Assembly (NCBI RefSeq): GCF_000003815.2
Contig: NC_049979.1
Span: forward strand, 2,753,353-2,817,352
Direction: 5' to 3'
DNA length: 64,000 nt
From: Branchiostoma floridae
Lineage: Eukaryota > Chordata > Leptocardii > Amphioxiformes > Branchiostomatidae
In this document: piece after piece, positions 1 to 64,000 of the stretch
How positions within the stretch are numbered: position 1 is the first letter of the stretch
Layout of the letters: every line of letters begins with the position of its first letter
Position numbers and translations under genes: made by a program
The notes under the pieces: model-generated
Told to the model about the DNA's origin: nothing
Database searches by the model: none
What the model saw: the letters and a program-made list of their open reading frames with translations, nothing else

Positions 1-983
1 CCGCTATTTTCACTCCGCTCTCCCCCTTTATGCAAACATGGACTGTTCCAAAATTGAAGTTGAAAAAAATAAATCCCATGTGAGAATGACCTGGAACTAC
101 GTTGCTACTATACTATTTTTATTATGTATACGGTAATCCAATTTTTATTTCTTGATAACAACACGCACACAACATGCTAGTGTTTCACACATTAACAAAG
201 AAGGCACCGTTTTACTTCAAGAAAAAAGGTTTTATTTCACAAACGGAAATTGTGTTGTATTTTTTCTACAGATGCGTTAACACGTTATGCGACCCTAAAC
301 GTTAGTATTACGTACCCACAGCAGACAATAGCGTGGTTATGATTAAAGTTTTCCTGCTTATTTACACAAGGCAAGGGCAATTACTGCACTTATTCAAGGT
401 TGTCACAAGCATAACTAATCTTCATACAAGCAGACCGGTACCTCTCCAAACAAACTTCACTACACTTTTAACTCTTTACCAAGATATGCTTATTAGCCGT
501 TTTTAGCAAAGTGCATTTTTTAAAAAATCCAATTGGATATCATGGCTGAACTGCAATGACATTATCAGTACAAATACATATAAAGTTATGCACATTGTAT
601 TCAGACAAAAAGGATCACATTCCGTTTTTATACCCAGAGTTAATCAGGTAATACATTATATTGATGAACAAAGATTATTAGCCACTGTATGTTTGCACGA
701 AGTCTGTTTCATATATCTAAATGTTTTGTATGCTTTTTGTCTAAAAGGGCTCAGCAATTGCAGTAATTATACGTCTGTTATAACCTTAAAGTTCCATTTA
801 TTTTTCACATAAACTAACAGATCTCGAGAACCTTATTATGCGCGACACTGCGCACGTGATCCACTAAGTAGTACGAAGTATTTGCTGATTGGCTACCGAG
901 ACAATTCAATTAGCAGACCGTGAACCCGCCGCACCTGCCAGCTGCGTGTTCAAGGACCCTTTTGTCGGCTTTGTTTACCACAA

Positions 984-1100
984 ATGGTGAAACGTAGGAA
1001 CGCCTTGAGCGCCGCTGAGAATACTGTAGTTGCAAGTTCGGAATTTACGTGTTTGCAAGCAAAAGCCAGTGAGATTTCTGAAACAACAGCAGTTCCGTGA
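984..1100 (+). CDS. Possible small ORF (38 aa) next to a promoter-like patch
   Basis: MVKRRNALSAAENTVVASSE and onward to a TGA, in good Kozak context (CACAAATGG). Just upstream are CACGTG-like (gcacgtgat) and CCAAT-type (gattggcta) motifs and the CpG-rich gcgcgacactgcgcacg. It could be a first exon of a plus-strand gene outside what I can resolve, or chance. No family recognised. Confidence 0.2.
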   Translation: MVKRRNALSAAENTVVASSEFTCLQAKASEISETTAVP

Positions 1101-1399
1101 TAAACGGAACCTTCTCAAAAATAATAATTCAACGCTAATACATATGTCATTATTTCTTTTATGTGATCATGTGTACATGTGGCAGCAAGGCGACCCGCGC
1201 GGTGGTTGATTAGCCACTACCAGACTTCCGCCTGGTTGAATAGAGGACTTTTGCCAAGTTCAAGGAATAAAAGCCTAGTATATAACCTTCTTGGTTGGAG
1301 TTAATTGGCCTATAAGTGTTGGCCGGCCTGGCAAATTGCAAGTCGCAAACTATAGTCCTCGGCCATGTGACGTTAACTTATCTGGCGTGTTTTCTGTCT

Positions 1400-1600
1400 T
1401 TTCCTGACCAATTTCTTCTATTTTTTTGACGCGGAGCGGCTTTTAATTGTGGACAGTGTAACAGCGGGGCTCAAGCACCGCCAAATCGACCATGCCAATC
1501 AGCTCTGAGCTTTAGGCGTTGTGGTTTTCGCACTGGGATTGCGATATTTTTTCTCTCTGTTGTTGATGACTTGTTCTGTGGTGAATCCTGCACTTGAAAT
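1400..1600 (+). mobile_element. SINE-like fragment related to the one at 39408-39670
   Basis: gtgtaacagcggggctcaag, ccgccaaatcgaccatgcca and gctttaggcgttgtggtttt match the second copy closely in order and spacing. Confidence 0.6.
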
Positions 1601-2026
1601 GAATCCTCTGGCCGGCCGACTCTCCTAGCATACTATTGACTCTATTTGTCCACTTTCTACAATTAGACCACCGATCCGTGGAGCCTGGTAGAGGCTACAC
1701 TTGACTGAGGGTGGCATCCTGTCTAAAATGTGCCAACGTATCTTGTGCTTGCGTCGAGGTTTGTGACAATAAATTTGATTTGAATTGGTGACAATAGCAC
1801 TGAGAACAATGCCCTCACACCGTGTCATTATTCGTCGTTCATGAATTTGATAACAGCAGATATTCCAACAACACCCGCATTCGCCGGATGACGTTTGCGA
1901 CGCGTGTTCATGAATATTAATTAAAGCAAGCAGGGGTGACCACGTGCACGGCCGCCACCTGGTCATACCACAGGGAAGGTGATTACGTCATTTACCATAT
2001 ATGGTGAGACGCTCAGAGGTGGTGAA

Positions 2027-2460
2027 GACGAAAACGCAGACGAAAAACCCCGCCAAATTGGCTTATAAATCATTTTTAAGTGATTTTGTGCCAAAAATGA
2101 TAACAGGGTTCTTTTAGTAAATATCTCATGCACTATCATACCAAATTTCGGGTCCCTTGGGTTTAATACCTGGGCACGGGAGGCACAATTATACAGTTCG
2201 GTCAAAACACCACCTAAAAACATCCATAAAATCATTTTAAAAGTATCTATCAAAAAAACGAAAAAAACGTCTGAGGGTATTGACCCAAGGTACACTTGTG
2301 CCAAATTTCAGGTCATTCGGTCTAAGAACGACGGAGAGGAATCACTTTAAAGGTTGTGACAGGAGAAAGAAAGAAAGAAAGAAAGAAGAAACGGTACGAA
2401 AACAATATTTTCACTCGAAGCGTACCTTCGGTACGCGGAGTGAAAATAAATACAGTACAT
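2027..2460. repeat. Dispersed repeat with GAAA microsatellite and terminal hairpin
   Basis: A long AT-rich body, then (GAAA)n at 2363-2388, then a strong stem-loop at 2407-2447 (attttcactc, gcgtacc / ggtacgc, gagtgaaaat). The first bases of the window (ttttcactccgct) resemble the same hairpin end. No coding frame recognised. Confidence 0.6.
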
Positions 2461-2610
2461 AGCATGTCTGCTCTGTCATGACCAGTGGAAGCGTAGCTCT
2501 TCAGTGAGCATAAATGGTTCCAAATCACTTTATAGCCGGTAGTTGAATGAATGAATGACTGGTTTATTTCCTGTAAAACCTTGCAGTCTTGAAACTGAAA
2601 CATGTTTTGC

Positions 2611-5600
2611 TTACATCGAGTTAAAGGTTACAAATTTGCATGGCACTTTCCGTTCCGTTACCATAAAATAAAGAAACATTGATTTTAGCCGTTTTACCTG
2701 TGGAGCCTGCAGTGACACCTGAGGCGTTAGCTTCCGCGCGGGCGTGGTCGGAGGCGAGCCGGACTTCCCAGGGTTCATCTGGCTGCTGGTCGTGTTGATT
2801 GACGGATACGTGGACAGGAACATCGGGTTTTCTGGAACACAGCATAACAAGATGTTGTGATTTTAGAATAAATGTGATTGAGAAAAATTCGTACTTTCCC
2901 AGAACTATCGTAGAGTGGAATTTGTTATCATCAAGCACAGTAGGGGCATCTTCTCTGGGTAGTTTTAAAGACTGCTTGCAGATTGATTTGCAAAAGTTAG
3001 GTGTGACGGGTCGTTCGGTGTAATATAACCAGCTGCTGCCGTGCCGCGTGCCCGTGAAGCTGGTGTATTACGCCGAACGGCGGTTATACCGACGGCTATA
3101 TAGATACAGATACAGAATGAAAACAGATTTGCAGTGGATGTCACTTGAAGACAGAAGGAAAATGTTCGGACTTTCCATGATGTACAAAATGACCAATAAA
3201 CTGGTGGACGTACCAACTGATACCAGCAACTGTGCAATATGATGATTTTAAGGTTAAATAACGAACAACACTCATACTGTGCAATATTATTTATGTAAAG
3301 TCCTGTGTCGGTCTTTTAATCCCCCTGCATCAGTTATGACCAACATGACCTGGGATGTATGTAATTTTCTTCTATCTATGAATAAAGTATGATTTTACTA
3401 CTATGTCGGATGTTGATTGGAGTTATCTCTTACACAACCAGTAATGTCAACTGCTTAGTAAATGTTTTGATGCCTATCATAATCTCCAGGCAGATTTATC
3501 AGTGGCATAAGATAGTATCAAAGCTGGCTAAGGAGTATAGCCGGCCAAAGGGAGTCATCAGCCACTAGGAGCCAAACACACTTCTAGGTCGGCTTCACTC
3601 CTCTGGAAGCTTTTGATACTATCTTATGCTGCCGTAGGATCTGCTTGGAGAGTATCTTCCTCAGAGCTATTACATCCATCGACTTGAAAGACATTACCTT
3701 CCTCATCCTCTTCTTCAGGCTCCTCCTGTATTCCATCATCACTGGGGGCAGAAAAACACAACAGCTTTTTAGGAAACAGCCATGAGATGTTTATCTAGTT
3801 ATTGATTCATTTAGATTTACCACATTAATTAGTGAAAGGATCGACATAACAGGTGGACTATTGCATTTTCAACAGACCTGACTGGAGGGTTTGAACCACT
3901 GACACCTGAAAGGACCCCCACTCTTTTTGGTAAGGGCGGCGGGTTCTTTTATGTGCTTGAGGTGTGGCTCTCTTCAAACATGAGACATTATTTAATGTCT
4001 GGGTATTGTATTCATGGCCATACCGCTAAAGTAATCGGTGCATTCCACATATATTGTAAAAGATGCCTGAATTTAGCATCAAGCAAAGCCAGTCTGCCAA
4101 ATCTTTAAAACATTTTGATAAGACTGCCTGAAAAGTTTTCAAATTTAGCATATAGCGTTGGCAGTACTGCCCCATTCGTCCCCCCACAATCTGGCATGCA
4201 GCGCTGTTCCTTCGATACAAAAATGTACTTACGATGACATTGAAGACACTGTAGTTTTCCTCCCAATCTGTAACAGATCAGTAACATGACTTAAAACAAA
4301 TATTATGGAAAAAAACTGATGCATCAAGTCTACCTTTTCTTGTGTAGTTGGAACAAACTTTGAACAAATCAAGCAATGTTTAATTTCTGCTGACAGTTCC
4401 GTCAGGTTGAATAAAGTGACTCTTTTTTTTACACAACCACACCAAAACGTCAGTGAAAATATAGCTGTGGTTGTGTAAAAAAAGCCTCTTTATTCCATGT
4501 TTAATTTTTTGCATGAAGGAACAAAAATGAAAGAAGCCTTACGCTGTTCCTGTTCCTCCGTGATGACATCCTGATTCCGCCCTTCACAATCTTGTTCAGT
4601 TCCTTCATCTGAAATAAACATAGAAGTATTGGAATATTTCGCTTCTATACAATAGGAATGTCAACCTGGTTAAGGTGAAGGCAAGTCGCCTGGGTACCAT
4701 CTGGGTAGTAGTTCTCTCCTATGTTCGCTTCTGCTATCCGTCTGGAGACCTGCACATTCAAACCGTTTGGTGCTAACGGTAGTTAATGAGCGAATTAAGG
4801 AATGGGTTCTAGAGTGCCTGTTCAATGACAAGGAGCAAACTACTCTCCGGATTGTACCCAGGCTAGAAGATAAGTAGTACCATGGCCCTTTTTCTGGCCG
4901 TAAAATTAAGGCAGTGGGTTGTGATCCACTGTGGTATTGCACTGGGATTGGAAAGCAGAGCCCATCCCTCTCCTTCCACCACCTTTCACTTCCCCGACCA
5001 AAGTCAGGTACCCATTTTTACACCTTGGTGGAGTGAGGAAAGTTGTGTGAAGTGCCTTTCCCAAGTGCACAAGATTAGTAGTGTGACAGAAAACTCAAAC
5101 AGCCAGCAGTTACACTACATGACCCCACTTGTCTGACATTCTGACACTAGCAAGGCTTGATTCCCAATGCAGCATTAATCTAATTTAGTTTAATCTAATT
5201 AAACTGTAACGATGAGTAGGCAAGTGTACCGACCTCCTCTGGGTTCATGACAGTCATGTCCCCCAGGATGCTCCTCCTCCACTCCGAGGTGCTCTTCTTC
5301 TTCTTCAGACGGGGTCTACAGGGGATAACAGGAGACAACTGTCAGCACAACATCCTGCATGTCAGACAGGACAGTGGTTAGTGGAAAGGTGGGGGCTTAC
5401 ATTGAAACAGTCAGGGTTGGACAAGTCCACTAGCCCCATTGTCCCGGGCAAGTGAAAGTTCAGATTGGGCAAGTTCATATCCTACCCAACTTGCCCGATT
5501 GGACAAGTATAAAGATTCTTGTGAGTGAGATTTTGATATACTTGTTCCTTTTCGCCATCATGGAATCAAGCATTGGTCAACACAGAAACATAGTGCCAAT

Positions 5601-8600
5601 GATGAAAGAATTCTATGGTTGGAGGTAAAAAATACATGGAAAAAATGTTTTTAAAATTTCCAGTTGGTCCAGACAAGTATATTTTTTATCATAGGACAAG
5701 TGAATTTTAGAAAACTTGTCCAACCCTGACATGTTATTCATGCTTCCTGTGGATTTGGAATGGAATGGGTTAGCGTTCAGGGCTGTCTCCGGCTTAAGAT
5801 TTTTTTCCGTCACATAAAAAATATTCCCGTGTTGAATATGTCGTTTTAAGCTTAAGCTTGTTAAGCATTTTCAACAGATTCATGACTTGTCATGAACTTT
5901 AGATTTGGGGGACGGACGGGGTAGAAAACTTTCCATCCCAACAAGCAAATGTCCATCCCGGGACGGAGGGACGGGTCCTGGAGATAGCCCTGTTGGTGTT
6001 ACATGTTAAGTGATGATGCTAGAAAAGGTGTCACTCTTTCAAACATCTGCATTGGTTGAACAAAACTTCGTTAGTACTGATAAACTTGGTGATGGTTAGT
6101 GTTAGGAAATGCGTGATTCCTTACATCCCCTGTGGTGGATAAACTAAACCAGGTTAGTAATGCTTTTGTGAAGATTAGTCATCCAGGATACATCAAAATC
6201 GAAGAAGATTCACTCTTTACTTCTGGATACTCCAGCTTTCTTCATCAGTGAAAAGAAAATGAAGTTGTACAATTTCTCGAAACAAGGAATAATATTTAGA
6301 ACATAAGAATTATTCCTTGTTTCGAGAAATTGTACAACTTCATTTTATTTTTCACTGATAAAGAAAGGTGGACACCTTTCGAAACGTCTATTAAAATTTT
6401 TGAAGTATCCAGAAGTAAAGAGTGAATCTTCTTCAATTTTTTTCAGGTTAGTAATGGTAACTTTGTCTGCAGTCTCTAGCATACCATGCAGGTAGGCACT
6501 ATTTGATGACGCACCGTGTGATGTTATCAACCTTCAGCATGTTAAGGTACCCTTTTGGCACTGATTTTTGTGTTGGTTACAGGATCAGGCAGCAAGGGAT
6601 AGGTTAAGGATAAGTGTATGTATAGTCTCTAAAATGCCATGCAGGTACATGTAGGCCATCAGTGATGCACCCTGTTACGTCAACCTTATCCCAGCGAATG
6701 CTACGGTCACATTTGGAAAAATGGGCCCCTCCCACACTCACCTGTCCAGCATGGAGCTGAAAAATGCAAGGATACGGCACGTGTGAAAGGACTTTCATTT
6801 CATTTTTTTATTTATTTTGAACGAAAAACAGTGCATGACAAGTGGCAGCCAGGCAGCAGTAAGGCTGGTAGCGGCTACCACTGATACATACAACAGAATA
6901 CAAATCATTACAATGTACAAGCCCTATGACGAAATATTAATATATACAATAACAAAACACTCCAGGCCTGGCTTCCTGGGCTGTCTACCTGGACTGACTA
7001 TCATGTCAGGCTACACAGATACCCCCATACACCCCATTCATAGCCGCAATTCTTTTTTTCACTAATTTGGAGCGAGCCTAAAGGTTTCGCATTGTATGCT
7101 AGTAGCTTGACACAAGGCTAGAGGGAAAACATTCTGCATTTTTGCAAAAATGCTGCCTTTCCAGTTTCTGTTTTTCTTTAAAAAGGTTCCTCTTTCAGTG
7201 CCCAAACACTGCTTTTCAGAGGGACCCTGGGTACGTACAAATAAACAATAAAACCGTTACAATATGTACATGTATGAGGCAAACTAAAACTCTAAAAGAC
7301 TAGTCCCTGATAATAAGCGAGCTGGCTAGTTGTTCAACCTTGAATACAGAATAAATGAATACAAACTCACCCATGATCCACAGAGAGCCTGGGAGGTTCA
7401 GACAGACTGTTCCTGGGAGTGAGTGTCGTCACACTGTTCCTTGGTGTCTGGAACAAACAGTACAACAACAGCTCAAACAAGAGTTTCTCTAAATGCCTCT
7501 CACTTCATTCAACGGTCAAAGTATGTCTTTGTGCCTCTTTCTATGTGATTTACTGTAAATGCATTTAAGTTCGCGGAGATTTAATTTTGCTGTGGCGGGA
7601 AAATGGACTTTTTGCGGTGGGTTTTATTTTCGCGGAAGCACCATACACTGTACTCTCTTACTGTTATGGAAAAATGTTCGCGGTGNNNNNNNNNNNNNNN
7701 NNNNNNNNNNNNNNNNNNNNNNNNNNNNNNNNNNNNNNNNNNNNNNNNNNNNNNNNNNNNNNNNNNNNNNNNNNNNNNNNNNNNNTTTAAATTTGCGGTG
7801 AAGCGGCTGGCCCGAAAACCGTGAACATTAAACCACCGCAAAAGAATATGCATTTACAGTACCTATTTCATGACCTTAAACAACCAAAAAGGTGCTAGCT
7901 ACAACAACTTATCACAATCATATTTGAAGCACATAAATTAAAATTCTACAAGATGATGACTTTTTACACAGATGATAATGTATACACTGATGTTACTGTC
8001 CCTGTCCTTAGTGCTGACTGCTGACACAACACTGATGTTACTGTCCCTGTCCTTAGTGCTGAATCAACACTGATGTTACTGTCCCTGTCCTTAGTGCTGA
8101 CACAACACTGATGTTACTGTCCCTGTCCTTAGTGCTGACACAACACTGATGTTACTGTCCCTGGCCTTAGTACTAACATAACACTGATGTTACTGTCGCT
8201 GGCCTTAGTGCTGAATCAACACTGATGTTACTGTCCCTGTCCTTAGTGCTCACACAACACTGATGTTACTGTCCCTGTCCTTAGTGCTGAATCAACACTG
8301 ATGTTACTGTCCCTGTACTTGGTGCTAAAACAACACTGATGTTACTGTCCCTGTCCTTAGTGCTGACATAACACTGATATTACTGTCCCTGTCCTTAGTG
8401 CTGACATAACACTGATGTTACTGTCCCTGTCCTTAGTGCTCACACAACACTGATATTACTGTCCCTGTCCTTAGTGCTCACACAACACTGATGTTACTGT
8501 CCCTGTCCTAAGTACCGGAATAACACTGATGTTACTGTCCCTGTCCTTAGTGCTCACACAACACTGATATTACTGTCCCTGTCCTTAGTGCTGATACAAC

Positions 8601-11600
8601 ACTGATATTACTGTCCCTGTCCTTAGTGCTGACACAACACTGATGTTACTATCCCTGTCCTTAGTGCTCACACAACACTGATGTTACTATCCCTGTCCTT
8701 AGTGCTGACATAACACTGATGTTACTGTCCCTGTCCTTAGTGCTAACACAACACTGATGTTACTGTCCCTGTCCTTAGTGCTAACACAACACTGATGTTA
8801 CTGTCCCTGTCCTAAGTACTGGCATAACACTGATGTTACTGTCCCTGTCCTTAGTGCTAACACAACACTGATGTTACTGTCCCTGTCCTTCGTGCTGACA
8901 CAACACTGATGTTACTGTCCCTGTCCTAAGTGCTGGCATAACACTGATGTTACTGTCCCTGTCCTTAGTGCTAACACAACACTGATGTTACTGTCCCTGT
9001 CCTGAGTGCTGAAACAACACTGATGTTACTGTCCCTATCCTTAGTACTAACATAACACTGATTTTACTGTCCCTGTCCTTAGTGCTGGCACAACACTGAT
9101 GTTACTGTCCCTGTCCTTAGTGCTGACATAACACTGATGTTACTGTCCCTGGCCTTAGTGCTGAATCAACACTGATGTTACTGTCCCTGTCCTTAGTGCT
9201 AACACAACACAGATGTTACTGTCCCTGTCCTTAGTGCTAACACAACACTGATGTTACTGTCCCTGTCCTTATGGCTGACATAACACTGATGTTACTGTCC
9301 CTGTCCTTAGTGCTAACACAACACTGATGTTACTGTCCCTGTCCTTAGTGCTGACACAACACTGATGTTACTGTCCCTGTCCTTAGTGCTGAATAACACT
9401 GATGTTACTGTCCCTGTCCTTAGTGCTGGCATAACACTGATGTTACTGTCCCTGTACTTAGTGCTGACACATTACTGATGTTACTGTCCCTGTCCTTAGT
9501 GCTGACATAACACTGATGTTACTGTTCCTGTCCTTAGTGCTGACACAACACTGATGTTACTGTCCCTGTCCTTACTACTGACATAACACTGATGTTACTG
9601 TCCCTGTCCTTAGTGCTAACACAACACTGATGTTACTGTCCCTGTCCTTAGTGCTGACATAACACTGACGTTACTGTCCCTGTCCTTATGGCTGACATAA
9701 CACTGATGTTACTGTCCCTGTCCTTAGTGCTGACACAACACTGATGTTACTGTTCCTGTCCTTAGTGCTGACACAACACTGATGTTACTGTCCCTGTCCT
9801 TACTACTGACATAACACTGATGTTACTGTCCCTGTCCTTAGTGCTAACACAACACTGATGTTACTGTTCCTGTCCTTAGTGCTGACATAACACTGACGTT
9901 ACTGTCCCTGTCCTTAGTGCTGACATAACACTGATGTTACTGTCCCTGTCCTTAGTGCTGACACAACACTGATGTTACTGTCCCTGTCCTTAGTGCTGAA
10001 ACAACACTGATGTTACTGTCCCTGTCCTTAGTGCTGACATAACACTGATGTTACTGTCCCTGTCCTTAGTGCTAACACAACACTGATGTTACTGTCCCTG
10101 TCCTTAGTGCTGACACAACACTGATGTTACTGTCCCTGTCCTTACTACTGACATAACACTGATGTTACTGTCCCTGTCCTTAGTGCTGACACAACACTGA
10201 TGTTACTGTCCCTGTCCTTAGTGCTAACACAACACTGATGTTACTGTTCCTGTCCTTAGTGCTGACACAACACTGATGTTACTGTCCCTATCCTTAGTGC
10301 TGAAACAACACTGATGTTACTATCCCTGTCCTTAGTGCTCACACAACACTGATGTTACTGTTCCTGTCCTTAGTGCTGACATAACACTGATGTTACTGTC
10401 CCTATCCTTAGTGCTGACATAACACTGATATTACTGTCCCTGTCCTTAGTGCTGACATAACACTGATGTTACTGTCCCTGTCCTTAGTGCTGAAACAACA
10501 CTGATGTTACTATCCCTGTCCTTAGTGCTCACACAACACTGATGTTACTGTTCCTGTCCTTAGTGCTGACATAACACTGATATTACTGTCCCTGTCCTTA
10601 GTGCTGACATAACACTGATATTACTGTCCCTGTCCTTAGTGCTGAAACAACACTGATGTTACTATCCCTGTCCTTAGTGCTCACACAACACTGATGTTAC
10701 TGTTCCTGTCCTTAGTGCTGACATAACACTGATGTTACTGTTCCTGTCCTTAGTGCTGAAACAACACTGATGTTACTGTCCCTGTCCTTAGTGCTAACAC
10801 AACACTGATGTTACTGTTCCTGTCCTTAGTGCTGACACAACACTGATGTTACTGTCCCTGTCCTAAGTGCTGGCATAACACTGATGTTACTGTCCCTGTC
10901 CTTATGGCTGACATAACACTGATGTTACTGTCCCTGTCCTTACTGCTGACATAACACTGATGTTACTGTCCCTGTCCTTACTACTGACATAACACTGATG
11001 TTACTGTCCCTGTCTTTAGTGCTGACATAACACTGATGTTACCGCCCCTGTCCTTAGTGCTGAAACAACACTGATGTTACTGTCCCTGTCCTTAGTGCTA
11101 AAACAACACTGATGTTACTGTCTCTGTATTAGATTACTAGCATACTAACTGCCCACCCATGTGTCAGGGACCCCAGCAGCAGCATAGTCAAACTACTACT
11201 ACTACTACTGCTGCTACTACTACTACTAGTCAGGGACCATATACTGGGTACTACTACTACCACTACTACTATTCAGGGTCCCCAGCCGCAGTATAATCAA
11301 ATACTGGGTACTACAACAGCTACTAATACTATGACCACCACCACCACCACTACTACTACCGCTACTACCATTACTACTATGCAGGGTCCCCAGCAGCAGT
11401 ATAATCAAATACTGGGTACTACTACTACTACTACTTCTACTACTACTACTACAGTAACTCTGAACCTCTTCACAAAAGTAATGACTGTAGAAGTTTTACC
11501 TCAACCTTGGGTGCAGGTGGTGGTGCAGGCTCTACGGGCACCGCTCCAGACTTAGGCCGGGTCGCAGGCTGCTTCGGAGCCTCCTCCAGACTCTTCCCTG

Positions 11601-14600
11601 ATTCCAGACTACTCTGTCTGCCTAAACTCTCCACATGGGTCACTGGAAGGCACACAGGGGGTTCGTCGATGTAGGTTNNNNNNNNNNNNNNNNNNNNNNN
11701 NNNNNNNNNNNNNNNNNNNNNNNNNNNNNNNNNNNNNNNNNNNNNNNNNNNNNNNNNNNNNNNNNNNNNNNNNNNNNTCAGATCTAGAGCAGACTGCACT
11801 ACCTTATATTTGCTAAATTGTCATTAGGCCACAGCAAGTAAATTTTATGGATGACATCCGCACGCTCATTAATTTTTGCCTGATTTCAGAAAAAAAACAA
11901 GAATTTATTCTCTTCTTCAAGGAAGGCTGGATAGACAAAAATGGGTAAAGGTTGTGTTGTAACATAATCATTGAATGTAGAATTGACACTAGAGACTCTG
12001 TAAGCATTGACTGTAGTTGCAGAGGTGCAACTTGATAGATAGTTGTAAAAGTGGCACAACTATGGAAGCTATGAGTGTAGTTGCCAACATGGTTAATGAT
12101 ACCAATCTACCACACTTGTGTCACTCTAACTACACTGCTGCACTTCTTAAATACAGGAATGAATGCCTTGTTGGCTGTGATGCCATATTTTGTCACTTCA
12201 AGTCTTGTTACAACGTCTATTTTGAAAATTTGCCATCTTGTTTAATGTACCCATCTTGTTTTTTATTCGCCCTATCTCATTATTTTTGCAGTCTTCAAAG
12301 GATGTCATCCATTAAAACTTACTTGCTGTGGCCTTATTTAATCCACATAGGGCACTATGCCAAGACACAAACTGATAAGGACTAATAAAGGACAACATGC
12401 TTTATTGAAGGCATGGATGGACTCTGGCTGGAACTGTGAACTGTACATGCATGTGGACTTCGGGGGTCTATGGGTACAGATTAAAACCCAAGATTCTTCC
12501 ATAATTAACCATAACATTGCCAGGATTTCCCCCATGCAGACCCTCTGATAAGCTGACAGGGAAATTGGTACAACTTACCTGGGAACCATCCCACTTTGTC
12601 GTGTTTCCTTCCCTTGTACCAGTCGCCTTTCTGTGAAACAAAATACATTGTTACATTATAAACAAGTTCTATCCGATGTTTGTGAATTATGGTTGTAAAT
12701 TATGTTTAACTTAACACAATCTCATTTACAAAGATGGAAATAAATTTATCACAGCTGAATGAATATTAAAAAAATAGCCTAGAATTTAGAAACAGCTGAT
12801 TGATACGAGGTAAAAAGTAAACTAGTCTCATCAGTGCCTTTGTAAGGCTTTAGGGCAGTGTATTGATAATCCGGAATGGGCACTGGGCACGGTATTGGAA
12901 GGGAAAGCTACTCCTTCTACTGACTTTTACCCCAACCAAAGTCAGGTACCCATTTTTACACCTGGACGGAGTGAGGAAACTCTTGTTAAGTGCATTTCCA
13001 AAGGGCACAACATCTATCCTGGAATGCCAAGAATCAAATTCATGACCTCTCAGTCTGATGACCAGTGCAGTGGCTTGCACAAATGCGTGGCCAAAGGGTT
13101 ACAGAAATGGAGATGGGCGCCACACCCGTTACAGATGTACGAGCAACTTTAACTTTCGGCCTCATGTTCACTAGCCGGGTCACTCAAACATTTGATGCAG
13201 ACACACCATGTCCGCCATTGGAGAACAGCTGAAATGTAGAAATCGAACAAACAAACACAAACTGATCCCAGCTTACCTTTTCTAATGCGTCGACTTCATC
13301 CCCAACCTTGAGGTCGAGCTCATTGGAGCCGTTTGCCTGGAAAGCCTGGATGGCCCTGAGCTTACCCAGCATCGCCTGCTTCCTCTTGTTTCTCTTCCTG
13401 TTCTTCATCCTCCTCTGCATCCTCTCCTCCTTGGTCAGACCAGATAGGTCCTCATCTTTGTCTTCGTCCTGCAGTCCATGGACATAACAACAACAACACT
13501 TCATTGTCTGTTTGTTTGTTTGTGTTTTTTTTTAACATCGCTAGTGAATAGCCTTTAGGTGTAACACATCAATTGTGCACAGTAGGGAAAAGCTGTGTCA
13601 TCCTGGACTGTAAGGTTTGATCCACTCACACCTGAAGTTGAAAAAACCCTACATTTACAAACCATTTTATTTCCTTAGAATACTGTTATTGATAATCATC
13701 TTGTGAAACTCCATGTCTTGTTGGCAGGCTAGCCCTTTGTAATAGGCTACACAGTCTAGTTGGGCAGCCCTGGCTGAGTGTGCTAAACAGCCAAACCAAA
13801 AACTAATGATCCATTAATATTCACATGATGTGCAGAAAGCATCTAAGACACACTTACACTGTCTTCAGGAGGAGCAGTCGTGGGTCTTAACGACGGTTTC
13901 CTCAGCACCTCCAGGTTTGGTTTGGGCAGCCCATCCTCCAACTTGTTCTGGCTCTGTGGAAGTAAAACACAGTCAGACACGTGTCTGGTGTTCCAAGGCA
14001 CCGCATGAGGCACCTTTCCTGACAGTACAGTGATGATCATGATCGAGGTGATGCTGTTATTTTTCCATGAGGAGACACCCGTGAATCCTCCTTCACAGAC
14101 TTCAAATTCTACCAGCACTAGTTTTTATCTTATTTGGGGGATGCTGGCTCGCAATTTTCAACATGGGCTAAGGTTATCTAATGGAAGCCCATGGGATGCA
14201 GAGAATCCGCACATCCGTGCTCATTGCCCAAGTGTGTTTAACGGGGCTTTCGAGACTCTGACATGAAGCAGACTTCCCGTCATTAGAGAACCTTCGCTAG
14301 TGTTGAAAATGTCAAACCAGTGCTCCCCCCTTTAGAATAAAAGCCAGGCTGCTAGAAGTCTGCAAAGGAGGCTGCCACCATTGCTTGTAGCTTGGTGATG
14401 AAGTGATGATGATGCTGTTATTTCCCGAGTGATGCGGTAGTGCTGATGATGGGTGGGGACTTGCCTGCCTGGCTGGCCAGCAAGTGTGAAGTGCAGCAGT
14501 GAGCAGTGAGGTTTAATCTATGCCAAAAAGCAGTTATTCCAGCAACTGGATATGATTTTGGAAACAGTCAAACGTTTCAACTAGTATTCACTAGTTTTCG

Positions 14601-17600
14601 TCAGTGACACTGAAGTGATCTGGAAGAAACAGGTCTTTTATACCCTGTACTATGAATGAAGACAATTTTAGATATACAGTAGGAAACCTGTAACACAAAT
14701 TCAGGCTGAAGACAATTTGGAATCCAATGGATTTTCATATCCAGCTGCTATTTGGCATATCTTATTACTGGATGTCTAACCTTCATTGATGTATCAAGGT
14801 CTAACCTGTTATCTAACCTATTCTAGCTACGGCTTGCACTTACGATTGCTTCCCTTGCCCCAACTTTCACCATCACCAGGGTTAGGTAATTTGTTTGGTA
14901 ATTCTTCAATGAAAATACATGAAAGTACACCTTGTAGTTGCACAAGTTTGTCCATAGCCCACAGCAGTTAGTATAAAGCTCCTCTACCACTGGTCATTTT
15001 AAACTTAAAAGTAATGATGTGCTTCATTCTAAATAATGGACATCTTTCTTTGTCATGCAGACATGAATTCTAAACTATTCCACTTTCAAATCCCTTGCAA
15101 CATTTTCCGAGGTCTTTTTGAATCTAAAATGGCCAGTATCGCCTGATATGAACGGAGCGTGTGGAATGGAGTAAGCCAGGGCAGCAGTAAGCAGTGCATG
15201 GAGAATGGAGGTGCAGGAATGGAGAAGCGGGAGCATTCTTTTGTCCCATGTATGCAAATGAAGACACACCCACCTCACAGGTAAGAGTAAAGAAGGGGGT
15301 CTTACGACATTAGATGACATACAAGTAAAACAAGGCAATATAACATTTGCCTGCAAGATTATTGTGTCTTCATTTGCATAAGTGGGACAAAAACATGCTC
15401 CCATTTCCAGGAATGGAGGGTATCTAACAGGAGGGACCCACTGTGGGGGGGATGGCTGGATATGGAGGACACCAGGAAACCAAGGCTTCTGTTGTTACAG
15501 GACTGAATCCCAATTTTCTTTCATGACCTACATGTATTCATGTTAGGCAAGGGTACATGTAGGCTATAGGGGCATTGGGCTGTCGTCTGCTGTGTCAAGA
15601 GTTATGTGATTGGAGGGCGCAGCCCAGCCCTCTTCTTCCACCACCATTTACCACCCCAACTAAAGTCAGTTGTGCAAAGCACCTTTCCCAAGGACTTCTG
15701 GCTTCTTAACATCCTGCAGTTATGCTACCCGTCGGACTCCAAATATTTTACTGTGAAGCTGTTTATTATTGTAGGGGCTTCTTTTCTTATGTTACCTTCA
15801 CAGAAGGGAACATATATGTTTTTGCTTTGTTTCTTCTTCTTCTTCTTCTTCTTCTTCTCTGCACAAATAAGGTCAACGACCTGGACCAGACGGCTGTCAC
15901 CATGGTAACCGGTAAAGTAGCAGGCACCATGTGGTGTTCGGTTACATAATGTAGCAAATGTCAGATCTAGAGGGGCTCGGGTCACTACATTTAGAAACGT
16001 GTTCAAATAAGAATGAACGAAACAGTTGCCAGTGTTAGACTACAACATGTGAAGGTAACATTCTGTATTTGCTTGCAAATATTACCTTTTTAGTTTGTTT
16101 ATGTGTTTGTTAGTTTACACCAGGTTGCACTGTCCTCCATATCCAGCTATCCCCCAGGAACAGAGAAGAGTGGGTTTTCCCTCAAACCTAGCCTGGTATC
16201 CAGTCATATCATAGCTCCTGAGTCTCTTCTGTCCTCTCTGCGAATACAGAGAGTAGAGTAGAGACTCAGGAGCTATAATATGGCTGAATACCAGGCTACC
16301 TTGGACCATCCTCTCATGTCGGGCCAGCCGCTTGTATGTACCAAGCAACACCTTGGTGTCACCAGCTTGCCATCTGTCCTACTCGCTGCACTAGATCTGA
16401 CCAGCCAACATCAGCTAATCACATCACTGCCTATGGTAAAGAGGCAACGTAATTGGGCAAAAGCTCCCCTTCAACTGCAGAAGGGGGAGCATTTCATTTG
16501 CTGACAGCTAGCCAATCACATTGCTAACTACTGGAAAGAAGCAACATGATTGGTCGATAGCTCCCCTCCAACTGCAGAAGGGGAAGCATTTGACATGCTT
16601 ACAGCTAGCCAATCAGATTGCTGACTACTGCAAAGAGGCAACGTGATTCGTCAATAGCTCCCCTCCAACTGCAGAAGGGGGAGCATTTCATTTGCTGACA
16701 GCTAGCCAATCACATTGCTAACTACTGTAAAGAAGCAACATGATTGGCCGAAAGCTCCCCTCCAACTGCAGAAGGGGAAGCATTTCATTTGCTGAAAGCT
16801 AGCCAATCACATTGCTGACTACAGTCAAGAGGAAAAATGATTGGTTGGTAACTTTCCCCACCAACAACAAGAGGGGGAAGTATATGATTGGCTGACGTCT
16901 GGGTAGCGTAAATGCAGCGAGGAGCACGGAATCTCAGGCCGGTACACCAGGATTGCTGCTCGAAACACGCAAATGGGCGCGGGGACGAGAGGAAGTCTGG
17001 GACATGACTATTCTACCTGTCGACTGGAAGTTCGAGGAGTAGAGGCTCGAGAAGCGGCAGAGTGAGCTATAGACCCTCTCCTTCCCGAGGAGGGCGGGGC
17101 CTCGTTCTGAAAGTCAAAAGGCAGAGAATCGCACAAACACAAACAAACAAACACATGAGAGCAGTACCAGAGCGTTAGTTTCAACCAGACCATTTTTTTC
17201 TTAAAGGAGAATCTTCTTCTTTTTTTTTTGTTCCTCAGTGGAAGGCCTCATGTGCATGGACCACTTCTGCCCACTGAGCTAACGCTCACTGTAGCATCAC
17301 CTCTCAAGCTTAGACAAGTTTGACTAACTGACTCAACAGGCTGATCAGGGGTTACAAAAACTGCTCGGGAGAATTCCCCACCCCATTTTAGGGTGTAGCA
17401 CCACAACATAGCAGTCTCCGTTACAGCCCCTTGTTGAAAATATTTTTCCCAAGGACTATGAAGAGGTTTCTGATAACGATTCGATATCTTACAGCTGTTG
17501 AGATCAGACTGCCACCTGCACTAATCCATACACAATCCATCTCAAAAGCCATCAGAAACCTTGCATGTTGTTGTTGGAAAAACACTCCGATGGGGAATGT

Positions 17601-20600
17601 AAGTTGTAACAGAGGCTATCAAAAGTTCGGGTTCGAATTCTGATGTAGATATCAATATTTGGAATTCTGATTTGCATAATATTGAAAATGTACAGTATAG
17701 AGTCTGGTGGAAACATAACAGTCTACTTCTACTACAGAAATATATGTAAATCCTGCACATAAGTAATAATGAGTATCAGCAAAACACTAAGAGATGCAAA
17801 AAGCAAACAGAAACATCAAAAGCATGTGTGTCATCTTGTAAAATAATTCATACAAATTCTCTCCTCAAGTGCTTGATGATATAATAGCTTTATGTATCAA
17901 TTATACAACTTACAATAAAAAAAATGTGTTTTGAAAAATGTACTGAAAGAGATATGATTATCTTTGACATATCTACTCTTACACTAGTTTCTTTGGGTCA
18001 AGAAGGATAAATTTCAACAAGGAAATAAAAATAATGAAATGTCAAACATTTACGAATTGTTTGAGCTGTTGGTCTTATGATTCAAGAGATATAATAATAA
18101 TCTTTATTGACACGACAAAAGTACAGCGACTTTCGTAAGGTCTACATGTATAACAACTACTTACAGTACAACTAAACACATATAACGGGAGGGGGCCATA
18201 CTTAGACAGGGGTCCAAATTTCGACAGGTTTTAAAAATCATTGTTGCGGAGAAATGCATAGATGCCTGCACATGAGAAGTACACCAGCTGTAGATTAAAC
18301 CTTGTTGTAAATAACTACAAAGACGGGGTATGTGTCGAAGTTAGCAAGTCCCACAGATAACGATTGAAAAACTTGCACAAGTTTGACGCCTTCCGTGCAA
18401 GTTGACGAGCGAACGTATCGAGACCATGGCCCGGGAAACTCTTGAATTTTTCTTCGCAAAATACGACATGTGAAAAAATACCACCACACATAGAAATGAT
18501 GTTTATTAGCCTTCCGAAAAATAATGCCTGTGTTCTGTTCTGCCTTTAACTGGGTTGGATAAACGGAGCTAAAATGATGCCACAATGTTCACGCAGTCGG
18601 GGCCCCGCCATTTTACTATCACGCACGAAGGCGGGCAAGCAATGCTCAACACGTTGAACTCAGTCAACCCGTCCGTAGAGCGACAAACATTCAAGAAAAA
18701 TCAATCCCTACCGACTAAAAAATCCTGTAGCAATTGCTGCTGCCAAAAGACAGGATGAAAAGGCAATCAAGGAAGCCGAAAAGCGAAAATGCCATCACAG
18801 TTCAATGTAACAATGCGCTGCCGTTTTGCGGCAAGTTGGTCTCACCGTGAGAGGTAAACATTTTAACACACCGTATTTGAATAAGTCGCGTAATATAAAA
18901 TGTGACCCATATTTGGTACAAAAAAATTATAATGAAGACTTTTAGTGGTATTCTATTTGCATAAGTTGTTTAAAAATGCACGGCGATGGTCTGGTTGTTA
19001 CTATGTCGGAGTTTGGACCCCTTTTTTGTGTTGGAACGTTCTGCTAGGACGCAAGCCGAAAACCTGCCGTAAGTTTCGTGCGCTGTCAAAGTACAGTGCG
19101 GAACGCTACCGTTAAATGAAATATATATCTGTACAGCTTCAATAACAGTTATATGGATGCATACAAGATCTTCACTTGTTTTTGATGAGTTCACTGTAAA
19201 ATGTACATTGACAAAAGCCATGCGCATCCACTTAGAACGGGTGTCGAAGTATGGCCCCCTCCCGTTATTATATACGATATTACCGGCACCAAGGAAAATG
19301 TAGAACTATCAAAAACACACATGGAAGTGAAGTGAACCCTCTCCCTTCTGATGTAACCTTTTGGCACCAAACTTGTCTTGGTTACTGGGTGAGGCCATGT
19401 TGATTGGATTATATGAATGACATCCGCATGACATAAATCTTAAAAAATTTACAGCAATTCTTTCAAAACTTGCTGTAAATTTAAAAGTTTAAAATTTAAA
19501 ATGAGCAAAGATATGCGATAGATGTAACAAAATATATCGGCAAACATTTACTTATGTCATAGAATTGAATGTCAAGTCCAAGGTCAAAGAAGGAGATGTG
19601 AAAGGACAAAAATGAAGAATCTATTGTTAAGTATTCCATGTGTGTTTGGTCATTTTTTTCAACCTTCATCACCACTTAGATTTCATACTGAAGGCAACTT
19701 TCATTTGGGGCCAAACTTCTTTTTTTTGCATGCTGTCATCAGTTTTGGGGTTCACACAGGTCATCTGTAGAGTCAACGTGGCCCAAGGTAGGAGAGAGGG
19801 GGTTAATTCTTCCCAATTTTAGTAAAATCTCTGAAATCCCAATGTCATATAACATTACTAGTACATGTAACCAGCCCTTGGTTAGTTTAGTCTGACATAT
19901 GTGACACCTTGGACCCTAACAAGGACAAGTTTCTTATACCGCTTGGCCCTTCTTCTTCTTCTGTGGTGGGTGGTTCCAAGACGTTGGGAGACAAAATAGT
20001 GGGAAGTTGAGTCTCAAGAAAAAATTGATCAAAGAAGGTGACACTGTTTCTGCTTCTCACTTAACAGTATAGTTGTCATCATAGTCATACTGATATGAAC
20101 ACTGAGCATTCGCTCTAATAATGTTTTGTACCATGTACAGTATATGTAGTGATACATGTTGATAGATTCATTAGAACTCAATGTAATCTGTATATCTTAT
20201 CTGACCCTTACCTCCCTGATGACCTGAATGAAAAGCGGCCTGCAGGCCGATTTGAGCTTCTCATGCATAAATAGATGTTCAAGCAAACAGAAATATCATT
20301 TTAGTTTCTAACTCACTCGAAAAGGAAGATTGATACGATAACAGCTACAACAAAATGTAGACTGGAAGTGTTTTACTCACCCTGGTGCTCTCGAACACTG
20401 CATTTAAGAAGTTCTTGGCAGTATCAGCAAAGGTGGTCTGAAAGCAAGAAAAACAACTGAATTTTCATTGAATTTCTTGAACATCCAAAACTGGTGTGTT
20501 AAGCCTAATGACAGTTTACTGGTAATGAGTTGAATTGATTTGATTGAGATGCCCTTCAGCCCCTAATGCATATGGGGCAAAACTTCCAGGGATCGGCAAC

Positions 20601-23600
20601 AAGGATAGATACACAAAACAGAATGTACATTATATATACACAATTATACGAAAGAAACAAAAAGAATGTACCTTTTCCTTTTGGAGCTGTCCTATGTCGT
20701 CGTCGTCATTCTTTCCCAACTTGTTGAAGGCTTCGATGGCGATGGCAACAAACAGGCTGGAATGGAAAATATAAGGTTTTAGTGAATTCAACATTTGATA
20801 TTTGACATTTGCAAAAAAAATACTGGCTAAAACACCTAATACATCCTTTAGATGATTTTATTTGTATCCAAAATTAGCTGGACATTTCTGCTCCTTGTTA
20901 CAAATATTATACCAAAAGAGCTTCAACACAACCAAGCCGGCTGACCACCATTTCACAAGTTACAACCCTGCCACAACAACTGATGAGAGAATACTACACT
21001 TTGCTACATTTGTAGCGTATGAAACTAACAAGTAACAACTGATGAGAGAATGCTACACTTACTGTCAGTAGTGCTTTGCTACATTTGTAGCGTATGAAAC
21101 TAACAAGTAACAACTGATGAGAGAATGCTACACTTTGCTACATTTGTAGCGCATGAAACTAAGAAGTAAGCCTTACTTCATGACCACCAGGTTGACCACG
21201 ATGTAGCAGGTCACGAAGTAGATGAGCGCTACATGAGACGTGTTGAGGATGGCCTGAGGAAATGGACAAAAATATTTACGAATATTTATCTATCTATTTA
21301 TTCATCAATCTTGAATATATATGTGTAGTCCCTTCAGTCAAAATTGGTTGATTTCTAAGGGAGCCCAGGACAGGTATATACAGGCTTAAGCTGTGAATAA
21401 TACATCATACAAATATTATATAAAATTCAAAAATTCAAATGTACAAACAAATCCCAATGATAAAATGATATGACCAAGAAGACTTAAAGCTATATGAATA
21501 TCTATTTATTTATTCATCAATCTTGAATATATATGTGTAGTCCCTTCAGTCAAAATTGGTTAATTTCTAAGGGAGCCCAGGACAGGTATATACAGGCTTA
21601 AGCTGTGAATAATACATCATACAAATATTATATAAAATTCAAAAATTCAAATGTACAAACAAATCCCAATGATAAAATGATATGACCAAGAAGACTTAAA
21701 GCTATATGAATATCTATTTATTTATTCATCAATCTTGAATACATAAGGGTAATCCCTTCAGCCAAATTGGGTGATTTCCAAGGGAGCCCAGAACACTTAG
21801 GTCATCAATAATACATTATACAAATAAATAAATTTCAAATGTACAAACAAATCATAATACAACCATGAAGACAAACTGAAGCGTTGGTTAAAGCTATCTG
21901 ATGCCCCTACAGCAATCAATGCCAACGAGTTCCACTCTATCATTATCATAGTTCTAGAAAAAAAGTTTATAGACAATTTAATGCCAACAAGTTCCACTCT
22001 AACATTATCATCATCATAGTTCTAGAAAAAAAGTTTATTAGACAATTTAATGCCAACGAGTTCCACTCTAACATTATCATCATCATAGTTCTAGGTAGAA
22101 TTAATTAACAGTACTCACCGCATTCATGATCTCATGCCAGTTACTGGTGGTCACAACTTGGAACACAACAGCCAGGGAACAGCTAAAGAAGTAGAAAGAA
22201 CATGAGGATGAAAATATGCATGGATTACACACCTCACGTAATTTAAAACTGAGAAATGAAGAGAAGGAAAATCCAACATGATATCTATCAAATATTGAAA
22301 TGAAATTCAGTGAGTAGTACAGCGCACCCAGAGATAATACAAATTTGTTGCCTTTTGATAACTTACCCCACTACTGATCATAAAATGAGAGATGGAGAAA
22401 TGGTTTATTGGATTAAAAAACTGTTGCAGCCTAACGGCTGAATTGCAATTTTGTACAATGATCACAAATTTCACATATACGTTTATATATATATACAACA
22501 TATCAAATACGCTACACTGACATGTCCGATTCCTTTAAAAAAATACTACAAGTTTCCATTGAGGAGTCTGACGCAATAGGGGAGAGTGCTGTTACTCAAC
22601 CGGGACGTCCTACATTTGAAACTGGTGTAGCTGGCATTATTCCTTAAAGTTCTGTTGTGGACTTCCCCCCGCCGCAATGGGAGCCATGAACTGTATCTGC
22701 TAGAGTTCGCAAGAGATTGCACATAACTAAGACATAGAATGTCCCTTCTAGAGTCCAGACGACTGAGTCCTGTTGTGCGCAGAGCAGACTCATAGGTGAC
22801 GTACTCTGGCCCTAGTATGATCCTTAGGGCTCTCTTCTGGACGCGCCCAATCTTCGCTGATAGATCTCTGGACAGTCCCGGGTGCCAGACGACGCATGCG
22901 TACTCCAGAAGTGGCCGTACGAAACCAATTGGTATGAGATCATAAATTGGTATAAAATATAAGTGAATGGCAGGAATGTTAAAAGGGAACATTTAGATAG
23001 ATTACAAAGGATAAACCTTGAACTTAAACTTTATTTGGTTGCATCATCATCTTCCCTCATCCTCCATCTATGACAGAGGTGGAGCATGAATGAAATGTGC
23101 TTTCCAGTACTAACAGTTTTTCACATTCTGTCCTCTAGCTAATCTAAGGGTAGTTTCAGTCAAAAACCAAACCAAATTCTCCTTTTTTTCACAGAAACTT
23201 ATCACACATACACAATAGACAAAAATCAGGCAACACGTCCTGTAGCATGCAATTATCAAGCATATGCTCCTAAGGTCTTTCGAGACCTTTCCCAGTCCTT
23301 GAGAGAAACACTTACAAGAAAGTTTGGAAGCCGAGCCCACACTTGTAGTCCCACAGAGACGTCTCATACTCCGTGTTGATCGAGGTGGGGTCCTGCCGGA
23401 AGAAGATCTCCATACCCAGTGTGGAGTACATGTAGCTGAGGAAACAACATTAAGTTATTAACATTATAGCTAAAACCCTTCCTTCTGTTGATGTACTAGG
23501 GCAGTGCCCATCTCTTTTGTATTATTTCATTGTTAACACTTGTCCAGACATGCCACTATGTGTACAGTATAGTAGAGGGCTTGTCCATTGGCAAACTCTT

Positions 23601-26600
23601 TCTCATACATGAACAAGTACTGAGTGCTTAGGTTTATGCCTTGGTGAATAGAGGTAAGATTGCATTTTTACTCCCAGCCCAGCCCAATGGCAAAATGTCT
23701 GAAAATTAAGAAAACAAACTGGTGAGGCCTTAGAAAGAAATTTGTCATCACCTCCTTTACATATCAATTCATATTTAGGGTATAAAATCCCTCTTCAACA
23801 GATCTGCTCAGTGTCACTGACGAAAAGTATAGTGGATGCTACCTGAAACATCTGACTGTTTCCAAAATCATATCCAATTGCGTGGATAAAGTTTGGACAT
23901 CCAGGTAATAAGATATGCCAGACAGCAATTATACAAGCAACTGGATATGATTTTGGAAACGGTCAGATAACATCCGTTATATTTCATCAGCGACGATGAG
24001 TTTCCGATAACATCCGTTACCTTTTGGATGTTATCTGAAACGTCTAACAGTTTCCAAAATCATATCCAGTTACTTGGGTAACTATCATTTGGCAAAACCG
24101 AGCTTGTGCTACTCACATGATGATGAAGACCAGCAGAAGCAGGTCGAACATGACAGGGTAGATCTTCATGAACAGCACAAATGCTTTCTTGGTCTGTGGG
24201 GGGGAAAATAAAAACATAGTCAACAGGAAACATGCAGGTGCAAATAATGAAACATTTTGTGACTTCATGCATAAAATGAAAATACAGTGGAAGCCGCTTA
24301 ATTGCACACCCGATTTGCCAGTGAATTCCGTGCAATTATCCGGCGTGTGCGATAATGCAAAGTTACCCAGTTGGACCACACCGCCACAGGATTTGGGGAT
24401 TCCGTGCAATTGACCAAAGTGTGGGTTTATCTGACGTGCAATTAAATGGCTTCCACTGTATCAATAGACAATGCCGGAATGAACATAATTGGTAGTACTG
24501 TGACATCATTCTGTAGTCTGGACGAAAAAAAGAATTCACCCCATCCATCCCAAAAATCCGAGCTTCATGACAGTCATGAATCTGACAAAAAGGTATAATT
24601 CTAAGCTTAAAATGACAGATTTAGCTACGAAAATTGACAACATTGGTTCACAAACAAGGAGTGGGACAGAGAAAAAATTAAAGCTGGAGACATCCCTGCT
24701 ATTCAGTATGAGGAATAGCCAAGGAAAGCCCTGGTACCAGGTATGCAATACAAGCAACTTGTATTTTCTCTTACACATGTAGCTCTGCAGTTTGAAATGT
24801 ACATGTGTATGATGTATCCGGTGTAAATTTTAGTGTGTTTATTTTTTATAATCTTTCCGTCATGTCCGTTACATGTGCATTGATGTACTTTTATGTGGAG
24901 GACCACAGGAACAATAGCTGTCAACAATGTTAAGCTAAATGTGGATCCAAATAAAGTCAGAGTCAAACCGACCTGTGAGGAGTTGAATCCCAGCCTGGTG
25001 AACACGGCTAAGGAGGACACCACGATGCACCATCCGCGGTACACCAGCACGTCACTTTCGATCACGTACACAACAACATACCTGCAGGGGGGAGCACAGG
25101 TTAACAAGGTTATTTCAGAATCCACACAACTACATGAAGTGTTTACATTCATTTGTAAGCCAATGTTTTGGTGAGTGGTTTGTTGACTTTCTAAAATAAA
25201 TAAAAAATATACCAGACAACATTGCCCACAATGGCTATGATGACCATGAGCATGTCAGCCAGCTCCAGTGGATCTTACGTCTTCTAACTTACAAACAAAC
25301 AAACAAACAAACAAACATAACAGACAACATTGCCCACAATGACTATGACGACCATGAGCATGTCAGCCAGCTCCACTGGGTCTTACTTCTTACTTACAAA
25401 CAAACAAACAAACAAACAAACATACCAGACAACATTGCCCACGATGGCTATGACGACCATGAGCATGTCTGCCAGCTCCAGTGGGTCTAACATCTTCTTA
25501 CAAACAAACTAACAAACAAACAAACAAACATACCAGACAACATTCCCCACGATGGCTATGACGACCATGAGCATGTCTGCCAGCTCCAGTGGGTCTAACA
25601 TCTTCTTACAAACAAACTAACAAACAAACAAACAAACGTACCAGACAACGTTCCCCACGATGGCTATGACGACCATGAGCATGTCAGCCAGCTCCAGTGG
25701 ATCCAACATCTTCCTCCCCAGCCCGATGAACCTGATGGTGATCTCAACCAGGAACAGGAACACGATTGCTGATCTGATCGCTGGGGGGAAAACAAGAAAT
25801 CATTGGTTGGTTGGTTGGCTAGTTGGTTGGTGGAATGAATGAGTGAGCGAGCGAGCAGGGAAGTAAATGTGCAGGTAGACTAAGTCAGCCTGTCAATAAG
25901 TCAGTGCATAAAAGCATGACTTATGCCAAGAGGACTGACTTCAGTAAATGGAAGAAGGATGGATGTTTTGTCATCCTTCAATCAACTTGATCATTACATG
26001 ACCTTACAAAGCCTTTCCCTACCGGTAGACTGGCCCCCTGCTTAAGGACTTGCACACTACCACAGTTAATAACTTCTTTCTTCAGAATCAAGTAGTGTAA
26101 CCCAAAATGCATTAAGTGGCTGCATGAGCCCTGTCTTGCGGTGAACCTTAAGTAGATTTTTAAAAAAGCTTTGTGGCCAAAGGGATGTAGAGATGGAGAT
26201 AGGCCCTGCCCTATACACTAACCAGTGTGGGAAGGATTTTGACCAGAGGAATTGTTTTTTGAAAAGTACAAAACTTCCACCAACCTTGCACGATGAGCTC
26301 GTCATCGCGGGTCATGCTGTGCCAGCGCACACAGAAGAGGATGCAGTGGATGCCGATCAGCACCAGGATGAAGATGGAGAACACCGTGGCCTGGAACAAA
26401 CATCAGCAGAGCAAACATCGTAAAACACCGGAAACAAGCATATCTTCTACTGGAGAGAGCATAGCCTGATCAAATCTCACTTATTGCAGCCTGCATAACA
26501 TCCAGCCGGCTTACCAGAAGGGGCCAGTTACAGCCCTGGACAGCAGAGTTGTGTTACAGACTAGAACGAGCAGAGCAAGTATCATAAACACTGGAAACAA

Positions 26601-29600
26601 GCACATCTTATCCATATGAGTTTTATGCCCATTCTTTGTCAACGGGACTACTGATGTCAAGCATAAGCAGTGGGCCACCATTCTTTTAAAACACAGCTCT
26701 ATGAGTCTAGCTTTCTTTCTTTTCTAGCACTAAGTTTCCCATAGCCACGCCTAGTAGACAGTCTTTGATGATGTCAGTTAACACAGCAGCCAGGTCAGAA
26801 CCTGGAAACTTAGGTTATGAAAAAATATTGTCTTTTGGTGAGAAAATAGTGAATAATCATCCTGGCCAAATATACTTGAAAGATGCTATAATCTTTACTT
26901 ATATAATGCAATTTTTGTAACATCTGCTTGACTCTCAAAATAACAAAATCTCATAAGGCACTGTGCAGGTGCCAGGCTGCTATGTCTGCTGTAATGTCAT
27001 CGAAGGCATTAAATTTGATAACCCTAAGACATGAATCAGTAACATCAGAAGTGTGTATATTTTGTACAAACATTTAATGTTCATTGAATAATACTTGTTA
27101 TGGTAGAATGTAATCAGGAAATTTCATATTACAATTCGTATCACAAGCACCTTCAATGTAAACGACCCCAATGAACAAAAGAAATGGTAGTAAATCCACA
27201 GACTCAATGGAAGCGACCTTATATAGCCGTTTCAGCTACGTCATTTACAAATGCCAGGCACAAGCTACACAAATAAGCTGTCTTGCTGAATGGTCCATCA
27301 GGCTATTTCTCTCCCTTTGTCTGTATTGTCGTCTTTGTTTGTGCCACCTGTGCAGGTTCTCACATGACCTAACACAGCCATGTCTAAACTACACGTGTAA
27401 ACTAAAGCTGAACAATTCATAGCTTAAACATTTGAAGAGAAACGACAACAAACAAAGCATGTCATTAATTGAATACTGAGCACTTAAGAGGGGGGTCTAT
27501 ATGACCTTTTGCATAAAGCGTAATCTGCTGATTGAATTTCACATACTTAGTTACTAGCCAGACTGCAGACTAGGGTTGTCAGTGCATTCTACATATAGTG
27601 AAATTAGCACCTGAATATAGCTAAAGCAAAGCCATCATGCCAACTTTGGCCAGTTTTTGTTTGTTCATAAGATATAAAAGAACACAAAACAAGACAAATT
27701 TTTCTTATGGTTCCTGAAATAAATTTTGTAGCCTAACATTTGTCAGGCATTGCCAGGCACATTGTATTCAGCCATAGGCTGAGATTGCTTGATAAAATTA
27801 GAGAGTACTAATGGGAAGAATACTGAATTCTTTTCAATGCATGCAGAACTGGTAGGTATTTTATCACACAATGTCATGCATTTCTAACTTCCTGAAATTA
27901 ATATTTATCAGAAAATAACACCCCCTTCTGAAAATATAAATAGGACACCTTTAGGTGGACGTACGTGTCTGCACAATGTAAGTACAAATCTAAGAACAGT
28001 CAGTTTACCTGTGCCACTCTTTTGAAGACATCGATCACGAATGAGAAGCATGTTCCATGGACTCTCTGGAAGACAAAAAATGTCTGTTAAGTACCATAAA
28101 TTCATTTTTATTTTTGCAAGACTTAATTTCTCAGTTAAAAGGGGTTTTTGTAACCAGCACAAACATTTCATGATCACGATGATTCTCAAAATTATTCCAC
28201 ACTTATTCCAAACGATCATCCATGCCCAGGCGTCCCTACTCACTGTTTTCTCCTGCACATGAGAAGGAATGAGCCCAAATGCCATCAGAATAGCTATTCT
28301 TCCTCTATTCCTGGGTTATTGTAGTGCATTCTAGACATTCTCACTGCATTCCAGATATTTTTTAGTCACATTCTGGCAGGATTTCTGGCTTGCCGTTTTA
28401 GTTCTCCATCAAATGAGATCAGAATGTGTCGAATAATGTTGGAATGCCGTAGAATGCAGTAATACTGTAGTAAGAAAACACTTTGAATGTCATTTGATAT
28501 TTCTCCATTGCATTTACGCCCCGAAAGTTTTGAGCATGTCAAAAACTTTCGGGCCAGCCAAAAGAACGGGCACAAATATCTGGAATGCAGTGAGAATTTC
28601 TAGAATACACTACAAATTCCCAGGAATAGGAAAGAATTTTCATTCTGACGGCATCCCGGCTCATTCTTGCTCTCGTGTGGAAGGGCCTTAAAGGCTACTC
28701 ACTGTTATCTCCTGCACATCCGACTCCTCGAACTCGAAGGACAGCGCATCGTTCAGCCCGGTGGTCCAGTCGAAGGCGTCCACGAACCCGTCGCTGTCCT
28801 GGTCTATCTCCGTTATCAGCTCCCGGTTCTCCTCGTCTGTGTTCTGGGGACAGGGGACGGGGAGGTGAGATTAGCCTCTGTTGCAGTCTTTGATCATGAA
28901 CGGGGCTGTTTTTTACCAGTGCTCTCAGTGTAGATACACGATGTAAAGAGTTAACCAACAACAACCTGTTTGTACATATAATGACAACCACAGACAATTT
29001 TGTACAACTTTGTACAACTTTGTACAACACAAACTCTGTGATGTTTTAAGAAAAGGGAAGAGTCATGTAAACGTTAGATATAGTGATAGCATAGTTACAG
29101 ATGTATTGTTATTCAATTGTAATGCTACATGTTATAGTACTTAGTCTTTAGTATCCCATCATGGGATTTGCTGCATTTAGCCCACATGGGCAGGAACATG
29201 CAAATAAAGATCATTCACTATATTGGGGGTGGCAGAGTTGGTTCGCAATTTTCAACGTTGGCTAGGTTCTCTTGTGCCGGGAAAGGGAGTCTCGCCCCCT
29301 TGACTAGACAACCGAGACAACGTTGAAAGTCACACTGTGCCACAGTATTTGTGTGTGTGCGTATGTCACAGTATGTGTGTGTGTTTGTGTGTGTACCTTT
29401 GGCTTGAATATCCTAAAGAGCGTGACCAAATGTACGTACCTTTGGCTTGAGTATCCTGAACAACGTGAGCAAATGTACGTACCTTTGGCTTGAGTATCCT
29501 GAAGAGATTATACAAAAGTACATACCTTTGGCTTGAGTATCCTGAAGAGCGTGAGCAGTCTCTCGTCGTTGACTGCCAGCTGCCCCTCCCCCAGGGGGTC

Positions 29601-32600
29601 CAGCAGGTTCCACGCCTTCCCCAGCTCCGCCCGCTCCCGCGAGCGTTCCCGCTTCACGTGCTTCTTCGAGAACTCCCTACAGGGGAGAGAAGGAAATTGA
29701 CGTATGTGAACCTGAATCTGATTTAATCAACCAATGTACTGAGGAACTCCTGTACTATAGAACTCAACGGTACCAGAATATACACTGTCATGTAGTAGGG
29801 CTGTTCCTTGTATAACATGTTTCATCAATCAGTGACTGTAAAATTGACATCTACAATATACTTGGACAATATTGTACTGATAACTACCATTCCTTTAATT
29901 TGCTGTCCCCTCTCTAAACTTGTACGTTGAATCAGGTTGTGGATTTTAGATTCCTTCTCCCCGATGTTATCTTGATATCCAGTTGTAATATTCAAATATT
30001 TATGTTTTCCCAAGTAGGGAAAAACATAATTATTGTTCTTTTTCTAGTTAGAATAACTCCTAAAGGGTTGAGAAAGAAGGAAACGCACCAGTAGCTGTCC
30101 ACGATGATGGCCAGCAGGATGGCTGCTAAGAAGTACACTCCGACGTACAGGAAGATACCAAAGTACAGGAAGGCTGCCCGCTCCTTGTCAAAGGCCTTCA
30201 TCATGAAGTCCTGAAACACAAAAATTCATGATATACTACTGAAGTAAAGCCGGTTCAGCTTTATCCATTGACTTGACTTTGACTTTATTCAGATCCACTT
30301 TTAGCTATTACAACATTATGTTGCCAGCTATTCTTCCAGTGGTCTACATAAAATACATTAATACACGCACAACATTACATACATACAAACATAATATGTA
30401 CATTGCATCCATTGGGCAACCTATGTCTGTTATTTATGAAAACAGACTGTAAGGGGATATGAATTCAAAGAATGGTGGCTTCACATTGCAATGTTTCCAA
30501 CAAGTTGCAGTTTGAAACCACCATCTGGCAACTTCATATCCCCTTATGCCCTGATCTTAAAAACACTGGGTATGGGTTACACCAAAGTGGTTCCTACACT
30601 AAACTGGTAGCTACACTAAACCGGTTGCTACATCTAACTGATTGCTACACTAAACCAGTTGCTACATTTAACTGATTGCTACACTTAACTGGTTGCTACA
30701 TTTAACTGATTGCTACACTTAACTGGTTGCTACATTTAACTGATTGCTACACTTAACTGGTTGCTACATTTAACTGATTGCTACACTAAACTGGTTGCTA
30801 CACTTAACTGATTGCTACACTAAACCGGTTGCTACATTTAACTGATTGCTACACTTAACAGGTTACAACAATCTAAAGGCAACTTTTCAGTTCCCACAAC
30901 AACAAAATCATTAGATCACCAACCGGGTAGTTTTCTGTGGACAGCAGCACAAACAGCTGGAGAGAACTGGTCCCGATCTGGTCAAACACTCTGGGGGGAA
31001 AAAATATTGCGTTAAAATTCATCTGCTTTTATTAGCTAATGAAAATTTGACATCTTAAGATATTTTAGCTTTCTCTGATAGTTTTGGTCTTACTTAGCCT
31101 GGGTACCGTCTGGACAGTAGTTCACTCCGGCATTTATTATACACTGTACAAATTCGCTTTTGCTCTGACTTTTATCGTTCACTATATACAGTCGCTTCTC
31201 TAACGTCTAGAATTGGCCAAATTGTCCTGTTGTCATCAAACGAGCACTCTAGAACCCAATCCTCATTGACTGACATTACCACCAAAAGATCTGAATATAC
31301 AGTTCTCCAGACGGGTAGCAGAAGCGAACATAGGAGCGAAGTACTACCCAGATGGTACCCAGGTCTAGGTCTCACTCACATTGCAAAAAGAATTGCTCAA
31401 TCAACATGTGCGAACATGTATATAGGGCTCCCTTGGAAATCAGTTACTACGTTAACTGAAGGGACTACCCTAAAGATCAAGAATTAAATAAACAACTGTA
31501 TGTAAACTGCTAATAACAGTAGTGAAGAGCAAAGGCAAAGATGTGACTTACCCTGTATAAACGTCTGGATCATTGTCTGTACAGGTGCTGTAAAATAAAA
31601 GGGGAGAAGGTCACATAAGGTATTAGACCAGTTACAGGTAAGGATTGTAATTTTTGTTTTGCTGACATTCTCTTTTATCTTATATTGTACACCTAATCTT
31701 TTCTTGGCACCTATAGATATTTAAGTTGGGTGCACCAGTGTACCTATTCCCAAAAAGGATGCTTCCTCTTGAGCATTACGGTTTGAGTTCAACAGAAGCA
31801 CCACACAATACTGTAAATGCAGAAACTTTTGTGGTGGTTTAATGTTTGCGATTTTCGCGGTGGCCGCTTCACCGCGAACATTTTTTTGGGGCAATAAGAG
31901 ACTACAGTGCATGGTGCCAACGCGAACTTAAAACCACCGCAAAAAGCCCTTTTTCCCGATGTCGCAAAATTAAATCCCAGTGGACTTATATGCATTTACA
32001 GTACCATGTGGAGTGTGGGGTTGTGTGGCATAGTCGGCAGGTAACCCAGAGGTTCTGGGTTCAAATACTTTGGTGTGCCAACAATCTTGGGCCCTTGCGA
32101 AAGGCACTTTACCTGACTTTCCTCACTTTACTCCATTAAAAATGAGTACCTAGCTTCGGTTAGGGCTGTCCCTTGGATAGGACGTTAAATGGAGGTCCTG
32201 TGTTTGAGGAGAACAATACCTGGATATTGACAATATTCGGCACAGGACGGCCGTCACAAAACTACGAGTCAGTTGCCACAAATTACACATTGAAACCGGA
32301 AGACATAATTAACCGCACTCCTCTAGAACAACGAATATGTAGATACTGCAATCTAGATAAGTTAGAAGACGAACATCATTTTGTAGTAGAATGTAGTTTG
32401 TGCAAGAAAGAGAGAGCTGAACTCTACAGACTAATAGAACCCAAGTTCTCCCCACTTCATACAACTAAGTAATATAGACAAATTTATATTCCTTATGAAT
32501 CTGGACAAACCTTTACTTATAAAGCATATTATTCTGTTCTTACATTTTCAATATCACAAAGAAACGAGAAGAATCCGAATGTACGCAGTAGAATACGATT

Positions 32601-35600
32601 CTTGAGTAGTGTAGATTCATTGTATCATGTTGTATCGTTCGTTGTGACCTGTACTGAACCCAGTGGGTATGTATGTACAATAAAGGTCTTCATTCATTCA
32701 TTCATTCATTCATTAAAGACCACACCGCACTTATCGAAAAAAGTAGGGTCCTTCCTAGTGTGAGTGGATCAAATAATCTGTTGTGTTATGCCAGTTTAAC
32801 CACCTGCATATACAGGTTAGTGCAGGTAAATTTGGAGCTGTGCAGGTATTTCTGGTGTCTACCTGCACCTAACCTGCACTGGTCCATGTACTGGGTTTTT
32901 AGCTGCATTAAACTGATATAGCAATGGTTCCTGAACAATTTTAGTATGATTCATACTTCCCAAGTTCAGAGTGGTACAGGTAAAATACATCTGGTGCAGG
33001 TGATTTTCAATGTTACCTGCACCAGTGCAGGTATGCAGAAAACAGCATTTTGAGCCCTAAATACAAACAAACCAAAGAGAGCCCTACATGACGGTTGTAG
33101 CTGAGTTGGTGGTGCAGTTATCTTGGTAATACAAACAAACAAAAGAAAGCCCTACATGACGGTTGTAGCTGAGTTGGTGGTGCAGTTATCATGGTAATAC
33201 AAACAAACAAAAGAAAGCCCTACATGACGGTTGTAGCTGAGTTGGTGGTGCAGTTATCATGGTAATACAAAAAACAAAAGAAAGCCCTACATGACGGTTG
33301 TAGCTGAGTTGGTGGTGCAGTTATCTTGGTAATACAAACAAACCAAAGAAAGCCCTACATGACGGTTGTGGCTGAGTTGGTGGTGCAGTTATCATGGTAA
33401 TACAAACAAACAAAAGAAAGCCCTACATGACGGTTGTGGCTGAGTTGGTGGTGCAGTTATCATGGTAATACAAACAAACAAAAGAAAGCCCTACATGACG
33501 GTTGTAGCTGAGTTGGTGGTGCAGTTGTCGTGGTAGGCCTCCATGAAGATGTGCACACCGATGGCACTGAAGGTCAGGATGAAGACTAGGATGATCACAA
33601 ACACCTGCGCACAGGTAAATACACAACAAGACACAGGTAAATACACAACAAAATACACAGGTAAACACACAACAAAACACACTGTCAGGTAAATACACAA
33701 CAAAACACAGGTAAATACACAACAAGACACAGGTTAACACAGGTAAATACACAACAAAAACACAGGTAAATACACAACAAAACACAGGTAAATACGCAAC
33801 AAAACACACTGTCAGGTAAATACACAACAAAACACAGGTAAACACAGGTAAATATACTACAAAAACACAGGTAAATGCACAACAAGACACTCACCAGGTA
33901 AACACAACAAACACAGGTAAATACACAATGCTTGTTGGAATATCTTTTTACCCGTATGTCTAACTTTCATCGATGGTGGACCAGACAACTAATTGGGGAC
34001 AGCTAACTGGGACAGCTGGGATTGACCTCTGCTAGACAAAGCGTGACCAAGACAGTTGTAGAATATGATATATATATACAGTATACAATATGTATATGTA
34101 ATCTAACCATGGATAGTGAGTGAGTGTGAGTGAATATGACCGCAGTTGGAAGCTCCCTACATACCTTCCCCAGTTTGATAATGATGGACAGCAAGACGTC
34201 GAAGATGTGCCCCACGTTCTTGGCCTTACAGAGAAGCATGCCTGCCCGCAAGCACCGAAACGGCTGCGCTAACCTCTGTGGGAAAGGACACAAAACGTGG
34301 CATGGTTACTACATTCTTGGGAAATGTTGCAGTACTTTCTAGGCACAAAAATAGTACTTTATGAAAAAGGAAAAAAAAATCTCTTTGGCAGCAAAGTATG
34401 AATCCATTATTGTGTTATGCCGAAGGGCAGTTATACCGGCTATAACGTTATAGATACAGGACTGGTACAGATACAAAATCACTCTTTGTAAATGGCTTCT
34501 TACATCACAGAGGTGGTGGATTGCCCATGCCTTGACATACAGGTAGGCTAGATAGAATAGAGCTGGACAGTAGCAAAGTTGGGTATGTCAAATTTTTGTG
34601 TTGGAAATTACAGAATAGTCAACATTCCTTCAGAACTATTTTTTACCAAGCTGAACAGAGATGAACTTTAAAGACAAAGAATTCCTGTACCACACCATGT
34701 ACATTGTATATGTCTACTTTGAAGATCAGGAGACCTACCATAGAAATGGCTTCCTGTATGATGAGCATGATGAAGTCGAAGGTGAACATGCACACCAGAT
34801 AAAACTCCACTCTGTACACAGGAGGGAACACAGGTAACTACACACCCTTCCTGCTTTAGGTACATGTACTGTGGTAGGTAACTACAGATACTTAGGTATT
34901 GTGGTAGGTATTCTATGTACTATAATGTTTTGTTTCATCATCATAATTTCATTCAAATACAATTCAATGTCTACAACTGGATAAAATGGAAATTTACTTC
35001 CGGAAATTTCGAGTGACATCCATCACTTTTCCTTCGCGTCACTAGAATCAACTGGCAGAACAATTCAATACAAGTACAGCTAAACAAGAAAAACTGGTTG
35101 AACAAGTAAGTGGAGTAATGTTGGTGAATTCATAAGTTCAACCACGTCTGGTAGTAAGTCTGTGAGCTGCTTGCTTTTCTCTAAAGTTACACTACTATTA
35201 CCAACAGCATTAATCAAAATTGATTTACTGTTCTGAAAATAGTTTCATCAGGTTGCCAGATAATAGGATATAGGGAGTTTTCTTTTACACAACCAGCTCA
35301 TCTCAAATTAGCTGAAAATTTGATGCCTGTCAGACATCTTCCTCACAGCTTCTAACTGGAGTTCTCCTTTAAAAGGTCAGCTAGGGTGAGATTAACTAGT
35401 TGTGTAACATCCTCCTATGCAGGGACATCCAATGGCGAAATTGCCTGTCTGGATGTACCCTGCGTTCTCAAACGTCTGACCCTTAGTTCCTGCGGGCGTC
35501 ACCAAAAACCAGCTGTCAGCCAATCACAGAATAGGCCTTTCAGTTTTCAAAAGGGATCTTGCATATATAAGGTAAGCTCATTAATATTCATAAGCAGGGC

Positions 35601-38600
35601 GGTCAGGAACTAAGGGTGACAGTTGAGAAAGCAGGGTACATCCAGACACTGTCAGGCTGTTTCACCGTTGCATGTCCCTGTGTAGGAGGATAGTTGTAAA
35701 AGAAAACTCCTATATCCTATGATTTACAGTTCATTCTAATAAGGAACACTAAACAATGAAAATGTCCGACCTCATCCACTTGTTCTCGTCGAGCGCCCAG
35801 TAGACTCTCCAGGTCATGAAGGCCATGTGCAGGGCGATGTCCACATAGTAACACAGCAGGCAGAAGGAGGTGCCGATGTACACCCACCAGTTCATACTGC
35901 AGAACAACACAGAACACAGCACTCAGAGACGGCAGACTTCAACCCCACTGTCCGTGAATATTTTCAATCAGCTTGGCAAATGACTGGAAACACAGTTCTT
36001 TATTTGTGACTCTATCTCGTTGTTTTCGTGTTTGTTTGTTTGCTTCTGTGTACTTGCGATCCAGCGGTGATGTGCCCCAGACCTGTGGAGGCTCCCAGAA
36101 AGCCTACGTACAGTGTAGCAGTATGATTTATACCAGTCTGTGTTTGTTTATTTGTTTTTGTTTGTTTGCTTGCTTGTTTGGTTGTTTGGTTGTTTGTACT
36201 TTGAACCCAGCAGTGATGTGCCCCAGACCTGTGGAGGCTTCCAGAAAGCCTGCATGCAGTGTAGCAGTATGTTTGTTTGCTTGTTTGTTTATTTGCTTGT
36301 TTGTTTATTTGCTTGCTTGTTTGTTTGTTTGTTTGTACTTACGACCCAGCGGTGATGTGCTCCTGTGGAGGCTCCCAGAACGTCAGTGTGCAGTGCAGAA
36401 GGATGACCAGGTACAGAAACCGCTTGAACCAGCGATTACTTATAATGTAGAAACATCTGCAAAGGGGGAATACAGGGGGTTACACTTACAGTGGCCAGTT
36501 ATAAAACTAAATATATTTAAATAATCCATTACAAGCATTTATATCTTTGTTGCTAGGTCCCGTCAAATCTAAGGACATACTTTGGGATGGTCACAAAATC
36601 AGGATTGAAATTTATCACAATAAAGTACTTAAAAGAAAAAAATCACGGAAAAAGTCTGGGGCCAGCCAGGGATTCGAACCCAGGACCTTTAGAATAATTA
36701 GATCCTAAGTCAACAACTCTTACCACATGACCACCTTGCTACCAAAGGAATTTTCAATCATGTCTCGCCTTTGTGCCAATTTGGGCATCAAGATGGCACA
36801 AGACAACAAACTAGCATATAGTTTTAGAATATGAAAACCAGGGTTGGACAAGTCCACTAGTCTAATTGTCCTTGGCAAGTAAAAGTGACGATCGGGCAAG
36901 TGCATATACTACCCCACTTGCCGGATCGAGCGAGTAAGATTTTTCCATGATTTTGATTAACTAGTTACTTTTTAAAGTCAAGGTATCAAACTTTGGCCAA
37001 CATAGAAAAATAGAGCCGATAGTAAAAGAAGTCAATTGCTTGAAGTAAAAAAAAAAAGGCCTTTGAATTTCCAGCAAGTGAAAAGTTGGTTCTTGCAAGT
37101 CATTTTTGTATGTATCTGTATCTGTATCTGTTTCTAGCCGGTACAACCGCCCTTCGGTGTAACACACCAGCTTCCCAGGCACGCGGCTCGGCAGCAGTTG
37201 GTTATTTTTCGCTTAACGACCTGTCACACCTAGCTTTTGCACATCTATCTGCAATGTACTTGCCCAATAGGACAAGTGAGTTTTAGAAAACTTGTCCTAC
37301 CCTGAGAACCAAGAATTTACATTGTTGAGGCCTAGAGGATCGAGTTTGATCAAGTCTCACCTTTGTGCGAACTTGGGCTTGAAGATGGCGCGAGCTTTCC
37401 CGTACTTGCCTCGGCCGGCCAGGGCGTCGTCGATGTGAGCAGCAGCAAGTTTCAGCTCCCTGTTCTCTCCCTGCAGGTCCACAAACGTCTTGGTCAGCTC
37501 ATCGCTCTGGGGAGGAACAGGAAACACTGATAAGTTCTTTCAAGTTTGTTTGTTTGAGACCTTTGTTTATTCATGAAAGCTCATATCAGCCTGCAGGCCG
37601 CTTTTCATTGTGGTCATGAGGGAAGAGGCAAGGGCCAGCAAGACAAAGTATAACAGAGATACAGTTTACATCATATGTCCTAATGAGTCTTATAAGCAGG
37701 CTTTTAGCTAGGATTTTATAATAGGGCGTCCAAACTTACTGGTGAGTCGCAGTAAGTGACTATTGTAGGAGGGGTCTGGGGGCATCCACCTTCCATGGTG
37801 CAGAGTTTTTGATGATTTTAGGTTTAAAAAGTGCATTCTAAGGTATCCCAAGAGGCAAAAATACACAATGTACTGTTACAGATATCACAGTAGAAGACTG
37901 TGACCACAGATGACCTGGTTGCATCCCTGGTCAATCAGAATTTCATGCTTGTCAGAGGATTTTCTCCCCAGAATAGGGCGTCCAGGGGCATCAAATTTCT
38001 TGTTATTCTAAGAAAAGGGCGTCCAGATGACGCGTTGACGCATGCCTGGCTAAAAGCCTGCTTATAAGTCTATAAGTCTATACAAACAATTTTAACATAC
38101 ATTGTACAAAATATATGATAGTGAGAGCTGCTATATGATTTCAGTCCGTTCATTTTGGTCATTCCCGTTACTTTAGGAGTACCTTAAAGAAGCTATAGTT
38201 GGGGGTTTGCGGTGGTACTATTCCAAATGTCATACCTGGGCAGAGGTCTAGCCTATGTAAAACCTGACAGATTTAAGTATAAATCTGAGCAAAATTATCG
38301 GGTAAAATAGGGGAAAAAATACCATAAGATGAGTGTGACAGCACCCTTATTCCATCATCTGAGGGTACTATATCTGATGCAGGAGCGCGCAATGTCGCTC
38401 GCACAAGGCAGACATTTTTAGTAGTCAATGACAGAACTTTGTACGGGATGACAGAAGAAGGAAGAATTCTGTAGTGCGGTAGAAATGCAATGGAAAGGCA
38501 CATTTGCAGTGTCATTATTTCACGGGTCAGAGGTCACCATGAAAACTGCAAAAACAAAACCACCAAAATTACTGTCTACAAGACAGTCGCACAAAAATAT

Positions 38601-41600
38601 GCCTGATGTAGATATACAAAATTTTCATTTAAAAAAGTAAATGCTGGTGAGAAAAATTTAGACAGGGCTCCGCGATCTGCGAAAATTGGCCAATATAGCT
38701 AGCGAGAACTTCCGATCAACTGAAGGGGAATCACAAGGAAACACGACAACAGAACCAACCAATAAGTACTAGAATGCACACAGAACCTGTGGTGTGGCGT
38801 CCTCGCCCCAGGCATGTATGGGATCAGGAACCAACAGACCCTCTCCCCCACCGCGCTCACACATTCTCACTCCTAATCCAACCATAGGGGCCGGCACAAC
38901 ATCGGCACTCTCTCACAACAACAGAGTCTCTACTTCACCTTCCCATTAACACTGTGTACATGTTATATGTATGACATAGTGGGTAACCAGGCAGCCAGCC
39001 CATCAGACCTTTACAGTAAATTACACTTCAACCTGTTGTTCGCTCTAAGTCATCAATCTAATAAGGCCCAAGTTTCAACCCAGCTAATACATGGATGCAA
39101 ATTGGGGCTGAATTTCTTTCTACTTCCCTGGGCACCAAGTATTGGTGGTATTTTTCAGACAGTCACGCTCTTAGGGCTAGTCTAGAAGGTAACGGTGAGA
39201 TACTGTTGATAACAACAATGTTGTAAAGGCTGTGTAAAGGGCTTTGTCTTGTTAAAGCCACACCAGAAAGGTTTGAGTGAGTCCACCCACACACATCTTA
39301 TATACATGTATATATTACATACCCCTGCTATAAAGATGTAATTTAAATTTTTGTTGCGATCTGTTCATTGCCTTGAGTGCAAAATGTAAAAACTGGCATT
39401 TTGTTACAGATGTAACAGTGGGGTTCTAGCGCTGCCAAACTAGCCTGGTATCCAGCCGTAATTATAGCTCTCGAGTCTCTTCTCTCCTCTTCGCAGTAAT
39501 TTGCGAAGAGGAGAGAAGAGACTCGGAAGCTATAATTACGGCTGGATACCAGGCTACTGCCAAACTGTCCACGCCAACGGCTCTAGAGCTTTTGGTGTTG
39601 TGGTTTGGACGTTGGATTTATGATCCGGCTGCCCGGGTTCGGCGCGGGTTCGAATCCCGGGAGTCGGGATGTTGTTTCATTCTGTTCTACTTGCCCCTCT
39701 GGTTGTTTCACAGACTGAAATTACTAACTTGACATCTGAATCTGAATATCAGGATTTGAAGAATAAAATTGCCACTATTTTGTTTGCTTATTAAGGTAAA
39801 CCATGTTTCTACTTATGGATAAACTAAACTTTACCTTAAACCAACACTAAAAGCCTTATTCAAAACTAGATTAAATCTTCTCCGTCTCAACAATCTAATC
39901 ATTTATTCACAGTGCATGCAGACAAAGGCAGAGGAAATACCAAGTGTATATATTACATAACCTTTTGTGTCACCTGATAACTGTTGTGAAGCCAGTGCAT
40001 TGTGTAACAACAATTCTTACGATCGCCTGCACAAAAAGGGTCATCCTTCGCTGTCCCCGGTGACTTTTATGAGTTATGGGACAGAATACCTTGAAAGGAG
40101 ATAAATCTAAGGTATAAATTGCTGTTTAAGGCTGTCATAGAAACAAGCTTGTTGGGACTGTATAAACTACATCATGAAAAAAATCTAAACATGAAATTTA
40201 TGAAAATTCACAACGTTTTGTGATAAGAATTTCTTTTTTTCATGACAGTTCTGATGACAAAATAAGTAGCATGGGCTTCCAAACAATGGGTGGGACAGAA
40301 AAAAATTACAACTTAGAGACAGCCATGGTGCTTTAACATATAACAATTACTTATAATTCTACTGACATTGAAAAACGAGCTACAAGAGAGCCGGTAGCAT
40401 GCAACCTTTTCGTGCATGCCAGCCGACCATTAATATTCATTCTGCTAATGACAGTTTTAAAAGCCTGACCTGCTAAGTATGTGCTTGGGCAACTCCTACC
40501 TTGGCATGACTGAATGGAAATAAAAGGCAGCCCCTTAAATCCCTCTTAAGGGCACTGAAAACTATATGTACAAAGTGTAACAGTGCTCGAAATACCCACT
40601 TGCACATGTACACTTGCAAACGCAACCATAAGAAAGTAATAACTAGGAAGTGAGGCAACCTGAAATGTTGATGGCGCAACCTTGCTTTTGGCTCAGGTTG
40701 CCGCCTGGGTAACCTGGCTGAAAAAAAGTATTTCGGGCACTGTGTAAGTACCTGATGGAACCTTAAATGTGAAAAAGAAGACCAATGCATTCTGTCTCTA
40801 TCCTTCTACAGAGTAAGGAACTCTGCATGGACTATTGACTTGACAAGAACTGTACTTCAATGTGCCAACAACCGATCACACATTGACCTGGATAGAATGT
40901 AATATTAGTATATAAAACACATGTTTGGATATGCCCATTTTGTATTGTTGTACTAGAGAAATCAGCAATATCTTTATCTTATCTTTCAATAAAGTTGTCT
41001 TTTCTGCCGACACATGCAGCATTTTTTCAAAAAACAAAGTCAGCAAACAACCAATTGCCATGCACACAAAGGGCTCGAAATACCACCTGCATATGCAGGT
41101 TAGTGCAGGTAAAATTGGAGCTGTGCAGGTATTTCTGAAATATACCTGCACATAACCTGCACTGCTTTATGTACTGGTTGTATACATAAATGTCATATGA
41201 TGTAGGTGTATGTGGATTGCTATTAGCTGCATTGATTGTTACCACCAATAAAGTATAAAAGAAAAAAATAGCAATGGCCCCTGAACAATTTTAGCATAAT
41301 CCATACCTCCTACATTCAGAGTGGTTCAGGTAAAATTGGTCTGGTGCAGGTAATTTCCAGTGCTACCTGCACCAGTGCAGGTATGCAGAAAAAAGTATTT
41401 CGATCCCTGACACAGCTTTCACTGTTAGAGATGTTTGCATAAAACTGCAAGAGGGCTGAATGTTACATATCAAAGAACCGGACTCTGTCTGTTTTGTATA
41501 ATGCTATACTAATAGTGTAATCCTGGCTGAGTTACTCATGTTACCCCGTACAGGAAAGTAGAAAATGGGTAGTGTCACAAATTTGGATCAAGTTGAGTTT

Positions 41601-44600
41601 ACTTTTGTTTAGAAAGTAATTTTTCATTGGTCTTGACAAGAAAGACGGAGGTATGTACAGATTCAAGTGCAGAGGAGATTTCCGCTCTATTGATGCAGCA
41701 TGTACAAATAAACATCCCATTCTTAAACTGAGGTCACCTTGACCAAATTCATTCATCTCAAGAAGATCACAAAAATGCAAAATCGTCACTGAGTCGAGCA
41801 TAATTGTTCACCAGGAAATTGTAAAGGACTTTGTGACTTGAGAAAATTGGCACTTCCTTAAAAATCACGCGGTGACCGAGAGAACACCAACCGCAAAATT
41901 TCCTATGGAAAATGTTCTCAATCCTCTATTCTGCAAGTGTGCTGCCAGCTTAAGAACTATAACCTGTTGAGACTCCCTCCCCCCCCCCTCCGAGGCAATC
42001 AGTTCAGGTGCTTATCACAATTTACCTGGTTGCCATGGCAGCTTCCTTCACCTTTATCTGGGCTCATTTGTCCCGCACGCCTTCTCCCCTCAGGGTAGAC
42101 AAACACACCCTGGTTACTGTCCATGCTCCGCTTGTCACAACAAACACACACACTTTCACACACGATTACAGTAGGAAAACTCTGAGCCTGCGGTGTGTAT
42201 TCAGCAAATCTACTCTACTTCTGTACAAAAAGGAGGGATTTTTTTTCCTTTGGCGTTGAAATAACAAAAACGAAAGTTCCCTTTTTGAGAGTATGACTGC
42301 ATGAACAGAACGTACAGGTCAGTGAACAAACATGCAGGTTACGGGTACAAACTTAAGAAGGGGAAGAATGGCCCAGAAAAGTCTTGACTTTCATGGTGGT
42401 TCATGTAAGCCAGTTTTGAGTGTTCCTTGTCACTCTGTTTCTTACTCAAAACTGAATTCAGAGGTCACTCAACACAAAACTCACAACATACAAATATACA
42501 CTGACTGAGTCTTGTTTTTCTAAGGAAAACTTAACACAAGTCCTGCCCACAGGAATTTTTTTCTATTTTTTCTATTACTTTGTCAAACTATGTAAATATA
42601 AAAACGTTAACTATGTACATGCACAGATTGAGACTCAGAGGGCTTTCAAAGTTGTACACAAAAGTAAGGGTCATTATGTATAGGTCTCAATTCATGTTGC
42701 TTGGTTACAATCGCTGAAGGACGTATCATGACCAAAGTGTATATATACAGTACATGTTGGAACATGCAATGTGTAACCTGCACAATGCAGGTCCGAGTCC
42801 ATTCAACAAAGGGCAGGTATTTTGACTGATAAAGGCACAAAAGGCTTTCAGGTAAATGAAAAGGGCTAGAAAGAAAGTAGACCAACAGTTTTTAGTGGCA
42901 GAGTTTTGGATAACACATCTCAGGTTATGTGGGTTTTCTGAAAACAAACCAGAACACATGTTACTCACACCATACCCAGATTCTGTGCCCGCATGGCAAC
43001 AATACTGGCATCCTGTATGTGGATAAGTGGGGATTTGTAGCACAGGACAATTGCAAATCCTTGCACCTTTATTTTGCCTGTAAGTTGACAGACAAGCAGA
43101 CAGTACACCTATACACGAACCCCTCTGCACCCTTCCATCATGACTAAGTCCTCCCTGACCTGAATCACCGGGCTCAGGGAATGGCTCTTGTCCTGGGTTC
43201 TGGTAAATTGTCCCGGCTTATGTCCACCATAATTGTGAAATTAGGTTTTACATCAAAGATGGAATCTGAGCAACCTGTCTGTTATCTGTCTAATCATGCA
43301 ATACAGTGCTTGAAATACTTTTTTTCTGCCAGGTTGCCCAGGCAGCAACCAAAGCTTAGGTACATAGGTGGGGGGAAAAGTTGTGTTCCACCTGCATTTT
43401 AGGTTGCCCACTGTGCTACCTGGGTTTGAAATTAAGTTATGCCAAGCAAAATGTTGTTGCATTTGTAAGTGTGCAAGTGGATATTTCGAGCATTGATGTA
43501 ATATAAATTATAATAGAACCAGGTATTATTGTTCTGAGGAAGTTAGAAATATGTCAGAAATACGGGGGAAAGCTGGTTTTGGTATGGTAAAAGATAACAA
43601 CTTGAGGCTTTTCTCCATCCTATGACTAGTATAAGCATGATTTCATCTATTCTTCAGCAGATTCCTTCAATCTCAAATTTCAACCTAACTTTGCACATCA
43701 AAACGAAACATCGGAAATCCCTTGAAAATCACTGGAAAATTGACAGAACAAGGTTTGGTATGCTGGAATACAATGATATTATGATGATTAATTCCATTTT
43801 GTGTCATCTCTTTAGAACTTTTAATTTAAAAACTGCAAAAAGTTTTAAATCCCTTGGGAGTTAGCTAATTTGCATATCGTCACATGTAAAAAACTTTTTT
43901 AAAAGTTTTTCATGCAAAATTTTTCGCCCTCATAAACCCCCAACCAAATAATAGCTTTACTTTAAAGACTGTTCAAAGTAACAAAAAGAGTATTTCCCAA
44001 CTCAGAGCATTGATTTTTTTCTCTTACACTCTTTCTCACTCACTCACTCACTCACTCTTTCCTTCACTCTTCATTGACTGTCTGCCCCTTTCGACTTCAG
44101 GTAAAGGGTGGGAAATACGATATCCCTATTACAGACGTGTGTTCAAAGTAACTTTCTAACGCAGTGTTTATTTAGTAATGGTAGAATGCAGGGATGTTCA
44201 AACAAACCGAACGCCCAAACATTACACTATTTATGCACAGTCACGACTCTCCTATACTGATTCAGGACTTTCCTTCAGGCATGTAAGACGACTTTTGTCC
44301 ACCTGTCACACCTGCAGCCGATAGGAAAACAAACTTACAGCAGAATTGTAGACAACAACAGGTATCAATACTGCACACCTGGCTCAGGTAAGGTATATTG
44401 GACAGGCATAAGTTCACACCTACAGCCGAGAGTGAAAGCAAAACAAACTTACAGCTGAACTTTAGATGACAGGTATCAATACTGTACACCTGCATCATGG
44501 CTCAGGTGAAATAAAAAGTATTGGACAGGTACATTGTCTGGGATACAGTAGTAGAAGTAGTAGGTTACACAGACAGTCCACTACCCGAACACTCTGACTG

Positions 44601-45726
44601 TTGGGACCTGAAAGACACATCTGGCCTACTATCCGCAGGAACATTTTCAACATTGCATAAATCTTTTGAAGTTTTTTTAAGACATCCGATTCAATTAGAT
44701 TTGATCTTTAAACTTTTCACTGTTGATAAGGTAAGAAAACAAGTATTACAAATCAAATGAATGCCATTGTCTGTATAGACCCCGATAGTTCTAAAGCGCT
44801 AACCTATAGCATGTGATTCTTATCATTACTTCCTGATGCCTAGCCCAATCACCACTCCGATGTTTGAATGCTATTGTTTAGTTTGTTTCCTTTAAGTACA
44901 TTGGAATTTACCATTCAAAAGTAAGAAAAGTCTCTTTGCTGTCAAGAAGGTTAAAAACATGAGGCAAGTAACAATTGTCCATAACAAGACCAGGAAGGGA
45001 AAATTTTGTTCCAAAAACATCTGCGATAACCAGGGACAAATAGGTCCTGGGTAAAGTAGAAACCATTTTTTTATTAGTGCATTAAATTTGAACAGGGTCC
45101 ATTATTCAAACCTTTTAAGCACTCGACAACAGCAATAAATTTGGGGGATATTTTCTCTGCAATATAGTGAATATGAGACTTGTTGCTTTTTCTTTTGAAC
45201 ATATTTTTTTGTCTGATAATTTCTGTTTACTGTTAATAACTAAGGTACTGTTGATAAGTACAGCATGTAGAAATGTGCTTACCCCATGTATGGCCGGAGC
45301 CAGAGCCACAGCAGGAGCCAACAGTCCAAACCGACCAAAGTTCTCCAGCGAGGACCGTCTGTTCAGTGGTCTCAGAGTTTCTTTCTTTGTCTCTTTACTC
45401 TCCGTCTTTTTATCGGACCGCGGCTTGGCCCACGTCTTCACCTCCTCCTTTAGGCTGCCAGACGACCTGGAGATCGTTCTGTCGTGCATCGGAATCCGAT
45501 CCGAAGGCTCCCGCACCGCGTTCCCGTTCTGGCCCCGTCCGTTCTTGTTCACATCCCCGGTATTTTCGAGAAGCTTCGCTTTCGGGCTGGTGTCGTACAT
45601 GGGGCTGTCCGGCGACCGTCTGCCGGTCGACAACCGCCCGCCTGTCCTCTCCTCGCTTTCCACGGAAAATTTCATGCCGACGAATCCGCCGTTTGTGGCC
45701 GTCCTTTTTTCAACGTCCTCCTCCAT
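2611..45726 (-). CDS. Two-pore-channel-like cation channel with EF-hand linker and C-terminal SH3 domain (34-exon gene model)
   Basis: Hand-built gene model; the exons are listed separately. Every junction has GT donor and AG acceptor on the minus strand, and phases agree through all exons, giving about 1,205 codons (one base inside the 11678-11777 gap is assumed). Order: charged N-terminus (1-196); six-helix domain I (about 198-450) with filter residues STENYP at 404-409; linker with a degenerate and then a canonical EF-hand loop (514-525); six-helix domain II (about 567-825) with TTSNW at 761-765; Ser/Pro/Arg-rich tail with an SH3 domain near 943-993. Two six-helix domains, EPP after S1, FVLL-T-N-P-D in pore I and NW-IM in pore II are typical of two-pore channels, which conduct Na+ or Ca2+ in endolysosomal membranes. 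Usual TPCs have about 700-900 residues and no SH3. The 3' end is uncertain: the last exon may splice onward at 2697 or read through to the stop at 2611. Confidence 0.75.
2698..2831 (-). CDS. Channel exon 34: Ser/Pro/Thr-rich tail; last recognised exon
   Basis: NPMFLSTYPSINTTSSQMNP, then GKSGSPPTTPARKLTPQV and SLQAPQ. Phase 1 in, 0 at a candidate donor (CAG|GTAAAA at 2697). If that donor is not used, the frame runs 28 more codons to a stop at 2611. An AATAAA lies at 2568-2563 in LINE-like tail sequence. Whether the gene continues beyond the window start cannot be told. Confidence 0.65.
2855..3240 (+). mobile_element. Two LINE reverse-transcriptase tail fragments, order scrambled
   Basis: 2862-3023 reads SYFPRTIVEWNLLSSS and ...SLGSFKDCLQ, the extreme C-terminus of a CR1/L2-type reverse transcriptase, followed by a 3' tail with agatacagatacag. 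3119-3240 reads LQWMSLEDRRKMFGLSMMYK, a motif that normally comes before the first, so these are two separate or rearranged fragments. Confidence 0.82.
3483..3651. mobile_element. MITE with TCTCCAAGCAGATCC-type tips
   Basis: The left arm cataagatagtatcaaagct and right arm ttttgatactatcttatgc are inverted, as are the tips tctccaggcagat and atctgcttggaga. The second copy is at 59250-59427. Confidence 0.88.
3698..3741 (-). CDS. Channel exon 33: acidic tail segment
   Basis: DDGIQEEPEEEDEE after the phase-2 join with exon 32, phase 1 out. Acceptor CTGCCCCCAG, donor GTAATG. Confidence 0.68.
4233..4267 (-). CDS. Channel exon 32: 35-nt frame-shifting exon
   Basis: IGRKTTVSSMS plus two bases; phase 0 in, 2 out. 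Acceptor TGTTACAG, donor GTAAGT. Without it, exon 31 would meet TGA as the first codon of exon 33, so this exon decides between a long and a short C-terminus. Confidence 0.65.
4409..4495. mobile_element. Short hairpin MITE
   Basis: gaataaagtgactctttttt and tacacaacca pair with tggttgtgta and aaaaagcctctttattc. The arm resembles the ends of the element at 35263-35720. Confidence 0.75.
4543..4608 (-). CDS. Channel exon 31: basic tail segment
   Basis: 22 codons, MKELNKIVKGGIRMSSRRNR, then NS; phase 0 to 0. It continues naturally from NPEE of exon 30. Acceptor TTTCAG, donor GTAAGG. Confidence 0.78.
4686..4866. mobile_element. MITE with TAGCCTGGGTACC-type tips
   Basis: The ends gcctgggtaccatctgg and attgtacccaggcta are imperfect inverted repeats. 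A related copy is at 31095-31364. Confidence 0.7.
4885..5147 (-). mobile_element. tRNA-derived SINE copy
   Basis: Shares the block aaagtcaggtacccattttt and gagtgaggaaa with 12846-13085 and, inverted, with 32015-32160. The family head contains tRNA-like A and B boxes, clearest at 32020-32075. Confidence 0.6.
5234..5315 (-). CDS. Channel exon 30: basic tail segment
   Basis: RPRLKKKKSTSEWRRSILGD, then MTVMNPEE. Phase 2 in, 0 out. Acceptor CCCTGTAG, donor GTCGGT. The other open frame (rich in Glu) does not fit the phases of neighbouring exons. Confidence 0.78.
5412..5728. mobile_element. CAGGGTTGGACAAG-tipped MITE
   Basis: Tips CAGGGTTGGACAAGT and ACTTGTCCAACCCTG with many internal ACTTG/CAAGT units. 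The second copy is at 36839-37304. Confidence 0.87.
5778..5992. mobile_element. CAGGGCTGTC-tipped MITE
   Basis: Tips CAGGGCTGTC and GATAGCCCTG, with an inner gggacggagggacgggtcctg block. The second copy is at 47402-47635. Confidence 0.8.
6181..6450. mobile_element. Nested hairpin element
   Basis: The outer arms gaagaagattcactctttac (6201) and gtaaagagtgaatcttcttc (ending 6434) are perfect inverses. Inner arms at 6258-6296 and 6307-6345 (tgtacaatttctcgaaacaa and its inverse) form a near-perfect ~36-bp stem. Confidence 0.88.
6742..6756 (-). CDS. Channel exon 29: 15-nt micro-exon
   Basis: Encodes SMLD, completing codons on both sides, and is frame-neutral. The acceptor has a strong pyrimidine tract (TCCTTGCATTTTTCAG); donor GTGAGT. 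Confidence 0.55.
7371..7447 (-). CDS. Channel exon 28: TPRNS-repeat tail segment
   Basis: TPRNSVTTLTPRNSLSEPP, then RLSVDHG. It contains TPRNS twice, nine residues apart. Acceptor GTTCCAG, donor GTGAGT, phase 2 out. Confidence 0.78.
7551..7861. mobile_element. TACTGTAAATGCA-tipped MITE containing an assembly gap
   Basis: The tips TACTGTAAATGCA and TGCATTTACAGTA are inverted; the inside carries cgcggt/accgcg-rich arms. The 100-N gap 7686-7785 falls in the middle. Related copies are at 31809-32003 and 63558-63748. Confidence 0.85.
7686..7785. other. Assembly gap of 100 N
   Basis: Exactly 100 N inside a palindromic element; open frames spanning it are meaningless. Confidence 1.
7986..11130. 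repeat. 38-bp minisatellite, about 80 copies
   Basis: The unit CACTGATGTTACTGTCCCTG + TCCTTAGTGCTGACACAA is repeated for 3.1 kb with mostly point differences (gctgacat, gctaacac, tactgaca variants). It lies in the intron between exons 27 and 28. No spacers are present, so it is not a CRISPR array. Confidence 0.97.
11165..11455. repeat. Compound TAC trinucleotide repeat with a 22-base spacer motif
   Basis: Runs of TAC/ACC are separated by repeated spacers of the form gtccccagcagcag, tataatcaa, atactgggtac. About three to four units, so trinucleotide runs are nested in a longer period. Confidence 0.85.
11500..11677 (-). CDS. Channel exon 27 (5' end in assembly gap): SH3 end and Pro-rich tail
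   Basis: The visible part reads TYIDEPPVCLPVTHVESLGR and runs on to PAPPPAPKVE. TYIDE completes the SH3 fold after WFP (compare SNYVE). The acceptor and one or more bases lie in the N run; phase 1 from exon 26 fits. Donor GTAAAA, phase 0 out. Confidence 0.8.
11678..11777. other. Assembly gap of 100 N
   Basis: Exactly 100 N, a conventional gap placeholder. It removes the acceptor of exon 27. Confidence 1.
12579..12630 (-). CDS. Channel exon 26: SH3 core
   Basis: Encodes KGDWYKGRKHDKVGWFP. This gives the conserved SH3 Trp (DWYKG), the GWFP turn and the ligand-binding Pro. Acceptor TTTCACAG, donor GTAAGT, phase 1 out. Confidence 0.88.
12846..13085 (-). mobile_element. tRNA-derived SINE copy
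   Basis: Read on the minus strand, a tRNA-like head (CAGACTGAGAGGTC, GAATTTGATTC) is followed by a body with tttcctcactccgtcc, shared with 4885-5147 and 32015-32160. Confidence 0.65.
13277..13468 (-). CDS. Channel exon 25: basic helix and first half of SH3 domain
   Basis: 64 codons, phase 0 to 0. DEDKDEDLSGLTKEE is followed by a strongly basic helix (MQRRMKNRKRNKRKQ), then the SH3 start: KLRAIQAFQANGSNELDLKV and GDEVDALEK, matching the ALYDY, DELSF and GD-I-VLEK strands. Acceptor CTGCAG, donor GTAAGC. Confidence 0.85.
13858..13953 (-). CDS. Channel exon 24: Pro-rich tail segment
   Basis: 32 codons, SQNKLEDGLPKPNLEVLRKP, then SLRPTTAPPEDS; phase 0 to 0. RKPSLRP-TAPP could be a proline-rich SH3 ligand, perhaps for the SH3 domain that follows (inference). 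Acceptor CCACAG, donor GTAAGT. Confidence 0.78.
15560..15700 (-). mobile_element. SINE fragment
   Basis: Contains ttccaccaccatttaccacc and aactaaagtcag, degenerate versions of the body of the SINE at 4885-5147. Confidence 0.45.
15833..15858. repeat. (CTT)n microsatellite
   Basis: About nine CTT units in a row in an intron. Confidence 0.9.
16189..16298. mobile_element. Hairpin MITE (TAGCCTGGTATCCAG family)
   Basis: Near-perfect palindrome with tips TAGCCTGGTAT and ATACCAGGCTA; inner arms gctcctgagtctct and agagactcaggagc. Other copies are at 39441-39556 and 58900-58998. Confidence 0.85.
16395..16880. repeat. ~110-bp tandem repeat carrying paired CCAAT boxes
   Basis: About 4.5 units, each with AGCCAATCAC on one strand, an inverted CCAAT (ATGATTGG) 25-30 bases further on, and a CTGCAGAAGGGG block. 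It lies 140 bases from exon 23 in the intron between exons 23 and 24. CCAAT is the NF-Y core site; a regulatory role is inference. Confidence 0.85.
17017..17106 (-). CDS. Channel exon 23: Ser/Arg-rich tail segment
   Basis: 30 codons, NEAPPSSGRRGSIAHSAASR, then ASTPRTSSRQ; phase 0 to 0. Acceptor TTTCAG, donor GTAGAA. RRGS and RTSS are typical basophilic-kinase phosphorylation contexts (inference). Confidence 0.72.
18080..18135. repeat. LINE 3' tail remnant
   Basis: ataataataatctttattgac has the look of an inverted AATAAAGATTATTAT LINE tail next to the TIR element at 18185. Confidence 0.4.
18185..19265. mobile_element. Non-autonomous DNA transposon with ~28-bp TIRs
   Basis: The ends ACGGGAGGGGGCCATACTT and AAGTATGGCCCCCTCCCGT are perfect inverted repeats. 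A subterminal pair (ggggtccaaattt near 18219, gtttggaccccttt near 19010) also inverts. The flanks are TA-rich (TATA / TATT). About 1.08 kb, no transposase recognised. The interior includes a GC-rich patch near 18590-18680. Confidence 0.82.
19940..19960 (-). CDS. Possible 21-nt micro-exon (KKKKGQA)
   Basis: Flanked by CCACCCACCACAG and GTATAAG on the minus strand. It encodes KKKKGQA and keeps phase 0 between exons 22 and 23. Plausible but too short to be sure; it could be skipped. Confidence 0.35.
20381..20437 (-). CDS. Channel exon 22: early C-terminal tail
   Basis: 19 codons, TTFADTAKNFLNAVFESTR, phase 0 to 0. Acceptor CTTTCAG, donor GTGAGT. Amphipathic helix just after IIS6. Confidence 0.78.
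20672..20756 (-). CDS. Channel exon 21: end of IIS6 and acidic post-S6 segment
   Basis: LFVAIAIEAFNKLGKNDDDD then IGQLQKEK. VA-xIEAF matches the end of IIS6 in two-pore channels. Acceptor TTCCAG, donor GTACAT, phase 0 out. Confidence 0.87.
20937..21170. repeat. Tandem repeat directly after exon 20
   Basis: Three imperfect copies of a unit containing aactgatgagagaatgctac and tttgctacatttgtagcg lie within 10 bases of the exon 20 donor. Unlike the arrays after exons 3, 7, 11 and 15, the unit has no exon sequence. Confidence 0.8.
21177..21253 (-). CDS. Channel exon 20: domain II S6, first part
   Basis: AILNTSHVALIYFVTCYIVV, then NLVVM. TSH-LYF-T-YIV-VVM closely follows the two-pore-channel IIS6 pattern. 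Acceptor TTCCTCAG, donor GTAAGG. Confidence 0.87.
21285..22100. repeat. 212-bp tandem repeat and LINE-tail duplications
   Basis: A 212-base unit (marker cttgaatatatatgtgtag) starts at 21310, 21522 and 21734, about 2.5 copies. It is followed by three copies of a 64-67-base unit (agttccactct at 21926, 21990, 22057). In the minus frame the latter reads FFSRTM...EWNSL...AVGAS, the end of a LINE reverse transcriptase, so the array grew from a LINE tail. Confidence 0.82.
22119..22182 (-). CDS. Channel exon 19: pore helix II and selectivity filter
   Basis: CSLAVVFQVVTTSNWHEIMN is pore II. Known TPCs have VVNNW at this place; here it is TTSNW, so the first filter Asn is Ser (predicted 763). Acceptor CTTTAG, donor GTGAGT. 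Confidence 0.87.
22385..22925 (-). mobile_element. 5'-truncated non-LTR retrotransposon (LINE) 3' end
   Basis: The minus frame from about 22925 to 22546 reads RPLLEYACVVWHPGLS and ...IGRVQKRALRIILG, then ...ALRTTGLSRLDSRRDILCLS. This is the classic C-terminal end of CR1/Jockey-like reverse transcriptases. After the stop a short 3' tail with AATAAA-like sequence ends near 22385. It is an old fragment within the intron between exons 18 and 19. Confidence 0.88.
23316..23435 (-). CDS. Channel exon 18: end of S5 and pore II turret
   Basis: YMYSTLGMEIFFRQDPTS, then INTEYETSLWDYKCGLGFQT. The GMEIF at the end of IIS5 matches two-pore channels. Acceptor TTCCTCAG, donor GTAAGT. Confidence 0.85.
23800..24085. 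repeat. Cluster of inverted copies of an ACTGGATATGATTTTGGAAA repeat
   Basis: The motif occurs in forward orientation near 23941 and inverted near 23868 and 24050, with related copies at 14538 and 60680-60730. It looks like a short inverted-repeat transposon family. Confidence 0.65.
24117..24193 (-). CDS. Channel exon 17: domain II S4-S5 linker and S5
   Basis: TKKAFVLFMKIYPVMF, then DLLLLVFII: linker and first half of S5. Acceptor CCCACAG, donor GTGAGT, phase 2 out. Confidence 0.83.
24283..24460. mobile_element. Tc1/mariner-type MITE
   Basis: The ends are perfect inverted repeats at the tips (CAGTGGAAGCC ... GGCTTCCACTG), flanked by TA on both sides. Subterminal TTAATTGCAC and GTGCAATTAA also pair. 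About 178 bases, non-coding. Confidence 0.85.
24973..25081 (-). CDS. Channel exon 16: domain II S3-S4
   Basis: YVVVYVIESDVLVYRGW, then CIVVSSLAVFTRLGFNSSQ. The S4 region has only Arg at predicted 663 and 677, so it lacks the regular every-third-residue charges. Acceptor CCCTGCAG, donor GTCGGT, phase 0 out. Confidence 0.82.
25207..25641 (-). repeat. Four tandem copies of the exon 15 3' end plus donor
   Basis: Copies start near 25211, 25319, 25424 and 25531; the authentic boundary is near 25640 and the period is about 107. Each repeats the 3' ~65 bases of exon 15 (encoding DPLELADMLMVV...GNVVW) and an AAAC microsatellite from the intron. Donors read GTATAT (outermost), TTATGT (lost), GTATGT and GTATGT. 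Confidence 0.93.
25642..25780 (-). CDS. Channel exon 15: domain II S2 and start of S3
   Basis: AIRSAIVFLFLVEITIRFIG, then LGRKMLDPLELADMLMVVIA and IVGNVVW. LGRK with DP-xL-D is a typical two-pore-channel IIS2-S3 pattern. Acceptor CCCCCCAG, donor GTACGT, phase 2 out. Four copies of the last ~65 bases follow in the intron. Confidence 0.87.
26285..26390 (-). CDS. Channel exon 14: domain II S1 helix
   Basis: ATVFSIFILVLIGIHCILFC is the IIS1 helix, followed by VRWHSMTRDDELIVQ. Acceptor GTTCCAG, donor GTTGGT, phase 1 out. Confidence 0.85.
28009..28065 (-). CDS. Channel exon 13: segment leading into domain II
   Basis: 19 codons, RVHGTCFSFVIDVFKRVAQ, phase 0 to 0. It precedes the IIS1 helix. Acceptor CTTCCAG, donor GTAAAC. 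Confidence 0.75.
28236..28260 (-). repeat. Displaced single copy of the exon 12 donor region
   Basis: Twenty-four of 25 bases match the exon 12 3' end and donor at about 28696-28720 (plus strand ctactcactgtt, one mismatch, tctcctgcacat). The two copies sit on either side of an inverted-repeat element at 28261-28680. Confidence 0.75.
28261..28680. mobile_element. Inverted-repeat (MITE-like) element
   Basis: Long imperfect inverted arms: the left reads ctattcctgggttattgtag and ...ctcactgcattccagatatt; the right reads aatatctggaatgcagtgag and ...attcccaggaatagg. Inner arms include ccccgaaagttt and aaactttcgggcc. There is no coding capacity. It lies between the two copies of the exon 12 donor segment. 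Confidence 0.75.
28703..28843 (-). CDS. Channel exon 12: canonical EF-hand
   Basis: 47 codons, phase 0 to 0. The loop DQDSDGFVDAFD (predicted 514-525) has Asp at positions 1, 3, 5 and 12, Gly at 6 and Val at 8, the full canonical calcium-binding pattern. It is preceded by NRELITEI and followed by an acidic helix (FEFEESDVQEIT). Acceptor CCCCAG, donor GTGAGT. Confidence 0.88.
29390..29522 (-). repeat. Three tandem copies of the exon 11 3' end plus donor
   Basis: Units start at 29394, 29437 and 29480 on the plus strand; the authentic boundary is at 29523. The period is exactly 43 bases. Each carries the segment for LFRILKPK followed by GTAC, so the donor GT is kept. The outermost copy runs into a GT-rich microsatellite (29350-29394). 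Confidence 0.93.
29526..29676 (-). CDS. Channel exon 11: post-S6 helix and first EF-hand-like unit
   Basis: EFSKKHVKRERSRERAEL is a basic helix after S6. AWNLLDPLGEGQLAVND follows as a degenerate EF-hand loop, then LLTLFRILKPK. Acceptor CCCTGTAG, donor GTATGT, phase 0 out. Three copies of its last ~25 bases lie downstream. Confidence 0.85.
30089..30210 (-). CDS. Channel exon 10: domain I S6 helix
   Basis: DFMMKAFDKERAAFLYF follows the filter, as PDVM does in known TPCs. GIFLYVGVYFLAAILLAIIV then forms S6, ending DSYW. Acceptor GTTTCAG, donor GTGCGT, phase 2 out. Confidence 0.87.
30583..30868. repeat. 17-bp minisatellite (TTGCTACACTTAACTGG-like)
   Basis: About 17 imperfect copies of a 17-base unit, alternating between forms ending in TGG and TGA. 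It lies in the intron between exons 9 and 10. Confidence 0.9.
30924..30990 (-). CDS. Channel exon 9: pore helix I and selectivity filter
   Basis: Encodes VFDQIGTSSLQLFVLLSTEN followed by YP. LFVLL-T-x-N is the pore-I signature of two-pore channels. The usual TAN is TEN here, placing Glu at predicted residue 406. Acceptor CCCCCCAG, donor GTTGGT. Confidence 0.85.
31095..31364. mobile_element. MITE with TAGCCTGGGTACC-type tips
   Basis: tagcctgggtaccgtctgga at the left and cagatggtacccaggt at the right. Inner blocks (tctagaacccaat, ccagacgggtagcagaagcg) match the copy at 4686-4866 inverted. Confidence 0.75.
31552..31587 (-). CDS. Channel exon 8: pore I turret micro-exon
   Basis: 36 bases encoding TCTDNDPDVYTG. 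Acceptor TTTTACAG, donor GTAAGT; it enters and leaves at phase 2, joining exons 7 and 9 in frame. Confidence 0.75.
31809..32003. mobile_element. TACTGTAAATGCA-tipped MITE
   Basis: Inverted tips and a central cgcggtggccgcttcaccgcg palindrome core. Same family as 7551-7861. Confidence 0.88.
32015..32160 (+). mobile_element. tRNA-derived SINE
   Basis: GCATAGTCGGCAGGTAACCC resembles an A-box region and GAGGTTCTGGGTTCAAATAC a B-box region. The body acctgactttcctcacttta is shared, inverted, with 4885-5147 and 12846-13085. Confidence 0.7.
32175..32714 (+). mobile_element. LINE 3' fragment with (ATTC)n tail
   Basis: The frame near 32310-32472 reads RTPLEQRICRYCNLDKLEDE then HHFVVECSLCKKER. This Cys/His motif (C-x2-C...H-x4-C-type) is the usual C-terminal knuckle of LINE reverse-transcriptase proteins. 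The 3' end is ATTC repeats at 32689-32714, typical of a target-primed insertion. Confidence 0.85.
32778..33056. mobile_element. ACCTGCA-rich MITE
   Basis: Many ACCTGCAC/GTGCAGGT units in inverted pairs. Same family as 41069-41409. Confidence 0.75.
33075..33489 (-). repeat. Six tandem copies of the exon 7 3' end plus splice donor
   Basis: Copies of the plus-strand motif cctacatgacggttgt start at 33082, 33151, 33219, 33285, 33353 and 33422; the authentic one is at 33490. The period is 66-69 bases. Each unit holds the last ~45 bases of exon 7 (encoding DNCTTNSATTV), the donor GTAGGG, and an intron piece with a short AAAC-type run. Every copy keeps the donor. Confidence 0.92.
33495..33604 (-). 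CDS. Channel exon 7: domain I S5 helix and turret
   Basis: VFVIILVFILTFSAIGVHIF is S5; the following DNCTTNSATTV is the turret and has a possible N-glycosylation site (NCT). Donor GTAGGG, phase 2 out. The last 45 bases and the donor are repeated six times just downstream. Confidence 0.85.
33606..33930. repeat. ACACAGGTAAATACACAACA minisatellite upstream of exon 7
   Basis: About 325 bases of imperfect units built on ACACAGGTAAATACACAACA, with occasional CACTGTCAGG insertions. They begin at the exon 7 acceptor and run into the preceding intron. Cysteine-rich minus-strand open frames here are products of the repeat, not genes. Confidence 0.85.
34165..34275 (-). CDS. Channel exon 6: domain I S4 and S4-S5 linker
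   Basis: 37 codons, phase 0 to 0. RLAQPFRCLRAGMLL corresponds to S4. The Arg residues at predicted 302, 308 and 311 are spaced 6 and 3, fewer than in a classic S4. CKAKNVGHIFDVLL follows as the linker. Confidence 0.85.
34425..34480 (+). repeat. LINE tail fragment
   Basis: tgttatgccgaagggcagtt and ataccggctataac, then gatacagg. It matches the tails at 3023-3118 and (inverted) 37107-37235. Confidence 0.6.
34739..34811 (-). CDS. Channel exon 5: domain I S3 helix
   Basis: Encodes VEFYLVCMFTFDFIMLIIQ and EAISM: a hydrophobic helix with an internal Asp, as in S3 of voltage-sensor domains. Acceptor TGTACAG, donor GTAGGT. Confidence 0.85.
35263..35720. mobile_element. 458-bp element with nested inverted repeats
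   Basis: Outer ends ataggatatagggagttttc and gaaaactcctatatcctat are inverted. Next pair: cctcctatgcagggacatcc / gcatgtccctgtgtaggagg. Next: gtctggatgtaccctgc / gcagggtacatccagac. Innermost: acccttagttcctg / caggaactaagggt. Four consecutive stems share one centre. Confidence 0.88.
35771..35896 (-). CDS. Channel exon 4: domain I S2 helix
   Basis: Reads MNWWVYIGTSFCLLCYYVDI then ALHMAFMTWRVYWALDENKW, which fits S2 and the S2-S3 loop. Acceptor CTGCAG, donor GTCGGA, phase 2 in and 2 out. Confidence 0.85.
36058..36271 (-). repeat. Two intronic copies of the exon 3 3' end
   Basis: Copies at about 36058-36125 and 36203-36271 match the 3' part of exon 3 (CCTCCACAGG...ACATCACCGCTGG), with an 8-base insertion. 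They are separated by TTTG-rich spacers, with a period near 140-145. The authentic donor is GTAAGT; the first copy has GCAAGT and the second has lost the dinucleotide. Confidence 0.8.
36343..36456 (-). CDS. Channel exon 3: domain I S1 helix
   Basis: Encodes CFYIISNRWFKR, then the S1 helix (FLYLVILLHCTLTFW) ending in EPP, the hallmark after S1 of two-pore channels. Acceptor CCTTTGCAG, donor GTAAGT, phase 2 in and 2 out. Two degenerate copies of its 3' end lie downstream in the intron. Confidence 0.85.
36658..36740 (-). pseudogene. tRNA-like sequence (pseudogene or SINE head)
   Basis: Minus strand: GGTGGTCATGTGGTAAGAG (A-box-like) and GGTCCTGGGTTCGAATCCC (consensus T-arm/B-box) lie about 40 bases apart. 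The acceptor stem does not pair well and there is no clean anticodon stem, so a functional tRNA is unlikely. Confidence 0.5.
36839..37304. mobile_element. CAGGGTTGGACAAG MITE interrupted by a LINE tail
   Basis: Tips as in 5412-5728. The right half is split by a ~130-base inverted LINE tail (about 37107-37235: tgtatctgtatctgt, ccggtacaaccgcccttcgg), a nested insertion. Confidence 0.82.
37361..37506 (-). CDS. Channel exon 2: cytoplasmic pre-S1 segment
   Basis: 48 codons plus two bases, entering at phase 0. It reads SDELTKTFVDLQGEN and continues to FKPKFAQ; the middle looks helical and amphipathic. Acceptor CCTCCCCAG and donor GTGAGA are both good. Confidence 0.8.
39408..39670 (+). mobile_element. 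tRNA-derived SINE split by a hairpin MITE
   Basis: The SINE parts (gatgtaacagtggggttcta; ccaacggctctagagctttt; a B-box-like gcgggttcgaatcccggg) flank the MITE at 39441-39556. The SINE word ctgccaaac occurs on both sides of the MITE, as a ~9-base target duplication. Confidence 0.8.
39441..39556. mobile_element. Hairpin MITE (TAGCCTGGTATCCAG family)
   Basis: Near-perfect palindrome: tagcctggtatccagccgta pairs with tacggctggataccaggcta. Inserted in a SINE with a ~9-base duplication. Confidence 0.92.
40581..40742. mobile_element. CAGTGCTCGAAATAC-tipped element
   Basis: Tips cagtgctcgaaatac and gtatttcgggcactg. Sibling at 43304-43496. Confidence 0.8.
41069..41409. mobile_element. AGGGCTCGAAATAC-tipped, ACCTGCA-rich element
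   Basis: Tips agggctcgaaatac and gtatttcgatccctg; interior like 32778-33056. Confidence 0.82.
43304..43496. mobile_element. CAGTGCTTGAAATAC-tipped element
   Basis: Tips cagtgcttgaaatac and atatttcgagcattg. Interior shares ggttgcccaggcagcaacc with 40581-40742 in related form. Confidence 0.75.
45283..45726 (-). CDS. Channel exon 1: start codon and charged N-terminal region
   Basis: 148 codons, phase 0. The start is well supported: an in-frame TAA lies 15 bases before the ATG, and the context (CCAAAATGG) is good. The product begins MEEDVEKRTATNG and is rich in Ser, Arg, Lys and Glu with no membrane segment, so it should be cytoplasmic. The donor after PAIHG is GTAAGC. A candidate acceptor (TTGTTACAG) about 30 bases upstream of the ATG suggests a separate 5' untranslated exon. 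Plus-strand open frames here are shadows of this exon. Confidence 0.75.
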
Positions 45727-47401
45727 TTTGGTACTGTCTTAGAGACACCCTGTAACAACGTGTGCTTCAGAGAGGTCAGGGGTCATCTCCATGGCGATGT
45801 TGCTGACCTTTGTGCCATGAAGTTAGCAGACTGGAAAGTAAACACAAATAAGTCAGATATAAGACAACTACTAGTAAAACTGAACAAAATGCAGACTGTC
45901 ATTCTAGATTGGGTAAATAAAAAGTTACTGGTATGCTACTGTAATTGTGAAGATCAGCACAGTTTGCAGTTACAAGCTCTTCCTAGAATCAGCCAAAATT
46001 TGAAAGTTTGTGTAAAACACAGTTACTTCTTGTGAAAGGAACTCATTCCATAATAATGTAATTTTGTTGAGTTCTCAGGGCACTTAAAGCTGCATTTCAT
46101 GCACATTATTTAGACCCTTTTCATATTTTGCAATACATTACGAGTCAATACATTTACCAACTCGAGTTGACGAGTAAGGAAGCTCAAATTGAACATTGTA
46201 CTATAAGCTCCACAATTCATATTTTTCTTGGCTCCTCACCTGACAATTGTGTGAAAAATGAAAAGTAACCTTCCTGTACTTAACACTTGTCAAACACAGA
46301 AAAGGATGTTTGACACGACCAGATGGCAGGTTATACCCGTGTGCACTGACGACTGACCACTTCATAACCATGGCGCACACAAAGGACACAAACTCGCCAT
46401 AATGGTAGTTTATTAAAAATGCATGCCATAATTACGCACCACAAAAGTGCAGCAAACATACTCGGCACTTGTTGAACCCTCCTCTAATGACGCTATCATA
46501 ATGCTTTCAGCCCTGCGCAGTTCTCAAAAAGTCAACAAGCCCCCATCTGTACAGTCAGGAGGATTCTGTAGTTAAATCTTGACCTTTTCCTCCCACTTTA
46601 CACAATAGCTGTGCACCCATTCCATGATGGTATCTTTCCTGTCATACCAGCCCCTCTCCCCTGACAGTACAGCAACAATAGCACATAATTCAGCCCTCTG
46701 CTCCAGGGTTCACTGCTTTTCACCTCATGTAAATAGACCTTCTTCATACGTCACGCACTGCTGTTTGCCTTTCCTATTTCTGTGTTGAATATTCAAACAA
46801 TTTTAAAACACCTTTTAGTGCTGGAGATTATTGATAAACGATTGAAGGGCCAGACAAACAAAACTTCGTGTTTCTGATGCTCTGCATTATGAAATGAGAG
46901 AGGGTAAAACAAAAAAAATCAAGCAACCTCAAAGATATAAATATAAGAACCAAATGTCTCCTTTTCATCCAAGTATGTAACGGTAAAATTCCATATTGAA
47001 TCCAAGCCCTCACAATCCAGCATCTTAGATTGGTTCATTCTGGAAGATAAACTAAACATTTCTTTTTGAAGTGGTTTTGAGTGTTCTAGTTCTAGCAGGC
47101 AAACATGAGAGAGTAGGCTATTCTGGAGGGTCTGCGATGGAAAATGTCTGGAAATTTAGGTTGGCGACAACACACCAAACCAGCAGGGTAAAAACGAAAA
47201 CATTTTTGACAGAACGCCAAACCCAAAATATACCACCAACACAATGGGTGCTGTCTCCATCTGTTTACATGTAAATTTTTTACCTCGTGCAAAGAATGTG
47301 CCACGTTTATTGTCATTGCTTCACATGACCTATGATGGTCATACCTTTCTTTTCCCTTACTTACTAGTAGGTCTGTATGGCTCTACAATATGTATCTACA
47401 T

Positions 47402-47635
47402 CAGGGCTGTCTACAGCTTTAAATTTTTTACGACCCACTCGTTGTTTGGGAGGCTATTGTTGTTGATTTTTTTTTGGTTAAACGTTGTGTCATTTTAAGC
47501 TCATGAAAATATATTTTCAATTTCAATTTTATGTCATGAAGTCCAGATTCTGGGACGGGGTAATATTTTTTTTTTACATTCCAACAAGTTAACTTCTGTC
47601 CTGGGACGGAGGGACAGGTCCTGGTGACAGCCCTG
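47402..47635. mobile_element. CAGGGCTGTC-tipped MITE
   Basis: cagggctgtctac and gtgacagccctg tips; interior ggacggagggacaggtcctg as in 5778-5992. Confidence 0.82.
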
Positions 47636-50600
47636 GTCTACAAGTGCACGTGCTACTTAAAAGGGGACCTTTACCTTAAAGTTTATGGTTACAGTGAGTG
47701 GTTACAGTGAGTGGTTGCAAGACGACCTGCCTACACCATAAAAACAAGGGACAGGCAGGCCCTCTAAAGATGACAAGCCAGGTTGGAGAAACCAAGGAGG
47801 TTAAAGAAAGAGAAACCTCCTTGGAGAAACACAAAGTCATAACATTTTACAGAAATCAAACAAACCAGACCCCCCTCAAAGCTACAGGTGTAAAAACATG
47901 AACATCAAGAGCCAAACTACCTGTCAACAAAGGTGTGCCTCAGCAAGCAATGTCCGGTGATTGCCCCGGCAAAAACAGTCATGGGAAAATGGCTGACAGA
48001 TAGGATATCCTGAGTCTATCTGAGTGTGTGAGGTGCCTTAAAGATTGAATATAGTCTTCCTTACTCTAGAAATTGCTAGCAATGTCCTGCGGCTCTAGGC
48101 TAATTAACACCATGTCACCTGTTCACAAAAGCTGTTCAACAACAGAAGAAATGGGGCCACCACAAATTATACTGACTACATTAACAGGTACACCCAAGCA
48201 ACAACCTACATCCACACACGCACCTGTACACAGCACACCTGTATTACACACCTGGACTCACCTGTTGCTCTTGCAGCAGGTGAGCAACTACAGTACAGGC
48301 CTTCTTGGAAAAACTAGGTTATTTTCTTTCCAGCGGGGCGGATAATAGGGACAGAGAGTAGCCGTCTCGGCTGTTTAGCAGCCACAAAACTTCACAACCA
48401 GGAAGTTTGGGGTCGGGTTTCACAAGACAAAGGTACCAACACGTAACGTTACATGTGTACGGACGGACGGGACTTTGTTTCACGATAATAGTCTCTTAAC
48501 GTCCCGAAGAAGCTTCTCATGTGGTGTATTGCGTTTGATAAGTTCTCATAGAGGTAGAAATCGAGTAGATATGCTGGTGACAGTCTTGGAAACCATGGCT
48601 GTGGGGAGGGGGGCAGAGTAACTCCTCACATCGACTGAAGGGTATTTGACGAGTTTCTTTAATAAATAATAAAGAATTTCTGATGTCCCCAACAGACAAC
48701 ACACATATACACGACGGCTATGGTTACAGATAGCAAACACCTAAGCTTACCTGGAAGAATTTGCCAGCGACATGTGGTTTTAGAAGTGACAAACTTCTCT
48801 GGAAGTTTCCTTGAGCGAACTCGCCTACCACACACACACACACCTCTGACAACCTGGACTGGAGTCACTTCAAGAGTCTCCACTTAAACTTACCGTCAAC
48901 AACCGTGCACCAAACGTCCTACTTAAGGACTCCTCCTTCCTTCGGACTACTCCTTGGGTAGATCTTGTGGAGAAACAGCTGAAGAAACTGCGGTAAAAGT
49001 GGACACAAGACGCGAAGAGTGGTCAGGACCGCCAGCTAGCTGTCGTCACAACAGTGGTAAAGTGATGGATGACCATTGGGAGCAACCAAGTCTGCCCGGA
49101 GGGGGGGAGCGATCCCCGGGGATTTACTGCTCACTTGTGGTATTTCAGAAAAAGGTCGTCAAACTAGCTATGTTTCGTCTCTCTAGGCAACCACTGAATG
49201 ACTCGTGCTTTTGTCCAAAAGGGCTTCTTTTGTTAGAACAATTAATAGAGATAACACAGTTATTAAGATTACAAACTGACGACAAAAGAAGGGGCGGGCC
49301 CACACGATATGACGTCAAAGCTATCTTATTAACGTTAATGAGGTTTGGCAACGAACTAATCACTGGTCAGACATTTCCTTGTCTTTCACCTTCCTTTCCC
49401 GTGTCTTCACCTTTTCCCTTCACACTTTCACTTTTCCGAGCGGGCACACTTTGGGCTCACTTGAAGTATTTTATAGTTATAGGTGAATAACGTTTACAAG
49501 TATAAAATTCCATTCAATATCATAAAAGTCACTGAGACAAATACACTCCTTGCTGAGACTAGAGTAGCTTAACTCATAATGCAGTCTGGTAGAGTCCAAC
49601 ATATGTCATTTTGTCTGCAGTAGAGTCACTTCCGAGTCACCGAGAGGGTTTTGAAATAATATTTGTATTGAGTAAGAACTATTCTAAGTAAAAGAATATT
49701 TCAGTCACTAAAGTTCTAAATTGTTGAAACAGTTGAAAATGAAAGTTTGAACATGTTTGAACCTATCTGGATATGTTGGAAACATTGGGAAAGTAATGGT
49801 ACAAATATCTCTTTATTTAGAACAGTTTAGATGTGTTTTTGTTGGAATTCGACATATTTTCGAACTTCAGCTTTTCTATTTTCTATGAATCCTCCACCAG
49901 CCTTAAATATCTCAGTGTTTTCGTTAGCTTAACTACGGTAGTTAGCAACGAAAAGATTGAGCGTGCCGGTTACTAAGGATGGTAACGTTATAAACAAGGC
50001 GAAGAACTTGGCCAATCAACAGATAACATACCGGAGTTCTGACCTGGCCAAACTATACTTTATCGACCAGCTAACTCTTATCTGTTTATTTGGCCAATTT
50101 CCATTATTTTTCCATGGGTTTGCGTTTTGATTACTGATTTCTACTGTTTCTTATCCGAAACAATATCTTTTTTGTATCTGCTTGGAGATTGTATATAGAG
50201 GTCTGAAAAAAAGGTGTACGCACCTCGTGACGTCACAGGGCGGACGTGCGCAGAGACCTGTCACTAACGTAATACATGGGAAAATTTCTATCGCTCTTTT
50301 TGTCCCCTGTGACCCCACGGTTCAACTATACCACAAACAGTAAATATCAGGAGACGCTTCTCTCCGTTGAAACATGCAGGGAAAAAAGCCCACGCGAATG
50401 AAAGACTGGTCAGAGGAGAGTTATAGTTTAGCCTTATAAAAAGATACTGCCAAAAAAAAGGGATGACAATAAACCATACTTTTAGTTTTGTTTGGAGATT
50501 ACAACATTACTTGTCGTCTTGTGTCAGTCTTTTTTGCCTATTGTAACCGTTCCACCAGCTGCAGCAATTATAAACTTCTCTGCCAAACAAGAAAGAGTCC

Positions 50601-52105
50601 CCAAATCGACCCTGACCTTCCTCTTCCCAATGCCCACCCTCACGTACTAGTAGATATCAATACAATCCTTTCATAGGTTCTCAAGTTATACCGACCAAAG
50701 TATGCGGAAACATAAACAGACAGACAGACAGACAAACAAACAAACAAACAGAAAAAAGACATACTAAAAACCCACTTTAATGAAGGTCACTCATCCTATC
50801 TTGGATGCAATGATATTTGTAATAAAGTTCAGTGGCATTGCACAGCTTAGAAAGTCTTCAATATCTCACAAGGTTGACACTTGACTATCTATGGTCAATG
50901 GCTATGACTACCCTGACTAAAATCGCGCTCGTAGCGGTCAGCCATACAGTTACCACCACCTAGGAGGGGGTCATTAACCCCAGCCAGCGAGAGATTGTGT
51001 AAACACAGACAAGTCAATGACATTTCTACTACAAGGCACGAAAGGTAGAGATCCCACCAGTGGTTTCCCCGTAATACAAGATGAAATGGTTGTCGTCGTG
51101 CACGTGATTTATTTATTTATTAAGCGAGACAATACAGGTGATTACTTACCTCTGTAGTTCTCTCCCCCGCAAACAAAAATGTCGTTTACCTATGGTTGAC
51201 CTCTAAGTGCACGATTTTAACGTCATATAGTCCGCTGAGGCAGTAGTGTAGTTTTGGGGCGTGCAAACTTTGAAAATCGTCCAAACAGGTGAGTAATGTC
51301 AGCGGCCGCAAATGTTCGTAGTATTTCAGCCACCAAAAAAGACACCGAGACTACCAAGAACGCACGGACATGACAAACTTCCTGTGAACTACCACAAATA
51401 CCCGAGCCCGTGCGGGAGTTCAACCTTCAAGTAAAAGCAGCAAACATTCTTCTTTTTATAGCGCGCTCTGACAGTGTACGTAAGTCGGAAAGGTCCAAAG
51501 ACTTCACGAAATGTTTGACTGACGTAAATGCAGTATAAATAGCACCCTGCGCTACGGTACGTTTAACTTACGCACACTTAGCTACGGCTGTCCTCTTAGG
51601 TTTGCTCTATTGGCAGCTAAAGTCAAGCGAAGTCGGGCGTGCTGCCCACCTTTTGTCGCTGTCAAAACACAAGATTGGCCGCCACATGATCAGGTGTCTA
51701 CTAAAGTTAGGTGTCACTCTACAGATATTCGCTAGATGTCTCTTCACTCCGCTGTATTGAAGAGCACTCCAATCCCCAGATGCTCCAGTCTTCAAGCACA
51801 GTTCACTTTAATTCAGAAAGAGGGAGAAAGAGGGGGGGGGGGGATTTGCATAACAATACACACAATTTTAAGTTGAAGATGGTAGTCCGATGACTAAATT
51901 GCACCCTACAATGTACAATTCCGGAAGGCGCTTACCATTCTCTTTCGTAGATTCAAAGTCGCGTCCTAAAGCTCGCGGAGTTTTATAACGTGGTTAGAAC
52001 ATTTTGGTTAGCGTACGTTAGAATATCATATAATGTTCCTGAAACATAACCCGTGAGGACATTCCCCTCCAACGTCATGACATCTGCTTGGAGGTTGTGG
52101 AGTGC

Positions 52106-52166
52106 GTGTGTGTGTGTGTGTGTGCGTGTGTGTGCGTGTGTGTGCGCGTGTGTGCGCGCGTGTGCG
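52106..52166. repeat. GT/GC microsatellite
   Basis: About 60 bases of alternating GT with scattered GC. Such purine-pyrimidine alternation can form Z-DNA (general knowledge). Confidence 0.9.
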
Positions 52167-53448
52167 CCAGTGCTTGTGTATACTAGTATGCCTTCTCTCC
52201 TGTCGCTCAATGACCAACTACAACGTTGCCAAAGTAGTATGTCGCATGATACAAACCTGCACTTCATGCAATACTCGCAAAGGGCGTTACAGCAAAGGGG
52301 TGCTTGAACTTGTTCTTCAACTTTGTTAAACCAAACCAGCATAGTCAAGGGGTCAAGGGTTAAGTACTAAATTCATAAGGAAGAAGGTATCAGAGATGTC
52401 TTTACATGCACTCTCGTTGCCTGAGATAAACTTCTTGCCTTTCCCTGACATGATTGTTCAAAAGAATACCAACTTGAGTTTACAGTAAACAATGTCCATC
52501 ATTAGACACCTGGTCATGATGAAACAAACAACAGCGACCGACACACATTGCACAAAAAAGTATGGAGACTTTCCAGCAGCCACAAAATGCGCGGATGCGT
52601 CACATGCAGCTCTGATGATGTGTGCCAATGTTTGAACAAAGCGACAGGCGAAGTGTGCGGTCTTCTCAGTCGGAGCCTGCACCGGTCGTGGCTTCCATCG
52701 CAAACTTCTGGAGTGGAGACGTCTATCTTTTTAACACTAGCTAAGATGTTCTATGACAGGAGCGGCAAAACTCCATTTCCCAGCAAGGAGTACTTTTTAG
52801 CCCATTTTAAAAATCGCGAATCAGCGCTCCCCAGAAAAATCGGCCGCCCTACTAGTCTGCTAAAGATTACATGATTAGTCGCACCCGATGGTTTTGAAGG
52901 TTCATGAAGTGATCTCCGCCTCTCATGTGAAGCTGCACAGAAGCTGACCGTGCTTAGTATGCAAGGTCACGTCAGACTGGTGAATAATTCCGACACGCCA
53001 GCAATTACCTCCGACCGACCCGTCCTGTACGATCGGAGCTGAGGCATGAGGCGACCAAGGCTGTCGCCGAGATGCTAGTCCGTGTTTGATCGCCCACCGG
53101 ACGACACACCTGCGGAACGGAGAACAAACAGGTGGGGCTAAAGTTATTCTCACTTCAATTCGTTAAACAATAAGCACTGAACAGTCACATTTTAGACTTG
53201 TACTACATGACGATACTGTTCCACCCCCCGCAACCTCAACTTATCCGGGTCACTGCTGCCTCCGTATGCATATATGTAGTGGCTTGACTTTTACAATAAG
53301 TAAGAGTTAAAGTTAGATTTACAGGATTGCAAATGTTTTCGTCAGATATGTGTGCTTGACAGTGAGTTCACCGGGAGCATAGTCTGCTTCTAAAGAACCC
53401 CTGTGCGACCTGAATATGAGTCTTTTTCTACTGCCACATTGACTATAA

Positions 53449-53512
53449 GCACACACACACACGCACGCACGCACACACACACACACACACAGACCACACA
53501 CACACCACACCT
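53449..53512. repeat. AC/GCAC microsatellite
   Basis: Alternating AC and GCAC units for about 60 bases. Confidence 0.9.
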
Positions 53513-54391
53513 TATTTAATGGCTTGAAAGTTCATCTGCGTTGGAACAAATCATTCCGAAGCGAAAGGTAACGTATCTTCCTCGTCAAAGACTTGCGCTG
53601 TTCAGTTGAAAATTTAGATAAGTGCAATTTTGTGTGTTGGAAATTACAATTCAACTGTGCTGCACACTCCCTTTTAGTATTTACCTGTTTTTCTCGAGTG
53701 TTATTGTATTTCAAAAAGGGGTAGAAATAGGCAAATATGAAACGGTTCACAGAAGAACCAAAATGTCCAGGCTTTGCACAAGTTTGTTTGAATCATCACT
53801 GACGACAGCTAGTGTAAACCTTCTTCAAAGATAGGAGCACTGTGGCTTTTATGGGGAGGTTGTTCACGAGTCTCCCCATCCCACCTATGAGGTAGGCCAA
53901 GATAGCGTGCTGCTTTCATAGTTGTTCAGCCAAGACTGATTCTGTAGACCCAACGTTACATATTTACTCTGTACCCATCGTTGGACCATTGAAGTTTCAC
54001 GGTCGCCATTGTCCAACACGTAGCTCATTCTCAGCGGGCGTTGTCAATATCTAACGTTATACACACAGCTATCAACAGCATTGCTGTCTAGGACATGACA
54101 ATGTCAACATATGTTGGAAAACTTGACAAGCAACTTATGTTGAATAGAGCTGTTGGGAACCATAGATCATGTGTACCCATGCATTACTGTCGGACAGGTA
54201 TAGGCAAGTGTGTACCAGTCTGTCAGTCTTTGGTGTCAGGGCTGTCACGGTAGAATGTACTAACTTAGCCGGAAGGGAACAGGTAACACAAAGACTCACT
54301 GTCTTACTCTCAGCCCTCCACGAGCGCTGTTGGGAGCAGTGATTCAACTTTCCAGGCATAAAGACCTGGGCCAAACTCGCAAAACAAACTC

Positions 54392-54419
54392 GCCCCCCCC
54401 CCCCCCCCCCCACACACAC
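54392..54419. repeat. Poly-C run followed by CA repeat
   Basis: Nineteen or so C in a row, then cacacaca; prone to slippage and sequencing error. Confidence 0.9.
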
Positions 54420-54901
54420 CCCAACGCTCCCCCAATAATAACCGCCAAAACTCGCGAAAGATAGTTATCCTTGTCTCGGGTATCTGCTATGGCTCTAGAT
54501 GTGTATCTGAATAGTGCAGTCGGTGTAACCGCCTTTCGAATGACAACCCAGCTCCAAAATGTAGGCCCTGCATATCTAGTAAACCAACCTGCTGACTCTC
54601 TGTGATGTCATGTTTGAAGCTGTGTAGTGAGGATGTTCTTACCCGCCAAATTTCATAATCTATATCGATCTGTATCTACATTGGATATCTAAAATTTATA
54701 TTTGCATTGTTTTACTGATCAGTAAATCAACCGCCTCTCGTTCTCGGTTCGCACGCAAAGATTCCGATGACACCTTCTTTGTTAAACCTGCTGTGATCTA
54801 TTTGCTCTAGTCGTTGTCTATCAGTGTGGTTGATGAGTAACTTTTCCCGTTAATCTTCAGCGCAGGATCTTCCACAACCGCAAACCAAAACACAGCTCTG
54901 A

Positions 54902-55693
54902 ATGATGGCGTCACCGAAAGTCACATTCCTGCACACCGTCAACAACTTCGCGGTGGTGGGGCTGCTGATCACCCCGCTGGTGGTGAGCTACTGGCGGGGC
55001 ACGTGGGGGCTCATGGACCAGCTCCTCCTGCCGCAGCATCTCGTCTCCAGCGCCTGGGTCTCCGTAGCCATCGGCGTCCCCCTGCTGCTGCTCCTCAACC
55101 TGCTGCAGGCCCCGCTACGCCGACTGGCCGGCAGGACCGACTCGTGCGTGCTTCGTCACGCCTGCCACGTCCTCTACGTCTACGTGCACGGCTTCGCCAA
55201 CGTCAACCACTGGCGCGGCGTGTGGAAGCTGCTGGACGGGTACACCGGCATCACCGTCCCGAGCGCCGTGGCGTGCGCCGCCCTCGCCGTGGTGGCGAAG
55301 ACCGCGATGCGAACGCTGTACAACCTCCTGGCCCCGCCCGTCCTGGTGGCGACCGACTTCAGCAGCGACCCGTTCACCATCACCACCCGCTTCAGGACCG
55401 ACTCCAGCGGCTGTTCGCTGAGGTTCGCTCTGGACGCGCTCTTCACCGTGACGTTCATGGGCTCCGCGGTGGTGCTCTTCTGGCGCGGCACCTGGGAAAT
55501 GTTCGACCTGTTCCTGTTTCCCGATAACAAACAGCTGACGGCGCTGTCCTGCCTCGCCATTGGCTACATCCTGTACCTGGTGCAGACGGTCCTCCAGTTC
55601 CCGGCGATGCGCCTGAGCAGGAGGCTGGAGAAGTACCTGGTCTTACAGGTGGTTCTGGAGGATATCTTCAACCTGGTGTCAGCTGTATGTGCG
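54902..55693 (+). CDS. fusl: Fuseless-like exon 1
   Basis: 264 codons holding the first three WRG[TV]W repeats and most membrane segments. Donor GTAAGT follows VSAVCA. The minus-strand frame 55180-55560 is a shadow. Confidence 0.9.
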
Positions 55694-57425
55694 GTAAGTC
55701 ACCGGCGTCTGTAACGTTTCAAATTCAAATTGTTTTAGTAGCTAGATACTAGAAACGTTACATCTAGATGCACGTTTTTTCCACTTTGTGCGTTTCTTTG
55801 ACTTGAAATGCGTTAAAAATGATTTGAAGACGGAGACGTGATAAACCCCAAAGATGCCTGTGTGTAGACAAAAATTTCACTCAGCCTCCGGGTTTCCCTC
55901 CCTCCGCCAGGTGAGTTACTGGCGCGGCGTGTGGCTCACCTGCGACCTGGTGCTGCTGCCTGACGCTCCGACGCTGAGTCTGCTGGTGTCGCACGCCGTG
56001 GGGACAGGTGTGCTGTACCTGGCGTGCGCCGGACGCAGCGTCATCGTCACCGGCTGCGTCATCGACGGAGAGGCTAAGGACGGGGCAGGCGTCCGGCTGG
56101 GGCACTACCTGAGGATGGAGGATCTTCTCTCACAGGTAAGGCTAACGTCACAGTTTCTAAGGCCTACGTCACATTTTCAAACTGGGGCCCGGCCGGGAAA
56201 CGCAAAATAGAATGGATACGGAAAAAATATACACAAATAATGCCCACGACTAGAATCTATTATCCTTAGGTGTTGTGTAGATTGTTGCCTTTTATATCAT
56301 ACTTTTGGTTCCCGAAACGAAAGCTACCCGGCCGGGTCCCGGTTTAGAAATGTGACCTAAGCCTAACGGGGCCCGCCAGAGATATCTGTGGAAACAAAAA
56401 AAATATATCATATCAAGAAATTTAGATTGATTATGCCACTGATGATTTATTCATTCTTTTTTACTTTTGGTGTGATTCGCTGCTGTCTTCTATTGCCTTC
56501 TATCTTACTTTTTGTTCCCGCAAACTTCCCAGTCGGGCCCGGGTTCAAAGGGCATCCTACCGTGCCATAAGCCGGAGGTACCTCTAAGCAGCCTGATCTT
56601 GTTCTGGGAAACTACGGTTTTCTGACGGACATGTGTAACAACGATGTGACAGACTATTGATGTCTAACGTTATGTATTGGCGCTTCAGTCAACTTTCAAC
56701 AGAAAACAAAATACGTGTTAACTAGCGACGGGTTTGCATTTCAAAGCTGCTAAGATAAACACGAAGCAGTTAACATCAACTCTCATAGTTCCATCTGATT
56801 TCAAAATACTGTCAGATGAAGAAAAACACTTTTATAGAGGCCTTCTTTGAATAAGATTGTCTTGAACTCAGAGGCCTTCTTTAGCTAAGATTGTCTTGAA
56901 CTCCTAAATGTCTGAAGTGTACATACTCAGGATTACGGATGTTGCATTGGTACACCGTACCTCTTTAAATTCATGTATAAACTTTAGATTCGTGTATTTT
57001 TTTCTCATGTGGCGGCATTATGTATCCAGTGGAATTATAAGAGTCGATTTTACAGATAAAGCCTTCAACCTGTATTCCCCAGTTTTGATGTTACAGATAA
57101 AGTCTCCATGCTGTGTTGTGCAGTACTGATGTTACAGATGAAGCCTTCAACCTGTATTCCCCAGTATCGATGTTACAGATAAAGTCTCCATGCTGTGTTG
57201 TGCAGTACTGATGTTACAGATAAAGCCTTCAACCTGTATTCCCCAGTATCGATGTTACAGATAAAGTCTCCACCCTGTATTCTGCAGTACCGACCACAGA
57301 GCCCAGGGGACGGAGAAGAGCCGCAGGCGAACCAGGTCCAGATGGACAAGGTGCCGGGGAGAAAAGCCAACTCCGCAAGAGCCGATATCGTGGTGGATGA
57401 CATGGTTCAACAGTCTAGATTTTAA
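54902..57425 (+). CDS. fusl: Fuseless-like multipass membrane protein (3 exons, 384 aa)
   Basis: Spliced from 54902-55693, 55911-56135 and 57288-57425; all junctions phase 0 with GT-AG borders. The start is firm: TGA is directly in frame before the ATG. The product has about eight hydrophobic helices and four repeats of a WRG[TV]W-centred unit (YWRGTWGLMDQ, HWRGVWKLLDG, FWRGTWEMFDLFLFPD, YWRGVWLTCDLVLLPD). This pattern is that of the fuseless family. Drosophila fuseless is an eight-helix protein of the presynaptic membrane needed for normal calcium channel function at synapses; that role here is inference. The third exon is a short, polar cytoplasmic tail ending QQSRF. The first two exons are very GC-rich, unlike the AT-rich surroundings. 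Confidence 0.87.
55911..56135 (+). CDS. fusl: Fuseless-like exon 2
   Basis: 75 codons, VSYWRGVWLTCDLVLLPD through LRMEDLLSQ; carries the fourth repeat. Acceptor CCTCCGCCAG, donor GTAAGG. Confidence 0.9.
57040..57287 (+). repeat. 41-bp tandem repeat ending in the exon 3 acceptor
   Basis: Units alternate between a form with ataaagtctccatgctgtg / ttgtgcagtact and a form with ataaagccttcaacctgta / ttccccagtatc, each led by gatgttacag. The last unit gives the real acceptor (tattctgcag). Earlier units contain acceptor-like gtgcag and ccccag. Confidence 0.88.
57288..57425 (+). CDS. fusl: Fuseless-like exon 3 (stop included)
   Basis: 45 codons and TAA: YRPQSPGDGEEPQANQVQ, then MDKVPGRKANSARADIVV and DDMVQQSRF. 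The acceptor ATTCTGCAG lies at the end of a tandem repeat. An AATAAA at 57739-57744 could be the poly(A) signal. Confidence 0.75.
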   Translation, partial: YRPQSPGDGEEPQANQVQMDKVPGRKANSARADIVVDDMVQQSRF

Positions 57426-57618
57426 TTTAACTTCGTCGTATAGGGAGAAGATCACATTTGTGAAGAACCAAGTGCAAGGTAGCGGTTACTCGATCCACTA
57501 GTAGGATACAATTTGGAAATCGTCAGACACTTCAGACAGCATCCACTTTCTTTCGGCGGATGCCGTCAGAAACGTCTGACCGCTTCCGAATTTTATCCAG
57601 CCGACTTGAATTACCGCA

Positions 57619-57798
57619 GCCTGGGTGCCAGACTGTTTCCAGAGCCCACACATCCCGACTCCTCGGCTGTTGGGCCAATATGCCCCAAAGGACGTCTAAG
57701 TCAGGGGCCTGCTGTAGAGCTACAGCAGGCCCCTGAGTAATAAACCCGTGCACGATAGATATCATTGAGATCAGGCCAGAGTCTGGTATCCAGGCTAG
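57619..57798. mobile_element. Inverted-repeat element with central perfect palindrome
   Basis: Ends cagcctgggtgccagac and gtctggtatccaggcta; the core cagggg/cctgctgtag/ctacagcagg/cccctg pairs perfectly. Confidence 0.75.
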
Positions 57799-58899
57799 CA
57801 TTACTGTTACCTTGCGTATATCATTACCTGGATGTCTATCTTTAATTGACATATTATAGAAGAATACTAACGGGAAAACAGGGTATCTCAATTGTAGTCA
57901 AGGTGTAACTGTTTATACATAACCTGTCATGGACGCCTTCAGTCGATGGACTTTGAAGCTTTTTAAGACAGTTAAAGTGCTATCGTGTAGAAATCACAGG
58001 AAGTGTTTGAATGCATAGACAAGGCCGCCATACGTCACACATACTTCCGCTGTAAGGAGCTTAGGTAATGTGGACCCTCCTCTATGAGTCATAGGGCCAC
58101 GATTTAGCTTGTCTTACTTCTTGAAATTCTAAAATTTTTTGCAATTCAGAGATACTTTAGTATTAAAGTCAATACGTTTCTGCCATCCCAATCACTAGCG
58201 AGAGACAGCGGATACTGTGTGAAACGTCTGACCGTTAACTGAATCGGTACAGTTGCTTGAGTACCGATACCTTCGCTAAGGTTATATTTGGGTGTGTTTG
58301 TCTGTCTATCTGTTTGTATTTTGTATGGAGCGTTTTATACAATGTTGACACAATTGAAATTAAGAGGTTATCGATCATCCGATGTATGCATTTGGGCTAC
58401 TATGATACAGTGGGGAAAGGTGAATGTTTTCATATTAATCTGTAACGTTATAATGTATTGATTACTCTTGGCATGGCCTGGAGTATGTCGAATACACTAC
58501 CTCACTTTTGTCAAGTCTGTATACATATACATTGTACCCGTATGTTAACCATGTTGTTTTCTCAAAGCGAATTGATGTCAATTCTTGTCATGTATAAATG
58601 AAGACGATTCTGAATTGAAGTTGATGGTCCTTTTTTGTAATGTTTGTCATCAATCCTGAAATATGCCATTATAACAGTTAGGACATTTTCTGTTACCTGG
58701 ATGTGAGGCTCTCACAGAGGGCTTTATCCAGTACCTTATTGAGAAGAACCACTGAGCCCGAAGGTGCTTTCAGAAACCAACATTGGAGTACTCGTAACAA
58801 ATCACTTGCTACTCAAATCTTTGCTGCTAGGTGTCGCTGCTGAGCAGGTGAAGAGGGAACATGCACAAGTTTCTCAGTCTTCTGCAAACAGTACAATTG

Positions 58900-58998
58900 G
58901 TATAGTCGTATTATAGATCCAGAGTCTCTTCTGTCTTCTCAACAAATACAGAGAGGACAGAAGATTCATGAGCTATAATACGACTGGATACCAGGCTA
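58900..58998. mobile_element. Hairpin MITE (TAGCCTGGTATCCAG family), left tip eroded
   Basis: agtctcttctgtc and gacagaagattcatg pair; right tip ctggataccaggcta kept, left tip degraded. Confidence 0.78.
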
Positions 58999-59249
58999 CA
59001 ATCATGGTATCCTGCCTTACTCCAGTGACCCATTCACCAATGGTTGCTTTTATTCCTGAAGGGAAGCAGAGGGCTGAAGAAGGCTGGACCTCAGCCTATC
59101 TCTGTGACATGTATCAGCTTTAAAAAAAAAGAAAAGAAAAAAGAATCTGTCCATTTCCCAACCATTAAATGTTCCTACTACTCGTACCTAAATTCACATC
59201 AGTCAGATTGAAAATCTTTGAAATGTAGCTGTTTGTACTGCAAACCTAA

Positions 59250-59427
59250 TCTCCAAGCAGATCCTATGGTAGCATAAGATAGTATCAAACGCTGGCAGAG
59301 GAGTGAAGCCGGCCTAGGAGTGTGTTTGGCTACCGGGTACCTACATGGCAAATGGACACCTCTTGGCTGACTACACTCCTTGGCCAGTTTGGTACTATTT
59401 TATGCCATTGTAGGATCTGCTTGGAGA
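59250..59427. mobile_element. MITE with TCTCCAAGCAGATCC tips
   Basis: tctccaagcagatcctatgg and ccattgtaggatctgcttgg are inverted. Same family as 3483-3651. Confidence 0.9.
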
Positions 59428-60659
59428 TTACTGCAAACCATCCTTCTTCAGCTGTAGTCTGTTCTGCTCTCCAAGCAGAGGTTGGTGGGAAAAATCGTGA
59501 CCTTTTCCTTTCATAATTTTTTGTTGTTGACCGGCCACTTTGTGTGTCCAGTCACTTGTCTAACTTTTCTGACCACTTAGATTTCATAATGAAGGCAACT
59601 TTTTTTGTTGTTTTCACCTTCCCATCAGTTTTGGGGTTCCGAGAGGATGTCATCCATATAATCAAATCAATATGGCATTTTGGTGAATCAAGGCATGGGG
59701 TGAACATGTCTTACATTCATCATTCTGTCATAATCAACTTGGATGAGTATTCAATAAATCACACAAGTCTGTACATGGCAACACTTTATTACAAAAGTAT
59801 CATACAATTCATCAAATCTAATAGCAACATGGTTAATCTGTGAAAAGTTTAATCATGTCATTCAGATTGTTTCAACACAAAAATCTGGTGGTATTCCTGG
59901 AAAATTATTTTCCAAATTGAAACGACACCAATTAGAAGCCTCATATTTTCACTTGTTCAGAATGGATGTGCAGAAAATTACCTTACATCGTTTGAAAAAA
60001 TCATACCACTTTTGAGAGTATTTTCAGATTCAAAATAAGCTTAGCGCTCTCTCAACATCAGGGGTGCCACACGGTGCCTAAGCATTTGCACAAATTTTAT
60101 GAGGTTTGTACACATTTTATGAAAAAATGCATGAATCACTATTTGAAAAGGTATCAATTTTATGAAAAACGCATGAATCACTATGTGAAACACATGAAGA
60201 TACGCACGAACCTTGAGCAGACTGGCAACATCATTAAGTTTCCAATAGCCTGTGGGATACCCTTTTTCGGCACACCACATTGTCAAATCTTGCTCCATCT
60301 GTCACGTGGACCAGGCAGCGGTTGCCCCGGGTTTCCATATGGTTCGTGTGTATCACATAAGATTTGAGCGATTTGAACATTTTTCTTAAAATTTGTAGAT
60401 TTTCACATAGTGATTCGTGCCTTTCATAAATGCTTAGGCACCCCGGAACATGCTACAGATCCTGAGGCAATAAAATGGAATATCATTGCCTTACAACTCT
60501 TTCCACAAGTGACCTTTTAAAATATTCCTTCGAAAACTGAACACCTCAGAACCTCAAAGAATAAAGGTACAATGGTACATGTAGCACTGGAAGCTAAGGA
60601 ACATCCATTTGATGATCCTTTTACATTTTCAGTGTCATAAAATCTTTCCATCAAGTATG

Positions 60660-60775
60660 CCAAAAAGTAGTTACTCAAGCAAAGTTGGATATGGTTTTGG
60701 AACTGACCGTTTCCCAAACCACATCCAGTTGCTTGAGTAACTGCTTTTTGGCGTATCTTATAACCTGGATGTCTA
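60660..60775. mobile_element. Short inverted-repeat element
   Basis: aaaaagtagttactcaagca and tgcttgagtaactgcttttt are inverted; inner ttggatatggttttgga / ccaaaccacatcca. Confidence 0.8.
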
Positions 60776-60809
60776 ATCTACATCATGTATTTTCGCGAGA
60801 GTCTCATGT

Positions 60810-61569
60810 TCAGTACTGCGGCAGAACGCCCCTGGCGATATCGTGCCTGACCTCCCATCGCAGGGCCTGTCTCTTCTTGTTGGTGGGCACGACGTAGCCG
60901 TTGGGCACATAGACGCGCTGCGGCTTCCGCACCACCTCGTCTCTCTGCATCATGAGCTCGCGGACGTTCCACCGCAGGTCCTTGTGCTTCTTTTCCTCGG
61001 GGGCCTTCTGCGCCGCCCACTGCCGGTTGTAGAAGTGGAACCGGTTCACCGGGTCCGTCTTCACGCTCTTCCTGTTCTGTGGGAGCCGGACCGCCGGGCG
61101 GATGAACGACCGCGGAAGGTGGGGTGCGTACTCGCTCTCCTCGTCCCCCGCGGGTCTGTGGGGCCACAGTCCCGCCGAGCGCGGCCTCTGCCGTCTGTAC
61201 TGTGAAACGTCGTCCTCAGACAGGTACGAATCCTCCTCGTTGATCGGAAGACCGGCCAGACGCTCCCCGAGTTCACTCACATCATCCGCCTCACTTTCCG
61301 TCGTGAGCGACTCGTCGAAAACCCGGGACTCTCCATTAATCTTCCTCAGAACTTTCCTCTTCGGCACCCTGAACCCGCTTTCGTTCCTGCTGTCGTTCGC
61401 TGATGACTCGGCGTGCGCGTACCTGGCGGGATTTGCTGGTGCAGTCGTCGGTCTGGGCTCTCTGTCGTAGTAGGCCTTTGGTCTGGTCTGTTCTCTGTCA
61501 TGTCCAACAGGGAAGTTCCTGGTGGTCTGGTTCTCCTTACCATGACCTGGCTGTTCTACTGGATCATGT
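60810..61569 (-). CDS. HYLS1: HYLS1 exon 2 (stop included)
   Basis: 760 bases, from HDPVEQ to GVLPQY and TGA; contains the conserved C-terminal box. Confidence 0.93.
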
Positions 61570-62305
61570 CTGCGGGGAGAGGGATGGGGGAAACATGTAA
61601 AAATCCCGGGATCCGGTAGACTGTATCTACTCACCTGTTGTTTTTCATATATAAGCCCTCCTACAGAGATCAGAATGCATTCTAGGTAAAATGTCAAAGG
61701 TAAAGACCAAGAAAACGAAAACCATAATTGTGATTTTCAACCTCCTTGGTTTCAGTTAGCATAACAACATTCTAAAAATAGCATAACATATTAGAATACA
61801 TGAAGGTTAAGAAAAGAAAATTACCGAACTGGTGAGAACATGGACTAGTCTGATGTGCCGTCTTTAATTGGGCCAAATATGTGTCCGCGACAAGCGTAAA
61901 CTAAACGTCTATGAACTCTAGCACCAGGGTGTTGGGCTTAGGCCAGTTAGGGCCGAGTTGACCAAGGAGGTTATATATAACCTCCTTGAGTTGACCAAAG
62001 TATAGGACCAAGTTGACAGGTCCGAATCGTCCTGATTCCTCTGCTCCGTACCTGTGTGCGGGGTTGGTCCGGGTTGGTTGTCGTAGTGGAAACGCTGGCT
62101 GGGCGGAGACAGAAGCGTCCAGGCGGGAGGCCGAGGACGCGAAGCTCTGGTCCTGCGAGCTCGCCTTGGAGCGGTCCTGCTGAACCAGCTCCTGCAGGTC
62201 CCGCGCGAACTGTTTCAGACGATATTCCGGCACGTCGTGGTAACCAAGGGCGGCCAGCTGGCGCCGGATGTCGTCTTCGGTGAACTCCGAAGACTCGTCT
62301 GACAT
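60810..62305 (-). CDS. HYLS1: HYLS1 centriolar and ciliogenesis protein (2 exons, 337 aa)
   Basis: Spliced from 62305-62052 and 61569-60810; donor CAG|GTACGG, acceptor CCCCGCAG, with the split Arg codon restoring NPAHRHDPVEQ. An in-frame TAG 12 bases upstream supports the ATG. The N-terminal box DDIRRQLAALGYHDVPEYRL (about 11-30) and the C-terminal HYLS1 box (about 236-337: RSFIRP, KTDPVNRF, DLRWNVRELM, RVYVPNGYVVPT, KKRQALRWEVRHD) match HYLS1 proteins. Asp257 in KTDPVNRF aligns with the human Asp changed in hydrolethalus syndrome (D211G), so the key residue is kept. HYLS1 binds the centriole protein SAS-4/CPAP and is needed for cilium formation. The middle (about 86-230) is polar and likely disordered. 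Length is close to human (about 299). Confidence 0.93.
62052..62305 (-). CDS. HYLS1: HYLS1 exon 1
   Basis: 254 bases; start codon and the N-terminal LGYHDVPEYRL box. Ends within an Arg codon at NPAHR. Confidence 0.92.
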
Positions 62306-62390
62306 TTTAGGGCGCTAAAAGACCAGCTTACTGTTATAAAGTAACCAATACAATCGGCAAAAAAATTTCAGACAAAGTATTTAACGGTTT

Positions 62391-62404
62391 AAATATGGCG
62401 GCGT
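62391..62404. promoter_or_regulatory. Possible YY1-type motif upstream of HYLS1
   Basis: AATATGGCGGCG, 90 bases upstream of the HYLS1 ATG, resembles the AANATGGCGGC YY1 site often found near the start of housekeeping genes. Single motif match only. Confidence 0.35.
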
Positions 62405-62884
62405 TGTTTTCAAAGTCAGACGATCTCAAAGTACAGAAATGAGGGGGCGACATTGTAGAACTTGTAGCATATGTACATTTAAAAACCCAATATTGCCAAA
62501 ATTGTTTATACTATAAAATGTATATTATATCATTAAGGTGAAATTTTATCTACAATTTGCTAATAACTCTTTTTGTTCCGAAATTTAAATTAGAATTCTA
62601 ATCACTATCCTCTATATTTTCACATGGTACATCCTACTTAGCAAGACCATTTGGCATGTGCAAACGGGTAACTTTATTGACATTATTCTGAATCAACGCA
62701 AAATAATTGCATAAAAACACAATTACAAACGTTACCTTTACAAAGTAATTAATATTCGCCGTACATCTCAAAGTTTTGCTATTTAAAACGGTGTCTATCT
62801 GTGGATTTATTATTCGTTTAAGTAAAAAGATTACTTCTATATCACCATTAAACAAAATGGTTTAGCCCAAAGCTACATCATGGC

Positions 62885-63065
62885 GTCTACCTACCTACCT
62901 ACCTACCTAGTCCCTTGACCTCCAGGTCGTTGGGGGGACAAGGTAGACATGAAGATCGAGATTTGCCTCCAGGTTCTTCTTTCCCTAGCCAGGGTTAGTC
63001 TCTCCTGTAGGCTGAGGCCCGTCCAGTCAGTGATGTTGTCATGGCGTCTGCTGAAGAAGAAGGAA
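62885..63065 (-). mobile_element. LINE reverse-transcriptase C-terminal fragment
   Basis: The minus frame reads RRRHDNITDWTGLSLQERLT, then LARERRTWRQ. The WTGL-L-E...LA-R-WR pattern is a common C-terminus of non-LTR reverse transcriptases. It ends in a (CTAC)n run at 62886-62909 on the 3' side. Confidence 0.8.
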
Positions 63066-63289
63066 GTTGTTTGGCGGGTTTTTCAAGATTTTAGTCGCCT
63101 TTTTATTCACTAACACCCTACTAAACAGTAGCTACTTGCATATTAACAAGATGAAAACCCTCTAACGTTTAAAAGTACCTTTTATAGACTAAGTTCAGAT
63201 TTTCGAATGTTTGTTTTGTGGTCACAAATTTGTGGTTGTTGAGCAAAATTTTTTTATCCGGCCAAACAAACGTTTCGCCACTGTGGTTA

Positions 63290-63410
63290 TAATAATAATA
63301 ATAATAATTGGTTTGACGATTTTCTTTTTGCAATGTGCATAATTTTGTGCGTGTGTATGTGTGTTTGGGAAATGTCTGAATGTGTGTGTGTGTGTGTATG
63401 TGAGTGTGTA
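63290..63410. repeat. ATA and GT microsatellites
   Basis: (ATA)n at about 63289-63308 and GT-rich runs at 63347-63408. Confidence 0.9.
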
Positions 63411-63557
63411 CGGATATCATATGTTCTACCAAGGGGGAATGCCTGTTAGTACTGGCAGCATGCAACAGGGGTGAAGTCAACTCTCCATTAAATTTGAAGC
63501 AGAGGTTGATGGGGAAAATCGTGACCATTGTCTTACATGCCATTGAAAAAGATGTCA

Positions 63558-63748
63558 TACTGTAAATGCATTTTAAGTTCGAGGGGATTTAATTTCGTGG
63601 TAGCGGTAAAAAGGACTTTTTGCGGTGGTTTTAAGTTTGCAGTAGCACCATCCACTTCCCACGAATCCTCGACGACGGGGAAAGAGCCATGAGCACCATC
63701 CACTGTAGTCTCTAACTGCCATAGGAAAATGTTCGCAGTGGTTTTAAG
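63558..63748. mobile_element. TACTGTAAATGCA MITE, right end missing
   Basis: Left tip tactgtaaatgca and the typical tttttgcggtggttttaag interior. It breaks at 63749 where an LTR-like sequence begins. Confidence 0.75.
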
Positions 63749-63989
63749 TGTCACGAGGTGATATCGTGATCACTCTGTGATCACCCCTGGTGTGAGGAGT
63801 GTCACCCGAGTAATTGGGAGCAGATGTACAGGGGTTTGAGAAGGGACACGTATGAGGGTAGGGGATTCCACGGAGAGACGTGGCAGGGAAAGGACGTGTC
63901 CACTTGATCTCTGAATAAAGTTATCATCTCCGCAACATCATGCCTCTGTCCTGATCCTTGACTTGACTCACTACCATGCCGCCGTGACA
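63749..63989 (+). mobile_element. Possible LTR (241 bp)
   Basis: Begins TGTCACG and ends CGTGACA, an inverted TG...CA border, with an AATAAA near 63914 and a polar, non-coding interior. Only 11 bases of window follow, so a primer-binding site or internal coding region cannot be seen. It may be a 5' LTR or a solo LTR. Confidence 0.45.
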
Positions 63990-64000
63990 TCAGTTCGCAG

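What the first reader, a model, noticed from the sequence alone, without database searches (positions are those of the whole stretch)
25207..36343. Tandem copies of exon 3' ends with their splice donors in four introns of one gene
In the channel gene, exons 3, 7, 11 and 15 are each followed, inside the intron, by 2, 6, 3 and 4 extra copies of the exon's last 25-65 bases plus the start of the intron; exon 12 has one displaced copy. Unit lengths differ (about 143, 68, 43 and 107), so these arose separately. All lie on the downstream side and all are centred on a 5' splice site. Chance placement of minisatellites would not favour donors in this way. Possible meanings: decoy or alternative donors, a replication or repair process that duplicates donor sites, or a route by which introns grow or new introns arise.
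Basis: partly seen in the sequence, partly recalled or inferred. Interest (0 to 1): 0.88.

Follow-up and report, generated by a model that had tools for sequence, protein, structure and literature searches.

The report
Repeated exon edges in lancelet introns
A lancelet ion-channel gene carries small tandem copies of several exon ends inside its introns; this is a known lancelet oddity called a "mirage", and copies of exon starts are about as common as copies of exon ends in the sequence examined.

Summary
Of 17 copies 13 keep GT. Reading past each of the six real donors meets a stop within 22 nt, so the copies are unlikely to be useful donors. Such arrays are published in amphioxus as "mirages"; a globin locus of this assembly shows the published 157-bp spacing, so the species is most likely Branchiostoma floridae. 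The donor-specific reading fails: a PHF10-like gene 14 kb outside the window has 2 of 11 donors and 4 (by reading 5) of 11 acceptors duplicated; 13 kinesin loci have 0 of 59 exon 3' ends and 1 of 59 exon 5' ends; pooled 7/88 v 5/88 (P=0.77). What is unusual is the local density of arrays. Whether exon edges in general attract arrays is unsettled: base-wise there is no excess; counted by array there is (12 of 21 v 5.5 random, P=0.002), driven by one gene. TTTG/CAAA microsatellites beside splice sites are a possible seed for some.

The parts
   Evidence: phase-consistent splicing, 623 codons without stop; Ion_trans E=2.5e-38; solved T-type Ca channel and two-pore channel chains match
36029..36360 (-). 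array at exon 3 donor (last exon base 36343): 2 copies, last exon-like bases 36204 and 36058; donors read CA and GC
33060..33535 (-). array at exon 7 donor (last exon base 33495): 6 copies of a 67-68-bp unit, all keep GT
29393..29557 (-). array at exon 11 donor (last exon base 29526): 3 copies of a 43-bp unit, all keep GT
25205..25713 (-). array at exon 15 donor (last exon base 25642): 4 copies of a 105-108-bp unit with TTTG tracts, 3 keep GT
28236..28260 (-). displaced copy of exon 12 donor (real copy 28695-28719), 459 bp away, keeps GT
33610..33928 (-). intronic array of about 22-bp units that abuts but does not span exon 7's acceptor (first exon base 33604)
30578..30864 (.). intronic array of 17-bp units not touching an exon edge, in intron 9

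Best explanation
These are amphioxus 'mirages': minisatellites that include an exon edge. A short local tandem duplication, probably by replication slippage or unequal exchange and in some cases perhaps started at TTTG/CAAA tracts beside the splice site, copied an exon edge together with the start of the intron, and the array then grew and shrank like any minisatellite. It does no harm, because one complete edge always stays joined to the exon body; that one is used and the rest leaves with the intron. Shown here: the arrays, the intact reading frame when the exon-joined donor is used, stops just past the real donors, loss of GT in 4 of 17 copies, arrays of the same build at acceptors of neighbouring genes, and no donor excess over 15 genes. 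Inferred: the duplication mechanism, the role of the microsatellite, and normal splicing (reported by others for Adh3 and globins).
For: Gene model. Copies and their donors. Published mirages: PMC3087553, passages and the whole of its minisatellite section; PMC3902484, passages. A globin locus, L026, has a 157-bp repeat spacing that fits the published BflGb9. Acceptor-type arrays: PHF10-like gene, kinesin locus L031, and three more read by eye in the neighbouring sequence (one of them also found by segments). Pooled exon 3' ends 7/88, exon 5' ends 5/88 (2 of the 88 are predicted start codons and not acceptors). Junctions with copies match the rate at intron positions: channel 5/36 v 4.7 expected, PHF10 6/22 v 5.9, kinesins 1/118 v 1.8. 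In the two array-rich gene spans all 5 TTTG/CAAA tract clusters lie 7-38 bp from an exon edge, where 16-24% of the span lies within 60 bp of an edge.
Against: Counted by array instead of by base, arrays touching an edge exceed random placement: 12 of 21 v 5.5, P=0.002 (14 of 23 v 6.6, P=0.003 with repeats up to 1000 bp apart). The excess comes from PHF10 (7 of 9 v 1.8); the channel gene alone gives 4 of 9 v 2.9, P=0.32, or 6 of 11 v 3.7, P=0.12. So a preference for exon edges of either kind is not excluded. The base-wise comparison is not fully independent, since copies that lie in introns raise the intron rate. Within single genes the donor-acceptor difference looked skewed under circular shifts with the stricter filter, in opposite directions: channel 6:0 P=0.003, PHF10 0:4 P=0.006; the PHF10 skew went away with the probe test (2:4, Fisher P=0.64), the channel's did not (P=0.045). 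No TTTG/CAAA tract lies in 9 of the 13 edge arrays of the two genes. No RNA evidence was available.
Confidence: 0.8

Rival explanations
1. Exon edges of both kinds are preferred places for minisatellite birth or survival in this genome, seeded by TTTG/CAAA tracts next to splice sites or held visible because one copy is under selection as exon. (Compatible with the mirage reading; a stronger claim about placement.)
For: 12 of 21 arrays touch an edge v 5.5 at random, P=0.002; PHF10 7 of 9 v 1.8; 5 of 5 tract clusters in the two gene spans lie within 38 bp of an edge; the 5 tract-bearing arrays among 42 in the 164-kb block are all at exon edges, one of them at a predicted exon without homology.
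Against: One gene drives the excess; circular shifts of the repeat mask show none (channel mean 5.1 v 6 observed, PHF10 6.1 v 4); kinesins 1 of 3 arrays v 0.9. A copy held by selection decays more slowly, which alone would make edge arrays easier to detect. Of the 13 edge arrays in the two genes 9 have no such tract.
Confidence: 0.3
2. A replication or repair process duplicates 5' splice sites specifically.
For: 6 of 18 donors and 0 of 18 acceptors in the channel gene.
Against: Acceptors are duplicated in the PHF10-like gene (4-5 of 11, two of them with 15 and 11 copies within 1.5 kb), in a kinesin gene and in other neighbours; pooled 7/88 v 5/88.
Confidence: 0.04
3. The copies are functional decoy or alternative donors that regulate the channel.
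For: 13 of 17 copies keep GT; all six at exon 7 and two of four at exon 15 score as well as the real donor.
Against: Read-through from each of the six real donors meets a stop within 1-22 nt; four copies have lost GT; 9 of 17 offsets are multiples of 3 and 8 are not, so frame is not kept.
Confidence: 0.05
4. Assembly artefact of repeated sequence.
For: Published mirage copy numbers differed between haplotypes (BflGb6) and between assemblies (PGBD5), and the draft version of BflGb6 was called aberrantly assembled (PMC3087553, PMC3902484, passages).
Against: Units differ by substitutions and by length; one published case, PGBD5, was confirmed with new sequence data; the 157-bp globin spacing recurs here. 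Copy number in any one array may still be wrong.
Confidence: 0.03

Closest known systems
Amphioxus mirages (Adh3: Canestro et al. 2002, as cited in PMC3087553, paper itself not held; globins BflGb6 and BflGb9: PMC3087553; PGBD5: PMC3902484; troponin C, as cited in PMC3902484)
   Same: minisatellite-like tandem copies that span an exon-intron boundary, units of tens to about 160 bp, both 5' and 3' boundaries affected, intact authentic boundary
   Different: six edges in one gene, and 13 in two genes about 36 kb apart (channel 6, PHF10-like 7), a denser cluster than the passages I read describe; polymorphism and mRNA were not testable here
Intron gain by tandem genomic duplication (potato RdRp PMC4974935; review PMC3443670; both seen only in the search listing)
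   Same: a tandem duplication brings extra splice-site sequence
   Different: here the copies lie inside existing introns and no new intron was seen
Ordinary intronic minisatellites
   Same: unit sizes, tandem growth, present in the same introns (for example 30578-30864)
   Different: the unit includes an exon edge

Membership tests
amphioxus mirage | tandem repeat spans an exon-intron boundary | tested here: met
   6 of 18 donors in the channel gene, 5 of 18 by the stricter probe
amphioxus mirage | authentic boundary and reading frame remain intact | tested here: met
   18 exons, 0 stops when the exon-joined donors are used
amphioxus mirage | cephalochordate genome | tested here: met
   indirect: 513.4 Mb genome with a globin locus whose 157-bp repeat spacing fits the published BflGb9 (PMC3087553); the species name is inferred
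amphioxus mirage | normal mRNA despite the copies | not testable with these tools
   no RNA data; only the predicted stops
amphioxus mirage | copy-number instability between haplotypes | not testable with these tools
   one assembly only
intron gain by tandem duplication | a new intron bounded by splice sites from the two duplicate copies inside coding sequence | tested here: not met
   the six copied edges of the channel gene lie in introns that have their own acceptor; splicing from the first donor to the next exon keeps the frame
donor-specific duplication process | donors duplicated more often than acceptors | tested here: not met
   pooled exon 3' ends 7/88 v exon 5' ends 5/88, P=0.77

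The most novel reading that the evidence does not exclude
In a minisatellite-rich part of the B. floridae genome, exon edges of both kinds are preferred sites for array birth, in part seeded by TTTG/CAAA tracts that lie within a few bases of splice sites, so that introns there grow by copying their own edges.
Probability: 0.25. Interest if true: 0.6.

Novelty: new member of a known kind. Interest (0 to 1): 0.38.

Why it matters
It adds a dense cluster of mirages to a phenomenon that the papers I saw describe gene by gene, and gives counts with controls: exon ends and exon starts are hit alike, and mirages were rare in 13 kinesin loci (1 of 118 exon ends). It makes two questions testable: how the spliceosome picks the exon-joined site among several near-identical ones, and whether introns grow by duplicating their edges. 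It also warns gene-model builders in this genome, as short copied exon parts with good splice sites are easily taken for exons (as happened at locus L031).

Tried and rejected
Donor preference: rejected by the 15-gene count. Genomic-direction polarity: channel donors (minus strand) and PHF10 acceptors (plus strand) both put the intron on the left, which suggested a replication-direction effect (note); dropped when the sequence showed contrary cases, the PHF10 donors at A24986 and A27192 and acceptor arrays in a minus-strand gene at A7548 and about A5.2k. The first repeat filter had hidden the two PHF10 donors (one search gave 0/11), because it discards microsatellite-rich or short segments; the probe test found them, but in turn missed channel exon 12 and the acceptor of PHF10 exon A33952. 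Both sets of numbers are given.

Self-trained gene finding on the 264 kb in hand was too loose or too narrow to give a genome-like sample, so the survey used homology-anchored genes instead. Pairs of the donor word CAGGTAAGT 31-61 bp apart occur 356 times against 9 for the reversed word (only the first places are listed), but many of the listed pairs belong to dispersed repeat families, so this says nothing about exon edges. Myosin heads (148 matches): looked through only by eye, no clear tandem partial match seen; short copies would be missed. The kinesin set is 13 compact loci picked from 134 matches, not a random sample; two predicted exons in L031 that are themselves copies were dropped before counting (61 anchored exons to 59), and 2 of the 59 exon 5' ends are predicted start codons. 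PHF10 exon limits rest on splice scores and phase, and one acceptor (A21204) is uncertain. Duplication breakpoints were not analysed for microhomology.
Full report
What is there. The channel gene lies on the minus strand. Eighteen exons (22119-37506) splice in phase into 623 codons without a stop. The product matches Pfam Ion_trans and, among solved structures, T-type calcium channels and two-pore channels, with a stretch in the middle that matches calmodulin. This open frame is itself evidence that the donor joined to each exon body is the one used.

The copies. Exon-end copies with their donors lie downstream of exons 3 (2 copies), 7 (6), 11 (3), 15 (4), 12 (1) and 2 (1): 17 in all. Offsets are 139/285; 68-407 in steps of 67-68; 43/86/129; 108/216/321/429; 459; and 592. 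Thirteen of 17 keep GT; the others read GC (exon 2), CA and GC (exon 3) and TT (exon 15). From each of the six real donors, reading on meets an in-frame stop after 1 to 22 nt. A self-comparison over 20 kb gives 72 repeat segments against 0 in each of three order-2 Markov simulations.

Intron growth. From the coordinates, array sequence makes up 437 of 560 bp of intron 15, 314 of 446 bp of intron 3, 435 of 1907 bp of intron 7 and 133 of 682 bp of intron 11.

Known phenomenon. Tandem copies of exon-intron boundaries are published in amphioxus under the name mirages. I read the minisatellite section of PMC3087553 (other passages) and passages of PMC3902484. Between them they name Adh3, two globins, PGBD5 and troponin C; the globin paper states that both 5' and 3' boundaries can be duplicated, that Adh3 data and its own globin RT-PCR suggest undisturbed splicing, and proposes intron gain from such arrays. 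The original Adh3 paper is not held. Seven searches of the held library were answered; among the listed titles and opening lines of abstracts I saw no genome-wide count of mirages. As a positive control, globin locus L026 carries a 106-bp segment repeated at a distance of 157 bp (88.7% identical) that reaches the end of the globin match, which fits the 157-bp unit published for BflGb9.

Survey. Three sets of genes were compared. (1) The channel gene. (2) A PHF10-like gene, block A 21204-36223 (about C1:2724556-2739575), found with a recalled human PHF10 sequence, exon limits by splice score and phase. Block A is the window with 50 kb on each side, so that A = window coordinate + 50000. (3) Thirteen kinesin loci with 59 exons anchored on Pfam matches. 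The probe was the 24 bases centred on a junction, with a copy counted at 20 or more matches within 1.5 kb. Channel: donors 5/18, acceptors 0/18, intron positions 319/2461. PHF10: donors 2/11, acceptors 4/11, intron positions 683/2563. Kinesins: exon 3' ends 0/59, exon 5' ends 1/59 (2 of these are predicted start codons), intron positions 109/7129. Pooled 7/88 and 5/88, Fisher P=0.77. The earlier segment test gave 6/18 and 0/18, 0/11 and 4/11, 0/59 and 1/59, pooled 6/88 and 5/88. Reading the sequence adds a fifth PHF10 acceptor with three upstream copies. Some PHF10 arrays are large: 15, 16 and 11 copies within 1.5 kb at three edges.

More in the same 164 kb. By eye, further edge arrays lie at A1667-1801 (minus strand, donor, 2 copies; also found by segments), at A7394-7548 (minus strand, acceptor, about 12 copies of a 44-bp unit; also found by segments), around A4.6-5.2 kb (minus strand, acceptor), and at A148902 (plus strand, acceptor). 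With the channel (6 donors) and PHF10 (2 donors, 5 acceptors) this makes about 9 donors and 8 acceptors. These last four rest on predicted exons without homology.

Within-gene skew. Under circular shifts with the first filter the donor-acceptor difference was unusual in both genes, in opposite directions (channel 6:0, P=0.003; PHF10 0:4, P=0.006). With the probe test PHF10 became 2:4 (Fisher P=0.64) and the channel stayed 5:0 (P=0.045). The channel's own skew is thus unexplained, or chance.

Do arrays prefer exon edges at all? Base-wise no: junctions with copies equal the rate at intron positions (5 v 4.7, 6 v 5.9, 1 v 1.8), and circular shifts of the repeat mask give means of 5.1 and 6.1 against 6 and 4 observed. 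Array-wise yes: 12 of 21 arrays touch a single edge against 5.5 at random when placements over whole exons or inside exons are excluded, P=0.002; the excess is PHF10's. The two answers differ because array copies in introns raise the intron rate, and because long arrays placed at random would often cover whole exons. An array with one copy under selection also decays more slowly. I leave this open.

A possible seed. TTTG or CAAA tracts of 12 bp or more form 5 clusters in the channel and PHF10 spans, and all 5 lie 7, 8, 8, 14 and 38 bp from an exon edge, where 16-24% of the span lies within 60 bp of an edge. Four of the five are inside edge arrays. The 13 kinesin loci hold 1 tract in 55 kb. Tracts inside arrays were multiplied with them, so clusters and not tracts are counted. 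Against this, 9 of the 13 edge arrays of the two genes have no such tract.

Verdict. It is a cluster of known amphioxus mirages; the donor-only pattern belongs to this one gene; the arrays have enlarged introns; new introns and used decoys were not seen, though RNA was not available and new introns were not searched for.

Noticed in passing
G000:C1 about 2737655-2739575 (block A 34303-36223): The last modelled PHD exon of the PHF10-like gene is preceded by 11 or more copies of its acceptor and first bases, most 83-98 bp apart, with an unrelated stretch (perhaps a mobile element) inside the array.
   Followed up: partly
window 8019-11127: 82 copies of a 38-bp unit that ends in an acceptor-like CCTTAG, with assembly gaps nearby on both sides (7686-7785 and 11678-11777); could be another acceptor-type array.
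   Followed up: no
window 16436-16845 and 57046-57290: Minisatellites with 97-bp and 41/82-bp units, not near a modelled exon.
   Followed up: no
whole genome, for example G000:C1:20224899-20226505: Dispersed repeats with tandem units of about 51 bp starting CAGGTAAGTAAGG, several in opposite orientation 1-1.5 kb apart; they account for many of the listed tandem donor-like words.
   Followed up: no
G000:C5:4436089-4437418: An array with 19 listed pairs of the perfect donor word CAGGTAAGT, most 58-65 bp apart; may be a large donor-type mirage.
   Followed up: no
L031 (G000:C2:31967606-31968129): Kinesin gene with two upstream copies (154 and 305 bp away) of an exon start including its acceptor.
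   Followed up: yes
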